IMG/VR virus record: IMGVR_UViG_3300006802_000241
Coordinates: 1 to 36,619 of that record
Source: a virus
Length of the DNA stretch: 36,619 nucleotides
Direction: 5' to 3' (one strand)
The notes beneath the pieces were generated by a model that saw nothing but the letters and a program-made list of their open reading frames with translations, was not told where the DNA came from and made no database searches. This document shows, one piece after another, positions 1 through 36,619 of the stretch. The position numbers and the translations under genes were made by a program. Positions within the stretch are counted from its first letter, which is position 1. The number at the start of each line of letters is the position of its first letter.

Positions 1-303
1 ATTCAGCGTGACAACTTCGTTTATTTCGTTGTAATCGGCGTCTAGGCCAAAAACTTCTACTGTTCTTGCACCAGTTCCTGCGGCAGTGTCATTAGCTGAA
101 CTGCTTGATATAGTCATTACTGTGGCTGATGCGGGATAAGCGTATAAGCCGCCCTGTTCCCAGATGGTTTCCTTAGTGGCTCCAACAGCGGCGTTGTAAC
201 CAAACTTAAAAACAGTTTTATGGAATGATATTTGACCACGGGAGACTTGAAGCTCGAATGGCTCAGTAGTCCCTACACGGGATATGGAACTTTTCTCAGC
301 CAT
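1..303 (-). CDS. Virion-associated protein, partial (C-terminus cut by window edge)
   Basis: The frame opens with ATG at 303, behind a good ribosome site (AAGGAG, 8 bases upstream), and stays open to base 1, giving 101 residues of an unfinished protein. It begins MAEKSSISRVGTTEPFELQV and has a Ser/Thr/Ala/Gly-rich, beta-strand-like composition with a Gly-Tyr-Asn-Ala segment near residue 36. No catalytic motif is visible. It is the most downstream gene of the minus-strand late block, after the capsid gene and two other small beta-rich proteins, so a structural role (head decoration, head-tail joining or the start of the tail module) is inferred from position. I recognise the general style from marine phage genomes but cannot name a family with certainty. 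Confidence 0.75.
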   Translation of the reverse strand, partial: MAEKSSISRVGTTEPFELQVSRGQISFHKTVFKFGYNAAVGATKETIWEQGGLYAYPASATVMTISSSSANDTAAGTGARTVEVFGLDADYNEINEVVTLN

Positions 304-315
304 TCGATAACTCCT

Positions 316-594
316 TTATGACAGGAATACTGTCACGCTTGAACAGTCTGTCAAATCCAAGTAAACGTCAGTTTCAAACAAAATACCATTGTCTGGGATG
401 TTGACTGAAAATGTATCTGAAACGCCGAATGAAACGTCTAGCAGTGTGGTACCGCCAGACCCTCCATCCTTCAAGACAACCTGTGGGCTACCAGAGGCCG
501 CTGTTTTTACCTGAATCTGACGCACACGAGCGCGGCTGGCATACACAGTAGCGTCTGCCGTTTTAGTAACCGCGAATACATCAGACATAGCCAT
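316..594 (-). CDS. Small beta-rich putative virion protein (92 aa)
   Basis: Predicted 92-residue protein without Trp, dominated by short beta-prone stretches and Gly/Ser turns (for example LKDGGSGGTTLLDVSFG), ending in a TVFLS strand. It contains no signal peptide, membrane segment or enzyme motif. The ATG at 594 has an AGGTG-like site about six bases upstream; a second Met two codons later is an alternative. It sits in tight succession (8 bases) after the 154-residue gene and 12 bases before the next gene, as expected in a late structural operon. Small beta-sandwich proteins placed just after the capsid gene are often decoration or head-completion proteins; that assignment is inference. Confidence 0.7.
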   Translation of the reverse strand: MAMSDVFAVTKTADATVYASRARVRQIQVKTAASGSPQVVLKDGGSGGTTLLDVSFGVSDTFSVNIPDNGILFETDVYLDLTDCSSVTVFLS

Positions 595-602
595 GACTAC
601 AC

Positions 603-1067
603 CTACGACAGATTGTTGTTCTGAACGTAAAGAACCGTTACAGTAGCCGCACCAGCGGTAGCCGCCGTGCCAGATTGGTTGTATGTCACAACGATGTTAA
701 CGTCGCTTGCGCCAACATCAATCAAGTTCCCAATTTGAGAAACGTCTGATGTTGCAAGTACGCGAGCCTGTGCACCAACGGCTAAGTTGTCTGCATATTT
801 GTTTGCTGTAGTACCGTCGCCAATGTCGAACAGGTTCGTTGTAGCGGCGTTAAATGCAGTCGTTACATCTACTGCAATTTGGAAGATTTGGCTATTTGCT
901 GGAACGGTTGCTACGGTTGTGGTCGTGCCATCAGCACCGAAAACAACGTTTGCGCTTTGTGCCATAAGAGCGAAACCAACGTTAGCTACGTTCGTTCCGA
1001 CCGTGCTTCCAGTGGTGTCTTTGATTGTACCAGCCTTAATAGGGCCAGAAAAAGTTGTAGTACCCAT
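603..1067 (-). CDS. Ala/Thr/Val-rich putative virion protein (154 aa)
   Basis: ATG at 1067 follows a strong AGGAG site. The 154 residues are rich in Ala, Thr, Val, Gly and Asn and low in Lys and Arg, with repeated beta-like strings such as ADGTTTTVATVP and AGAATVTVLYV. This is typical of phage surface or decoration proteins and of trimeric fibre segments. No enzymatic motif is visible. It is the first gene after the capsid terminator at 1134-1163, so it may have its own promoter in the 1068-1133 leader, which also holds a dyad (AGTTACA-N3-TGTAACT, 1091-1107). A structural role is inferred from location and composition; head decoration is my first choice and tail protein my second. Confidence 0.7.
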   Translation of the reverse strand: MGTTTFSGPIKAGTIKDTTGSTVGTNVANVGFALMAQSANVVFGADGTTTTVATVPANSQIFQIAVDVTTAFNAATTNLFDIGDGTTANKYADNLAVGAQARVLATSDVSQIGNLIDVGASDVNIVVTYNQSGTAATAGAATVTVLYVQNNNLS

Positions 1068-1133
1068 GTTGAACTCCTGTCTGGGTTAAGTCAGTTACAC
1101 CATGTAACTGTCAGGGACATATGTATTCTAATA

Positions 1134-1163
1134 CAAAAAAAGAGGGGCGGCAAATGCCACCCC
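1134..1163 (-). terminator. Intrinsic terminator after the capsid gene
   Basis: On the minus strand, bases 1163-1144 form a nine-pair GC-rich hairpin with one G-U pair and a two-base AA-equivalent loop. It is followed by TCTTTTTTTG (1143-1134), a classic U-tract. It lies 26 bases beyond the capsid stop codon and should end capsid transcripts, or reduce read-through into the three genes downstream. Read on the plus strand, the same hairpin is directly followed by the dispersed palindrome at 1166-1187. Confidence 0.75.
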
Positions 1164-1165
1164 CC

Positions 1166-1187
1166 AAAAAATTCAACTGAACTTTTT
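1166..1187. promoter_or_regulatory. Dispersed palindrome, site 1
   Basis: ATTCAACTGAACTT flanked by A6 on the left and T5 on the right; one base departs from the perfect AAGTTCA-NN-TGAACTT dyad. It overlaps neither gene and lies between the capsid stop codon and the terminator. This is one of about ten near-identical intergenic sites in the window. Confidence 0.6.
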
Positions 1188-1188
1188 A

Positions 1189-2094
1189 TTATGCACCAGG
1201 TGAGCCATAGACACCAAGTGGGTCGGAAACGCCGAAGCTGTAGCGTTCGCGAGCTTTATAGCGAACGTTACCAGTATCGAAGTCACCATCCATTTGAGTC
1301 GTCATAGGCGTACGGACAAAGTGCTTCATGCCATTCGGTACATCGGTTGTGATGAAGAAGGCGTCTGTGTCAGTCAGGTAGTGATTGACGCGGAAACCTT
1401 CTGGAATCGAACCGTTGCTACGAAGAGCATTGATGTCGTTGTCGGCAGTGCCAGTGCGAAGCTCAGTTTGCAGAAGGCGCGTAGCAACAAACATCAGTGC
1501 AGGTGGCACAATCAGTTTGCGCGGACGAGCCGCAATGAGCAGGCCACGCTCGTCGGTGAAAGCGGCGATGTCAATCACAGCTTGCTCCAGCGAGGTTTCG
1601 TTCAAGTCAGCGGCAACTGATGGACGGTTTGAGTTGTTACCGCCAGCAACCGTTGGGTGTGCTGTGCTGAACAACGTTACGCCATCGCCAGACTGGAACG
1701 TGTCAAAGCCAGTGTTAAGAAGCGAAGCGGCTTTAACCTGCTTCGTGTAAGCCATGGCGCGAGCCAGAGCTTTGGTGTAACGTGCAGACAATGCGTCATA
1801 CAGGTTATCTTCCATTGCTTCTTCAGTGATAGAGAAACCCATTGCAACCGTTTCGTGGTTGTAACGAGCGGTGAAAGACTCTTGCGCGTTGTCGAACGAA
1901 ATCGCTGAACCTTCGGGCTTCACAGGAGCCGCACCGAAGCCGCTTAATTTGACTTCTTCTTCAAAGCTACGCTCTGAGTTTTCGGTTTCATAGATTTCTG
2001 CGTGTTCGTTTTCGTACTTGTCGTACTCTAGCCCGAACAGTGCGTTCAGACCCGGCAAAAGTTCTTTAAGAAGTTGTGCGCGTGAAATTGCCAT
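1189..2094 (-). CDS. Major capsid protein, Mu gpT-like
   Basis: A 301-residue protein whose N-terminal third (LLPGLNALFGLEYDKY, then SERSFEEEVKLSGFGAAPVK near residues 42-62) and following segment (SITEEAMEDNLYDALSARYT, about 91-110) match the Mu-like major head subunit gpT family, which adopts the HK97 capsid fold. A later HPTVAGG segment and a C-terminal domain ending in FGVSDPLGVYGSPGA fit the same family. The length agrees with other gpT-like capsid proteins. ATG at 2094 follows AAGGAG at good spacing. It lies downstream of the portal and scaffold-like genes, the usual head-module order, and is followed by a strong terminator. It should form the icosahedral shell. Confidence is high for capsid function and slightly lower for the exact family. 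Confidence 0.9.
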   Translation of the reverse strand: MAISRAQLLKELLPGLNALFGLEYDKYENEHAEIYETENSERSFEEEVKLSGFGAAPVKPEGSAISFDNAQESFTARYNHETVAMGFSITEEAMEDNLYDALSARYTKALARAMAYTKQVKAASLLNTGFDTFQSGDGVTLFSTAHPTVAGGNNSNRPSVAADLNETSLEQAVIDIAAFTDERGLLIAARPRKLIVPPALMFVATRLLQTELRTGTADNDINALRSNGSIPEGFRVNHYLTDTDAFFITTDVPNGMKHFVRTPMTTQMDGDFDTGNVRYKARERYSFGVSDPLGVYGSPGA

Positions 2095-2106
2095 TAGTCA
2101 CTCTCC

Positions 2107-2709
2107 TTATGCAGAACCAGTTGTGGATGTGTGCTGATGGTAATTAAACTTACAAACCAAGATCGGATACGAAGTACCTTTCTCATCGCCCTTGTCGCCA
2201 CCGAGATAATCGATGACACGGATTGGGTTCTGAGCGTCTGTACCAAGCGTCGAAATGTCCAAAGCAACACGGCTGATTTTCAGCGATGTGTTCGGAGCAG
2301 TTTGTACCAACAGCGCGTTTTTGCCGTAAATGTCGCCAGTGTTCGTAGGCGCACCGTCTGCTTGGATAGCAAACAATACGTTCGGGTCATCGACAACGAA
2401 AGCCATGGCGTCAGAGGCAACAGTGCCTGTTGGCCAAAGCTGGCTATATACGACTTGATTTGTGTTTGGGTCGGTGTATGAACAACCGACGAAGACGCCG
2501 ACAATATCCAAAGCGGTAGTGTCGTCGCCTGTACCGGCCTGCTTTTGAATAGTCGTGGCCGTACCACCGTCTACGAGTTGAACAATGTCACCCATAGCGA
2601 TGTTAACGGCATATCCAGATGCGATTGGGTACTGGCGGAATACTTCCTGAGACCCATTATCTAGACGACCAATCGGGCGCAGACCGAAGGGAGCGGCAGT
2701 AGAAGACAT
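2107..2709 (-). CDS. Putative head-associated protein (200 aa)
   Basis: 200 residues starting MSSTAAPFGLRPIGRLDNGS with a strong AAGGAGAG site before the ATG at 2709. The opening 'PFGLRPIGR' followed by a beta-rich middle and a C-terminal CKFNYHQH segment is a pattern I have seen in proteins encoded immediately upstream of phage capsid genes, often annotated as hypothetical or head protein. No catalytic residues or membrane segments are visible. The gene is 12 bases upstream of the capsid gene and shares its operon. A capsid-stabilising or decoration protein is the likeliest role, by context. Confidence 0.75.
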   Translation of the reverse strand: MSSTAAPFGLRPIGRLDNGSQEVFRQYPIASGYAVNIAMGDIVQLVDGGTATTIQKQAGTGDDTTALDIVGVFVGCSYTDPNTNQVVYSQLWPTGTVASDAMAFVVDDPNVLFAIQADGAPTNTGDIYGKNALLVQTAPNTSLKISRVALDISTLGTDAQNPIRVIDYLGGDKGDEKGTSYPILVCKFNYHQHTSTTGSA

Positions 2710-2742
2710 AATATCTCTCCTTCTTTCTACAAATTTAAGTTA

Positions 2743-2774
2743 CGGCAAGCACCCGATGCCTGTGGGTTACTTGC
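2743..2774 (-). other. Intergenic hairpin overlapping a stop codon
   Basis: On the minus strand GGCAAG-(TA)-ACCC pairs with GGGT-(G)-CTTGCC across a nine-base loop. The stem includes the stop codon of the 147-residue gene. There is no clear U-run afterwards, so it may be an RNA-stability or processing hairpin rather than a terminator. Confidence 0.4.
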
Positions 2775-3210
2775 CAAATGTTGTGCGCGTACTACGCTCA
2801 GGCCGAAGCACTGGCATACGCGGGTCAGACTCACGCATATAATTATTATCAACAGACTCCATCGCTTGACGGTTCAATGTCTGGTGATAATCTCTGCGTG
2901 ACTCCAAGGTATCGGTCGAGTTTTCGCAAAGCATTAAGCCCCCGACCTCAATATTACCCTCGAATCGGGAATCAATATCAGGTAGAACCTGCATTTCAGG
3001 ATGATCTTCTGCCTTAACGGGAGTCCAGCCTTCGCGGAACTTAGACGAAACATTTTTGTTGTCGCTCTGACCTAAAGTCGATGTGCGAATCCAGCGGTAC
3101 TCAATACCGTTCTTGGCTTCGGGAGTCGGCAACGCAGATGGGCGAACCCAGCTTGTGTTACGTTTTTGTGTTTCACGAGTCTGTGCTGTACGAGGTGTGC
3201 GTTCAGACAT
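2767..3210 (-). CDS. Conserved small head-module protein (147 aa), function unknown
   Basis: 147 hydrophilic residues, rich in Arg, Glu, Ser and Thr, with no signal peptide or membrane segment. The N-terminal 20 residues are basic and probably disordered. They are followed by IEYRWIRTSTLGQSDNKNV and FREGWTPVKAEDHPEM, a Trp-containing segment that looks like a small conserved core. ATG at 3210 has AAGGAG seven to eight bases upstream. It lies exactly between the scaffold-like gene and the 200-residue head gene with no gap, implying coupled translation. A minor structural or assembly role is inferred only from this position. Confidence 0.75.
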   Translation of the reverse strand: MSERTPRTAQTRETQKRNTSWVRPSALPTPEAKNGIEYRWIRTSTLGQSDNKNVSSKFREGWTPVKAEDHPEMQVLPDIDSRFEGNIEVGGLMLCENSTDTLESRRDYHQTLNRQAMESVDNNYMRESDPRMPVLRPERSTRTTFGK

Positions 3211-4191
3211 CTATATCTCCTTTTTTAAGAGTTGCGCCGCATATTGCTCTGGGGTAATCCCAAGTCTCTTGGCGAGTGAAACTTGAGTTGAGGTCAGTTG
3301 CACCTTGCGTGGTTTTTTTGCACTCCTACTAGCGGGGGCAACCACGGAGCCAGCCTGACGATGGGGTGCTTCCTCTGTAAAGCCATCATCAAACTTGTCT
3401 GGGAACCGTTTACGCATCGATGCATCGATACGACGGTAATACTCATCAGGATTATTATTACCATTAATCCCTTCTTTGACAAGTGACTGGTGTACACCAA
3501 GTGCATATCCTGTCATCTCGTCGTCATTGTTAAACCATTTATTTTCCTCTGCCCACGCTAAGGCCTTGTTATCTGGCTTCTGTACACGGACTTGTTCCTG
3601 TTGTTGAACACGTTGAGGTTGAGACTGATAGGCTGGCGTTTCTGCCACAGATTGACTGTATGTCGGGCGATATTGCTCGATCTGCATCTGTTGTGCCTGC
3701 GCTCGGTTTAATTTTTCTTGGGCGTCTAGAAGTTTATCTGGGTCACCAGACTCATAGGCTTCTTTATATTCGCGCTTTGCCTGATTTAATTCAGCAACTG
3801 CGCGGCCTTTTGCCTGCTCAACCAGAACACCTTCGCCATCTTTTAGTGTGGCTCGCAGTTTCTGGTTCTCTTCATACACCTTCTGGGCGTAATTAACAGC
3901 CTCTTCACGAAGTCTAGCCGCCTCTTCTTTGGCTCGGCGTTCTTCGTGATATTCATATTTAAGTTGCTTGATACGTTTCTGTACGCCTTCGCTATAGTTT
4001 TCTACCTCGTTATCATCTGGGATATTAGGTTTTGCATCTGCGGCACGACGAGGAACTCGGTCTTGCTCTGGCGTATCATCAACAATTTCTAATTCAAAGT
4101 CGCTACTAACAGCTTCTTCTTGAGGGGCTTCTTCGTAGCCACCATCATATTCCTGTTCCGTTGCTTCCATTGCTTCCATTGCTTCACTCAT
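3211..4191 (-). CDS. Putative capsid scaffolding protein
   Basis: A 326-residue, strongly charged protein. Residues 1-60 are very acidic. Residues about 75-185 form a long predicted coiled coil rich in Glu, Lys, Ala and Gln (KRIKQLKYEYHEERRAKEEA and following). A Gln/Pro-rich linker follows, then a folded-looking stretch near 210-275 (ALAWAEENKWFNNDDEM), and a basic C-terminus (SAKKPRKVQ) that could bind the capsid protein. This composition, the absence of Cys, and the position between portal and capsid genes are typical of podovirus scaffolding proteins. It would assemble with the capsid subunit in the procapsid and then leave. ATG at 4191 follows AAGGAG. Confidence 0.8.
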   Translation of the reverse strand: MSEAMEAMEATEQEYDGGYEEAPQEEAVSSDFELEIVDDTPEQDRVPRRAADAKPNIPDDNEVENYSEGVQKRIKQLKYEYHEERRAKEEAARLREEAVNYAQKVYEENQKLRATLKDGEGVLVEQAKGRAVAELNQAKREYKEAYESGDPDKLLDAQEKLNRAQAQQMQIEQYRPTYSQSVAETPAYQSQPQRVQQQEQVRVQKPDNKALAWAEENKWFNNDDEMTGYALGVHQSLVKEGINGNNNPDEYYRRIDASMRKRFPDKFDDGFTEEAPHRQAGSVVAPASRSAKKPRKVQLTSTQVSLAKRLGITPEQYAAQLLKKEI

Positions 4192-4202
4192 TAGTTTTCT
4201 CC

Positions 4203-4568
4203 TTATGCCCGTTCATATCCGCGTGGGTCATCAACGACAGCCTCAACGGTGTCATCATTGATCAAACGAAACTCTTTGCCTTGAATCTTGAATCTTGTTC
4301 CAGAGTAAGAACGGAAAATAACAAAATCACCTTCTTTGCAGTAGGCGCCATTTGGAAAGCGGTCTTGATCGCTGTAGGCTGTTGGCCCCAACTTGACTAC
4401 GAATCCAATGATTGATGCTATTTTTTCTTCGCCGACAATTTTATCTGGGAGATAAATGCCACCTTCAGTTTTATTATCAACCTCTGGCACGGCGATAAGA
4501 ATTTTATAACCAGTAGGTTGTGGTAGTTTAGAAGCTACCGCTTCATCAATTTTTTGTGCAGAATACAT
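4203..4568 (-). CDS. GroES-like (Cpn10-fold) phage co-chaperonin
   Basis: 121 residues from the ATG at 4568, chosen because AAAGGA lies eight bases upstream; an in-frame ATG at 4598 lacks such a site. Family features are visible: an N-terminal 'PTGYKILIAVPEVDNKTEGG' strand and mobile-loop region, then IYLPDK, a central VVKLGP, and 'CKEGDFVIFRSYSGTRFKI' followed by 'LINDDTVEAVVDDPRG', the barrel of Cpn10-type proteins. Phage GroES homologues (T4 gp31 type) cap host GroEL and help fold the capsid protein. The placement between portal and scaffold supports that role. It is somewhat longer than bacterial GroES (about 95 residues). Confidence 0.85.
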   Translation of the reverse strand: MYSAQKIDEAVASKLPQPTGYKILIAVPEVDNKTEGGIYLPDKIVGEEKIASIIGFVVKLGPTAYSDQDRFPNGAYCKEGDFVIFRSYSGTRFKIQGKEFRLINDDTVEAVVDDPRGYERA

Positions 4569-4664
4569 CTGTTTTCCTTTGCAGTGAGTAAGGCTCACAG
4601 TCCTTGCGGTTTGTTAATCCGAATCAACTATTTCAATTTAATCTTGGCGGCATTATTTGTCACC

Positions 4665-4850
4665 TCAGTCAGCAATATATTTTTGCTCAAGGTCAATCAT
4701 GTCTCGCTCAATAATAGCAAGACCCTCGATGCGGCCAACCATTCTATTGTACTCTTCCATGTTCTGGGCGCCACCGCTTGCTAGGTGATCTGCGCCTTCG
4801 TTCATGTATTCGCGTATTTTCTTTTTTAATGATTCTAAAATAACGTCCAC
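4665..4850 (-). CDS. Small helical protein (61 aa), GTG start
   Basis: Begins with GTG at 4850, preceded by AAAGGAG seven bases upstream, and encodes 61 residues. The whole protein looks helical and amphipathic (ESLKKKIREYMNEGADHLA, then MVGRIEGLAIIERDMIDLEQ), like a short coiled coil. It lies 12 bases after the portal gene and about 95 bases before the GroES-like gene. Small helical proteins at this position are common in marine podoviruses and are usually unannotated; an assembly-factor role is possible. No specific function can be assigned. Confidence 0.7.
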   Translation of the reverse strand: MDVILESLKKKIREYMNEGADHLASGGAQNMEEYNRMVGRIEGLAIIERDMIDLEQKYIAD

Positions 4851-4862
4851 CGTCAGACTCCT

Positions 4863-7289
4863 TTACATTTCCTTACCTAGTTGGATGCCAATCTTAGTCC
4901 CCTCAAGAATCGCATCCTTCTTGTTCTTATCATTTCCCTCAGCAATCTTGGCTCCGATTCTCGCGCCCTCGCGCACTTCCTCGGATTCAATACGTTCGCG
5001 CTGAACATCGATGTTCTGTTCTTTAGACACCTTTTCAATTTCTAGCTTCATCATATCAACGCGCTCTTGGTGTGCTTGCTGACGTTCCTTCAATGCAAGC
5101 TGGCGCTGTTGAATCTGCGTCAGCGGGTCTTGTTGCTGGCGCATAGCTTCCTGTTGCTGTGCCTCTGCCATGTCTTTATTCAGCAGTTTCTCTGCGGCCT
5201 GTGCGGCGAGACGCGAGATTTCAATCTCGACATCTTCTGGCAGTGGCTGTTCTTCACTCGGCAGTGAGACACCAAGTTGTTTCTCAATCTCACGGCGATA
5301 CTGGAAGGCAACGTGTTCCGTAACGTGCGCCGCCAATGCCTGCTGGATAGCGCCAGCAAATGGGGATTGCCCAACAATCTGCATAAGTTTCGGGTCTTGA
5401 GCCGCCGCCAAGTGTACCTGAATATGGGCTTCGTGATCTTGATACTTAAATGCTTTAACTGGCTCCTGCTTTAGCATTGCCATGTTTTCCGATACTGGGT
5501 CAGCAGGTTTAATGTCGTCTGGAAGTTTAACGATATCGTCTGCATCTTGTATACCAAGAACCTCTAACATCTGGCGATGTAGCTTACCCATGTCGTATAG
5601 CTGTGGTGCCTGCTGTGCTAATTGTAACGCGGCTTGATACTGCATAATACGCTGTGCCATTGTTGCGGCGTTTGGGTCTGATACTGGAATAACATCAACC
5701 CGACCATCAAAGTCACGCACACGAGAGAAGTCACCTTCAATCTCATATGAGTAATTCTCTGGCATATAATCATGCACGATCTTAGCAAGAATACGAAGCT
5801 CGTTCTTGAGCGCCGCATGAAGTCGTGACTGGACACCAGACATAACTTTCATTGAGCGTTCCATAAGAGCAAGCGTTGTGCCTACTGGTGCTTGATTGTT
5901 CAGATCACCAACTTGCACATCTGCCACAGAGCCAATACGGCGCCCCTCTTCAACAATGTTCCCCAGCAGTTGATACAAAACAGACGAAGGTTCTTTGTAC
6001 GGGATAAAGGTAATAGAATCCCTGATCGCGCCCCCAGGAACGTCAACGTCCCTGAACTCGCCTGGCATTAACGGCGTATCATCACCTTTGATACGAAGCC
6101 CTCTAGCTTTAAGACCAGCAGGAAGATTAGATAGCGTACCTGCGTCGATAAGCTGGCGGAGTATTGAAGTGGCGCTTTTTGCGAGGCCACCGATGAGGTG
6201 TATAAGTCCTGTGCCATAAAAGCCGAGTCCTGGCAAATACTTGTAGTGGACGAAGTGCATACGCTTTTTCTTTTTCGGGTCATCCTCATACCAATTTCTC
6301 CTGATTGATAAAATTGTTCTCGAAGACTTATCGATTGTGATAATGAATGGACGAGCAATATATTCTGGGTCGTTGTATGGTTCTGGCATAACCATATCAA
6401 CGTGCATCTCAAGCAATGTGTGGCGGTCATCGTCCTCGATAACTGCTGTGTCGCCATCTAGCTCGTCGTACTTTTCTTGAATGTCCGAGTAGTCTGGCTC
6501 AGGTGCTGGCAAGTCTACGTCGCGATAGAAGTTGTTTACTTGAAGTTCCAAGATTTCATTTGGCGACTTTTTCATAACGTGCGTGTAACGCTCTGCCGTT
6601 GCCAAGTCTGAGGCGCCATACGAAACAACAAAGTCTTCCGCTGGAACAAACATAGCGCATGGGCGCTCTTTGATTGGGTCGTAATAAACTTTCTTAAATG
6701 CTGAACCAGCCAAGGGAAGTCGGAATAGCATTTGCTCTGTCTCATCACGGTACTCTGTCATCTCCTCCGTAAGAAGATAATTCATTTCCGTCTGTACGCG
6801 CTCTGACTGTTGCTGACGCTCTGTCGTTAGCTTACCCATAATTTTTGTTCGCACTGGCCCAGAAGCTGGAAACATCTCGCCCATAGCCTGAGCTTGGAAC
6901 CGAACAACAGCCTCCGTTAAGACTGGGTGGAAAACACCAGAAGCGCCAGCCCAAGGTTGCTGACGTTCCTCGATCTTCATTCCTAAAAGATCAAGGCCTT
7001 TGACGTATGCCCTAGCCCAATCAGAACGAGATGTTCTGTCTGTGTTGAACTCATCGACAAGTTCTGCGGCCATAGACTGCAAGATGTCTTCGTCAATGAA
7101 CTCAGCTAGGTTTGCGTCATGGTCTGGCCCCATGAGACTTTCCGCCACCTCGCCTGTAAAGTCGATGATCATCCCCCCGTCTTCAGTTTCAATGCCAACA
7201 GCATCAGGGTTCACGATCTCGATATCCAGTTCTTGGGTGTCTTCCTCAGTCTCCATGTCCAATGGAACCAATGTTTTATCAATAGCCAT
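4863..7289 (-). CDS. Portal (head-tail connector) protein
   Basis: 808 residues, the long form typical of P22-like and marine podovirus portals. The N-terminus is acidic; at about residues 95-125 'RQQPWAGASGVFHPVLTEAV' and 'FQAQAMGEMFPASGPVR' match a portal motif found in this group. The middle holds FKKVYYDPIKERPCAMFVPAEDF, and the last 200 residues are a long Gln/Glu/Arg-rich helical region resembling the C-terminal barrel of P22 gp1. It should form the dodecameric ring through which DNA enters and leaves. It follows terL and two small genes, the usual order. Upstream of the ATG at 7289 only a weak CGGAT site is seen, and the start lies four bases after the previous stop, so coupling is likely. 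Confidence 0.88.
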   Translation of the reverse strand: MAIDKTLVPLDMETEEDTQELDIEIVNPDAVGIETEDGGMIIDFTGEVAESLMGPDHDANLAEFIDEDILQSMAAELVDEFNTDRTSRSDWARAYVKGLDLLGMKIEERQQPWAGASGVFHPVLTEAVVRFQAQAMGEMFPASGPVRTKIMGKLTTERQQQSERVQTEMNYLLTEEMTEYRDETEQMLFRLPLAGSAFKKVYYDPIKERPCAMFVPAEDFVVSYGASDLATAERYTHVMKKSPNEILELQVNNFYRDVDLPAPEPDYSDIQEKYDELDGDTAVIEDDDRHTLLEMHVDMVMPEPYNDPEYIARPFIITIDKSSRTILSIRRNWYEDDPKKKKRMHFVHYKYLPGLGFYGTGLIHLIGGLAKSATSILRQLIDAGTLSNLPAGLKARGLRIKGDDTPLMPGEFRDVDVPGGAIRDSITFIPYKEPSSVLYQLLGNIVEEGRRIGSVADVQVGDLNNQAPVGTTLALMERSMKVMSGVQSRLHAALKNELRILAKIVHDYMPENYSYEIEGDFSRVRDFDGRVDVIPVSDPNAATMAQRIMQYQAALQLAQQAPQLYDMGKLHRQMLEVLGIQDADDIVKLPDDIKPADPVSENMAMLKQEPVKAFKYQDHEAHIQVHLAAAQDPKLMQIVGQSPFAGAIQQALAAHVTEHVAFQYRREIEKQLGVSLPSEEQPLPEDVEIEISRLAAQAAEKLLNKDMAEAQQQEAMRQQQDPLTQIQQRQLALKERQQAHQERVDMMKLEIEKVSKEQNIDVQRERIESEEVREGARIGAKIAEGNDKNKKDAILEGTKIGIQLGKEM

Positions 7290-7293
7290 AATG

Positions 7294-7641
7294 TTATCCG
7301 AGTTTGCTTAGTTGTGAGTTTAGCGAATTGATTCTTTCCAGAATGTCATTCAGCCGCTTATCGTAATACTCAGCCTGTGAGCTTTGCTGTTGGTACTGAT
7401 TGCCGCTTTGATTGCTATATGGGTTGTACCCTTGGCTCATCGAGAAATCACCAAACCGCGTAACTCGCGGAGTTATTCCACCATATGACTGATACTGACT
7501 CCTTGACGGAGATTGATACTGACTAAATATTTGCTCTCTGTTAGAATAGCTTGGTAGGTATAGCGGTGGTGGTGGCCCATATTCCATGCTGTTGCCATAC
7601 CTTTGGCCAAATATCTCGCCTTTTCTGCTCATATTGCCCAT
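7294..7641 (-). CDS. Tyr/Gln-rich putative virion protein with C-terminal coiled coil (115 aa)
   Basis: 115 residues dominated by Tyr, Gln, Ser, Pro and Asn. The first 60 residues are low complexity (PPPPLYLPSYS). Around residues 63-76 a 'TRFGDF...GYNPYSN' string precedes a Gln-rich linker and a C-terminal helix (DKRLNDILERINSLNSQLSK) with heptad-like leucines. The same order (TRF, YNPYS, Asn/Gln linker, C-terminal helix) occurs in the neighbouring 179-residue protein, so the two probably share a duplicated C-terminal module. The start overlaps the upstream stop by one base (TGATG); a Met at codon 4 is an alternative. Function is unknown; a portal- or terminase-linked structural role is inferred from position. 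Confidence 0.7.
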   Translation of the reverse strand: MGNMSRKGEIFGQRYGNSMEYGPPPPLYLPSYSNREQIFSQYQSPSRSQYQSYGGITPRVTRFGDFSMSQGYNPYSNQSGNQYQQQSSQAEYYDKRLNDILERINSLNSQLSKLG

Positions 7642-8180
7642 CAGCGATAGTTCCTTAAAAGCTCTTCAAACCGATCAAGCTCGGCTTCAATTTCATCAAA
7701 TCTCTGACCATAGTATCCCATATTGTTTTGGTTGTAACTACTATACGGGTTATATCTGTTGTCCTGTTGTCCGAAGTCAAAGCGGGTGGCAACTGGAGCA
7801 GATTGATTGTAATACTGCGGTGTCGGCGGTGCTGATAAATACTTCGCGTTTATTTCATCTTGCGTTAGTGGTGCTGGCTGTCCCTTGCCGCCCTTGCCTG
7901 GAGCTGGAGCTTCTATCATTGAGAAGTCCATACCCGTTGCCATGCGGGTCGCATAAGCTACCTCAGCGGGTATCTCTCCGTATGGCGTCCATAGATAGTC
8001 TGGAACATCATCTGGCTTTGGCAGTGGGTTTGATGTTCTACCAGTAATAACGTCAGCCCAAGGGATAGGGTTTCCTGCTATGTTCATTTGACCAAGGCCA
8101 GAGAAGTCCGCACCCTTAAACGCATCAGCGTCGATGTCGTCTAGTGTGAAATCTGGGTTAGGGTATGTTTCGTCTGCCAT
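7641..8180 (-). CDS. Putative head-module protein with C-terminal coiled coil (179 aa)
   Basis: 179 residues. Residues 1-90 are acidic and Pro-rich with 'VPDYLWTPYGEIP'. A short Gly/Lys/Pro linker follows (near residues 92-105), then a Tyr/Asn/Gln-rich stretch with 'TRFDFGQQDNRYNPYS' (131-146) and a terminal helix (RFDEIEAELDRFEELLRNY). This C-terminal part resembles that of the next gene. No enzymatic motif, Cys or membrane helix is seen. Its start codon overlaps the terL stop (TGATG), so translation is probably coupled. It lies between terL and portal, where a packaging or connector accessory protein would fit, but the family is not recognised. Confidence 0.72.
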   Translation of the reverse strand: MADETYPNPDFTLDDIDADAFKGADFSGLGQMNIAGNPIPWADVITGRTSNPLPKPDDVPDYLWTPYGEIPAEVAYATRMATGMDFSMIEAPAPGKGGKGQPAPLTQDEINAKYLSAPPTPQYYNQSAPVATRFDFGQQDNRYNPYSSYNQNNMGYYGQRFDEIEAELDRFEELLRNYR

Positions 8181-9688
8181 CAGTAATACTCAACTCGCCT
8201 CGTATACTTTGGCTCGTCGTCCCAATCGTCTAGGTCGGTTCTAATCCAACCGCCCTGTCTAAATCTTAGCAGTGCTTGGGTCATAGAGTCCACTAAGTCA
8301 TCGTGTTCGCCAGCAGGAAACGCGGCGGCTTCTTCGACAAGTTCTTCTGCCCACCGAGTTGGTGGAACCCAAATAATACCGCTTGCAAATAAGTCGGTAA
8401 CTGCGTTTACACGAGCTATCTTATCTTGGCCGCGAGATGGTGTAAACTCTGTGACTGGTATGCCCATAGCCCTAAGCTCAAAGATCAATGGTGAACCAGC
8501 GGCCTTGGCTTCAACGATCATCTGATCTGGCTCCCAGTCATAGTACATCTGGTAAGCGGCTTTCTTTAGCTCTGGGAACTCTAGCTTGTCCTTGAAGGCG
8601 TCAAGCAAAATTAAGTTTGGTCGTGATGCGCCATTGTCATCTGGGTGATAGAATATTCCCCATGTTGTGCAGGCTGAATAGTCAGCACGTTGCGTTTTCA
8701 AAAATGCCGTATCCCATGACTGAATAACTGCTTCGCATGGTGGTGGAGATGTATGCTCCCACTCACGCCACCACTCGCGTTTGATGAGGGCGCCTTCTTC
8801 TGACGTTGGGTCTTGCTGATACTGAGCAGACCATTTTGATATTGGTAGTTCAGCCTTGAGGGCTTCGAGTTCGTCGAGCTTCCAGAACTCTGGCCACAGC
8901 GGATTACCTGATGGCATGATTGCTGGGAGTTCGATTACCTCCCATTCATTCGAGCCTTCACGGGTTGTCGAGTTTTTAATTATCTGTCCAGTTAAGTCAC
9001 GTTGCGACCACCGCGTCATAACCAGAATGATGGCGCCCCCAGGTTGCAAACGCTGACGAGGCCCCGATGTATACCACTCGTAAACCTTGTCATAGACCTC
9101 TGGGTTGTGTGCGCCAATAGCCGCTTCTTGTTCCGAGTGCGGGTCATCAATGATCAGGATATCGGCACCCTTACCAGTTACGGCACCGCCAACACCAATA
9201 GCGAAATAATCACCACGCTTGTTTGTGTTCCAGCGCCCAGCCGCTTTTGAGTCTGACGATAAAGTTATCCCCGGAAATACTTCTTGGAAATCATCTTGCC
9301 CAATTAGGTTACGAACCTTACGGCCAAAGCCAACAGCAAGTTCTGCTGTGTGGGCTGTCTGAATAACTTTCTTTTCTGGGTAGCGTCCTAAGAACCATGC
9401 TGGGAAAAGGTATGATGCAAACTCTGACTTCGTATGCCGAGGTGGCATATTGATAATTAGGCGTTTAAGTTCCCCCTTGGCAACACGCTCAAATGCGTTA
9501 GCCATGATCTCATGGTGCTTACCATGAATGAACGATGGCCACATCCTTTTTACAAATGGAAGAAATTCTTCTCGAGCCTGTTCGACTTCAGTTGCCGACT
9601 CAAGCTCTTCAAGCAGTTTTAGAATAGCGGCTTGTTCGTCGCTTGGTATTTTGTGTAGGTTTTGTTTGAGCGCGTTAATGTCAACCAT
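8180..9688 (-). CDS. terL: Terminase large subunit (packaging ATPase-nuclease)
   Basis: 502 residues. The ATPase domain shows a Walker A variant PPRHTKSE (82-89) and Walker B ILIIDDPH (177-184), followed by 'VMTRWSQRD', the coupling motif of this family. The C-terminal nuclease domain has the first acidic residue in QSWDTAF (near 322-328) and the late acidic pair in 'AGEHDDLVDSM' (near 456-466). Length and motif order match the Terminase_6/RNase H-fold group. It cuts concatemeric DNA and drives it into the prohead through the portal. It is translationally coupled to the next gene. The small subunit is encoded about 1.6 kb upstream on the same strand, with an opposing cassette in between. Confidence 0.95.
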   Translation of the reverse strand: MVDINALKQNLHKIPSDEQAAILKLLEELESATEVEQAREEFLPFVKRMWPSFIHGKHHEIMANAFERVAKGELKRLIINMPPRHTKSEFASYLFPAWFLGRYPEKKVIQTAHTAELAVGFGRKVRNLIGQDDFQEVFPGITLSSDSKAAGRWNTNKRGDYFAIGVGGAVTGKGADILIIDDPHSEQEAAIGAHNPEVYDKVYEWYTSGPRQRLQPGGAIILVMTRWSQRDLTGQIIKNSTTREGSNEWEVIELPAIMPSGNPLWPEFWKLDELEALKAELPISKWSAQYQQDPTSEEGALIKREWWREWEHTSPPPCEAVIQSWDTAFLKTQRADYSACTTWGIFYHPDDNGASRPNLILLDAFKDKLEFPELKKAAYQMYYDWEPDQMIVEAKAAGSPLIFELRAMGIPVTEFTPSRGQDKIARVNAVTDLFASGIIWVPPTRWAEELVEEAAAFPAGEHDDLVDSMTQALLRFRQGGWIRTDLDDWDDEPKYTRRVEYY

Positions 9689-9690
9689 TG

Positions 9691-9921
9691 TTAATCATTA
9701 GCTGGTTCGGCACCTGAGTTCAAGAACAAACCAGCAACGTTCAACAGCCACACTACATCTCGATCATTTTCGATATTGCTTGAAAGAAAAATTTTTCCAT
9801 CAGCCTTGCCCACGACGATAACATCTGTCAGACTTTCAGACTCAAGAAACTCATTCGATATCTTGTGTGGCGCGTCTATACGGACGTTTTTAACTGGGAA
9901 CGGAATAACGTTACTAGACAA
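9691..9921 (-). CDS. Small protein upstream of terL, probable TTG start (76 aa)
   Basis: I choose TTG at 9921 because AGGGAGG lies five bases upstream. The longer reading from ATG at 9981 adds 20 residues with no visible ribosome site and starts in the promoter-like region. From the TTG the protein opens SSNVIPFPVKNVRIDAPH, a typical short-protein N-terminus, and includes a compact alpha/beta-looking stretch (SLTDVIVVGKADGKIFLSS) and 'DVVWLLNVAGLFL'. It contains no recognised domain. It ends two bases before the terL start and is the first gene of the late operon after the A/T-rich region, so it should be co-expressed with terL. Confidence 0.65.
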   Translation of the reverse strand: MSSNVIPFPVKNVRIDAPHKISNEFLESESLTDVIVVGKADGKIFLSSNIENDRDVVWLLNVAGLFLNSGAEPAND

Positions 9922-10007
9922 TCTAGCCTCCCTGAGAGTTTGGGTGGACGGACCAAAGGGGGATAAAATCCATCCACCCATTGCGCTTTTTCTCTCTCGG
10001 CGCTATA

Positions 10008-10079
10008 ATATATATATATTATATAATACCAGTATATAATATAATATATATTATAAATAAAAATATACAGAATATTTGT
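10008..10079. other. A/T-only-like tract 1
   Basis: About 70 bases composed almost entirely of A and T (alternating TATAAT-like runs with only a few C or G), between the divergent genes at 9921 (minus) and 10138 (plus). It contains many -10-like hexamers on both strands, so exact promoters cannot be picked by eye. It ends about 16 bases before the dispersed palindrome at 10095-10115. A very similar arrangement occurs at 20.75-20.83 kb. It may be a divergent promoter region, a DNA-unwinding element, or both. Confidence 0.6.
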
Positions 10080-10094
10080 AATATATACAATAGC

Positions 10095-10115
10095 AGAAGT
10101 TCATATGAACTTTTT
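10095..10115 (+). promoter_or_regulatory. Dispersed palindrome, site 2
   Basis: Perfect 14-base dyad AGTTCATATGAACT (10098-10111) followed by TTTT, located 22 bases before the ATG of the first plus-strand small gene. An ATG inside the dyad (10105) is in frame with that gene but lacks a ribosome site and is not taken as the start. Confidence 0.65.
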
Positions 10116-10137
10116 ACAACTCAAAGGGGTGATAGCT

Positions 10138-10353
10138 ATGAGGGCTATAATGAGACTTGTTGTCTATGCGCGAGGCGGTTACGAAGAAGGTGCCAGCGGC
10201 ATGACCTTCAACCGCAGTGATATGGCACTTAATGGTCAGGCTTGGGCAGGACGTTGGGGAGAATATTTCCTGCGTCAACGTTACCCCAGAACTTGGATGA
10301 TCAGAAAGGCCATTAAGTCATGCTCAAAGTTGATGGGTACGACGAAGCGATAA
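10138..10353 (+). CDS. Small basic protein (71 aa), unknown
   Basis: 71 residues from the ATG at 10138, which has AAGGGG about 9 bases upstream. An in-frame ATG at 10105 lies inside the palindrome and is less likely. The product is basic with Trp residues (GQAWAGRWGEYFLRQRYP and TWMIRKAIKSCSKL). No domain is recognised. It opens a four-gene cassette on the plus strand in which each gene overlaps or touches the next. The cassette interrupts the minus-strand packaging genes, so it is probably expressed early from the adjoining A/T-rich region. Small, overlapping, non-conserved genes in such cassettes are often host-takeover factors; that is inference only. Confidence 0.6.
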   Translation: MRAIMRLVVYARGGYEEGASGMTFNRSDMALNGQAWAGRWGEYFLRQRYPRTWMIRKAIKSCSKLMGTTKR

Positions 10354-10577
10354 TTGGCGTCACCGAACGCTGTGGCGCTCCAGATGTTTATGTTTACGAT
10401 AAGCAAAAGATCGTAGACATCATTGTCGAGCGCGACGGATGCAGTGAGGAAGATGCCGTTGAGTTTGTTGACTACAACATTATCGGCTCCTACATGGGAG
10501 AGGAGACCCCAATCTTTATTTACGTCTTCTCACACGACTTCCCGCAAGAGGCATTAGATTCCGAATGGCCGATGTAA
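10320..10577 (+). CDS. Small acidic protein (85 aa), unknown
   Basis: 85 residues, acidic, with a predicted alpha/beta pattern: EAIIGVTERCG, VYDKQKIVDIIVERDGCSEE, DAVEFVDYNIIGSYMGEETP, then IFIYVF. The 'DAVEFVDYNIIGSYMGE' element looks like the typical end of a compact small phage protein I have seen annotated only as hypothetical. It overlaps the upstream gene by 34 bases and the downstream gene by 13 bases in other frames, which suggests coupled translation within the cassette. No signal peptide, Cys cluster or catalytic motif is visible. Confidence 0.65.
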   Translation: MLKVDGYDEAIIGVTERCGAPDVYVYDKQKIVDIIVERDGCSEEDAVEFVDYNIIGSYMGEETPIFIYVFSHDFPQEALDSEWPM

Positions 10578-10804
10578 TCGACTTCACTACCAAAAGAACC
10601 AAAAATTCAGACACCGAACCATTCGACGGCGTAACTGCTAATGTAGCACTAACGCAGTCACTAGACGCATTTGAACACGTTCTCATCATGGGGTGGGATA
10701 AATCCGGAAATGTATCAGTCAGAAGTGGTGGCGATATGTGCGAAGTCCGCGACGTAATTTACATTATGGAAATTGTTAAAGTTAAACTGCTAGAAGGGGA
10801 GTGA
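10565..10804 (+). CDS. Small protein (79 aa), unknown
   Basis: 79 residues beginning MADVIDFTTKRTKNSD, an N-terminus like that of several short phage proteins. It continues with 'LDAFEHVLIMGWDKSGNVSV' and 'DVIYIMEIVKVKLLEGE', a pattern of a helix and three strands. This VLIMGWDKSGN segment resembles small proteins of unknown function found near phage early genes. It overlaps the previous gene by 13 bases and is followed after one base by the 40-residue gene. No enzymatic motif can be seen. Confidence 0.65.
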   Translation: MADVIDFTTKRTKNSDTEPFDGVTANVALTQSLDAFEHVLIMGWDKSGNVSVRSGGDMCEVRDVIYIMEIVKVKLLEGE

Positions 10805-10805
10805 C

Positions 10806-10928
10806 ATGGGCAAAAGATACAGTCACTGGTTCTGGAATTCAGTATACATCCGTTACCTAAGTCGTAAGGTAGGACGCTTGCATCAATGGCTATGGCATAA
10901 GATGTACGAGCGTAAAAACAACTCTTGA
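10806..10928 (+). CDS. Very small basic Trp/His-rich protein (40 aa)
   Basis: ATG at 10806 follows GAAGGGGAG closely (GGGGAG about five bases upstream) and starts one base after the preceding stop, so the frame is well placed although short. The 40 residues are MGKRYSHWFWNSVYIRYLSR, then KVGRLHQWLWHKMYERKNNS: 13 basic residues (Lys, Arg, His) and four Trp. This is a strongly cationic, aromatic, probably amphipathic peptide. Such peptides can bind nucleic acid or membranes; no homology is recognised. The stop codon overlaps the -35-like hexamer of the promoter candidate at 10925. Confidence 0.55.
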   Translation: MGKRYSHWFWNSVYIRYLSRKVGRLHQWLWHKMYERKNNS

Positions 10929-10954
10929 CATAGATGTAGTTGTATTATTATAAA
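10925..10954 (+). promoter_or_regulatory. Sigma70-type promoter candidate
   Basis: TTGACA (10925-10930), an 18-base spacer, then TATAAA (10949-10954). The -35 hexamer is perfect and the -10 has five of six consensus bases. No protein-coding gene follows on the plus strand for more than 1.4 kb, so it may serve the structured RNA region at 10964-11042. Confidence 0.45.
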
Positions 10955-10963
10955 GAATTAAGG

Positions 10964-11042
10964 ATTGGGCTTTTCCCGGTCGACGAAAGGGTGCTAGTTT
11001 TACTGGCGCCCTTTAGTTGTATGAAAGGCTTTATAGAAGCCC
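10964..11042 (+). ncRNA. Possible structured phage small RNA
   Basis: Just downstream of the promoter candidate, AAAGGGTGC pairs with GCGCCCTTT (one G-U pair, 11-base loop; about 10986-11014). A second hairpin, GGCTT-TATAG-AAGCC, follows at about 11028-11042. No open reading frame with a ribosome site covers the region. The rest of the 10929-11281 interval holds a perfect GGGGTACCCC palindrome near 11153-11162 and the G-rich run at 11237-11260. Transcription is unproven, and no known RNA family is recognised. Confidence 0.3.
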
Positions 11043-11236
11043 ATACAGAGCGTTTCTTAAAAATATACCCCCGTACCCCCTAGGATTCCTAAACACGCTT
11101 CTGCGGCGTTCTATGGCGCTCCTATCACTATTCCAGCAAAAAGAAAAAGAAAAGGGGTACCCCCTCTTTCGTGGTGTGTGGTGATTGGATGTGTGAAATG
11201 CTGTACGACGCGCGACTGTTACGCCGTCAACATCTA

Positions 11237-11260
11237 GGGGGGTGGGGGATGGGTGGGGGG
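11237..11260 (+). other. G-quadruplex-capable G-rich run
   Basis: Four G-runs of 6, 5, 3 and 6 bases separated by T, AT and T. The order is G6-T-G5-AT-G3-T-G6, which meets the usual G-quadruplex pattern with very short loops. It lies 21 bases beyond the stop codon of terS (minus strand). On the minus strand, the adjoining GGGGG...CCCCC hairpin (about 11255-11272) could act as a transcription stop for terS. Confidence 0.65.
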
Positions 11261-11281
11261 ATGGCCTCCCCCTCGGATTGA

Positions 11282-11755
11282 TCAGCCCTGCCCCAGCAGA
11301 CGGCTCAGTCTGGCTTGGAGCTCTGCCTCGATCTCTGCCGCAGACCGTTCCCCAGCCTGCTCGATCTCGACACGGTCGCTGAAAAGACCAACTGTCTTGC
11401 CCAGCAACTCAAGCGCACGAACCCTAGCCCCATCAGTGTCTGCCTGCATGGCCTCTTCTTGAAGGCGTTTCAAAACGAACTCTTCTCGTCTGGCCTCCCT
11501 CGTGCGGCGATCCTCCTCCATCTGCGCCTGCAATGTCTTCACCCTTGCGGACACCTTGGGGTTTTGCGCTAGCTTGCAAGCCTCTTCCCAGATGGTCTTA
11601 TCTTTCATCCGCTCTGCGTCATACGCCTCTCGGTATGCGTCTGATAGGACTGCACCCTTGGCCACTGCTTGGGCGAAAGCCTCCTGTTTGCCTGTCAGTC
11701 TCTCTGGGTTTGCCCCTACCAGTCTTAGGTGACTTGGTTTCTTTGTATCGCTCAT
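11282..11755 (-). CDS. terS: Terminase small subunit
   Basis: 157 residues from the ATG at 11755, with AAGG eight bases upstream. The frame stays open to 11860, but the extra N-terminus covers the palindrome and hairpin leader and is unlikely to be translated. Residues about 16-35 (LTGKQEAFAQAVAKGAVLSD then AYREAYDAE) form the helix-turn-helix start typical of the Terminase_2 small-subunit family. 'ACKLAQNPKVSARVKTL' follows, then a coiled coil and a C-terminal segment ending SRLLGQG. It recognises the packaging site and regulates TerL. The gene is more GC-rich than the late genes and is separated from terL by a plus-strand cassette. Confidence 0.8.
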   Translation of the reverse strand: MSDTKKPSHLRLVGANPERLTGKQEAFAQAVAKGAVLSDAYREAYDAERMKDKTIWEEACKLAQNPKVSARVKTLQAQMEEDRRTREARREEFVLKRLQEEAMQADTDGARVRALELLGKTVGLFSDRVEIEQAGERSAAEIEAELQARLSRLLGQG

Positions 11756-11796
11756 GATTGCCTTGGCGGCAGGCCTTTCGGTCGCCACCCTCCTGT

Positions 11797-11816
11797 AAAA
11801 GTTCACATGAACATTA
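11797..11816 (-). promoter_or_regulatory. Dispersed palindrome, site 3
   Basis: Read on the minus strand, ATGTTCATGTGAACTT followed by TT, then ACAGGAGG. It lies 42 bases upstream of the terS ATG, with its T-run toward the gene, as at other sites. Confidence 0.6.
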
Positions 11817-11944
11817 TCACCTGCCTCGCCCCCAGTTGTCACCCCCTCTAGAAAGCCCATAGAAGGCCGTACAAGCGTTTTGTGGGCTCTAGGTCAGATC
11901 GTACCAGACACCCCTAGAAACGCTCTGTGTGGCCAAATTTGAGG

Positions 11945-11995
11945 CATACTAGATGTAGTATGTCTTTTGGATTTTGACCTACTAGATATGGTATG
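11945..11995. promoter_or_regulatory. Twin phased operator-like dyads
   Basis: CATACTAGATGTAGTATG (11945-11962) is a perfect dyad: CATACTA and TAGTATG around GATG. CCTACTAGATATGGTATG (11978-11995) is an imperfect copy, 33 bases later (start to start), close to three helical turns. They lie between divergent genes terS and the 208-residue plus-strand gene. This is the layout of a pair of repressor or activator sites acting cooperatively. The regulator is unknown. Confidence 0.55.
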
Positions 11996-12027
11996 TCGCG
12001 CTACTCGTCAGGGCTGGTCTTGGGCAT

Positions 12028-12048
12028 AAGGTTCACCTGAACTTTTTT
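12028..12048 (+). promoter_or_regulatory. Dispersed palindrome, site 4
   Basis: AGGTTCACCTGAACTT followed by a long T-run. Unlike the other plus-strand sites it has no start codon just downstream; the next gene begins about 330 bases later. A TTGACA (12071-12076) follows without a convincing -10. A perfect 7-bp hairpin with a three-base loop lies at 12106-12122. The rest of 12123-12300 shows nothing I can name. Confidence 0.5.
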
Positions 12049-12303
12049 TTGATAAATGTGATTTTTTTGATTGACATGATCTGTGGGTATGGTAAGGAAG
12101 GGTTAACAGGGGGTTCCCCTGTGGTGGTCGCGGCACCCGAACGACGCGCAAAAATAAGGGCAGAGGTCACTCCCCCGCTTGTCGCCTGAGAGACGGCTGA
12201 CGTGATGCGGCGCACACCAACCACCCCACCCGATCGGAGGTATACGTCTTGCGTGGACAGTCCAATGACGGCAAGCAAGCAGTCCCCTCTGCATTTCAGA
12301 TGT

Positions 12304-12351
12304 GGCCAGCGTATGCGCTGGCTTCACCTGCAATGTCGCAGGATTTTTTAA
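12304..12351 (+). promoter_or_regulatory. Attenuator-like leader: hairpin then short terminator
   Basis: GCCAGCG-TATG-CGCTGGC (12304-12321) is a perfect 7-bp stem. It is followed by CCTGC-N6-GCAGG directly attached to ATTTTTT (about 12329-12351), the shape of a weak intrinsic terminator. The U-tract ends about 23 bases before the ATG at 12375, so the element lies inside the leader of that gene and could control read-through into it. Confidence 0.5.
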
Positions 12352-12374
12352 CTGTCAAACTGGAGGAATTACCC

Positions 12375-13001
12375 ATGACAAAATTGAACTTCAACGGCCT
12401 GAACACCAACACCATCCAAGTTGTGGCTCTCAACGAGAAACACATCGCGGCTCGCAAGGCCGACAACGCCGAGAACACGGCTCTCAACAACGAGGCCAAG
12501 GTCGAGGCATACGCGCAACTCATAGCCGAGTTTGCTGGTCTGCCGCGCAACAAGAGCGGCAAAAACTTCTTCGCAACGGCGGTATCGACACAGATCAAAC
12601 TTGATCTGAAAGAGCAATGCGCTCTGTCGGACGCTACCCTGAAGCGCTATTACGAGAACTCGGTCGCCGCCATCAAGCACTACGGCTTCGGCAACAACAC
12701 CACACCCGAGGCTGTGGCTCAGGCTTTCGCCGATGACGGTATCACGAGCGAAGGCAAGTTGGTCAAGTTGGTCAAAGGCGAAGACCTGCCGCGCACTGTC
12801 AAGGTCGCCCAGCAAATTGCTGGCAAACTGACCGTGGCTGGCAACTTCAAAGAGGGCTGGTCTGACGAAGAGATCGAGGAGTTTCACTCGGCTCTCGCCA
12901 ACGCCCTGCGCGAGCGGCAAGCCGCCCGTGAGGCCGCTGAGGCACAAGCCGCCAGCGACAAGGTGGCCGACGAGGTCTTGGCCGCGCTGGATGCGGCCTA
13001 A
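12375..13001 (+). CDS. Ala-rich helical protein (208 aa), possible DNA-associated early protein
   Basis: Start chosen at ATG 12375 because TGGAGG lies about eight to nine bases upstream; the frame is open for 42 codons before that, but these cover the leader hairpins. The 208 residues look almost fully helical. The N-terminal half is LNFNGLNTNTIQVVALNEKH and onward. A central NKSGKNFFATAVSTQIKLD and 'LSDATLKRYYENSVAAIKHY' could hold a helix-turn-helix-like pair. The C-terminal 60 residues are a Glu/Ala/Arg coiled coil. No family is recognised. It is the first gene of the GC-rich plus-strand block and sits behind an attenuator-like leader and phased dyads, so a controlled early role is likely. 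Confidence 0.65.
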   Translation: MTKLNFNGLNTNTIQVVALNEKHIAARKADNAENTALNNEAKVEAYAQLIAEFAGLPRNKSGKNFFATAVSTQIKLDLKEQCALSDATLKRYYENSVAAIKHYGFGNNTTPEAVAQAFADDGITSEGKLVKLVKGEDLPRTVKVAQQIAGKLTVAGNFKEGWSDEEIEEFHSALANALRERQAAREAAEAQAASDKVADEVLAALDAA

Positions 13002-13008
13002 TCGGTAG

Positions 13009-13055
13009 GGCTGGGGTAACTCCCAGCCTCACCAAAAAGTTCAACTGCACTTTTT
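13009..13055 (+). promoter_or_regulatory. Composite hairpin + dispersed palindrome, site 5
   Basis: GGCTGGG pairs with CCCAGCC (13009-13028), then TCACC, then AAGTTCAACTGCACTT within flanking A and T runs (13034-13055). The T-run ends 11 bases before ATG 13067, directly before TGGAGG. The same arrangement recurs at 14552-14594 and 15731-15776. It could be terminator plus promoter, a translational operator, or an RNA-processing site. Confidence 0.6.
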
Positions 13056-13066
13056 ATGGAGGCATT

Positions 13067-13237
13067 ATGCTAATCAAATACGCAGTCACAGTTTACTTTG
13101 AAACCAACTGCCATGCCGAAATGATCGCCAAGTTCGTAGACGACGAGGTCTATGGCATGGCGGCACCAGCACTCGAGGCATGGGCGAAAGCCAATGGTGG
13201 CATCATCACCGAAACAATCACCGCCGAGGAGGCATAA
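13067..13237 (+). CDS. Small protein (56 aa), unknown
   Basis: ATG at 13067 has TGGAGG about five bases upstream. 56 residues: MLIKYAVTVYFETNCHAEMI, then AKFVDDEVYGMAAPALEAWA, then KANGGIITETITAEEA. The pattern is a strand, a helix, a helix and a terminal strand, a compact alpha/beta fold without a recognised motif. The stop codon overlaps the next start (TAATG), so the two are translationally coupled. Its style resembles the 57-residue protein at 16963, which also opens with a strand of the form KYxxTxxx and ends in an acidic TxxTI tail. Confidence 0.6.
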   Translation: MLIKYAVTVYFETNCHAEMIAKFVDDEVYGMAAPALEAWAKANGGIITETITAEEA

Positions 13238-13464
13238 TGGAAATCAAATTGACCAAAGATCACCCAACCGAATGGCTGGGCAATGGCTTCGGCTCTGCGA
13301 CAGCAACGTGGTTTGTCAAAGGCCGTGAGCACATCGCTGTGCGTAAACTCGGTAGCGTTTGGAAAGCTATCGACACCACAAAAGACACGCGCCCTGCGAC
13401 AGTGATCGCTCGCGGTGATACGCGAGATCAGTTGCTGGTCGCACTGCAATCCAAGTTAGTCTAG
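13237..13464 (+). CDS. Small alpha/beta protein (75 aa), unknown
   Basis: 75 residues from ATG 13237, coupled to the gene before it; GAGGAG lies within that gene's last codons. The sequence has strands such as EIKLTKDHPTEWLGNG, TATWFVKGREHIAVRKLG and SVWKAIDTT, and a terminal helix (TRDQLLVALQSKL). It looks like a small antiparallel sheet with one helix. No catalytic or binding motif is recognised. A strong hairpin follows at 13470-13491, before the MoxR-type gene. Confidence 0.6.
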   Translation: MEIKLTKDHPTEWLGNGFGSATATWFVKGREHIAVRKLGSVWKAIDTTKDTRPATVIARGDTRDQLLVALQSKLV

Positions 13465-13469
13465 ACCTG

Positions 13470-13491
13470 AGCGGCGTGTTGCCACGCCGTT
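13470..13491 (+). terminator. Intergenic hairpin
   Basis: CGGCGTG-TTGC-CACGCCG, extended to nine pairs by A-T and G-U, with outer CTAGA/TCTAG arms. There is no U-tract, so this may be a Rho-independent-like pause, an mRNA-stability hairpin or part of the intergenic hairpin series. No palindrome copy follows here. Confidence 0.5.
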
Positions 13492-13540
13492 CTAGCCTAC
13501 ACTAAGTAGGATGTTCAACGCAAAAACAGGAGGACTACCC

Positions 13541-14548
13541 ATGCGTTTATCACAAGCACAAAAGATCGTACTTGCATCAATCAAGACGCAAGACGCAAAG
13601 TCGCGCGACGCACAGCGTGTCGTGCCATACCTCGTCGGCGGCGCAGGTCTAGGTAAGACCACGCTGATCACTGACATCGCCGAAAAACTCGGCATCGACT
13701 GCCGCATAGTATCGCTGGCTCAGTATGACGCTGGCGAACTGGCTGGCTGGATTGTTCCAGACGGCGACGCAATGCGCCGAGTGCGGCCTGACTGGCTTCC
13801 ATCCGACGGTGAGGGCATCTTGTTTCTAGATGAACTGCCGCAGGCACCAGTCGCAAACCAGAACATCGCCGCGCAGATCGTGAACGAGCGGCGTGTCGGC
13901 GATCACTACCTGCCCGAAGGTTGGTCAATCGTTGCGGCTGGCAACCGCACCAGTGACCGCGCTGGCACCAACACCATGCCAACACATCTGCGTGACCGCC
14001 TGATGTTCCTTGAGGTCGAGGCTGATCTCGACGACACCATCGAGTATTATTACTCGAAGGGTGTCGACACTAGGGTCTGTGCGTTCTTGCGCTTTCGGCC
14101 AGAGTTTCTGCACAAGTTTGATCGTGACGCTAACGCCTGCCCATCGCCTCGCTCTTGGGACAGAACCAGCACGATCTTGGGCTGGGGTCTCGACGAGGTG
14201 TGTCAGGCCGAGGCAATCGCTGGTCAGGTCGGACGACCTGCGGCGGCTGACTTTATCGGATACCTTCGGGTGTTCGACAAGGCACCCGATCTCGACGAGA
14301 TCATTGCCGACCCAACGGGTGCGCCCATCCCCGAGGATGTCAGCATCCTGTACGCAGTGGCGGCAGGCTTGTCCACGAAGCTGAACAAGTCCAATGCCAA
14401 GGCTGTGTTGCAGTACCTCGGACGTTTCGAGCAGAAAGAGTTCACCGCCTTCGTGGTGAAGGACGCTGTCGCTCGGGACGCATCGCTCAAGCAGGCCAAC
14501 GCAATCCGCGACTGGGCTGTGGCTGGCGGCGCACAGCTTCTGATCTGA
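13541..14548 (+). CDS. MoxR-type AAA+ ATPase
   Basis: 335 residues from ATG 13541, which follows AGGAGG by eight to nine bases; an ATG ten codons upstream is less well placed. AAA+ motifs are clear: Walker A GGAGLGKTT (33-41), Walker B ILFLDEL (93-99, Asp97-Glu98), sensor 1 in VAAGNRTSD (Asn135) and Arg151/Arg153 in LRDRLMFLEV as a possible Arg finger. This layout matches MoxR/RavA-like ATPases, which act as remodelling chaperones with VWA-domain partners. The next gene encodes such a partner, so the two probably form a functional pair. What the pair remodels in this phage is unknown. Codon use is GC-rich compared with the late genes. Confidence 0.88.
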   Translation: MRLSQAQKIVLASIKTQDAKSRDAQRVVPYLVGGAGLGKTTLITDIAEKLGIDCRIVSLAQYDAGELAGWIVPDGDAMRRVRPDWLPSDGEGILFLDELPQAPVANQNIAAQIVNERRVGDHYLPEGWSIVAAGNRTSDRAGTNTMPTHLRDRLMFLEVEADLDDTIEYYYSKGVDTRVCAFLRFRPEFLHKFDRDANACPSPRSWDRTSTILGWGLDEVCQAEAIAGQVGRPAAADFIGYLRVFDKAPDLDEIIADPTGAPIPEDVSILYAVAAGLSTKLNKSNAKAVLQYLGRFEQKEFTAFVVKDAVARDASLKQANAIRDWAVAGGAQLLI

Positions 14549-14551
14549 TGG

Positions 14552-14594
14552 TGGGGGAGCAATCCCCCATCACAAAAGTTCAACTGCACTTTTT
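14552..14594 (+). promoter_or_regulatory. Composite hairpin + dispersed palindrome, site 6
   Basis: TGGGGGA-GCAA-TCCCCCA (14552-14569; GNRA-type loop), then TCAC, then AAGTTCAACTGCACTT with flanking A and T runs (14574-14594). The T-run ends 13 bases before ATG 14608. The core is identical to that of site 5. Confidence 0.6.
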
Positions 14595-14607
14595 CATGGA
14601 GGAAATC

Positions 14608-15723
14608 ATGGATGCAAAACTCAAAATCTCACGGGCGAACACGCGCCTGTACATCAAGCACCCATTCTTCGGGTCGCTGTCGATGAGCCTGCAATTCAAG
14701 CAGGCACCCGATGGCACGATGGCAACCGATGGTCGGGCTGTCTTTTGGTGCGAGGATTTCGTGACCTCAATCACCGAGGATGAACTGACTGGGGTCATCG
14801 CCCACGAGGTCATGCACGTTGCGCTCAAGCACCACCTTCGACGTGGCGAGCGTGATGCCAACGTGTGGAACGAGGCCTGCGACTATGCGATCAACCTGCT
14901 GGTGCTGGACGCTGGACTATCACTGCCAGATGGCGGTTTGGTGGACGATGCTTACAAGGGCATGACTGCCGAGCGTATCTACGACCTGCTTATTCAAGAC
15001 CCAAGCAAACAGCAGGGCGCACCTGAGTGGGGTGAGGTGGTCGATATGACCAACGAAGACGGTACTGCGATGGGTGAGGCCGAGCGTCAGCAGGCTGAGG
15101 CCGAGACAGACATCCGTGTCTTCATGGCGGCAGAAAGTGCGAAGGCCGTTGGTAAGTTGTCCAATGCAATCGCTGGTCTGATCAACGAGATGCGTAAGTC
15201 CAAGGTGGATTGGCGTGACAAGTTGCGCCGCTTCATCGGCGGTGATCAGCCAGATGACTACAGCTTTCGCAAACCAAACCGCAAGGCTTGGCATCAGTAC
15301 CGCACGATCATGCCTAGCGTCGAGCGGTCTGGTGCTGGTAACCTAGTGGTTGCAGTCGATACAAGTGCATCGGTCAGCAACTCGGAACTCCAGCAATTTC
15401 TGGGGGAAATCAACGCTATCTCCGACGACACCTGCCCGACCAGCGTGACCGTCATCCAGTGCGATACAGGCATCAGGGACGTGCGGCGGTACGAGCAAGG
15501 CGAGGTCATCGATAGCTTCGAGGTGCAAGGCCGTGGCGGCACACGAGTAACCCCAGTCTTCGATTATGTCGATGACAACGGGATTCAGGTTGACACGCTT
15601 GTCTACCTGACCGATCTGGAAGTCTGTGACTTTCCAGAGCAACCAGACTACCCAGTCTTGTGGGTATCAACCAGTGCGGACGTAGCCCCTTGGGGTGAGG
15701 TAGCAATGGTCAAGGTTGCATAA
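14608..15723 (+). CDS. VWA-like / metallopeptidase-like protein (DUF2201 type)
   Basis: 371 residues from ATG 14608 with GGAGG just upstream. The N-terminal domain has VIAHEVMHVALKHHLRRGE, a HExxH zinc motif (His66, Glu67, His70), and the downstream WNEACDYAIN (Asp92) typical of the DUF2201 N-terminal domain. A Glu/Ala-rich linker follows (about 155-200). The C-terminal domain begins 'LVVAVDTSASVS' with an intact MIDAS DxSxS (Asp251, Ser253, Ser255), then 'RGGTRVTPVFDYV' and 'LVYLTDLEVCDFPE'. Proteins of this build are commonly encoded beside MoxR ATPases, as here. It may be a metal-dependent adaptor or protease; whether the peptidase site is active is not known. Confidence 0.85.
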   Translation: MDAKLKISRANTRLYIKHPFFGSLSMSLQFKQAPDGTMATDGRAVFWCEDFVTSITEDELTGVIAHEVMHVALKHHLRRGERDANVWNEACDYAINLLVLDAGLSLPDGGLVDDAYKGMTAERIYDLLIQDPSKQQGAPEWGEVVDMTNEDGTAMGEAERQQAEAETDIRVFMAAESAKAVGKLSNAIAGLINEMRKSKVDWRDKLRRFIGGDQPDDYSFRKPNRKAWHQYRTIMPSVERSGAGNLVVAVDTSASVSNSELQQFLGEINAISDDTCPTSVTVIQCDTGIRDVRRYEQGEVIDSFEVQGRGGTRVTPVFDYVDDNGIQVDTLVYLTDLEVCDFPEQPDYPVLWVSTSADVAPWGEVAMVKVA

Positions 15724-15730
15724 GAATGGG

Positions 15731-15776
15731 TGGGGCGGCGCAAGTCGCCCCATCTAAAAGTTCAACCTAACTTTTT
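15731..15776 (+). promoter_or_regulatory. Composite hairpin + dispersed palindrome, site 7
   Basis: TGGGGCG pairs with CGCCCCA, extended by a G-U and a C-G pair around a GCAA loop (15731-15752). Then TCT, then AAGTTCAACCTAACTT with flanking runs (15756-15776). The right half is degenerate. It ends 10 bases before ATG 15787, directly before GGAGG. Confidence 0.58.
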
Positions 15777-15786
15777 GGAGGACATC

Positions 15787-16605
15787 ATGTCATATACATT
15801 TCAAGAATACACACAATCCAAACGCAATTCAGAGGAACTCAATCGCATTAGAAAGCACTATCAGCTTGAGGACACATGGAAATATGCATTGAGCGATGCA
15901 CACCAGAACCTTTCAAAGGCGTGGGGTTCTAGCGAACACGACGTTAGAGACAGAACATTAAGTCGTGGTATCTGTGAGTACGTTGGTGCATTGCGTAGGT
16001 ACATCATTAAGAAACGCACCAAACTTCAACTCGGACTGGTTGGAGAGAGTCGGCGTTATCATTCAAGCACAATCAAGTATCCGTACCAGCCCTTAAAGTC
16101 TGCGCTAGAACGTGCGTCAGATGAGGCTGAACGTCTCCTTGACAGAGTGCTATTTAAGTCTTGCTATTGGCACGTTACGACTACGCTGTGCGATACAGCC
16201 AGAAGCAACGAGGTTGGGGTTGATGTCGGAAACAATACTTACTCTCGACCAAGCCACTTCGTCACCATACCGCCATCGTGGATGCGGTCAGTGTATAGCA
16301 GGGGCATCGAGGTGGTGAAGGATGGCAAGGACTTTTACTTTGTCCTGACCGCGAAGCCAGTCGAGTTTGTCTGGAATGACGACCCGTGCATCACGTTCTA
16401 TCAGTGCAGTGGTTTCACTTGCAAGAACCAAACCGTCCGCTTCAAGGACAGGTTCTTTGTGGCGAGGTACAACTCGAATGGAACTGATGAGTTTGGTTTT
16501 GCCAGTGACAAACCTGTGACCGCAATGTCACCGCTGGCTAGCAAGGCAGGTCAACTGCTTACTCGCCGTGTTCGCAAGAATGTCATGGATGCACTTGCAA
16601 TCTAA
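15787..16605 (+). CDS. Unknown protein (272 aa) of the early block
   Basis: 272 residues from ATG 15787 with TTGGAGG upstream. The first 120 residues are helical and basic (QSKRNSEELNRIRKHYQLED, GICEYVGALRRYIIKKRTKL). The second half is richer in strands, with DGKDFYFVLTAKPVEFVWND, CITFYQCSGFTCKNQTVRFK and FFVARYNSNGTDEFGF. It contains several Cys, but not in a clean zinc-finger spacing. No enzyme motif or signal peptide is seen. Base composition is more A/T-rich at the 5' end than in the two genes before it. It follows the MoxR/VWA pair in the same intergenic-element series, so it could be a partner or client, but this is only a positional idea. Confidence 0.65.
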   Translation: MSYTFQEYTQSKRNSEELNRIRKHYQLEDTWKYALSDAHQNLSKAWGSSEHDVRDRTLSRGICEYVGALRRYIIKKRTKLQLGLVGESRRYHSSTIKYPYQPLKSALERASDEAERLLDRVLFKSCYWHVTTTLCDTARSNEVGVDVGNNTYSRPSHFVTIPPSWMRSVYSRGIEVVKDGKDFYFVLTAKPVEFVWNDDPCITFYQCSGFTCKNQTVRFKDRFFVARYNSNGTDEFGFASDKPVTAMSPLASKAGQLLTRRVRKNVMDALAI

Positions 16606-16611
16606 TCATAA

Positions 16612-16631
16612 GGGGTGGCTTCGGCCACCCC
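16612..16631 (+). terminator. UUCG-tetraloop hairpin
   Basis: GGGGTGGC-TTCG-GCCACCCC: a perfect eight-pair stem with the very stable UUCG loop, followed by CGTCACATC rather than a U-tract. It lies just after the 272-residue gene and 18 bases before the DnaA-like gene. It could be a weak terminator or an mRNA 3'-end stabiliser. Confidence 0.6.
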
Positions 16632-16649
16632 GTCACATCGGAGTATTAA

Positions 16650-16970
16650 ATGAAAGCTACAATGAAAGACTTGTCCAAGGTTGTTGCTAGACGTTACAAC
16701 ATCGGGACACACGAACTCACTGGCGCAGGCCGCGCCCGTGTGTTTTTCAAACCGCGCTCACTTTTCTGCTGGATTGCTCGCAACCACCTCGGCAAATCAA
16801 CCACGCAGATCGGTGACTTTCTGAACCGAGACCACAGCACAATCTGCTATGCCACCCAACGTGCTATCGAGTTTGGCATCGACCCTGTAGTTGTCGGCTC
16901 AATTCTTAACGAGGCGCATCAGCTTCGTGAAAAAGTTCATGTGAATAAATTCGGAGGAAAAAATGTCTAA
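16650..16970 (+). CDS. Free-standing DnaA domain IV-like DNA-binding protein
   Basis: 106 residues. From about residue 9 the sequence follows the C-terminal, DnaA-box-binding domain of bacterial DnaA: VVARRYNI, LTGAGRARVFFKPRSLFCWI, ARNHLGKSTTQIGDFLNRDH, then STICYATQRA. The RDHST motif (60-64) is the base-contacting signature, and Arg28/Arg36 fit the upstream basic contacts. No AAA+ ATPase domain is attached, so it should bind DnaA-box-like sites without ATP-driven opening. It may direct replication, repress host initiation or regulate transcription. ATG 16650 has CGGAG upstream; a Met four codons later is possible. The end of the gene contains palindrome site 8 and overlaps the next start. 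Confidence 0.82.
   Translation: MKATMKDLSKVVARRYNIGTHELTGAGRARVFFKPRSLFCWIARNHLGKSTTQIGDFLNRDHSTICYATQRAIEFGIDPVVVGSILNEAHQLREKVHVNKFGGKNV
16930..16950 (+). promoter_or_regulatory. Dispersed palindrome, site 8 (inside a gene end)
   Basis: AAGTTCATGTGAATAAAT with a preceding A-run; GTTCATGTGAAT is a one-mismatch dyad. It lies in the last codons of the DnaA-like gene but 12 bases before ATG 16963, the same spacing as at intergenic sites. Confidence 0.5.
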
Positions 16971-17136
16971 GCGTTACAAACTTACAGCAACCATAGATTA
17001 CAATGCAGTTGCAGTTGTGAGCGCGGACAGTCTGGAAGATGCTGTCCGTGTTGCAAATGAAACAAGCGCATGGGTGATTGATGATCACGCGCACGACTTT
17101 ACTGTTGAAACTATAAGCGAAATCAAGGAGGATTAA
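16963..17136 (+). CDS. Small protein (57 aa), unknown
   Basis: ATG 16963 has TCGGAGG seven bases upstream and overlaps the preceding gene by eight bases. 57 residues: MSKRYKLTATIDYNAVAVVS, then ADSLEDAVRVANETSAWVID, then DHAHDFTVETISEIKED. The order strand, helix, strand, with a helix-initiating SLEDAVRVA, resembles small phage proteins of a DpnD/PcfM-like general shape, but the similarity is not strong enough to name it. It probably binds a partner rather than acting as an enzyme; this is inference. The following gene starts two bases after its stop. Confidence 0.6.
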   Translation: MSKRYKLTATIDYNAVAVVSADSLEDAVRVANETSAWVIDDHAHDFTVETISEIKED

Positions 17137-17138
17137 AT

Positions 17139-17432
17139 ATGTCAGTTGAAGAAACATTCAAAGCATTTCAAAACACGCGCAACCTTGCACTGCAAGACTG
17201 GCGCATCGAGGACACAAAGGTGTTTAATAACAGAGATGATTATATTGCCGATGCCAACACGGACTATATCGGTGTGATCTCTTTGCTACCACAAATCATT
17301 GACGCATTAGCAGGTGCCAGTGATTACATCGCAGACATCGACGACGACGACCCAGTCAACGCCGAGGTATACGGTGACATCGAAAAGGTGTTGAAATCTA
17401 TTCACAAGTTTTCAAGGGGGAAACAATGGTAA
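17139..17432 (+). CDS. Small acidic helical protein (97 aa)
   Basis: ATG 17139 follows AAGGAGG at good spacing. 97 residues, acidic, mainly helical: MSVEETFKAFQNTRNLALQD, a middle 'DDYIADANTDYIGVISLLPQ' and 'DYIADIDDDDPVNAEVY', and a basic end (HKFSRGKQW). The five-residue run of Asp or Ile-Asp in the middle is striking. There is no signal peptide or recognised domain. The stop overlaps the start of the next, membrane-protein gene by seven bases, so they are translated together. Confidence 0.62.
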   Translation: MSVEETFKAFQNTRNLALQDWRIEDTKVFNNRDDYIADANTDYIGVISLLPQIIDALAGASDYIADIDDDDPVNAEVYGDIEKVLKSIHKFSRGKQW

Positions 17433-17599
17433 CATTCATCGGAGTAATCTCATTGCTATCTGGCGCAGTGATATGCGTGTCAGGCGCATACATCTCAAAC
17501 ACGGGTGACCCAATCAACATAACAATCGGAATGTTGATGTCGTTCAGCGGCGCTGTTGCTATGTTTGGTGGTGGTTTGGCTATTAGAATAGGAGACTAA
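17426..17599 (+). CDS. Small two-helix membrane protein (57 aa)
   Basis: 57 residues from ATG 17426, behind AAGGGGG. Two hydrophobic segments are evident: residues 3-22 (TFIGVISLLSGAVICVSGAY) and about 33-53 (TIGMLMSFSGAVAMFGGGLA), joined by a short polar turn (SNTGDPINI). The C-terminus is RIGD. The two-helix hairpin layout is shared by small inner-membrane proteins including class II holins and superinfection-exclusion proteins. Nothing else in its surroundings suggests lysis, so the role stays open. It overlaps the previous gene and lies one base before the next. Confidence 0.6.
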   Translation: MVTFIGVISLLSGAVICVSGAYISNTGDPINITIGMLMSFSGAVAMFGGGLAIRIGD

Positions 17600-17600
17600 T

Positions 17601-17804
17601 ATGCTTAACATTGAGAGGGCAATCGATCAGTATAAGATTGAGTGCAAAAAGAATGGGCTTACGCCCAAGACAGTAGGTCGTATGGAAATAGACCCGTGGA
17701 CGAAAGAGCATACACTGTATAGCCAAAGCGGCGAGACAGTTGCTATACTCGACCCAGATGGGTTCGTTCGCACTGTCGTTATACAAAGTGGGAACGCAAC
17801 CTAG
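17601..17804 (+). CDS. Small protein (67 aa), unknown
   Basis: 67 residues from ATG 17601, with AGGAG about seven bases upstream, inside the end of the membrane-protein gene. It starts with a helix (NIERAIDQYKIECKKNGLTP) and continues with strands (GRMEIDPWTKEHTLYSQSGE then TVAILDPDGFVRTVV). The shape, a helix followed by a small sheet, has no recognised motif. A short inverted repeat (CGCAAC/GTTGCG) overlaps its stop codon, and a strong terminator follows at 17851. Confidence 0.6.
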   Translation: MLNIERAIDQYKIECKKNGLTPKTVGRMEIDPWTKEHTLYSQSGETVAILDPDGFVRTVVIQSGNAT

Positions 17805-17850
17805 TGTTGCGCTCCTGCGTGGGTGTCCTCCGTTGCCACCAGTTGAGCGC

Positions 17851-17896
17851 GGAGCGAGCGATGTGCCACCGTCATCGCTCGCTCCATATATTTTTG
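17851..17896 (+). terminator. Strong intrinsic terminator
   Basis: GGAGCGAGCGATG (17851-17863) pairs perfectly with CATCGCTCGCTCC (17873-17885), a 13-bp stem with a nine-base loop, followed by ATATATTTTTG. It should end the transcript running from 16650 to 17804. Confidence 0.8.
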
Positions 17897-17912
17897 TTCG
17901 TATGAACTTTTT
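17894..17912 (+). promoter_or_regulatory. Dispersed palindrome, site 9
   Basis: TTGTTCGTATGAACTT plus T-run. The GTTC-N4-GAAC core is intact but the inner bases differ from the usual CA-NN-TG. It follows the terminator directly and ends 11 bases before ATG 17924, just before TTGGAGAG. Confidence 0.58.
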
Positions 17913-17923
17913 GGAGAGCCACT

Positions 17924-18172
17924 ATGGATGAGGACGTTATCACACTTTATGTACACCTGTACGCCGCACTTTATGAGGTCGATCAGGTTGTTGAACAACG
18001 AGTGGCCAAGTTAAATTCTTTAGGCCGCACTACCGAGGGGGCTATCGTAAGTGATGCTCTTGATACTGTGCGCCGACTATCCATGTCACACATTCAAAAC
18101 ATCATGTCTCAGCCTAGTTTGTACGAAGATATGTTCGCCGATGATATGAACGGCAGGCTCGAGAAACACTAA
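17924..18172 (+). CDS. Small helical protein (82 aa), unknown
   Basis: 82 residues from ATG 17924 (GGAGAG upstream). The whole sequence looks helical: MDEDVITLYVHLYAALYEVD, QVVEQRVAKLNSLGRTTEGA and LDTVRRLSMSHIQNIMSQPS. It has no Cys, no membrane segment and no recognised domain. It is the last gene of the plus-strand block and stands alone between a strong terminator and a structured convergent region, so it is probably expressed from its own promoter near the palindrome. Confidence 0.6.
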   Translation: MDEDVITLYVHLYAALYEVDQVVEQRVAKLNSLGRTTEGAIVSDALDTVRRLSMSHIQNIMSQPSLYEDMFADDMNGRLEKH

Positions 18173-18175
18173 TCC

Positions 18176-18289
18176 GATAGCCCAATCCTCCAGTGTGTCG
18201 AGGTGGGGCGGCAATCGCAGTTCTGATGCTACAGGTTACAATCAACGGGGCTATCACTCGTATGGACGTTGGAATTAGAACACCCCACC
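18176..18289. other. Convergent intergenic region with pseudoknot-capable pairings
   Basis: GATAGCCC (18176-18183) is complementary to GGGCTATC (18248-18255). Inside this interval GGTGGGG (18202-18208) is complementary to CCCCACC (18283-18289), outside it. The two stems cross, as in an H-type pseudoknot. A small CCTC/GAGG hairpin lies between. Neither strand carries a U-tract terminator. The region separates convergent genes and may act as a two-way transcription block or a structured RNA. Confidence 0.35.
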
Positions 18290-18290
18290 A

Positions 18291-18923
18291 CTAAAAATAT
18301 ACCGCAACCTTTCCTGAAAAAGACAGCACAGCACCGTGACCCTGCAAGGTAACCCTTGGTTGGTCATCGGTTGCTGGTGTGTGGTTCGCAATCTGATGAG
18401 GGAATAAACCACTGCTGACATATAGCTTGCCGACCCGATAGGGCTGGTACTTTATCTCTGCATCCTCGTCAAAACTTTCCTTGTAGTTTAACCCACCATC
18501 GCCATGCGGCAACGCCAATGCAACCGTGAAGCTGAACGGCATACCGAACGGCTCGCACCAGCTTACATTTTTGTAGGTCTCATCGATGTGCCAGTCTGCT
18601 TGCTTGCCGAGCGATCTGCTATCGAATATGTGGAAGCCAACTCGAGCCGCCATTGGCAGGTCAATCACTTCCCTGCCCATAATTTTCGACAGCTTGTTGC
18701 GCGTCAGGCGTAACAGTGCGTCAAAGTTTTCATCGATCACTCTGTTCTTTTTCTCAGCCCTCTCAAAGTATTCATACAGACCATCGAGATATGCCGCCGC
18801 ACCTAGTGTGCTGAAGCTGTTGCCTCGCCGAACAAAGAACTCGGGACTCAAAGCCAAGACCTTTCTGGCTTCGTCACTGGCCAATTCTTCTGGGATAAAA
18901 TCAAACTCTTCTATGATATTCAA
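18291..18923 (-). CDS. 2-oxoglutarate/Fe(II)-dependent oxygenase-like protein
   Basis: 210 residues. The C-terminal half carries the metal triad of the double-stranded beta-helix oxygenases: His112 and Asp114 in DWHIDETY and His176 in GLFPHQIAN. Arg190 in 'DDQPRVTLQGHG', 14 residues after the distal His, is the expected 2-oxoglutarate ligand. The strand-rich segments around these residues fit the fold. The substrate is unknown: a protein side chain, a nucleobase or a small molecule are all possible. Its start overlaps the primase-helicase stop by four bases (ATGA), so the two are made together; a link to DNA replication or modification is a reasonable but unproven idea. No signal peptide. Confidence 0.72.
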   Translation of the reverse strand: MNIIEEFDFIPEELASDEARKVLALSPEFFVRRGNSFSTLGAAAYLDGLYEYFERAEKKNRVIDENFDALLRLTRNKLSKIMGREVIDLPMAARVGFHIFDSRSLGKQADWHIDETYKNVSWCEPFGMPFSFTVALALPHGDGGLNYKESFDEDAEIKYQPYRVGKLYVSSGLFPHQIANHTPATDDQPRVTLQGHGAVLSFSGKVAVYF

Positions 18924-20677
18924 AATGGAAACTCCGTGTCGTCGTCGTCGTCTTCTGGTGATAAGAACGGGTCGCTTACAATCTGGTTGTATCTTGTCGT
19001 AACATTATCATAGACCAGCGAGGCACTACCTTGCTTACCCACCCAAGCAAACCGACACTTCCAAATGTGTATGTCAGACACTGGGCTGATCGGGTCTTTC
19101 CTGTGGACAGTCATACCCACATCGGCCTTGGCAAACCAAGCCGCAGACCCAGAGATATCATATCCTTTTGGCACAGGAACATTACCATCCATACCGCGTT
19201 GCATCTTAGTAGGATGGGCAACAAACCAGATGTGTATGCCGTGCGCCTGAGCGAACACCCGCAACTGGGTAAGCATATCACTAATCCACTCTGTCTCACT
19301 GATTGTGGTTGGACGCTGAATGTAGTTGTACGGGTCGATGATTACACCTCGCACACCATGTCGCATGACTGCGATCTTCATACGCTCGACGATGCTTTCG
19401 ATTGTGCTTAGAGAACCGTCCGCTTGATACAGAAAAGAAAAGTGCGACTGAACAAAATCTTTTCCGCGCTCTAGTTCGCTCTTGCTTAGACGCTTAGTAG
19501 CGCCATCAAAGAATGGCATACGGCAATACTTTGAGATGAGTTTTGCAATATGAAGGCGTGGTTCATTCTCGAAAGAGCAGATGGCAAACTTCCAGTCCTT
19601 TCGCTCGGCGAGGTTGACCATGATCTGATCAATAAATTCCGACTTGCCTGACGACGGGATGCCTGTAACAACAGTGAGTTGCCCCTCGACGATTGTGTAG
19701 TAGTCATCGACGTTGAAGTATCCCGTGCTTTCTCCACGCCCCATTCCCTTATCATAAATCTCATCAACCTGCTCGAAGAACTTGCTTGCGTCATACAGTC
19801 CAGCTACAGGCCACGGTTTACATTGAACCACAGCCTCACGCAATGCGTCAACGCCGTGCTTGACCAACACATCATTGGCATCCTTGCACCCTTCTGGCCA
19901 TTCAACCTTCCAACACCTATCTTTCCCAATGCGCCTAGCTATTTCCTCTGCCATAGCCTGCCCAGCAGTGTCACCATCGGTGGCCACAACTATCCTATCT
20001 GCTAGGTCTATCTTGTCCTTGGCGTCCCAGATAAAACGGAACTTGTTATCGTTGGATGGGTCTATCTTTCCGTCTGTCACCTTCATCGGCGCACCATTGG
20101 GAACCGACACTGCTGTGTCCAGACCTGTCTCCATGATTGATAGTGCATCCATCTCACCCTCAACGATAATAAACCACTCGCCAGCGGTGAAGTTTTGCAG
20201 GTTGAAGAATGATTGTGGACTACCGTTACAGCTAAAGCCCTTGGTCTCAAGCGACCTGATCTTGTGTGCGTATTCCTTACCATCCTTAACGAATGGAAAT
20301 GTTATGCAGTCAGTTTCTTTTTGCAGTGAGCCGATATAATTCCTGATGTAACCAACGCCAGCTTTGATCGCTGTCTTTTCGCTGATGCCCCTGCTCTCAA
20401 GCCACTCGGCCACTGGTCTATTTATTCTCTCGGTCTTTATAGGCTTTGCTGGTTTGTCCACCACTACCTCAGTTGCCATGCCACCCTTCTCAATCTTCAC
20501 GAACCCGTTCTCGTTGCAATGCCAACACTGAAATGCAACACCATCATTTTCTACACGCAGACTCATCGTCCGCTCGTGTGACTTGCGCCTTGTCTGTGAA
20601 CACCTCGGACACTGAACCTTGTGTTGACCACTCTGTAACCCGAAGGCCGCGCCTAAAATCTCACGTTGTAATTCCAT
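18920..20677 (-). CDS. T7 gp4-like primase-helicase
   Basis: 585 residues if started at ATG 20677, which has GGGGGT five bases upstream; an ATG four codons earlier is less well placed. The N-terminal zinc-binding domain has Cys23-x2-Cys26 and Cys51-x2-Cys54 (CPRC and CWHC). The TOPRIM domain shows FIIVEGEMDALSI (Glu near 173) and VVATDGDTAGQ (near 231). The RecA-like helicase has Walker A GIPSSGKSE (near 334) and Walker B-type RGVIIDPYNYI, with a later HPTKMQRG segment. It should synthesise primers and unwind DNA 5'-3' as a ring. The leader contains palindrome site 10, a DnaA-box-like site and an A/T tract. The C-terminus is very acidic (SPEDDDDDTEFPF), similar to SSB-type tails. Confidence 0.92.
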   Translation of the reverse strand: MELQREILGAAFGLQSGQHKVQCPRCSQTRRKSHERTMSLRVENDGVAFQCWHCNENGFVKIEKGGMATEVVVDKPAKPIKTERINRPVAEWLESRGISEKTAIKAGVGYIRNYIGSLQKETDCITFPFVKDGKEYAHKIRSLETKGFSCNGSPQSFFNLQNFTAGEWFIIVEGEMDALSIMETGLDTAVSVPNGAPMKVTDGKIDPSNDNKFRFIWDAKDKIDLADRIVVATDGDTAGQAMAEEIARRIGKDRCWKVEWPEGCKDANDVLVKHGVDALREAVVQCKPWPVAGLYDASKFFEQVDEIYDKGMGRGESTGYFNVDDYYTIVEGQLTVVTGIPSSGKSEFIDQIMVNLAERKDWKFAICSFENEPRLHIAKLISKYCRMPFFDGATKRLSKSELERGKDFVQSHFSFLYQADGSLSTIESIVERMKIAVMRHGVRGVIIDPYNYIQRPTTISETEWISDMLTQLRVFAQAHGIHIWFVAHPTKMQRGMDGNVPVPKGYDISGSAAWFAKADVGMTVHRKDPISPVSDIHIWKCRFAWVGKQGSASLVYDNVTTRYNQIVSDPFLSPEDDDDDTEFPF

Positions 20678-20738
20678 GTCTACCCCCATTGAAAAAACTA
20701 ACGCTAGAAGTGTTCGATCATACTGTCAACAAAACTCA

Positions 20739-20829
20739 TGTGGATTAAAAAGTTCATATGAACTATTAGTATATATAATATATTATTTATTATATATTAT
20801 ATTATAATATATATTATAATATATATATA
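20739..20829. other. Origin-like region: DnaA box, palindrome site 10 and A/T tract 2
   Basis: TGTGGATTA (20739-20747) matches the complement of the DnaA box TTATCCACA at eight of nine positions. It is followed directly by AAGTTCATATGAACT (palindrome core 20751-20764, identical to that of site 2) and then about 65 bases of almost pure A/T to 20829. The region lies between the unknown 104-residue gene and the primase-helicase gene, and on the minus strand it forms that gene's leader. A TTGACA with no good -10 is also present on the minus strand. Origin function is inferred. Confidence 0.5.
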
Positions 20830-21144
20830 CTAATTAGCATTAGATCGATAAAACTTCTTGAAACGCTTCCTCCTGTATAGTTGATCGGCTGGTTCAGCCG
20901 CTAGTGTTGTTTGTATTTCTTTCCTTACAGCATCGTCGTCAAGCATAGCAAGGGCGCAGACCACGCCGAAGTCTGGCGTGTCTAGCCACTCACGAACTTC
21001 CTCACGGCGCCTCTTGTCCGTCAGGCTCGCATCGTAAATAGCTTGGGATATTACCGCTTTCCATAGGCGACACTCGGATAATTGATCTGGGCTTCTCTCG
21101 GCTGTGACCCCAGTATATATGCTTCTCTCTGACCTGCCTGTCAT
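20830..21144 (-). CDS. Small protein overlapping rusA (104 aa), unknown
   Basis: 104 residues. The likely conserved core begins near residue 24 (SECRLWKAVISQAIYDASLT) and includes 'REWLDTPDFGVVCALAMLDD', a pattern I know from small phage replication-module proteins of unknown function. The C-terminus is basic (YRRKRFKKFYRSNAN). The only ATG (21144) lies inside the RusA catalytic region, with no strong ribosome site, so the gene overlaps rusA by 143 bases in another frame. No internal ATG, GTG or TTG before the core is available. Initiation may depend on coupling, or a frameshift could join the two; see findings. It ends at the edge of the A/T tract. Confidence 0.6.
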   Translation of the reverse strand: MTGRSERSIYTGVTAERSPDQLSECRLWKAVISQAIYDASLTDKRRREEVREWLDTPDFGVVCALAMLDDDAVRKEIQTTLAAEPADQLYRRKRFKKFYRSNAN

Positions 21145-21430
21145 TCTCGTAAATTTTCCCTTGCATTAAATCCAGTATGAGACTTTCGTCGAGGTCTGGT
21201 CGGCGTGTTGCGTAGTGTATTACCATCTCAACCTTTACATCATCAGTCAATAATTTTTCTAGCGTTGGGCATTGTTCGAGAAACATATTCCCATATTTAA
21301 TTGCCTTGTCTGACTTGATAAACGCTGGCCTGTTACCGAACCGAACCATGCGCCGACTGTTGGCTTTGCTGGCAGGCTCACCATAAACTGTGAATAAAAT
21401 AATATTCTCTTGACTATCCTGATTATCCAT
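21002..21430 (-). CDS. rusA: RusA-like Holliday junction resolvase
   Basis: 142 residues. The N-terminus 'FTVYGEPASKANSRRM' is the RusA start strand and basic turn. 'ATRRPDLDESLILDLMQGKI' then 'YENDRQVREKHI' provides the acidic residues Asp79, Asp81, Asp87 and Asp97 expected for the metal site. The family's normal end would be near 'PRSIIRVSP'; about 20 further residues follow, overlapping the next gene. It should resolve branched replication and recombination intermediates. It is divergent from the nuclease gene with only 26 bases between start codons. ATG 21430 has a GGGAATG-type weak site. Confidence 0.87.
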   Translation of the reverse strand: MDNQDSQENIILFTVYGEPASKANSRRMVRFGNRPAFIKSDKAIKYGNMFLEQCPTLEKLLTDDVKVEMVIHYATRRPDLDESLILDLMQGKIYENDRQVREKHIYWGHSREKPRSIIRVSPMESGNIPSYLRCEPDGQEAP

Positions 21431-21456
21431 CTTACATTCCCAATATCGGAGGTTAC

Positions 21457-22365
21457 ATGACTATAACAAATAACGCAGGATTGCCAAAAGTATTTCTGGA
21501 CTTTGCCAAGGCCGACAAGTACAGCCGTGGTGATGCCGACATCTCAGTTACACAGCTAATCGACAGCCCTCGTGTTCGCATGATGAAAGAACATTATCGC
21601 AATGATCTTACATCTGATGTCAGCGACATGATCTGGGCTTTGTTTGGCACGGCAGTTCATCACGTTCTCGAGACAGCCAAAGAAGAGAAGGGTGTTGTCA
21701 TGGAGCAACGCATGATGGCTGAGGTCAATGGCTGGACACTGTCTGGTGCCGTGGACTATCAGCGCGTCTACCCTGTCGGTGATGGCTCTGGGGATATGGC
21801 CTGCGATGTTATAGATTACAAGGTTACAAGCGTGTGGTCTGTGATCTACGGCAAAGAGGATTGGGTTAGACAGCTTAACTGCTATGCGTACCTCATCGAG
21901 AAAAACAAATCAGCAAAAGTAAAGAACCTACAAATCTGTGCCATCTGCCGCGACTGGAATAGGCGCGATGCAATGATGAAGCCAGACTATCCACAACAAC
22001 CAGTTGTGCTCATAGACATTCCGCTCTGGTCTGAGGACGAGCGCAGGGGTTATGTCGAGGGGCGTATTGCCATGCACCAAGAGGCGCAAATGAAATACGA
22101 TCTCGATCAGGAGTGGACGCTTTGTTCTAACGATGAGCGTTGGGCAAAGCCAGACACCTTCGCTGTTAAGGCGAAGAACCGCAAGCGAGCATTGCGTGTA
22201 TTACCAACACGCGAAGCGGCTGAAGACTACATCAATAATTCTGAGGACAAGAATTTAGTTATCGAGCATAGGGTAGGGGAATTTACACGATGCTCTAACA
22301 ACTACTGCGGCGTTGCAGATAAGTGTGGTCAATGGATGGGCGACCGCCCGAAAACAGATTGGTAA
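21457..22365 (+). CDS. PD-(D/E)XK exonuclease, RecB/Cas4-like
   Basis: 302 residues from ATG 21457, with CGGAGG upstream. The nuclease core shows 'FGTAVHHVLE' (His68/69), Asp100 in LSGAVD, and the central Asp120-Tyr-Lys122 (DVIDYKVTSVW), followed by 'RQLNCYAYLIEK' (Gln139). This order is that of the RecB-type PD-(D/E)XK family. The last part has three Cys (TRCSNNYCGVADKCGQW), reminiscent of the iron-sulfur-bound tail of Cas4/AddB-type nucleases. With the annealing protein encoded next, it should form a two-component recombination system, producing single strands for annealing. Divergent from rusA with a 26-base spacer. Confidence 0.85.
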   Translation: MTITNNAGLPKVFLDFAKADKYSRGDADISVTQLIDSPRVRMMKEHYRNDLTSDVSDMIWALFGTAVHHVLETAKEEKGVVMEQRMMAEVNGWTLSGAVDYQRVYPVGDGSGDMACDVIDYKVTSVWSVIYGKEDWVRQLNCYAYLIEKNKSAKVKNLQICAICRDWNRRDAMMKPDYPQQPVVLIDIPLWSEDERRGYVEGRIAMHQEAQMKYDLDQEWTLCSNDERWAKPDTFAVKAKNRKRALRVLPTREAAEDYINNSEDKNLVIEHRVGEFTRCSNNYCGVADKCGQWMGDRPKTDW

Positions 22366-22379
22366 TAACGGAGAACCAA

Positions 22380-23090
22380 ATGAGTAAGGTAGCATTTGAA
22401 AAACTACAGAGTGTGGAATACTCAAACCACATTGAGGTTAAGGCTGGTAAGTTTAAGTATTTGAGTTGGGCTTGGGCGTGGAAACTAATCAAGCAAAACT
22501 TTCCAGAGGCAACATTCACTAAGCATGAGAACCCCCAGGGGTATCCATGTTTTTTTGATCACAACGGCAATGCGTTCGTTAAGGTCAGCGTTACGATTGA
22601 AGGCACGACCCACACCGAGTATCTCTCAGTGATGGACAATCGCATGAAGTCTATCCAGAACCCCACAGCAGATGAGGTTAACAAGTCATTACAGCGGTGC
22701 TTGGTCAAGGCCATTGCATATCATGGGCTGGGCATTGAGTTGTGGATTAACGAGGACTTGCCCGACGACACAGCCGCACCCAAGATCAGTGAGCCTAAGA
22801 AGAAAAGTTCACCCGAACAAAACACTAAGCCAATCTCTGTAGAAATACAGCCAGTTAACAGTGACGCAGACCCAACCGTCATTGAGGCTGATGCCAAGGC
22901 GTCGATAGAACAGTTGATCGTTGCAACCTTCGAGGAGTTTATCCCGACCTGCAATACAGAGAGTGAGATTAACTCGTTCTTTAAGTCTAACAGACACGCA
23001 TACAATATGCTTAGTGAAGCAGACCAGAAAAAAATTAACATTATCTTTGGTGACCGTAAGAAGGCTGTTACCAAAGGTACCATCGCATAA
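22380..23090 (+). CDS. Single-strand annealing protein, DUF1071/Sak-like
   Basis: 236 residues from ATG 22380 (ACGGAG upstream; the in-frame ATG at 22323 lies within the previous gene). Residues 20-60 (GKFKYLSWAWAWKLIKQNFP) and 'SVMDNRMKSIQNPTADEVN' then 'KSLQRCLVKAIAYHGLGIEL' and 'NEDLPD' match the DUF1071/Sak family. These proteins coat and anneal single-stranded DNA in phage recombination. After residue 140 a Lys/Pro/Ser-rich linker leads to an extra helical C-terminal domain (about 175-236). A copy of the GTTC-N4-GAAC palindrome (22807-22818) lies in the linker codons. Partner: the upstream exonuclease. Confidence 0.85.
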   Translation: MSKVAFEKLQSVEYSNHIEVKAGKFKYLSWAWAWKLIKQNFPEATFTKHENPQGYPCFFDHNGNAFVKVSVTIEGTTHTEYLSVMDNRMKSIQNPTADEVNKSLQRCLVKAIAYHGLGIELWINEDLPDDTAAPKISEPKKKSSPEQNTKPISVEIQPVNSDADPTVIEADAKASIEQLIVATFEEFIPTCNTESEINSFFKSNRHAYNMLSEADQKKINIIFGDRKKAVTKGTIA

Positions 23091-23107
23091 CAGAGAAAGG
23101 AACAGTT

Positions 23108-23371
23108 ATGGAAAACAGATTAAACAAATTCTTATTGGGGGCGGCAGTGTTATTTTTGCTGGTCGCCGCTGTGTTGTTAGGCCTTTCCGTCGAAGCGGAT
23201 GCACGAACAGTGTGCCGTGAAGACTGGACTGGTAAGGTAGTTTGCACAGACTCATCTGGCGGTCGGACTACAATCGACAGGGACTGGACTGGCGACACAA
23301 TCATTCGGGACAATTACGGTAACAGAACTCGCTGTCGTGAGGACTGGGCTGGCAACATCGTTTGCAATTAG
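23108..23371 (+). CDS. Small exported Cys-repeat protein (87 aa)
   Basis: 87 residues from ATG 23108. Residues 8-26 (FLLGAAVLFLLVAAVLLGL) form a hydrophobic signal or anchor, with a possible cleavage after EADA (near 32). The mature part has three related repeats: VCREDWTGKVVC, IDRDWTGDTII and RCREDWAGNIVC. The first and third carry Cys pairs that could form disulfides in the periplasm. The Asp-Trp-(Thr/Ala)-Gly core suggests a small beta-hairpin repeat. No family is recognised. A secreted or membrane-anchored protein in a recombination operon may serve exclusion, envelope modification or host defence; none of these is proven. Confidence 0.65.
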   Translation: MENRLNKFLLGAAVLFLLVAAVLLGLSVEADARTVCREDWTGKVVCTDSSGGRTTIDRDWTGDTIIRDNYGNRTRCREDWAGNIVCN

Positions 23372-23380
23372 GAGTTATAA

Positions 23381-23710
23381 ATGAGCAATTCAAAGTACCC
23401 ACCAAGCGGAACCCTTGGAAGAAACAAATACAAAGACGCTGAAAACAAACCAGACTACACTGGTAAGCTGGAAATATCCAAAGAGGTTGTACTTGATTTG
23501 GTTAACCAGTTAAAGGCCGACCCCAGTCTTGACCGAGCCGTTTGTCAGCTAGGTGGATGGAAGAAGGTTGCTAAGGACGGTAATCAGTTCATTAGCATAA
23601 AGGCCAACAAGAAGTACGAGAGCGGTGGCGGCAGTAACAATGTTCGCAACTCACCGAGCCAACAGTCCGCAGATTTGGACAATGTCATCGATGACGATAT
23701 CCCATTCTAG
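23381..23710 (+). CDS. Single-stranded DNA-binding protein-like, with SSB-type acidic tail
   Basis: 109 residues from ATG 23381 (GGAG upstream). 'GTLGRNKYKDAENKPDYTGK' opens a short beta-rich domain with 'WKKVAKDGNQFISIKANKKY'. A Gly/Ser/Asn/Gln linker follows (about 80-100). The last residues are VIDDDIPF. The DDDIPF end is the hallmark tail by which bacterial and phage SSBs bind partner proteins. The OB-like domain is smaller than in E. coli SSB (about 110 residues), so I call this SSB-like. Its position after the annealing protein fits. The next gene begins within its final codons. Confidence 0.68.
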   Translation: MSNSKYPPSGTLGRNKYKDAENKPDYTGKLEISKEVVLDLVNQLKADPSLDRAVCQLGGWKKVAKDGNQFISIKANKKYESGGGSNNVRNSPSQQSADLDNVIDDDIPF

Positions 23711-23978
23711 GATTAGGACTGAACGCTACTTGAAACACCTGCGGGGCAAACCTTGCCTCGTGTGTGGGCAGGGGGGCGAGGCACACCATGTTACATTCGC
23801 GGAGCCTAAAGCTATGGCTCTCAAGGTGGGCGACAACTGGTGTGTCCCCCTCTGCCATCCTCACCACATGGAACTACACGCCTTCGGTGACGAAAGGTCT
23901 TGGTGGGATTTGAATGGGATTGAGCCGCTCAAGTGGGCGGAAGAAAGCTGGAGAAATTTTAGTGAACGAGATCGATAA
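23691..23978 (+). CDS. HNH-type putative endonuclease (DUF968/Ref-like)
   Basis: 95 residues if started at ATG 23691, inside the end of the SSB-like gene; upstream in-frame ATGs (23625, 23682) would overlap further. The sequence includes 'PCLVCGQGGEAHHVTFAE' (Cys22-x2-Cys25, then His-His 32-33), and 'DNWCVPLCHPHHMELHAFGD' (Cys51, Cys55, His-x-His-His). This is the arrangement of zinc-stabilised HNH domains of the DUF968 and phage P1 Ref type. It would cut DNA, perhaps at recombination intermediates. The exact start is uncertain. It overlaps the following GTG-start gene by 17 bases. Confidence 0.75.
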   Translation: MTISHSRIRTERYLKHLRGKPCLVCGQGGEAHHVTFAEPKAMALKVGDNWCVPLCHPHHMELHAFGDERSWWDLNGIEPLKWAEESWRNFSERDR

Positions 23979-24222
23979 GACAAACTCAGATGAGGCAATC
24001 GAGCGAGTGGCCACTTGTATACGGGGGCAGATCATGGCCGAGTTATCAGCCAATGATTTAACCGAGGTGGCCAACAAGATACGGGACAGCTTTGATTGGA
24101 CAGCTATTGCTCAGGTGGTAGCACGGGAAACAGTGTCTGCCATACTGCCAGAAAAAGTTCTTGCGAACATTTCAAAGATCAGGGCAAAGGTGAACCTCTT
24201 AACAGGTGTAAGCGATGAGTGA
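23962..24222 (+). CDS. Small helical protein (86 aa), GTG start, unknown
   Basis: GTG at 23962 is chosen because GGAG lies eight to nine bases upstream; an ATG at 23914 lies deep inside the HNH gene. The product is helical throughout: NEIDKTNSDEAIERVATCIR, then LTEVANKIRDSFDWTAIAQV and 'VSAILPEKVLANISKIRAKV'. There is no recognised domain. A GTTC-N4-GAAC copy (24156-24167, GTTCTTGCGAAC) lies in the codons of KVLAN. The stop overlaps the next start by eight bases. A role as a small replication-recombination accessory protein is positional inference. Confidence 0.58.
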   Translation: MNEIDKTNSDEAIERVATCIRGQIMAELSANDLTEVANKIRDSFDWTAIAQVVARETVSAILPEKVLANISKIRAKVNLLTGVSDE

Positions 24223-24667
24223 TATTAGAACAGCCGCCATAAACTTTGAGGCCGTTAAGGTTTCAATGTCGCAGACAAAGGACGGGGTAATCTTGCGGCT
24301 TGCTGTACACCCCAACGAATGTCCCCCTAGTCTGCACACTGATTGGGTCGGGTCTCGCTATATGGTAGCGATGGTTCGGCTTAATGACGAAGACCAACCT
24401 ATGATTAGCGAACAGCAGGCAGAGACAAACAAACTTATAGCTAGCGCAGGATTACTGTGTCGCAACGATGAGTTTCAAAAGTTTATGCAAGACGTTGGGC
24501 TAATAGCAGACGATGTGGTACCGAGCGAGGAGAAGGCTGTCGATGCTCTCCGCTCACACCTTGGCATCAGGTCTCGGTCTGATCTTAATAATAACTCTGA
24601 AGCGCGTGAGGCGTTTAAGGTTATGCGTGACGAATTTACAAAATGGAAGAAAGGTTACAAACCATGA
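24215..24667 (+). CDS. Conserved phage protein (150 aa), unknown, recombination module
   Basis: 150 residues. The N-terminal beta-like segment 'GVILRLAVHPNECPPSLHTD' and 'VGSRYMVAMVRLNDED' is a recurring pattern in phage and plasmid proteins of unknown function. It is followed by a helical part containing 'FQKFMQDVGL' and a C-terminal 'ALRSHLGIRSRSDLNNNSEA', then 'FKVMRDEFTKW'. This C-terminal motif occurs with the same N-terminal domain in phage genomes near single-strand annealing genes. No catalytic residue is obvious. ATG 24215 overlaps the preceding gene, and the TGA overlaps the ATG of the next (ATGA). Confidence 0.68.
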   Translation: MSDIRTAAINFEAVKVSMSQTKDGVILRLAVHPNECPPSLHTDWVGSRYMVAMVRLNDEDQPMISEQQAETNKLIASAGLLCRNDEFQKFMQDVGLIADDVVPSEEKAVDALRSHLGIRSRSDLNNNSEAREAFKVMRDEFTKWKKGYKP

Positions 24668-24879
24668 ACGACAAAAGCGGAGTAGATGATTTGGTATCTG
24701 CCGAGGAGATCGCAAAGATTATCCACGTTAGTTTACCCACAGCATATCGCTTGATCAGGACTGATAGCGATTTCCCTGCGCCAGTTACAATCTTGCAGAA
24801 GCACAGACGGTGGCGCAAGGCTAGCGTTGTTGAATGGTTCAACAACAAACTTAACCATGCCAAAAGTAACGGAGGTTAA
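24664..24879 (+). CDS. AlpA/excisionase-type helix-turn-helix protein
   Basis: 71 residues from ATG 24664. 'VSAEEIAKIIHVSLPTAYRL' forms a winged-helix start with the recognition helix in LPTAYRLIR. Then 'DFPAPVTILQKHRRWRKASV' and 'VEWF' complete the AlpA/HTH_17 pattern, in which a Trp-Arg-x3-Val-x2-Trp end is typical. Such proteins are small transcriptional regulators or excisionases. With no integrase in view, a regulator is more likely; the twin dyads at 11945-11995 are one possible target. The start overlaps the previous stop by four bases. Confidence 0.8.
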   Translation: MNDKSGVDDLVSAEEIAKIIHVSLPTAYRLIRTDSDFPAPVTILQKHRRWRKASVVEWFNNKLNHAKSNGG

Positions 24880-24880
24880 C

Positions 24881-25309
24881 ATGGCTACTGATTTTGACTT
24901 CACAAAAATAAAAGTGGACACGAACGTAAAGATGCCAAACGCAGAGGACAAACGTAAGAAAGTTGCGTCCTCAACGATTGTAGCAAAACGTATGCGTAAG
25001 GGTCACTCGATTGTTGTTCCGACTAAGAAACTTGCAGACGTTATGAGGACCGCTCTACGGGGTGTAGGTAAGTCTTCTTCTATGCGTGTGCAGGATGATG
25101 GCTCGTATCGTGTATGGTGCAATGGTCGCCTCAAGGGGCGCGTCACAAAGAAAGCCAAGCAAGTAGCGAGCGCACAGGAACTTCGCAGAAAGCTGGAGGC
25201 CGAAGGCGCCAAGTATGAGAGGCGTCTGTCTGAGGACGATCTTAACATACTGCAACGCGCTATTCATGGCGGGATTGGTCGTCAATCTTTTATAAGAGAT
25301 TTGCCGTAG
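24881..25309 (+). CDS. Basic protein (142 aa), possible nucleic-acid binder
   Basis: 142 residues from ATG 24881, with ACGGAGG upstream; the next upstream in-frame ATGs lie in the HTH gene. The N-terminus is polar (ATDFDFTKIKVDTNVKMPNA). The central part is basic: 'VAKRMRKGHSIVVPTKKLAD' and 'VMRTALRGVGKSSSMRVQDD' followed by 'RVWCNGRLKGRVTKKAKQ'. A helical C-terminus ends FIRDLP. The charge suggests DNA or RNA binding, but no recognised domain confirms it. It is the last gene of the recombination operon and is followed by a strong hairpin. Confidence 0.65.
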   Translation: MATDFDFTKIKVDTNVKMPNAEDKRKKVASSTIVAKRMRKGHSIVVPTKKLADVMRTALRGVGKSSSMRVQDDGSYRVWCNGRLKGRVTKKAKQVASAQELRRKLEAEGAKYERRLSEDDLNILQRAIHGGIGRQSFIRDLP

Positions 25310-25348
25310 TCATAACTCCCATCCCTCAGCAGTTGACTATGGTGAATA

Positions 25349-25381
25349 GCCCCTGTCGGTCATCCCCTCGCCGACAGGGGC
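25349..25381 (+). terminator. Long intergenic hairpin
   Basis: GCCCCTGTCGG (25349-25359) pairs perfectly with CCGACAGGGGC (25371-25381), 11 bp with an 11-base loop. AACCAAAG follows, so there is no U-tract. It separates the recombination operon from the sulfotransferase-like gene, 14 bases before that gene's ATG, and could block ribosome access or act as a pause site. Confidence 0.6.
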
Positions 25382-25394
25382 AACCAAAGAAACA

Positions 25395-25979
25395 ATGTAT
25401 ATACCAGATAAGAATTTATTTATTGCAGAAATTCCGAAGACAGGCTCAAAGACATTAGCCTTCGTCGCAAAGAGGCTGGTGCCTAATGTTATGTTCGAGG
25501 GTCACGCCACCCTCAAGGATACAATATCTCTTGTGGGCCATAATGTTACCACGCTGGCAGTAATACGAGAGCCGAAAGACAGGCTGGTTAGTTCAATACG
25601 ATACATATACGAAGGCGGCGATAAAGAAGAATACATAGACAAGACAATCAACAACCTTCTGACACTTGGCGATATGTCTGTGCGGCACAAGAGGGCGTTG
25701 GGGATACGAGCCAGCTTTGTGTTTATGCAACAGTCGGCATTTATAGAAGGCTCGTCAGCCAAAGATCACTTCTTCTTGTTCGATGAATTGGAAGAGGTCA
25801 TACGGACGATGGGCTGGACTGGAATGATACCACATATTAACAAGACCGAAAGCGGCCTTGAAAAAGATATGGTGCTAGCACACCCCAGACTTAACAAGGT
25901 GATGGGGCTATACGACAGAGACGTTAAACTCTACGAATACATGGCTATGTGTAGAGATTCTGGTATCAGCTTTTTTTAG
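25395..25979 (+). CDS. Sulfotransferase-like protein
   Basis: 194 residues. 'AEIPKTGSKTL' (residues 11-21) is the 5'-phosphosulfate loop of PAPS-dependent sulfotransferases. 'AVIREPKDRLVSSIRYIY' (55-72) matches the 3'-phosphate motif (R-x-P-x2-R-x2-S). His37 in GHATL could be the catalytic base. The length is short for the family (often 230-300), but both cofactor motifs are present. It would transfer a sulfate from PAPS to a glycan, lipid or small molecule; surface glycan modification is one plausible use in a phage. No signal peptide. The 3' end overlaps the convergent metallophosphoesterase gene by 14 bases. The ribosome site is weak. Confidence 0.75.
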   Translation: MYIPDKNLFIAEIPKTGSKTLAFVAKRLVPNVMFEGHATLKDTISLVGHNVTTLAVIREPKDRLVSSIRYIYEGGDKEEYIDKTINNLLTLGDMSVRHKRALGIRASFVFMQQSAFIEGSSAKDHFFLFDELEEVIRTMGWTGMIPHINKTESGLEKDMVLAHPRLNKVMGLYDRDVKLYEYMAMCRDSGISFF

Positions 25980-27018
25980 ACCGCTTCCATTTTAAGAAGT
26001 CAGCGGCCTGTTCCAGATCGGCGAAGCAAGTCATACGGTTGACCTGCGACTCAGCTTCTGGGTCGATGACAACCCCTATAGCATGGCCGTAGTTCTGTTC
26101 TTCATATCCCTTAACTGTAGCGTACTCATCCATAAACTTGTAGCCACGCGCACGAGCCAACCACGGAGTTCTATTATGTGATGGCAGTTCGATCTGAGAC
26201 AGCGCCCATGTGTGCTTGTGGCCAGAGATATACAGATCGGCATCACCAGTAAACTTAGCGGCCTTCATCTGCCCGTGTAGTTGGTTCCACATTGAATGGC
26301 CAGCCATATCATGTGCGGCGAATATCTTTGTGTCTGTTCCATTGGGAAATGAGATGCGGACTTTTGCCTGCCAATCCTCATAGATGTTCTTAGGAGACCT
26401 CATCCACTTCACTGGGTCACCAGCACCAGTCCACATATCGTGGTTGCCTGCGATCAGGATTAGCGGGTCAATAGCTTTGATCAGCCACTCTACAAGTAGC
26501 CAAGCCTGCTGTGCTGATGTGTCCTGTTTGGAATACAATCTAGCCAAACGACCAACCCAGTTGTTGTGCTGATCGCCGACAGAACAACCATGCATACCCT
26601 CTGTGTTCTTAATGATCTCAACATGGCGGCGCAACGTGGGCCAGTCACACCCGTTATCATCAACGTGTGGGTCTCCTAGGAAAGCCAGACAGATTGGGTC
26701 GTTGCTTTTAGCCTTTACATTAATCCACTTGCGATGTTCCTTAGCCCGCTTGCGTCGCTGGAAGCTGTCAGTCATCCGATCAATAAGTTCATCTGCACTT
26801 ATTTCTTCATCTGGCAGTATGGGGATTTCCAGCCCCTTGTTTTCCTCATAGCGAACTTTGAAGGGCTGTACCCCCTCTTGCTTTGCTCTGGCAATTCTGT
26901 TCTGCAATGTGTTGCGTGGGATGCCGAGATGAAGAGCGGCCTGAGTTACTGAGCCGTGTATCTCGACAGCATCAACAGCCTCCATCATAACGCTTTTATC
27001 TAATGGCTTTTGAGTCAT
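25966..27018 (-). CDS. HTH + calcineurin-like metallophosphoesterase
   Basis: 350 residues from ATG 27018, with AGGAG nine bases upstream; an in-frame ATG at 27051 is less well placed. Residues 10-45 hold a helix-turn-helix (SVTQAALHLGIPRNTLQNRI). The phosphoesterase domain has all expected motifs: FLGDPHVDDNG (Asp116, His118), SVGDQHNNW (147-154), AGNHDMW (190-196), AAHDMAGHS, and SGHKHTW (265-271). The enzyme would cut phosphodiester or phosphomonoester bonds using two metal ions. The fused HTH suggests a DNA-linked role. The family occurs widely in marine phages, usually near replication genes. A palindrome copy (26782-26805) lies in codons 72-78. Confidence 0.88.
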   Translation of the reverse strand: MTQKPLDKSVMMEAVDAVEIHGSVTQAALHLGIPRNTLQNRIARAKQEGVQPFKVRYEENKGLEIPILPDEEISADELIDRMTDSFQRRKRAKEHRKWINVKAKSNDPICLAFLGDPHVDDNGCDWPTLRRHVEIIKNTEGMHGCSVGDQHNNWVGRLARLYSKQDTSAQQAWLLVEWLIKAIDPLILIAGNHDMWTGAGDPVKWMRSPKNIYEDWQAKVRISFPNGTDTKIFAAHDMAGHSMWNQLHGQMKAAKFTGDADLYISGHKHTWALSQIELPSHNRTPWLARARGYKFMDEYATVKGYEEQNYGHAIGVVIDPEAESQVNRMTCFADLEQAADFLKWKRSKKS

Positions 27019-27217
27019 CACCGTTTTCTCCTGTGTATGCACTCGGCTCAACGAGTACAGTTTCTATACAGCCAACAAACCGCTTCCCCTCGGGTACCTG
27101 TCTGGCCGCAATTTCACATTGATAAAGATTGTCGAAGTTTATGTAGTTCATATTATTTGAACTATGGTCTTGCCACACCAAGGTATAGAACACTAAAACT
27201 GCACAGCACTTAATCAT
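26996..27217 (-). CDS. Small exported protein (73 aa)
   Basis: 73 residues. The N-terminus (MIKCCAVLVFYTLVW) is a short hydrophobic segment, likely a signal or anchor; Cys4-Cys5 could also suggest a lipoprotein, but no clean lipobox is seen. The mature part contains 'YQCEIAARQVPEGKRFVGCI', with two Cys 17 residues apart, which may form a disulfide. Its start overlaps the giant gene's stop (ATGA), so it is translated together with that gene. It overlaps the metallophosphoesterase gene by 23 bases. A GTTCA-N9-TGAAC dyad (27144-27164) lies within. Function is unknown. Confidence 0.6.
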   Translation of the reverse strand: MIKCCAVLVFYTLVWQDHSSNNMNYINFDNLYQCEIAARQVPEGKRFVGCIETVLVEPSAYTGENGDDSKAIR

Positions 27218-30200
27218 TGTATAGAAAGCATAATTTTATTGGCTCTCTGGGTCAACCTTTGAATTGCCTCATCAATCTGGTCTAGCCGCTTGGACTTTGT
27301 GGTTTCGTTTACACGGGGGTTCTTAGAAATTTCAGACTTCTGACGTATCAATCTGTTGCGAGCGTTGTTGAGTGAGTTGATCGCCGCATAGACACGAAGT
27401 TCATCCTTATAGTCTTCACGAATTTTTCTGACTCTGTACTTGTCGCCTTTCTGTACCGCGTCTTTAAGTTCAGCATAGGCGTACATGATGTTGTCTCGGT
27501 TCTTGATGAACAGTTCTGTGTCTTCTCGTGACGACACAGAGCCAACAAGTTTTCTGGCGAACGGTATATTCCTAACGCCACCCTCTGAGAACAACTCTGC
27601 TGGGTCTGACAGGGCGGTAAAGCCAACTCGGCCAACACGCTCAGTAAATCGTCCAATGCCGCCAGTCAAATAACCAAACCAGTAGTCGATTGTGTCTGGA
27701 GAAATGTCTACAAATCCCGGCCTCACCTCGCTCCCACCTGTCACCGAATTGAGTGTGCTTGCTAGCCACTTAGATGATGGCGATGTGGTTGACCAGAACA
27801 GTTGGCTGTCTGGTTTCTGTAAACCAAACTGCCCTTGCTCTTTGTAGATAGGCTTGTCTGCAAAGTCTCTGTTCTCAATGATATCAATGAACGGGTCTAT
27901 CACTGTAGGTGCCGCAAAGTTTGCGAAACTTTCTGTGCCGCCAAGCGGATTGATGGTATCGATAGCCGTGCCAACAATCGAAGATGCTGTCTCGCCTGCT
28001 GTCGCCGCGCCGCGAGTAAAGCGACTTGATGCTCTGCCAAGATTGGTCGCCATGTTCAATCCGTATGGTAATGGGATTGTGATGTATGATCTGTCTCCAA
28101 GCATACCAAAGGTTGGGATGATAAGGTTATGCTCCAAAACGTAGTCAGGTATTTTGTCGTACTGCTCTTGCCCATCGTCGTCCTCATCAGACGCCAGAGC
28201 ATTAAGCTGGTCTTGTAGGAAGCCAAGCACAACGGCGCCCATCCATATCTTCCGAACCTTGGGAGAACGAACTGCGGCATTAAGCAAGGCGAACGTGCCT
28301 TGCAGTGATGCGTTATAGAACAGATACATACTGTTCATAAAGGTTTTGTACTCACCACCCTTGGCAAAGTTAACGGTTACATTACGAGCCGCCTGAGCCG
28401 CACGTTCCCTAGTGAACCCCTTGTCTAACAAAGCCTTATATGTCGCAACACGAATACCGTTTTCAACCACAGTGTTGTAGTCTTCAAGGAACCGCAAGAG
28501 CGAGCCAGCCTTTTCACCAGCAAAACTGTTCTTCATTTTATTATAAGCACCACGGATGCCGTCCTCAGATATATCACCAAGAAGTGTATCAATATCTGCC
28601 ATCTGGTCAGCAACACTATTCACCATGTTGGTAGCGTTCTTACCGCCAGCATCAACAAAGTCTTGGTATATAGCGCCCCACTCTCCGCTGATGTTTCCAT
28701 CTCTAATGGCTTGCTTCAATCCCCTCAGTGCTGACGGAACATTTTTAACAACTGACTTGGCAATCTCATCGATGTCATACTGATTAATGTTTGTTAGGCC
28801 AGTTGATAAGTCTCGAACAAAGTTAGTGATAAAGAACTCTGGGTTGTAGCTTGTGTTGATGTTAGAAAGATATCTATTGATGTTAGCTAGACTGCGGAAA
28901 AGTGCAGATGTACTTTTTGGTGACAAGCCAGCACTACCTTTCATTGCCATAGCAATGCGTGGGTCTTTAATATCAATAATAATTTCTTGCCCGCCACGCT
29001 TAACAATGAGGATGTTCTCTCTGTCTTTGAACCTTGGGTCTGGCGCATAACTTACATAACCGTTCTTGTTTAGTACGCGCCGCGCACGTCCGCGCTCAAG
29101 AACTTCGGCGTAACCGCTAGTAAGTTCTGGGTCTGCTTCTAGTATCTGCAAGAAAGAGTCACCGACTTTGTTGCGCTCACCCCTGTCGATTGCACGTTGA
29201 TGCTGTACGAATACATTGCCAAGCAGATCAACAGCAAATCCAGAGCGCCCCAATGCTGAGATGTCTTCCTTGCCACGGACGCCGAACCTATTGGGGCTAC
29301 GGCCACCGCCGCCCTGCATATCTGACAGTTCATTCTCCTCATCCATGAACCCACGGAGAGGGACGTAGTCTTGGTACACTGGTTCTGTTGCCTGTGTTTC
29401 AGGGTCTGTCTCGAAATAGACTGGGTCGTCTGGGCTTACAAGTCCCTCGTTAACTCTGATCTCGTTGGTACGACGCACAATATCACGGACGCCAGACCGC
29501 ACGAGTTCCATCTTCCTGCGTTGTTCCTGCGGCAGAGACTCTACCCAAGCTATGATACGGTCTGCGTCTGCGTCTGACATACCAGAGCCAGCTTCGTTGG
29601 TTTTGTCGATCTTCCTAATCGCGGCGTTACGTTCCTTAGCGTGAAGGGCGTACAGATACATCTCAACAGCACCCAAATCTTTTGATCTGCTGTTCTCAAT
29701 ATATCTTCGTATGTCTGATGACACACCCATCAAAGAGTTAACCTGAGCGCCATCCAATGCAATGTCCTTGATGACACGGAGAAGCGGCTCAAACAAATCT
29801 TTCTGGGCTTTCTCAAGCCTTGCGCCAACAACACCATTGTACAATTCCTCGCGCATATAGGTGTCCATGGCGTCTGTAATGTTAAGACCCTTAGCTCTTA
29901 GCTCGTCAATCATGCGACCAACTGGCAACATCGAGTCTTGGAATTTCTGTAGCAGATCGTCTACTACTTGTTGTGTTTCTGCCCGTGCATCAATGAAGCC
30001 GACCTTCTTGGCACCACGAACTGCGAACCCTAGAACACGAGCGATTGTATTAGACGACGCGCTATACAGTAAGGAATCAATTTTACTATTGGCATTGTCG
30101 GCTAACTGCACCGAACCGAATGTGGTCGGGCGATAACTGAGCATTGGTTGTCCAGATACAAACCCAGCCGCAGGAACACGGCTTTGAGCCGATACCTGAT

Positions 30201-33200
30201 TGTCTACATAAGCTGTCTTGACTACATAAAACCGAGACTTACCGTCAACAGAAGACACCATCTCTTCCATGGCCACAGTGATCGGACGACGAGAGCGAGG
30301 GTTTCTGCCAACCCAAGTCAGTGTTTGTGTGCGACGCGATTGATCTTTAATCATCACGCCTTTTTCATCTTCCTCGAAGTTCTGTCTGCGCCACTGGTTA
30401 AGAAGGTCGAAGATGGCCTCACTAGCGCTGTCGTAATCAGAATAAGCTACGATCTCTTTTTCGTGGCCACGCTCTCTGATGTGATAGAGACCATGCTGAA
30501 ACGGCTTTTCTCCGCGACGAATCATCTCAGCCGCCTCTGGTCTGGAGTAGTGTGCGCCAGCAGTCAAGATAACTAGGGATGGCTTACCGCGTGAATCAAT
30601 CACGAACCCATGGTGATTGACTTTCTTGCCAGCAACAGGCGCAGGAACTGGGGCATACTGCTTAATCGGACGCTGGCTGTACTTAACATCCTCTGATACC
30701 TGCCCATCCAAGAAGGCTTTGTCTTCGGCAAGAGTGTCCTTCATCTCCTGCGGAAGATCATCGAACGGGTCAGAAAGTGCAGGCGCACTTTTTGATACAC
30801 GGGCTGATGAGTCTAGAACAGCTTGATCGGCGCTGACTGTGACTTGTTCTGGCTCGGCCTCGACAATACCTTTTGCCTCTCTAAAGCGTCTAGTAAGTTC
30901 TGCAATATTTGCTCGTGTGTCATTCCGGGACTTGCTACTATAAGTTCCAGTTTCTTCGAGTCGGCTGATTGCCTCTGGCGTTCTGATTTCATTCATCTCT
31001 CCTAAGTCAAAGATGCCTTCTTGATTACCAGCTTCAGCAATCAGCAGGGCTTGGGTCTTGCTATCTTCAATGATCGTGGCGTCAAGGTAATACTTACCAT
31101 CTGCTGAGTTCAGCCAGCCACCAGCATATACGGGCTTGCCACTAATGTCGGATAGTATCTTAATGTTATCTACAAAATCGGCAATCACCTCTGGGGTAAG
31201 CTGATCTGCATCGATCACTATCTCGGCAGGCTTGATTGGTGCGACAGGGTAGCCCCTGTTCTGCCACTCAAGATCGGCATCAGCCGTTACGGTGAAACCA
31301 TCTGGATTATTCTTAATGAGATCGAGTAGCTGTGTCTCAGCAAATCTTACATCTGCTTGTTCTGGTCTTGAGACTTCGAACCGCTCCTTAACATCTTGCC
31401 AAGTTCTTGGGCTAAATCCTTTATTTCTTCCTTCGACATCGTACTCAAGACCGAGTCTGTATCGTTCTGAATCGGGAAGTGCTTCTGCGATTCTTTCATC
31501 TGCAAAACCTTTCTTTCGTAGTAGTGTGATCACGCCATCGACATAATCATTAGTGTCGCCCTTGCCAGGCCTTACCCCAGCAGACAGCAGTAGGTTCTTC
31601 TCTGCATACCACATTAGCGCTTGGAAGTCAGACATAGATATTTTTACACCCAAATCTTCCTCAAGAATCTGAGTTGCCCTACGGGTGGCGTCGCGCATAT
31701 ACTGGCGTTGTTTTGCAGTGCGAGGACTTTCCTGAGCCTGCAATGTTGTGTTTTTTGCAAGACGTTCTGCCGCCAGAATGAACGGTGTCTTTTCTGGAAT
31801 TGGTTGTCCGTTCTTATTTGCTCTGGCTCTGTCACGTTGATACTCGTTGGTGATCTCAATAGCAAGGTCTGAGGCTGTGCCGCTGGAAACCATGTCATTA
31901 TTGGTGGCTTCCATTGCGTAGTTCAGATATGCAAGGTCAGCCTCGACAGGCTCACTGGCTCCATCTAAGAAATCTGTGATGTTCTGTGCGATTGTCTTGC
32001 TGGCTGGCTCTTCAAACGGACGCCCCGTGATGCGGTTGTAAAAACGCATCCACCATCTGTCCATTGTCAGGGCGTCGTAGTTGCCACGGAGATTCTGGTA
32101 GAAGCCTTCGCCAATCTTCGGGCCGAGAATGTACGATACATGAACCTGTGCGTTTACAGTTTCTTTTGAGTCTGGCTTTATGCCCAGCTTGGCCAGCACA
32201 GGAATGTCAAGTAGATCGCCACGGCGAACCTTGTACGACAAAAGGTCTTTGACCTCTGTCTCTGAAAGCCCAGAGTCAAGAAGCGCGTTGTACAATCTGA
32301 ACGCGCCAATCATCGATTGTCCTTGCTTGCCCTGAGTTTTCTCTGGGAAGCGACCGCTTTGACGCCACCCCTCATATACCTCATTGGCAAGCCCAAAGTT
32401 ATCAACAACAGACAGGCCGTTTGATGTTACAGCAATGGCAAAGTCCATAGCGTGTTCAGCCTGTGGGTCTGTCAGTATCTCTGGATGCATTATAGCCATA
32501 AGCTGTTTGGCCTGTTTCAGCTTGGCATCATACCACCCAATAGCTGACGGGTCGTTAATCAGTGCGGCCTCTGCCTCTGCGGCCATGAGCGTTGCGATTG
32601 TCTCTAAGTTCTCTGGAGTTTCTTCCAGTACAACATTGCCTCGTAATTGCTGTAATGCTTCTAGCGCATCTGTAAGTTTTACCCTGTTGCGCTCCCCAGT
32701 TCGCTCAAACGGATTAGGGTCATTCGGTGTTTCTGTTTTCTTATATAGGTCAACAACTGTCAGGTCGCGTTGCTCTGGGGTTAGGCGTCTTAGCGAGAAC
32801 CTACGCTGACGTACATTGCTTGGGCGCACTATGATTTCTTGCGCGTCCATACCCTCTGGGTATTGAGCCAGTGCTTCTGGTGAAGATATAACGTCCGCTG
32901 TGTCCACCATAAATGCTAGCTGTAACTTTGGCTTGGACAGATCAATCCACGCTGGGATTTGGGCGCCCTCATCAAGAACCTTGTTAAGAACCCTTGGGTT
33001 GGTTGTGAATGATTGCGGCGCCTCACCAGTCACACTACCGAATCTGTATACAGTCATTACCCGACCAAACGGTTCTAGGCTACGCTGTGTTTGTTCGTAG
33101 ATTTCATCGCGCAATGATGCGACATCTTCTGGCAGAATTGCCTCATCAACAGTTTTGTATACAACCTGTGACTCTGGAAGTATTGATGCCTCACGCTCGC

Positions 33201-36141
33201 TTATCCTGCTGTCTGGCATCTTTTCGCCATCAACAACAAGAGGGTTTTTCATAAACGGCTTGCGCTTATTAATCGTAGCTTTCTGTCCTGATAGCTGTCT
33301 TAGTGTGGTAAGGGCAGAGGCTATAAAGGCGTCCTGTTGTTCGACAGTATTCAATGGCATCTCATCAAGAACTGCAAACGCCAATCGAGCAACCTCTGGG
33401 TCACCGTTTTGTTCGGCAATAGAAGATATAACCTGACGTATTTTAACGCGAGACTCTGCATTTTCTGGGGCAGATATTAACCTTACCAGATCGGAGTTGC
33501 GAAGCTGTGAAACGAACTTCATCAGTTCGCTCTGATCTGCTGTCTTGGCTGGTTTAATTTGCTTCTGAGAATACTTGCGATCAGTTCTGTTGATTGTGTC
33601 AACAACATCTTGCAGTGATGTCTCTGTCGAGCCACGGACATCCGCCAGAGGTTTGCGATCACGCATACCAATGGTGCCGCTCTCAATGTTTGCAAAGATA
33701 GACTCTGGTGTATCAAAGCCAGCGTCTGCATTAGCTCTGAAGATTGCGGCAAAGAAATCTTTAATACGATCAAGTAATGTTTTTACATTGCCGCCTACGT
33801 TTATCTTGCCATCGGCGTAGTCGCGGAACATTTCTGCTACAGCTTCTTCTACGATTGAGTCTTCATCGTAGCCACGGATGCCAGTGTAATCGCGCTTTGC
33901 CCTGTCGTAATATGTATAGCCACGCTCCTGTAGCTCACCATTCGACATCTTCACATACTTACGGGACTTAACTGCCTTGGTTAGCGAGTTCCATTCTTGC
34001 TCGCTGAACAGCCCCAGCTTACGCAGGGCGTGGATGCTCTCGTGGTTAACCACACCCATAATTGCATCAGTAAGTTCATCTGCACTTTTTGACGGGTCAT
34101 AAATGCCCGTAGAAAGCGCCATAACGAGCTTCCCGTCTGGCGTGGTGTCTAGGTACCCCTCGACAAGAGCATCCATTTCTGGAGCTAATATGGCGTCTGT
34201 CTTTAGATCAAGGTCTTTGTTGATACCCATCTGTTTCAAACGGGCTTTGATGTTCTTGCGAACCTCTTCGATCTTAGCTTGGAAGCCCTGAGTAAATTGT
34301 AACGCCTCAGCCTTGGCTCTGGACATATCATCCAGTGCCTTCCTGCGAGCTTTTCCCTCTTTGGTTCTTGGGTCATATGCCCGTGCCTGCTGGTCAATAG
34401 ATAAGACTTCATCATTGATACGCTTAACCTGAGCTATAGCAGTGTCGCGCTTCTTGGTCGCGGCATCAGCCATGACAGCGTCATCGTTGGCAATGCTTTC
34501 CTCAATCTGTTTTTCGTACTTAGCAATGTCTTTTTGGATTGCTTCCAGCTTACGTTCGTATTCAACCTTGCGTTGTTTTAGTTCGCGTGTTGGGTCTAGC
34601 TTTATTTTCTCTGGGTCTGTTAAGGTGTGACGCCCATTATCAACAGTGATGATGCCATCAGCGATCATCTCATCGCGGATATCCCGAGCCATTCTTATTG
34701 GGGCTTTCTTGCCATTAATACGAACAGCATCACGGATTGATTCTAGCGTTACGTTCTTGCCAGATAGTTTAGCGACAGCGTTAACAGCGCGTTCATATTG
34801 AGACCAGCGGAATGTACGCTTGTAGTTCTTTGCTTGACGGCCAGACTTGAACGTCATTGGCTTTTGTGCGCGAGCCTCACGGTTGGCCGCACGACCACCA
34901 ATAACATCTGCTATCTCTTGCAGGCTGGCGTCTTGGTTTAGAGTCTTGGCGTCGCTCTGGTTGTACCACTTAGACCTATAGTTAATCAGCGCCGCCGCTT
35001 CTTCCTCTGGTAACTGTGACAGCGGGACTGGTTTGAAGTCCTCTTCTAATTCTTTGTTAACCTGAGCCAGTGCGCTAGTGCGCTCTTGTGGGTTTAGGTC
35101 TAAGGCATCCCGTTCTGCTACTGGGTCGTCGTCTATTTCTGCGTTAGATATTTCCTCAACAGACCGAACCCTTTTACCAGTCGTCACCTTCTCAGATGCG
35201 TCAACCATTTCTTCTAAGCCGTCTTGTTCAAGCTCGGCTTTTTTTCTGCGGGCTTCTGGGTCACCACCGATAATACCAGTCGTACCCCTCACGGTTCCAC
35301 CTATAAGTCCGCCAGCAACACCAGCTTCGTAGTATTCTCTTAACGCTTCTTCGTCCGCCAATGGCTTGCCAGCCTGAAGCCTCTCAAGAAATTGTTGTCC
35401 TATTTCTGTAGGGGCCTCAGTTATAGCACCAGTGGCTACGTTTTTAACCCCACGAGTTAGAAGCCCGCCACCGCCAAGTAAATTCTTTCCCGGCCCAAGC
35501 CCGACCAAGAATCTGTCCATAACGTAATCTAATGCGGCCTGTGGTACCGCCGATAGAATTGCGGCGCCTTCATCCAACTCTGTTATGTAGCCTTGCTCGA
35601 CTGCTTGTTTCTGCGCTTCACGATTTTGACCATAAAAATATGGGACATTAAACGCCATACCGCCAGCAATCGCCCCAGCAGGGCCAGCAACTGCACCGCC
35701 GCCAATAGATGCGCCGACAGTGCCAGCCATCTGGAGCGCAGTAGAACCAAGTTGCTCACCAAAATAGGTAAAGAAGTCGCCAACACCATCAACTTCTTCC
35801 CAAGTTTTTAGGGCTGGCTGAACGGCAAGGTCAGCCTTATTAGTTTCGATTACCTCTTGGCCGTATTTTTCAAGACCCTCAATCCCAGTGACCTTGCCAA
35901 TGCCCTCTATGGCCGAGCCAAAGCCCAACTGCATTTGATCTGTGCCGACTGATAGTCCGCGCATAATTGCGTTACTGCTGGGAGCGGATGACTCCTCGAC
36001 ATTAAACAATACGGGAGCATCGTTAAACTTATCCGTTAGGATTGAGTTTATACGTTGCTGTTCTTGTTCTGTTGGGTAGATGCCAGAGATGTTAAATTCG
36101 TAGATTTGACCGCTAGCACCCTGCTGAAAATGCATAGGCAT
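27214..36141 (-). CDS. Giant polyvalent virion protein (2975 aa)
   Basis: 2975 residues, ATG 36141 with AGGAGG six bases upstream. Order of parts: a Gly/Ala-rich membrane-like region (about 134-158); a winged-helix-like segment near 450-505; a coiled coil (about 514-580); a zinc-protease-like motif VVNHESIHAL (near 697-706); several unnamed domains joined by [KR][YF]S linkers (near 854, 1114 and 1820); an LTMDRWWMR motif (near 1360); 'YVPLRGF' (near 2260); and a segment 'SYNPEFFITNFVRDLST' to 'MYLFYNASLQGTFALL' (2420-2620) resembling the LPD38 domain of large polyvalent proteins. These proteins travel in the virion and enter the host with the DNA. The upstream neighbour is a virion gene. Domain boundaries are approximate. 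Confidence 0.85.
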   Translation of the reverse strand: MPMHFQQGASGQIYEFNISGIYPTEQEQQRINSILTDKFNDAPVLFNVEESSAPSSNAIMRGLSVGTDQMQLGFGSAIEGIGKVTGIEGLEKYGQEVIETNKADLAVQPALKTWEEVDGVGDFFTYFGEQLGSTALQMAGTVGASIGGGAVAGPAGAIAGGMAFNVPYFYGQNREAQKQAVEQGYITELDEGAAILSAVPQAALDYVMDRFLVGLGPGKNLLGGGGLLTRGVKNVATGAITEAPTEIGQQFLERLQAGKPLADEEALREYYEAGVAGGLIGGTVRGTTGIIGGDPEARRKKAELEQDGLEEMVDASEKVTTGKRVRSVEEISNAEIDDDPVAERDALDLNPQERTSALAQVNKELEEDFKPVPLSQLPEEEAAALINYRSKWYNQSDAKTLNQDASLQEIADVIGGRAANREARAQKPMTFKSGRQAKNYKRTFRWSQYERAVNAVAKLSGKNVTLESIRDAVRINGKKAPIRMARDIRDEMIADGIITVDNGRHTLTDPEKIKLDPTRELKQRKVEYERKLEAIQKDIAKYEKQIEESIANDDAVMADAATKKRDTAIAQVKRINDEVLSIDQQARAYDPRTKEGKARRKALDDMSRAKAEALQFTQGFQAKIEEVRKNIKARLKQMGINKDLDLKTDAILAPEMDALVEGYLDTTPDGKLVMALSTGIYDPSKSADELTDAIMGVVNHESIHALRKLGLFSEQEWNSLTKAVKSRKYVKMSNGELQERGYTYYDRAKRDYTGIRGYDEDSIVEEAVAEMFRDYADGKINVGGNVKTLLDRIKDFFAAIFRANADAGFDTPESIFANIESGTIGMRDRKPLADVRGSTETSLQDVVDTINRTDRKYSQKQIKPAKTADQSELMKFVSQLRNSDLVRLISAPENAESRVKIRQVISSIAEQNGDPEVARLAFAVLDEMPLNTVEQQDAFIASALTTLRQLSGQKATINKRKPFMKNPLVVDGEKMPDSRISEREASILPESQVVYKTVDEAILPEDVASLRDEIYEQTQRSLEPFGRVMTVYRFGSVTGEAPQSFTTNPRVLNKVLDEGAQIPAWIDLSKPKLQLAFMVDTADVISSPEALAQYPEGMDAQEIIVRPSNVRQRRFSLRRLTPEQRDLTVVDLYKKTETPNDPNPFERTGERNRVKLTDALEALQQLRGNVVLEETPENLETIATLMAAEAEAALINDPSAIGWYDAKLKQAKQLMAIMHPEILTDPQAEHAMDFAIAVTSNGLSVVDNFGLANEVYEGWRQSGRFPEKTQGKQGQSMIGAFRLYNALLDSGLSETEVKDLLSYKVRRGDLLDIPVLAKLGIKPDSKETVNAQVHVSYILGPKIGEGFYQNLRGNYDALTMDRWWMRFYNRITGRPFEEPASKTIAQNITDFLDGASEPVEADLAYLNYAMEATNNDMVSSGTASDLAIEITNEYQRDRARANKNGQPIPEKTPFILAAERLAKNTTLQAQESPRTAKQRQYMRDATRRATQILEEDLGVKISMSDFQALMWYAEKNLLLSAGVRPGKGDTNDYVDGVITLLRKKGFADERIAEALPDSERYRLGLEYDVEGRNKGFSPRTWQDVKERFEVSRPEQADVRFAETQLLDLIKNNPDGFTVTADADLEWQNRGYPVAPIKPAEIVIDADQLTPEVIADFVDNIKILSDISGKPVYAGGWLNSADGKYYLDATIIEDSKTQALLIAEAGNQEGIFDLGEMNEIRTPEAISRLEETGTYSSKSRNDTRANIAELTRRFREAKGIVEAEPEQVTVSADQAVLDSSARVSKSAPALSDPFDDLPQEMKDTLAEDKAFLDGQVSEDVKYSQRPIKQYAPVPAPVAGKKVNHHGFVIDSRGKPSLVILTAGAHYSRPEAAEMIRRGEKPFQHGLYHIRERGHEKEIVAYSDYDSASEAIFDLLNQWRRQNFEEDEKGVMIKDQSRRTQTLTWVGRNPRSRRPITVAMEEMVSSVDGKSRFYVVKTAYVDNQVSAQSRVPAAGFVSGQPMLSYRPTTFGSVQLADNANSKIDSLLYSASSNTIARVLGFAVRGAKKVGFIDARAETQQVVDDLLQKFQDSMLPVGRMIDELRAKGLNITDAMDTYMREELYNGVVGARLEKAQKDLFEPLLRVIKDIALDGAQVNSLMGVSSDIRRYIENSRSKDLGAVEMYLYALHAKERNAAIRKIDKTNEAGSGMSDADADRIIAWVESLPQEQRRKMELVRSGVRDIVRRTNEIRVNEGLVSPDDPVYFETDPETQATEPVYQDYVPLRGFMDEENELSDMQGGGGRSPNRFGVRGKEDISALGRSGFAVDLLGNVFVQHQRAIDRGERNKVGDSFLQILEADPELTSGYAEVLERGRARRVLNKNGYVSYAPDPRFKDRENILIVKRGGQEIIIDIKDPRIAMAMKGSAGLSPKSTSALFRSLANINRYLSNINTSYNPEFFITNFVRDLSTGLTNINQYDIDEIAKSVVKNVPSALRGLKQAIRDGNISGEWGAIYQDFVDAGGKNATNMVNSVADQMADIDTLLGDISEDGIRGAYNKMKNSFAGEKAGSLLRFLEDYNTVVENGIRVATYKALLDKGFTRERAAQAARNVTVNFAKGGEYKTFMNSMYLFYNASLQGTFALLNAAVRSPKVRKIWMGAVVLGFLQDQLNALASDEDDDGQEQYDKIPDYVLEHNLIIPTFGMLGDRSYITIPLPYGLNMATNLGRASSRFTRGAATAGETASSIVGTAIDTINPLGGTESFANFAAPTVIDPFIDIIENRDFADKPIYKEQGQFGLQKPDSQLFWSTTSPSSKWLASTLNSVTGGSEVRPGFVDISPDTIDYWFGYLTGGIGRFTERVGRVGFTALSDPAELFSEGGVRNIPFARKLVGSVSSREDTELFIKNRDNIMYAYAELKDAVQKGDKYRVRKIREDYKDELRVYAAINSLNNARNRLIRQKSEISKNPRVNETTKSKRLDQIDEAIQRLTQRANKIMLSIQ

Positions 36142-36150
36142 GATGGCCTC

Positions 36151-36619
36151 CTACTTCTTTGTTACGTCGCCAGCTTTTATGACCCCATCTGTTCCAAAAA
36201 CGGGTTGCTCAAGCGCCCTGCCCAGAGATATGTATCTAATGTACTCATCGTCGCTCAGTAGAACTTGTCGCAACTCTTCGTCGCTCAACGTTAACCCTCT
36301 CTCTTTCGTAAGAACGGTGGCACGTTTTGCCGCGAGATCATAATAATCTTGAGCCGATTTAATTCTGTCTCCTACGGTCAGGCCAGATGATGCCATAGCT
36401 TTTTGCAACGCAACGCGAGCGTTGATAACATCACCGAGTCCCTCACGGTAGCGTTTCTGTGCGTCATTGTATGCTTTGAGACCAGCGGTGCCAGCTTCCC
36501 CTAGGGCGCCAGCAAGAGTCGGTTCTTCAGATTGCATCATAGCAAGACCAGCCTGCGCGACAGACATCCACTTGTCAAAGTTTTTATCACCAGCCGCGCT
36601 CTGATAGTAGGCTTTGATC
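36151..36619 (-). CDS. Putative internal virion protein, partial (N-terminus cut by window edge)
   Basis: The frame is open from the window edge (it reads IKAYYQSAAGDKNFDKW before the Met at 36567), so that Met is not the true start. About 155 residues are visible. 'WMSVAQAGLAMMQSEEPTLA' and 'GALGEAGTAGLKAYNDAQKR' form an Ala/Gly-rich segment followed by a long helix (YREGLGDVINARVALQKA), a pattern found in internal virion or ejection proteins of marine podoviruses. The C-terminus is 'VFGTDGVIKAGDVTKK'. It lies seven bases upstream of the giant gene, which fits a shared ejection function. Confidence 0.68.
   Translation of the reverse strand, partial: IKAYYQSAAGDKNFDKWMSVAQAGLAMMQSEEPTLAGALGEAGTAGLKAYNDAQKRYREGLGDVINARVALQKAMASSGLTVGDRIKSAQDYYDLAAKRATVLTKERGLTLSDEELRQVLLSDDEYIRYISLGRALEQPVFGTDGVIKAGDVTKK

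Follow-up and report, generated by a model that had tools for sequence, protein, structure and literature searches.

Two sets of candidate operator sites appear to share one divergent region of a phage genome: a lineage-specific twin operator, and two sites of a larger operator set, dispersed through the phage genome, that is most likely read by an AlpA-like protein. We place the probability of this reading, which comes from sequence comparison, at roughly 0.55. The stretch analysed is positions 1 to 36,619 of IMG/VR virus record IMGVR_UViG_3300006802_000241, hereafter the window. The dispersed sites occur in numbers well above chance, recur at matching places in relatives with diverged cores, and prefer gene junctions over several genomes; recognition helix and motif change jointly, the helix classes having been assigned by eye. 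From these patterns we infer probable binding, the likely identity of the protein, and a presumed action as repressor or roadblock.

The divergent region and the twin dyad

The preliminary description of this DNA had reported operator-like dyads between the divergent terminase small-subunit gene (terS) and the first rightward gene (P0001), and this setting is borne out, the word "early" for the rightward gene being taken from its position. The features of the region are as follows.

11282-11755, minus strand: terS, terminase small subunit (PHROG 51, E 1.8e-17)
11797-11816, no strand: dispersed palindrome site A, core GTTCACATGAAC at 11801-11812, abutting the terS -10-like box
11813-11842, minus strand: promoter-like site for terS, GTGACA-18-GATAAT, a consensus match only
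11943-11964, no strand: twin dyad copy 1, GGCATACTA-GATG-TAGTATGTC, 22 bp
11976-11997, no strand: twin dyad copy 2, GACCTACTA-GATA-TGGTATGTC, 22 bp, 33 bp from copy 1
12027-12046, no strand: dispersed palindrome site B, core GTTCACCTGAAC at 12031-12042, on the early-gene side
12375-13001, plus strand: P0001, first rightward gene, 208 aa, conserved family of unknown function with an all-helical model

The terS start is an ATG that we picked within a reading frame open from 11860. A scan of 11700-12450 for the sigma-70 consensus alone gave one promoter-like site (shuffled mean 0.7), that of terS, and none for the early gene. The neighbours of the twin dyad are terS and P0001, and no recognised repressor gene adjoins it. 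P0001 belongs to a family that is conserved at the same position in relatives; its predicted structure is all-helical (pLDDT 76), and a domain scan gave no family match above the cut-off. As a possible repressor reading the twin dyad it was not favoured, with no PDB match at E 0.001 and one uncharacterised viral match. An Rfam search of the divergent region returned no match up to E 5, and neither its DNA nor P0001 matched cultured phages.

The first dyad, CATACTA-GATG-TAGTATG, lies at 11945-11962 with perfect 7-bp arms, and the imperfect repeat that had been reported beside it, CCTACTA-GATA-TGGTATG at 11978-11995, differs from it at three positions and starts 33 bp after it. When two bases are added per side, the four half-sites read GGCATACTA, GACATACTA, GACCTACTA and GACATACCA, with the consensus GACATACTA; since each is at most one base off this consensus, each dyad is 22 bp long. 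At up to three mismatches, dyad 1 has four matches in the window, as compared to a mean of 0.02 in window shuffles: itself on each strand, dyad 2, and one within the terL gene at 8539. A looser definition of the twin dyad gave six pairs in the window and 0 positives among 300 first-order Markov sequences; apart from the present pair, the other five occupy tracts of the ATATAT type, around 10003 and at 20770-20808. A single 7-bp dyad would not be unusual at such a genome size, and it is because of the close repeat that the twin dyad is significant rather than due to chance.

At 10.5 bp per helical turn, 33 bp corresponds to 3.1 turns, a geometry that fits a putative cooperative pair three turns apart. 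Two dimers of one protein could bind side by side on the same face of the helix and, being upstream of both transcription units, may modulate one or both. Two similar dyads at helical spacing are present, adjacent, separated by a near-integral number of turns and situated between divergent genes, as in tandem operators of the lambda type. Unlike those operators, the twin dyad has no adjoining recognised repressor gene, and no promoter overlap was found: the dyads begin at 11943 and the promoter-like site occupies 11813-11842. Of the preliminary description, the part that the sequence supports is that of putative, operator-like dyads in a divergent control region.

The pair was seen in three contigs only, namely the window, G002 and G003, which are those of this phage that cover the place. 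G002 and G003 are near-identical to the window (5 and 7 differences over 1,720 positions, respectively, none within the dyads, which are identical). As a pair, the 22-bp dyad was not found in the relatives' loci or records scanned; a twin dyad of any kind was found in one of 46 terS-early regions of relatives (L210, with a different sequence) and in 0 of 141 random pieces. The twin dyad is accordingly read as a putative lineage-specific paired operator and, given this distribution, is unlikely to be a general switch of the clade.

The preliminary description had gone further, suggesting that cooperative binding at the dyads could be the early/late switch, with the AlpA-like protein as one candidate regulator; in that reading the pair would control terS and the early operon. 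The divergent position, the 33-bp spacing and four half-sites close to one consensus all suit such a switch, yet AlpA-like homologues are present in eight other lineages in whose scanned loci the pair is absent, and both dyads are clear of the only promoter-like site found. We therefore consider the switch quite improbable, and the AlpA-like protein a poor candidate for regulator of the twin dyad.

The analysis yielded no protein partner for the twin dyad. A host regulator was considered through a scan for GRCATACTANNNNTAGTATGYC over one genome per species (84,980 species) and rejected, as the 14 stretches recovered compare to approximately 15 expected by chance according to our own estimate; the matches are in scattered taxa, and the two from Woeseiaceae represent a single locus (94% identical). 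A viral scan for a single dyad plus part of its flank gave five stretches, two of them from the same phage and the other three having no tblastn match to window proteins, which is chance level by a rough estimate. In a sub-clade, arrays of the form TACTAG..CTAGTA upstream of terL look similar, but differ in spacing and place, and were not equated with the twin dyad. These arrays are dense and lie in an AT-rich stretch (L060 6636-6711, L074 6654-6783, L085 6632-6753, and other loci), and G011 carries a second, similar copy near its primase.

The dyads could instead act as RNA, forming hairpins in a rightward transcript that serve as an attenuator or weak terminator. Plus-strand folds are indeed more stable than minus-strand folds (-13.0 vs -6.5 for dyad 1; -7.2 vs -3.9 for dyad 2), both dyads together can form one long hairpin (-21.2), two of the three arm differences retain a G-U pair on the plus strand by our reading, and a T-rich stretch after dyad 1 scored as terminator-like. 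No known rightward transcript begins to the left of the dyads, however; dyad 2 contains a C-U mismatch and lacks a T tract, and the stems are AT-rich. We consider this reading quite improbable as well.

A replication origin is a further, improbable alternative, in which the dyads would be initiator-binding repeats, perhaps read by a stand-alone DnaA domain-IV protein encoded at 16650-16970. This protein matches PF08299 (1.3e-15) and PDB 1j1v (1.5e-5) and has an RDHST signature; a tblastn comparison with seven relatives did not recover it, so its restriction to this lineage may equal that of the dyads. An AT-rich 18-nt tandem repeat at 12044-12079 adjoins the dyads, and one DnaA-like box with a mismatch is situated at 12021-12029. 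Against an origin, the recognition site of DnaA domain IV is an asymmetric 9-mer, the window shows no enrichment of DnaA-like boxes (28 vs 32.5 expected), and both exact boxes (16940 and 21389) are far from the dyads.

Several other elements were observed in and around this region. The leader before P0001 (window 12185-12260, CCACCCGNTCGGAGGTAYACG ... GTCCAATG) is common to G005 and partly to L122 despite differing surroundings; it has no Rfam match in the window and is possibly a structured early leader. Directly before the P0001 start, a hairpin CCTGCAATGTCGCAGG followed by a T run (12327-12348) is terminator-like and a possible attenuator. Blocks resembling AAACGCTTGTACGGCCTTCTATGGGC flank terS on both sides (11845-11932 and 11040-11100), have counterparts preceding terS in relatives, for example L018, as judged by eye, and perhaps represent a packaging (pac/cos) site. 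Relatives also contain RNAs resembling type III hammerhead ribozymes (L122 6221-6275, just before an apparent P0001 homologue; G012 21820-21877, in the early region; L188 2866-2919; and further copies in G009, G017, G021, G033 and G038), and none was found in the window. Matches to RF00008 at E <=1e-3 occur in 7 of 50 records with 23-42 bits, none above the Rfam cut-off of 48.5; the L188 match has 27.9 bits (E 0.095).

Palindromes dispersed over the window and related genomes

Sites A and B, which flank the twin dyad and had been missed in the preliminary description, may be the principal control elements of the divergent region, as part of an operator set dispersed through the phage genome. 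The palindrome concerned, AAAAAGTTCANNTGAACTTTTT, has 18-19 copies in the window. Other than A and B, the sites are as follows.

1167-1186, no strand: just past the major head protein stop
10095-10114, no strand: beside an AT-rich tract, upstream of small plus-strand ORFs
13035-13054, no strand: after P0001
14574-14593, no strand: ATPase/HNH junction, with a matching place in G005, G011, G012 and G043
15756-15775, no strand: after an HNH-family gene
16931-16950, no strand: centre 22 nt before an ATG
17892-17911, no strand: centre 22 nt before an ATG
19438-19457, no strand: within the primase/helicase gene
20748-20767, no strand: upstream of primase, beside an AT-rich tract, with a matching place in G011, G038, G039 and G043
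22803-22822, no strand: within a Sak-like gene
24153-24172, no strand: near the end of the ORF preceding 24215
24910-24929, no strand: among the weaker sites, 31 nt past the AlpA-like gene
26783-26802, no strand: within a repair-exonuclease gene
28898-28917, no strand: within the 2975-aa gene
30773-30792, no strand: within the 2975-aa gene
34070-34089, no strand: within the 2975-aa gene

Scored with a matrix that was built from the window's own sequence, 19 sites exceed 12, as compared to a mean of 0.68 and a maximum of 2 in 50 shuffles. Counts that involve no trained matrix agree in direction: exact GTTCA-2-TGAAC occurs four times and exact AAAGT-8-ACTTT six times in the window, each against about 0.04 expected. 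A symmetric 20-mer model, its matrix likewise trained on the genome scanned, gave 18 sites in the window and four in an extension provided by record G001 (99% identity to the window across its initial 20 kb, and 18 kb beyond the window's end), for a total of 22 in about 54.8 kb vs 1.2 under a Markov model. Based on rough ORF calls, 5 of these 22 are intergenic, and several strong ones are inside long genes.

The 2975-aa protein (27214-36141, minus strand) carries a large polyvalent protein domain, LPD38, and has three strong palindromes in its coding sequence. ATATAT-rich tracts at 9995-10095 and 20765-20830 each adjoin a dispersed palindrome (10099 and 20752) and may represent origins or strong promoters. 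A Mu-gpT-DE RNA (RF03012, 62 bits), found in L068 and L089 as well, lies on the minus strand at window 1065-1116, downstream of the head protein gene.

Relatives have their own versions of the palindrome (AAAGTTA.., TTTGTAC.., AAACTTTAC.., among others), often at matching places. Over 49 records, the pattern AAAGTTNNNNNNAACTTT at up to one mismatch has 106 plus-strand matches, as compared to 9 for its backward control (our sums), and 27 of the 49 contain at least one. Using matrices trained on each genome's own sequence, the counts against Markov expectation were 11 vs 1.3 for AAAGTTAANNTTAACTT in G011, 21 vs 1.5 and 18 vs 1.4 for AAAAGTTACATGTAACTTTT in G005 and G012, respectively, 16 vs 2.6 for a motif similar to AAAAGTTACATGTAACTTTT in G038, 19 vs 1.6 for ATTTGTACCATGGTACAAAT in G043, and 12 vs 2.4 for a weaker version in G008. 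For the window and G038 the second-ranked motif was used, the top-ranked one being a coding repeat or off-register; this also applied to the top-ranked matrix motif of G039, for which a k-mer list was used instead and gave six AGTTAA-2-TTAACT. G009 has the motif TTTGTAC..GTACAAA, and G020 the motif AAACTTTACGTAAAGTTT, with seven sites at up to three mismatches.

Among cultured phages, the more distant Synechococcus phage MinM2 (OQ594354) has 37 sites of GGTTCANNNTGAACC at up to two mismatches, 18 of them exact, a motif that the matrix search missed and that was recognised in a later scan. Eighteen of the 37 are intergenic in a genome that is 9.5% non-coding, and 13 are centred 25-36 nt ahead of an annotated start. 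No clear palindrome set was found in 50 kb each of the cultured relatives HTVC027P, 023Pt_psg01, DSL-LC04 and HTVC023P, the matrices again being trained on the sequences scanned; a matrix motif in HTVC023P (23 vs 4.6) was weak and judged unconvincing.

A site within 150 nt of terS was found in 33 of 45 regions, many of which are from closely related contigs, vs 2 of 45 for control patterns in this motif test; the rest of the same regions has 0.64 matches per kb (control 0.31). A strict palindrome test near terS was positive in 2 of the 45. According to our tallies, a site precedes primase in five of the six genomes holding that gene (window 20748, G011 26166, G038 42324, G039 12788 and G043 24869; G012 has none), is present at the ATPase/HNH junction in five of seven (window 14574, G005 2977, G011 33340, G012 23891 and G043 31357; G038 and G039 have none), and follows the head protein in four of seven (window 1167, G005 16669, G043 45393 and G008 8214; G012, G038 and G039 have none). 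In six genomes taken together, 41 of 95 sites fall between genes, the non-coding share of bases being 3-7%, a count that uses rough ORF calls, leaves out G039 and G008, and has the weakest rows dropped (5 of 21 in G005, 4 of 18 in G012, 1 of 16 in G038 and 2 of 19 in G043). Of these 95, 15 are centred 7-9 nt past a stop codon and 11 are centred 21-24 nt ahead of an ATG.

Such positions, in the gap between a stop codon and a ribosome site, would also suit RNA elements at gene junctions, and the MinM2 sites that precede starts (13 of 37) could form a GC-rich hairpin by our reading. Alternatively, the palindromes could serve to organise or package the DNA, in the manner of parS or centromere sites. 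That several window sites are within long genes also counts in favour of these non-operator readings. Several window copies (of the GTTCAACTGCAC type), however, contain a mismatch by which the RNA stem is interrupted on either strand, sites of the G043 type have no T tail, and no ParB-like protein was identified among the ORFs scanned against PHROGs and Pfam. Taken together, we regard these readings as unlikely, and retain dispersed operators as the preferred one.

An AlpA-like protein as candidate reader

If the palindromes are operators, a phage-encoded dimeric protein would bind them, most likely the AlpA-like one.

24643-24879, plus strand: AlpA-like HTH_17 protein, the candidate proposed to read the dispersed palindromes

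The protein exceeds the HTH_17 cut-off (33.2 against 27), falls below that of Pfam AlpA (PF05930; 17.1 bits against 21), and matches PHROG 66, "excisionase and transcriptional regulator"; a profile of its family hits PDB 8c3t, a phage regulator of the AlpA family (2.1e-5). Homologues are present in nine lineages, including that of the window. The gene was found in six of eight genomes (window, G011, G012, G038, G039 and G043), in the relatives near SSB or a 24215-type gene as in the window, and in 4 of 10 further records (G009, G017, G020 and G033). It was not found as an ORF in G005 and G008, nor in G010, G021, G031, G035, G042 and G044, all of which are fragments; G005 carries the motif and has no match to the window primase, RusA and exonuclease, the block that houses the gene elsewhere. 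MinM2 has an annotated AlpA-family protein.

A motif site is located at the 3' end of the AlpA-like gene in seven of nine lineages (window, G011, G038, G039, G043, G009 and G020), those of the window and G020 being weak. In MinM2 a site lies just upstream of the start of the AlpA-family gene, and in G012 there is none beside it. A tree of the nine proteins places G012 beside G043 and G009, and G020 beside G011. G012 nevertheless has an AAAGTTA-type motif and an SRTALF helix resembling the helices of G011, G038 and G039. In G020, motif and helix (TKPTLY) are both distinct from those of the others. Both thus differ from their nearest kin in recognition helix as well as in motif, classes that were assigned by eye over nine lineages. 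This joint change against the tree points to the AlpA-like protein as the palindrome reader and makes it the best candidate for that role, rather than for the twin-dyad role proposed for it in the preliminary description: what it tracks is the different, dispersed palindrome.

An AlpA-like dimer at site A, which adjoins the terS -10-like box, would block terS; at other gene junctions, dimers would serve as operators or transcription roadblocks and so coordinate classes of phage genes. We know of no HTH_17 protein that reads such palindromes, and AlpA-like proteins are familiar mainly as excisionases and local activators.

Relation to known systems and significance

Many stoperators, the dispersed repressor sites of certain mycobacteriophages, lie near gene boundaries, and phage phiC31, a temperate phage of Streptomyces, has repressor sites of inverted-repeat form. 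The dispersed operators of L5 and phiC31 appear to be the closest known kind of system. PMC6550527 describes up to about 30 short stoperators over the genomes of cluster A mycobacteriophages (L5, Bxb1), mostly oriented with transcription, their consensus varying among related phages in step with the repressor (see also PMC9283540); according to PMC4557955, stoperators are asymmetric and monomer-bound, and L5 and phiC31 have 18-30 dispersed repressor sites. The window phage shares with L5-type phages the presence of many related sites across one genome, but its sites are two-fold symmetric palindromes of 20-22 bp rather than asymmetric and transcription-oriented. The L5-type phages, which are temperate, have a known repressor, whereas no integrase or immunity repressor was found among the ORFs scanned, a subset of those of the window and extension, which form an incomplete genome. 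The consensus varies between the relatives, and in G012 and G020 the helix changes alongside it against the tree (by eye), which may correspond to the joint variation of consensus and regulator in L5-type phages. Multiple dispersed repressor sites are likewise found in phiC31, where both sequence and regulator differ. Compared with AlpA/HTH_17 phage regulators and excisionases, the window protein matches HTH_17 and PHROG 66 and is below the Pfam AlpA cut-off. Palindromic sites, no detected lysogeny module, and the class of the proposed reader set this system apart from known dispersed-site systems.

In the literature searched, which covered few subscription journals, no paper was found on the dispersed-palindrome system, nor on a dispersed palindromic regulon for an AlpA/HTH_17 protein. 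The nearest cultured terL relatives of the window phage include pelagiphages, and the words "palindrom" and "promoter" are absent from the main text of two pelagiphage papers (PMC12753301, PMC9599517).

By itself, the twin dyad amounts to a modest detail of one lineage. More broadly, we tentatively suggest that an aquatic phage clade with no detected integrase, together with the more distant cultured cyanophage MinM2, may run a genome-wide operator regulon of 6-37 observed sites per genome, many of them located at gene junctions, with an AlpA-like, excisionase-type HTH protein as global regulator or roadblock, whose specificity and sites would be swapped together as in immunity groups, possibly without lysogeny, and to which the twin dyad would add a second, phage-specific layer. 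The dispersed operators suggest global transcription control in phages that have been little studied and, because cultured MinM2 has its own 37-site version, the question of how such phages order their genes is accessible to bench experiments. Should AlpA-like proteins be the readers, a global role would be added to those of the family, and the coupled variation of a protein with some 20 sites would offer a tractable case of regulator-site co-evolution.
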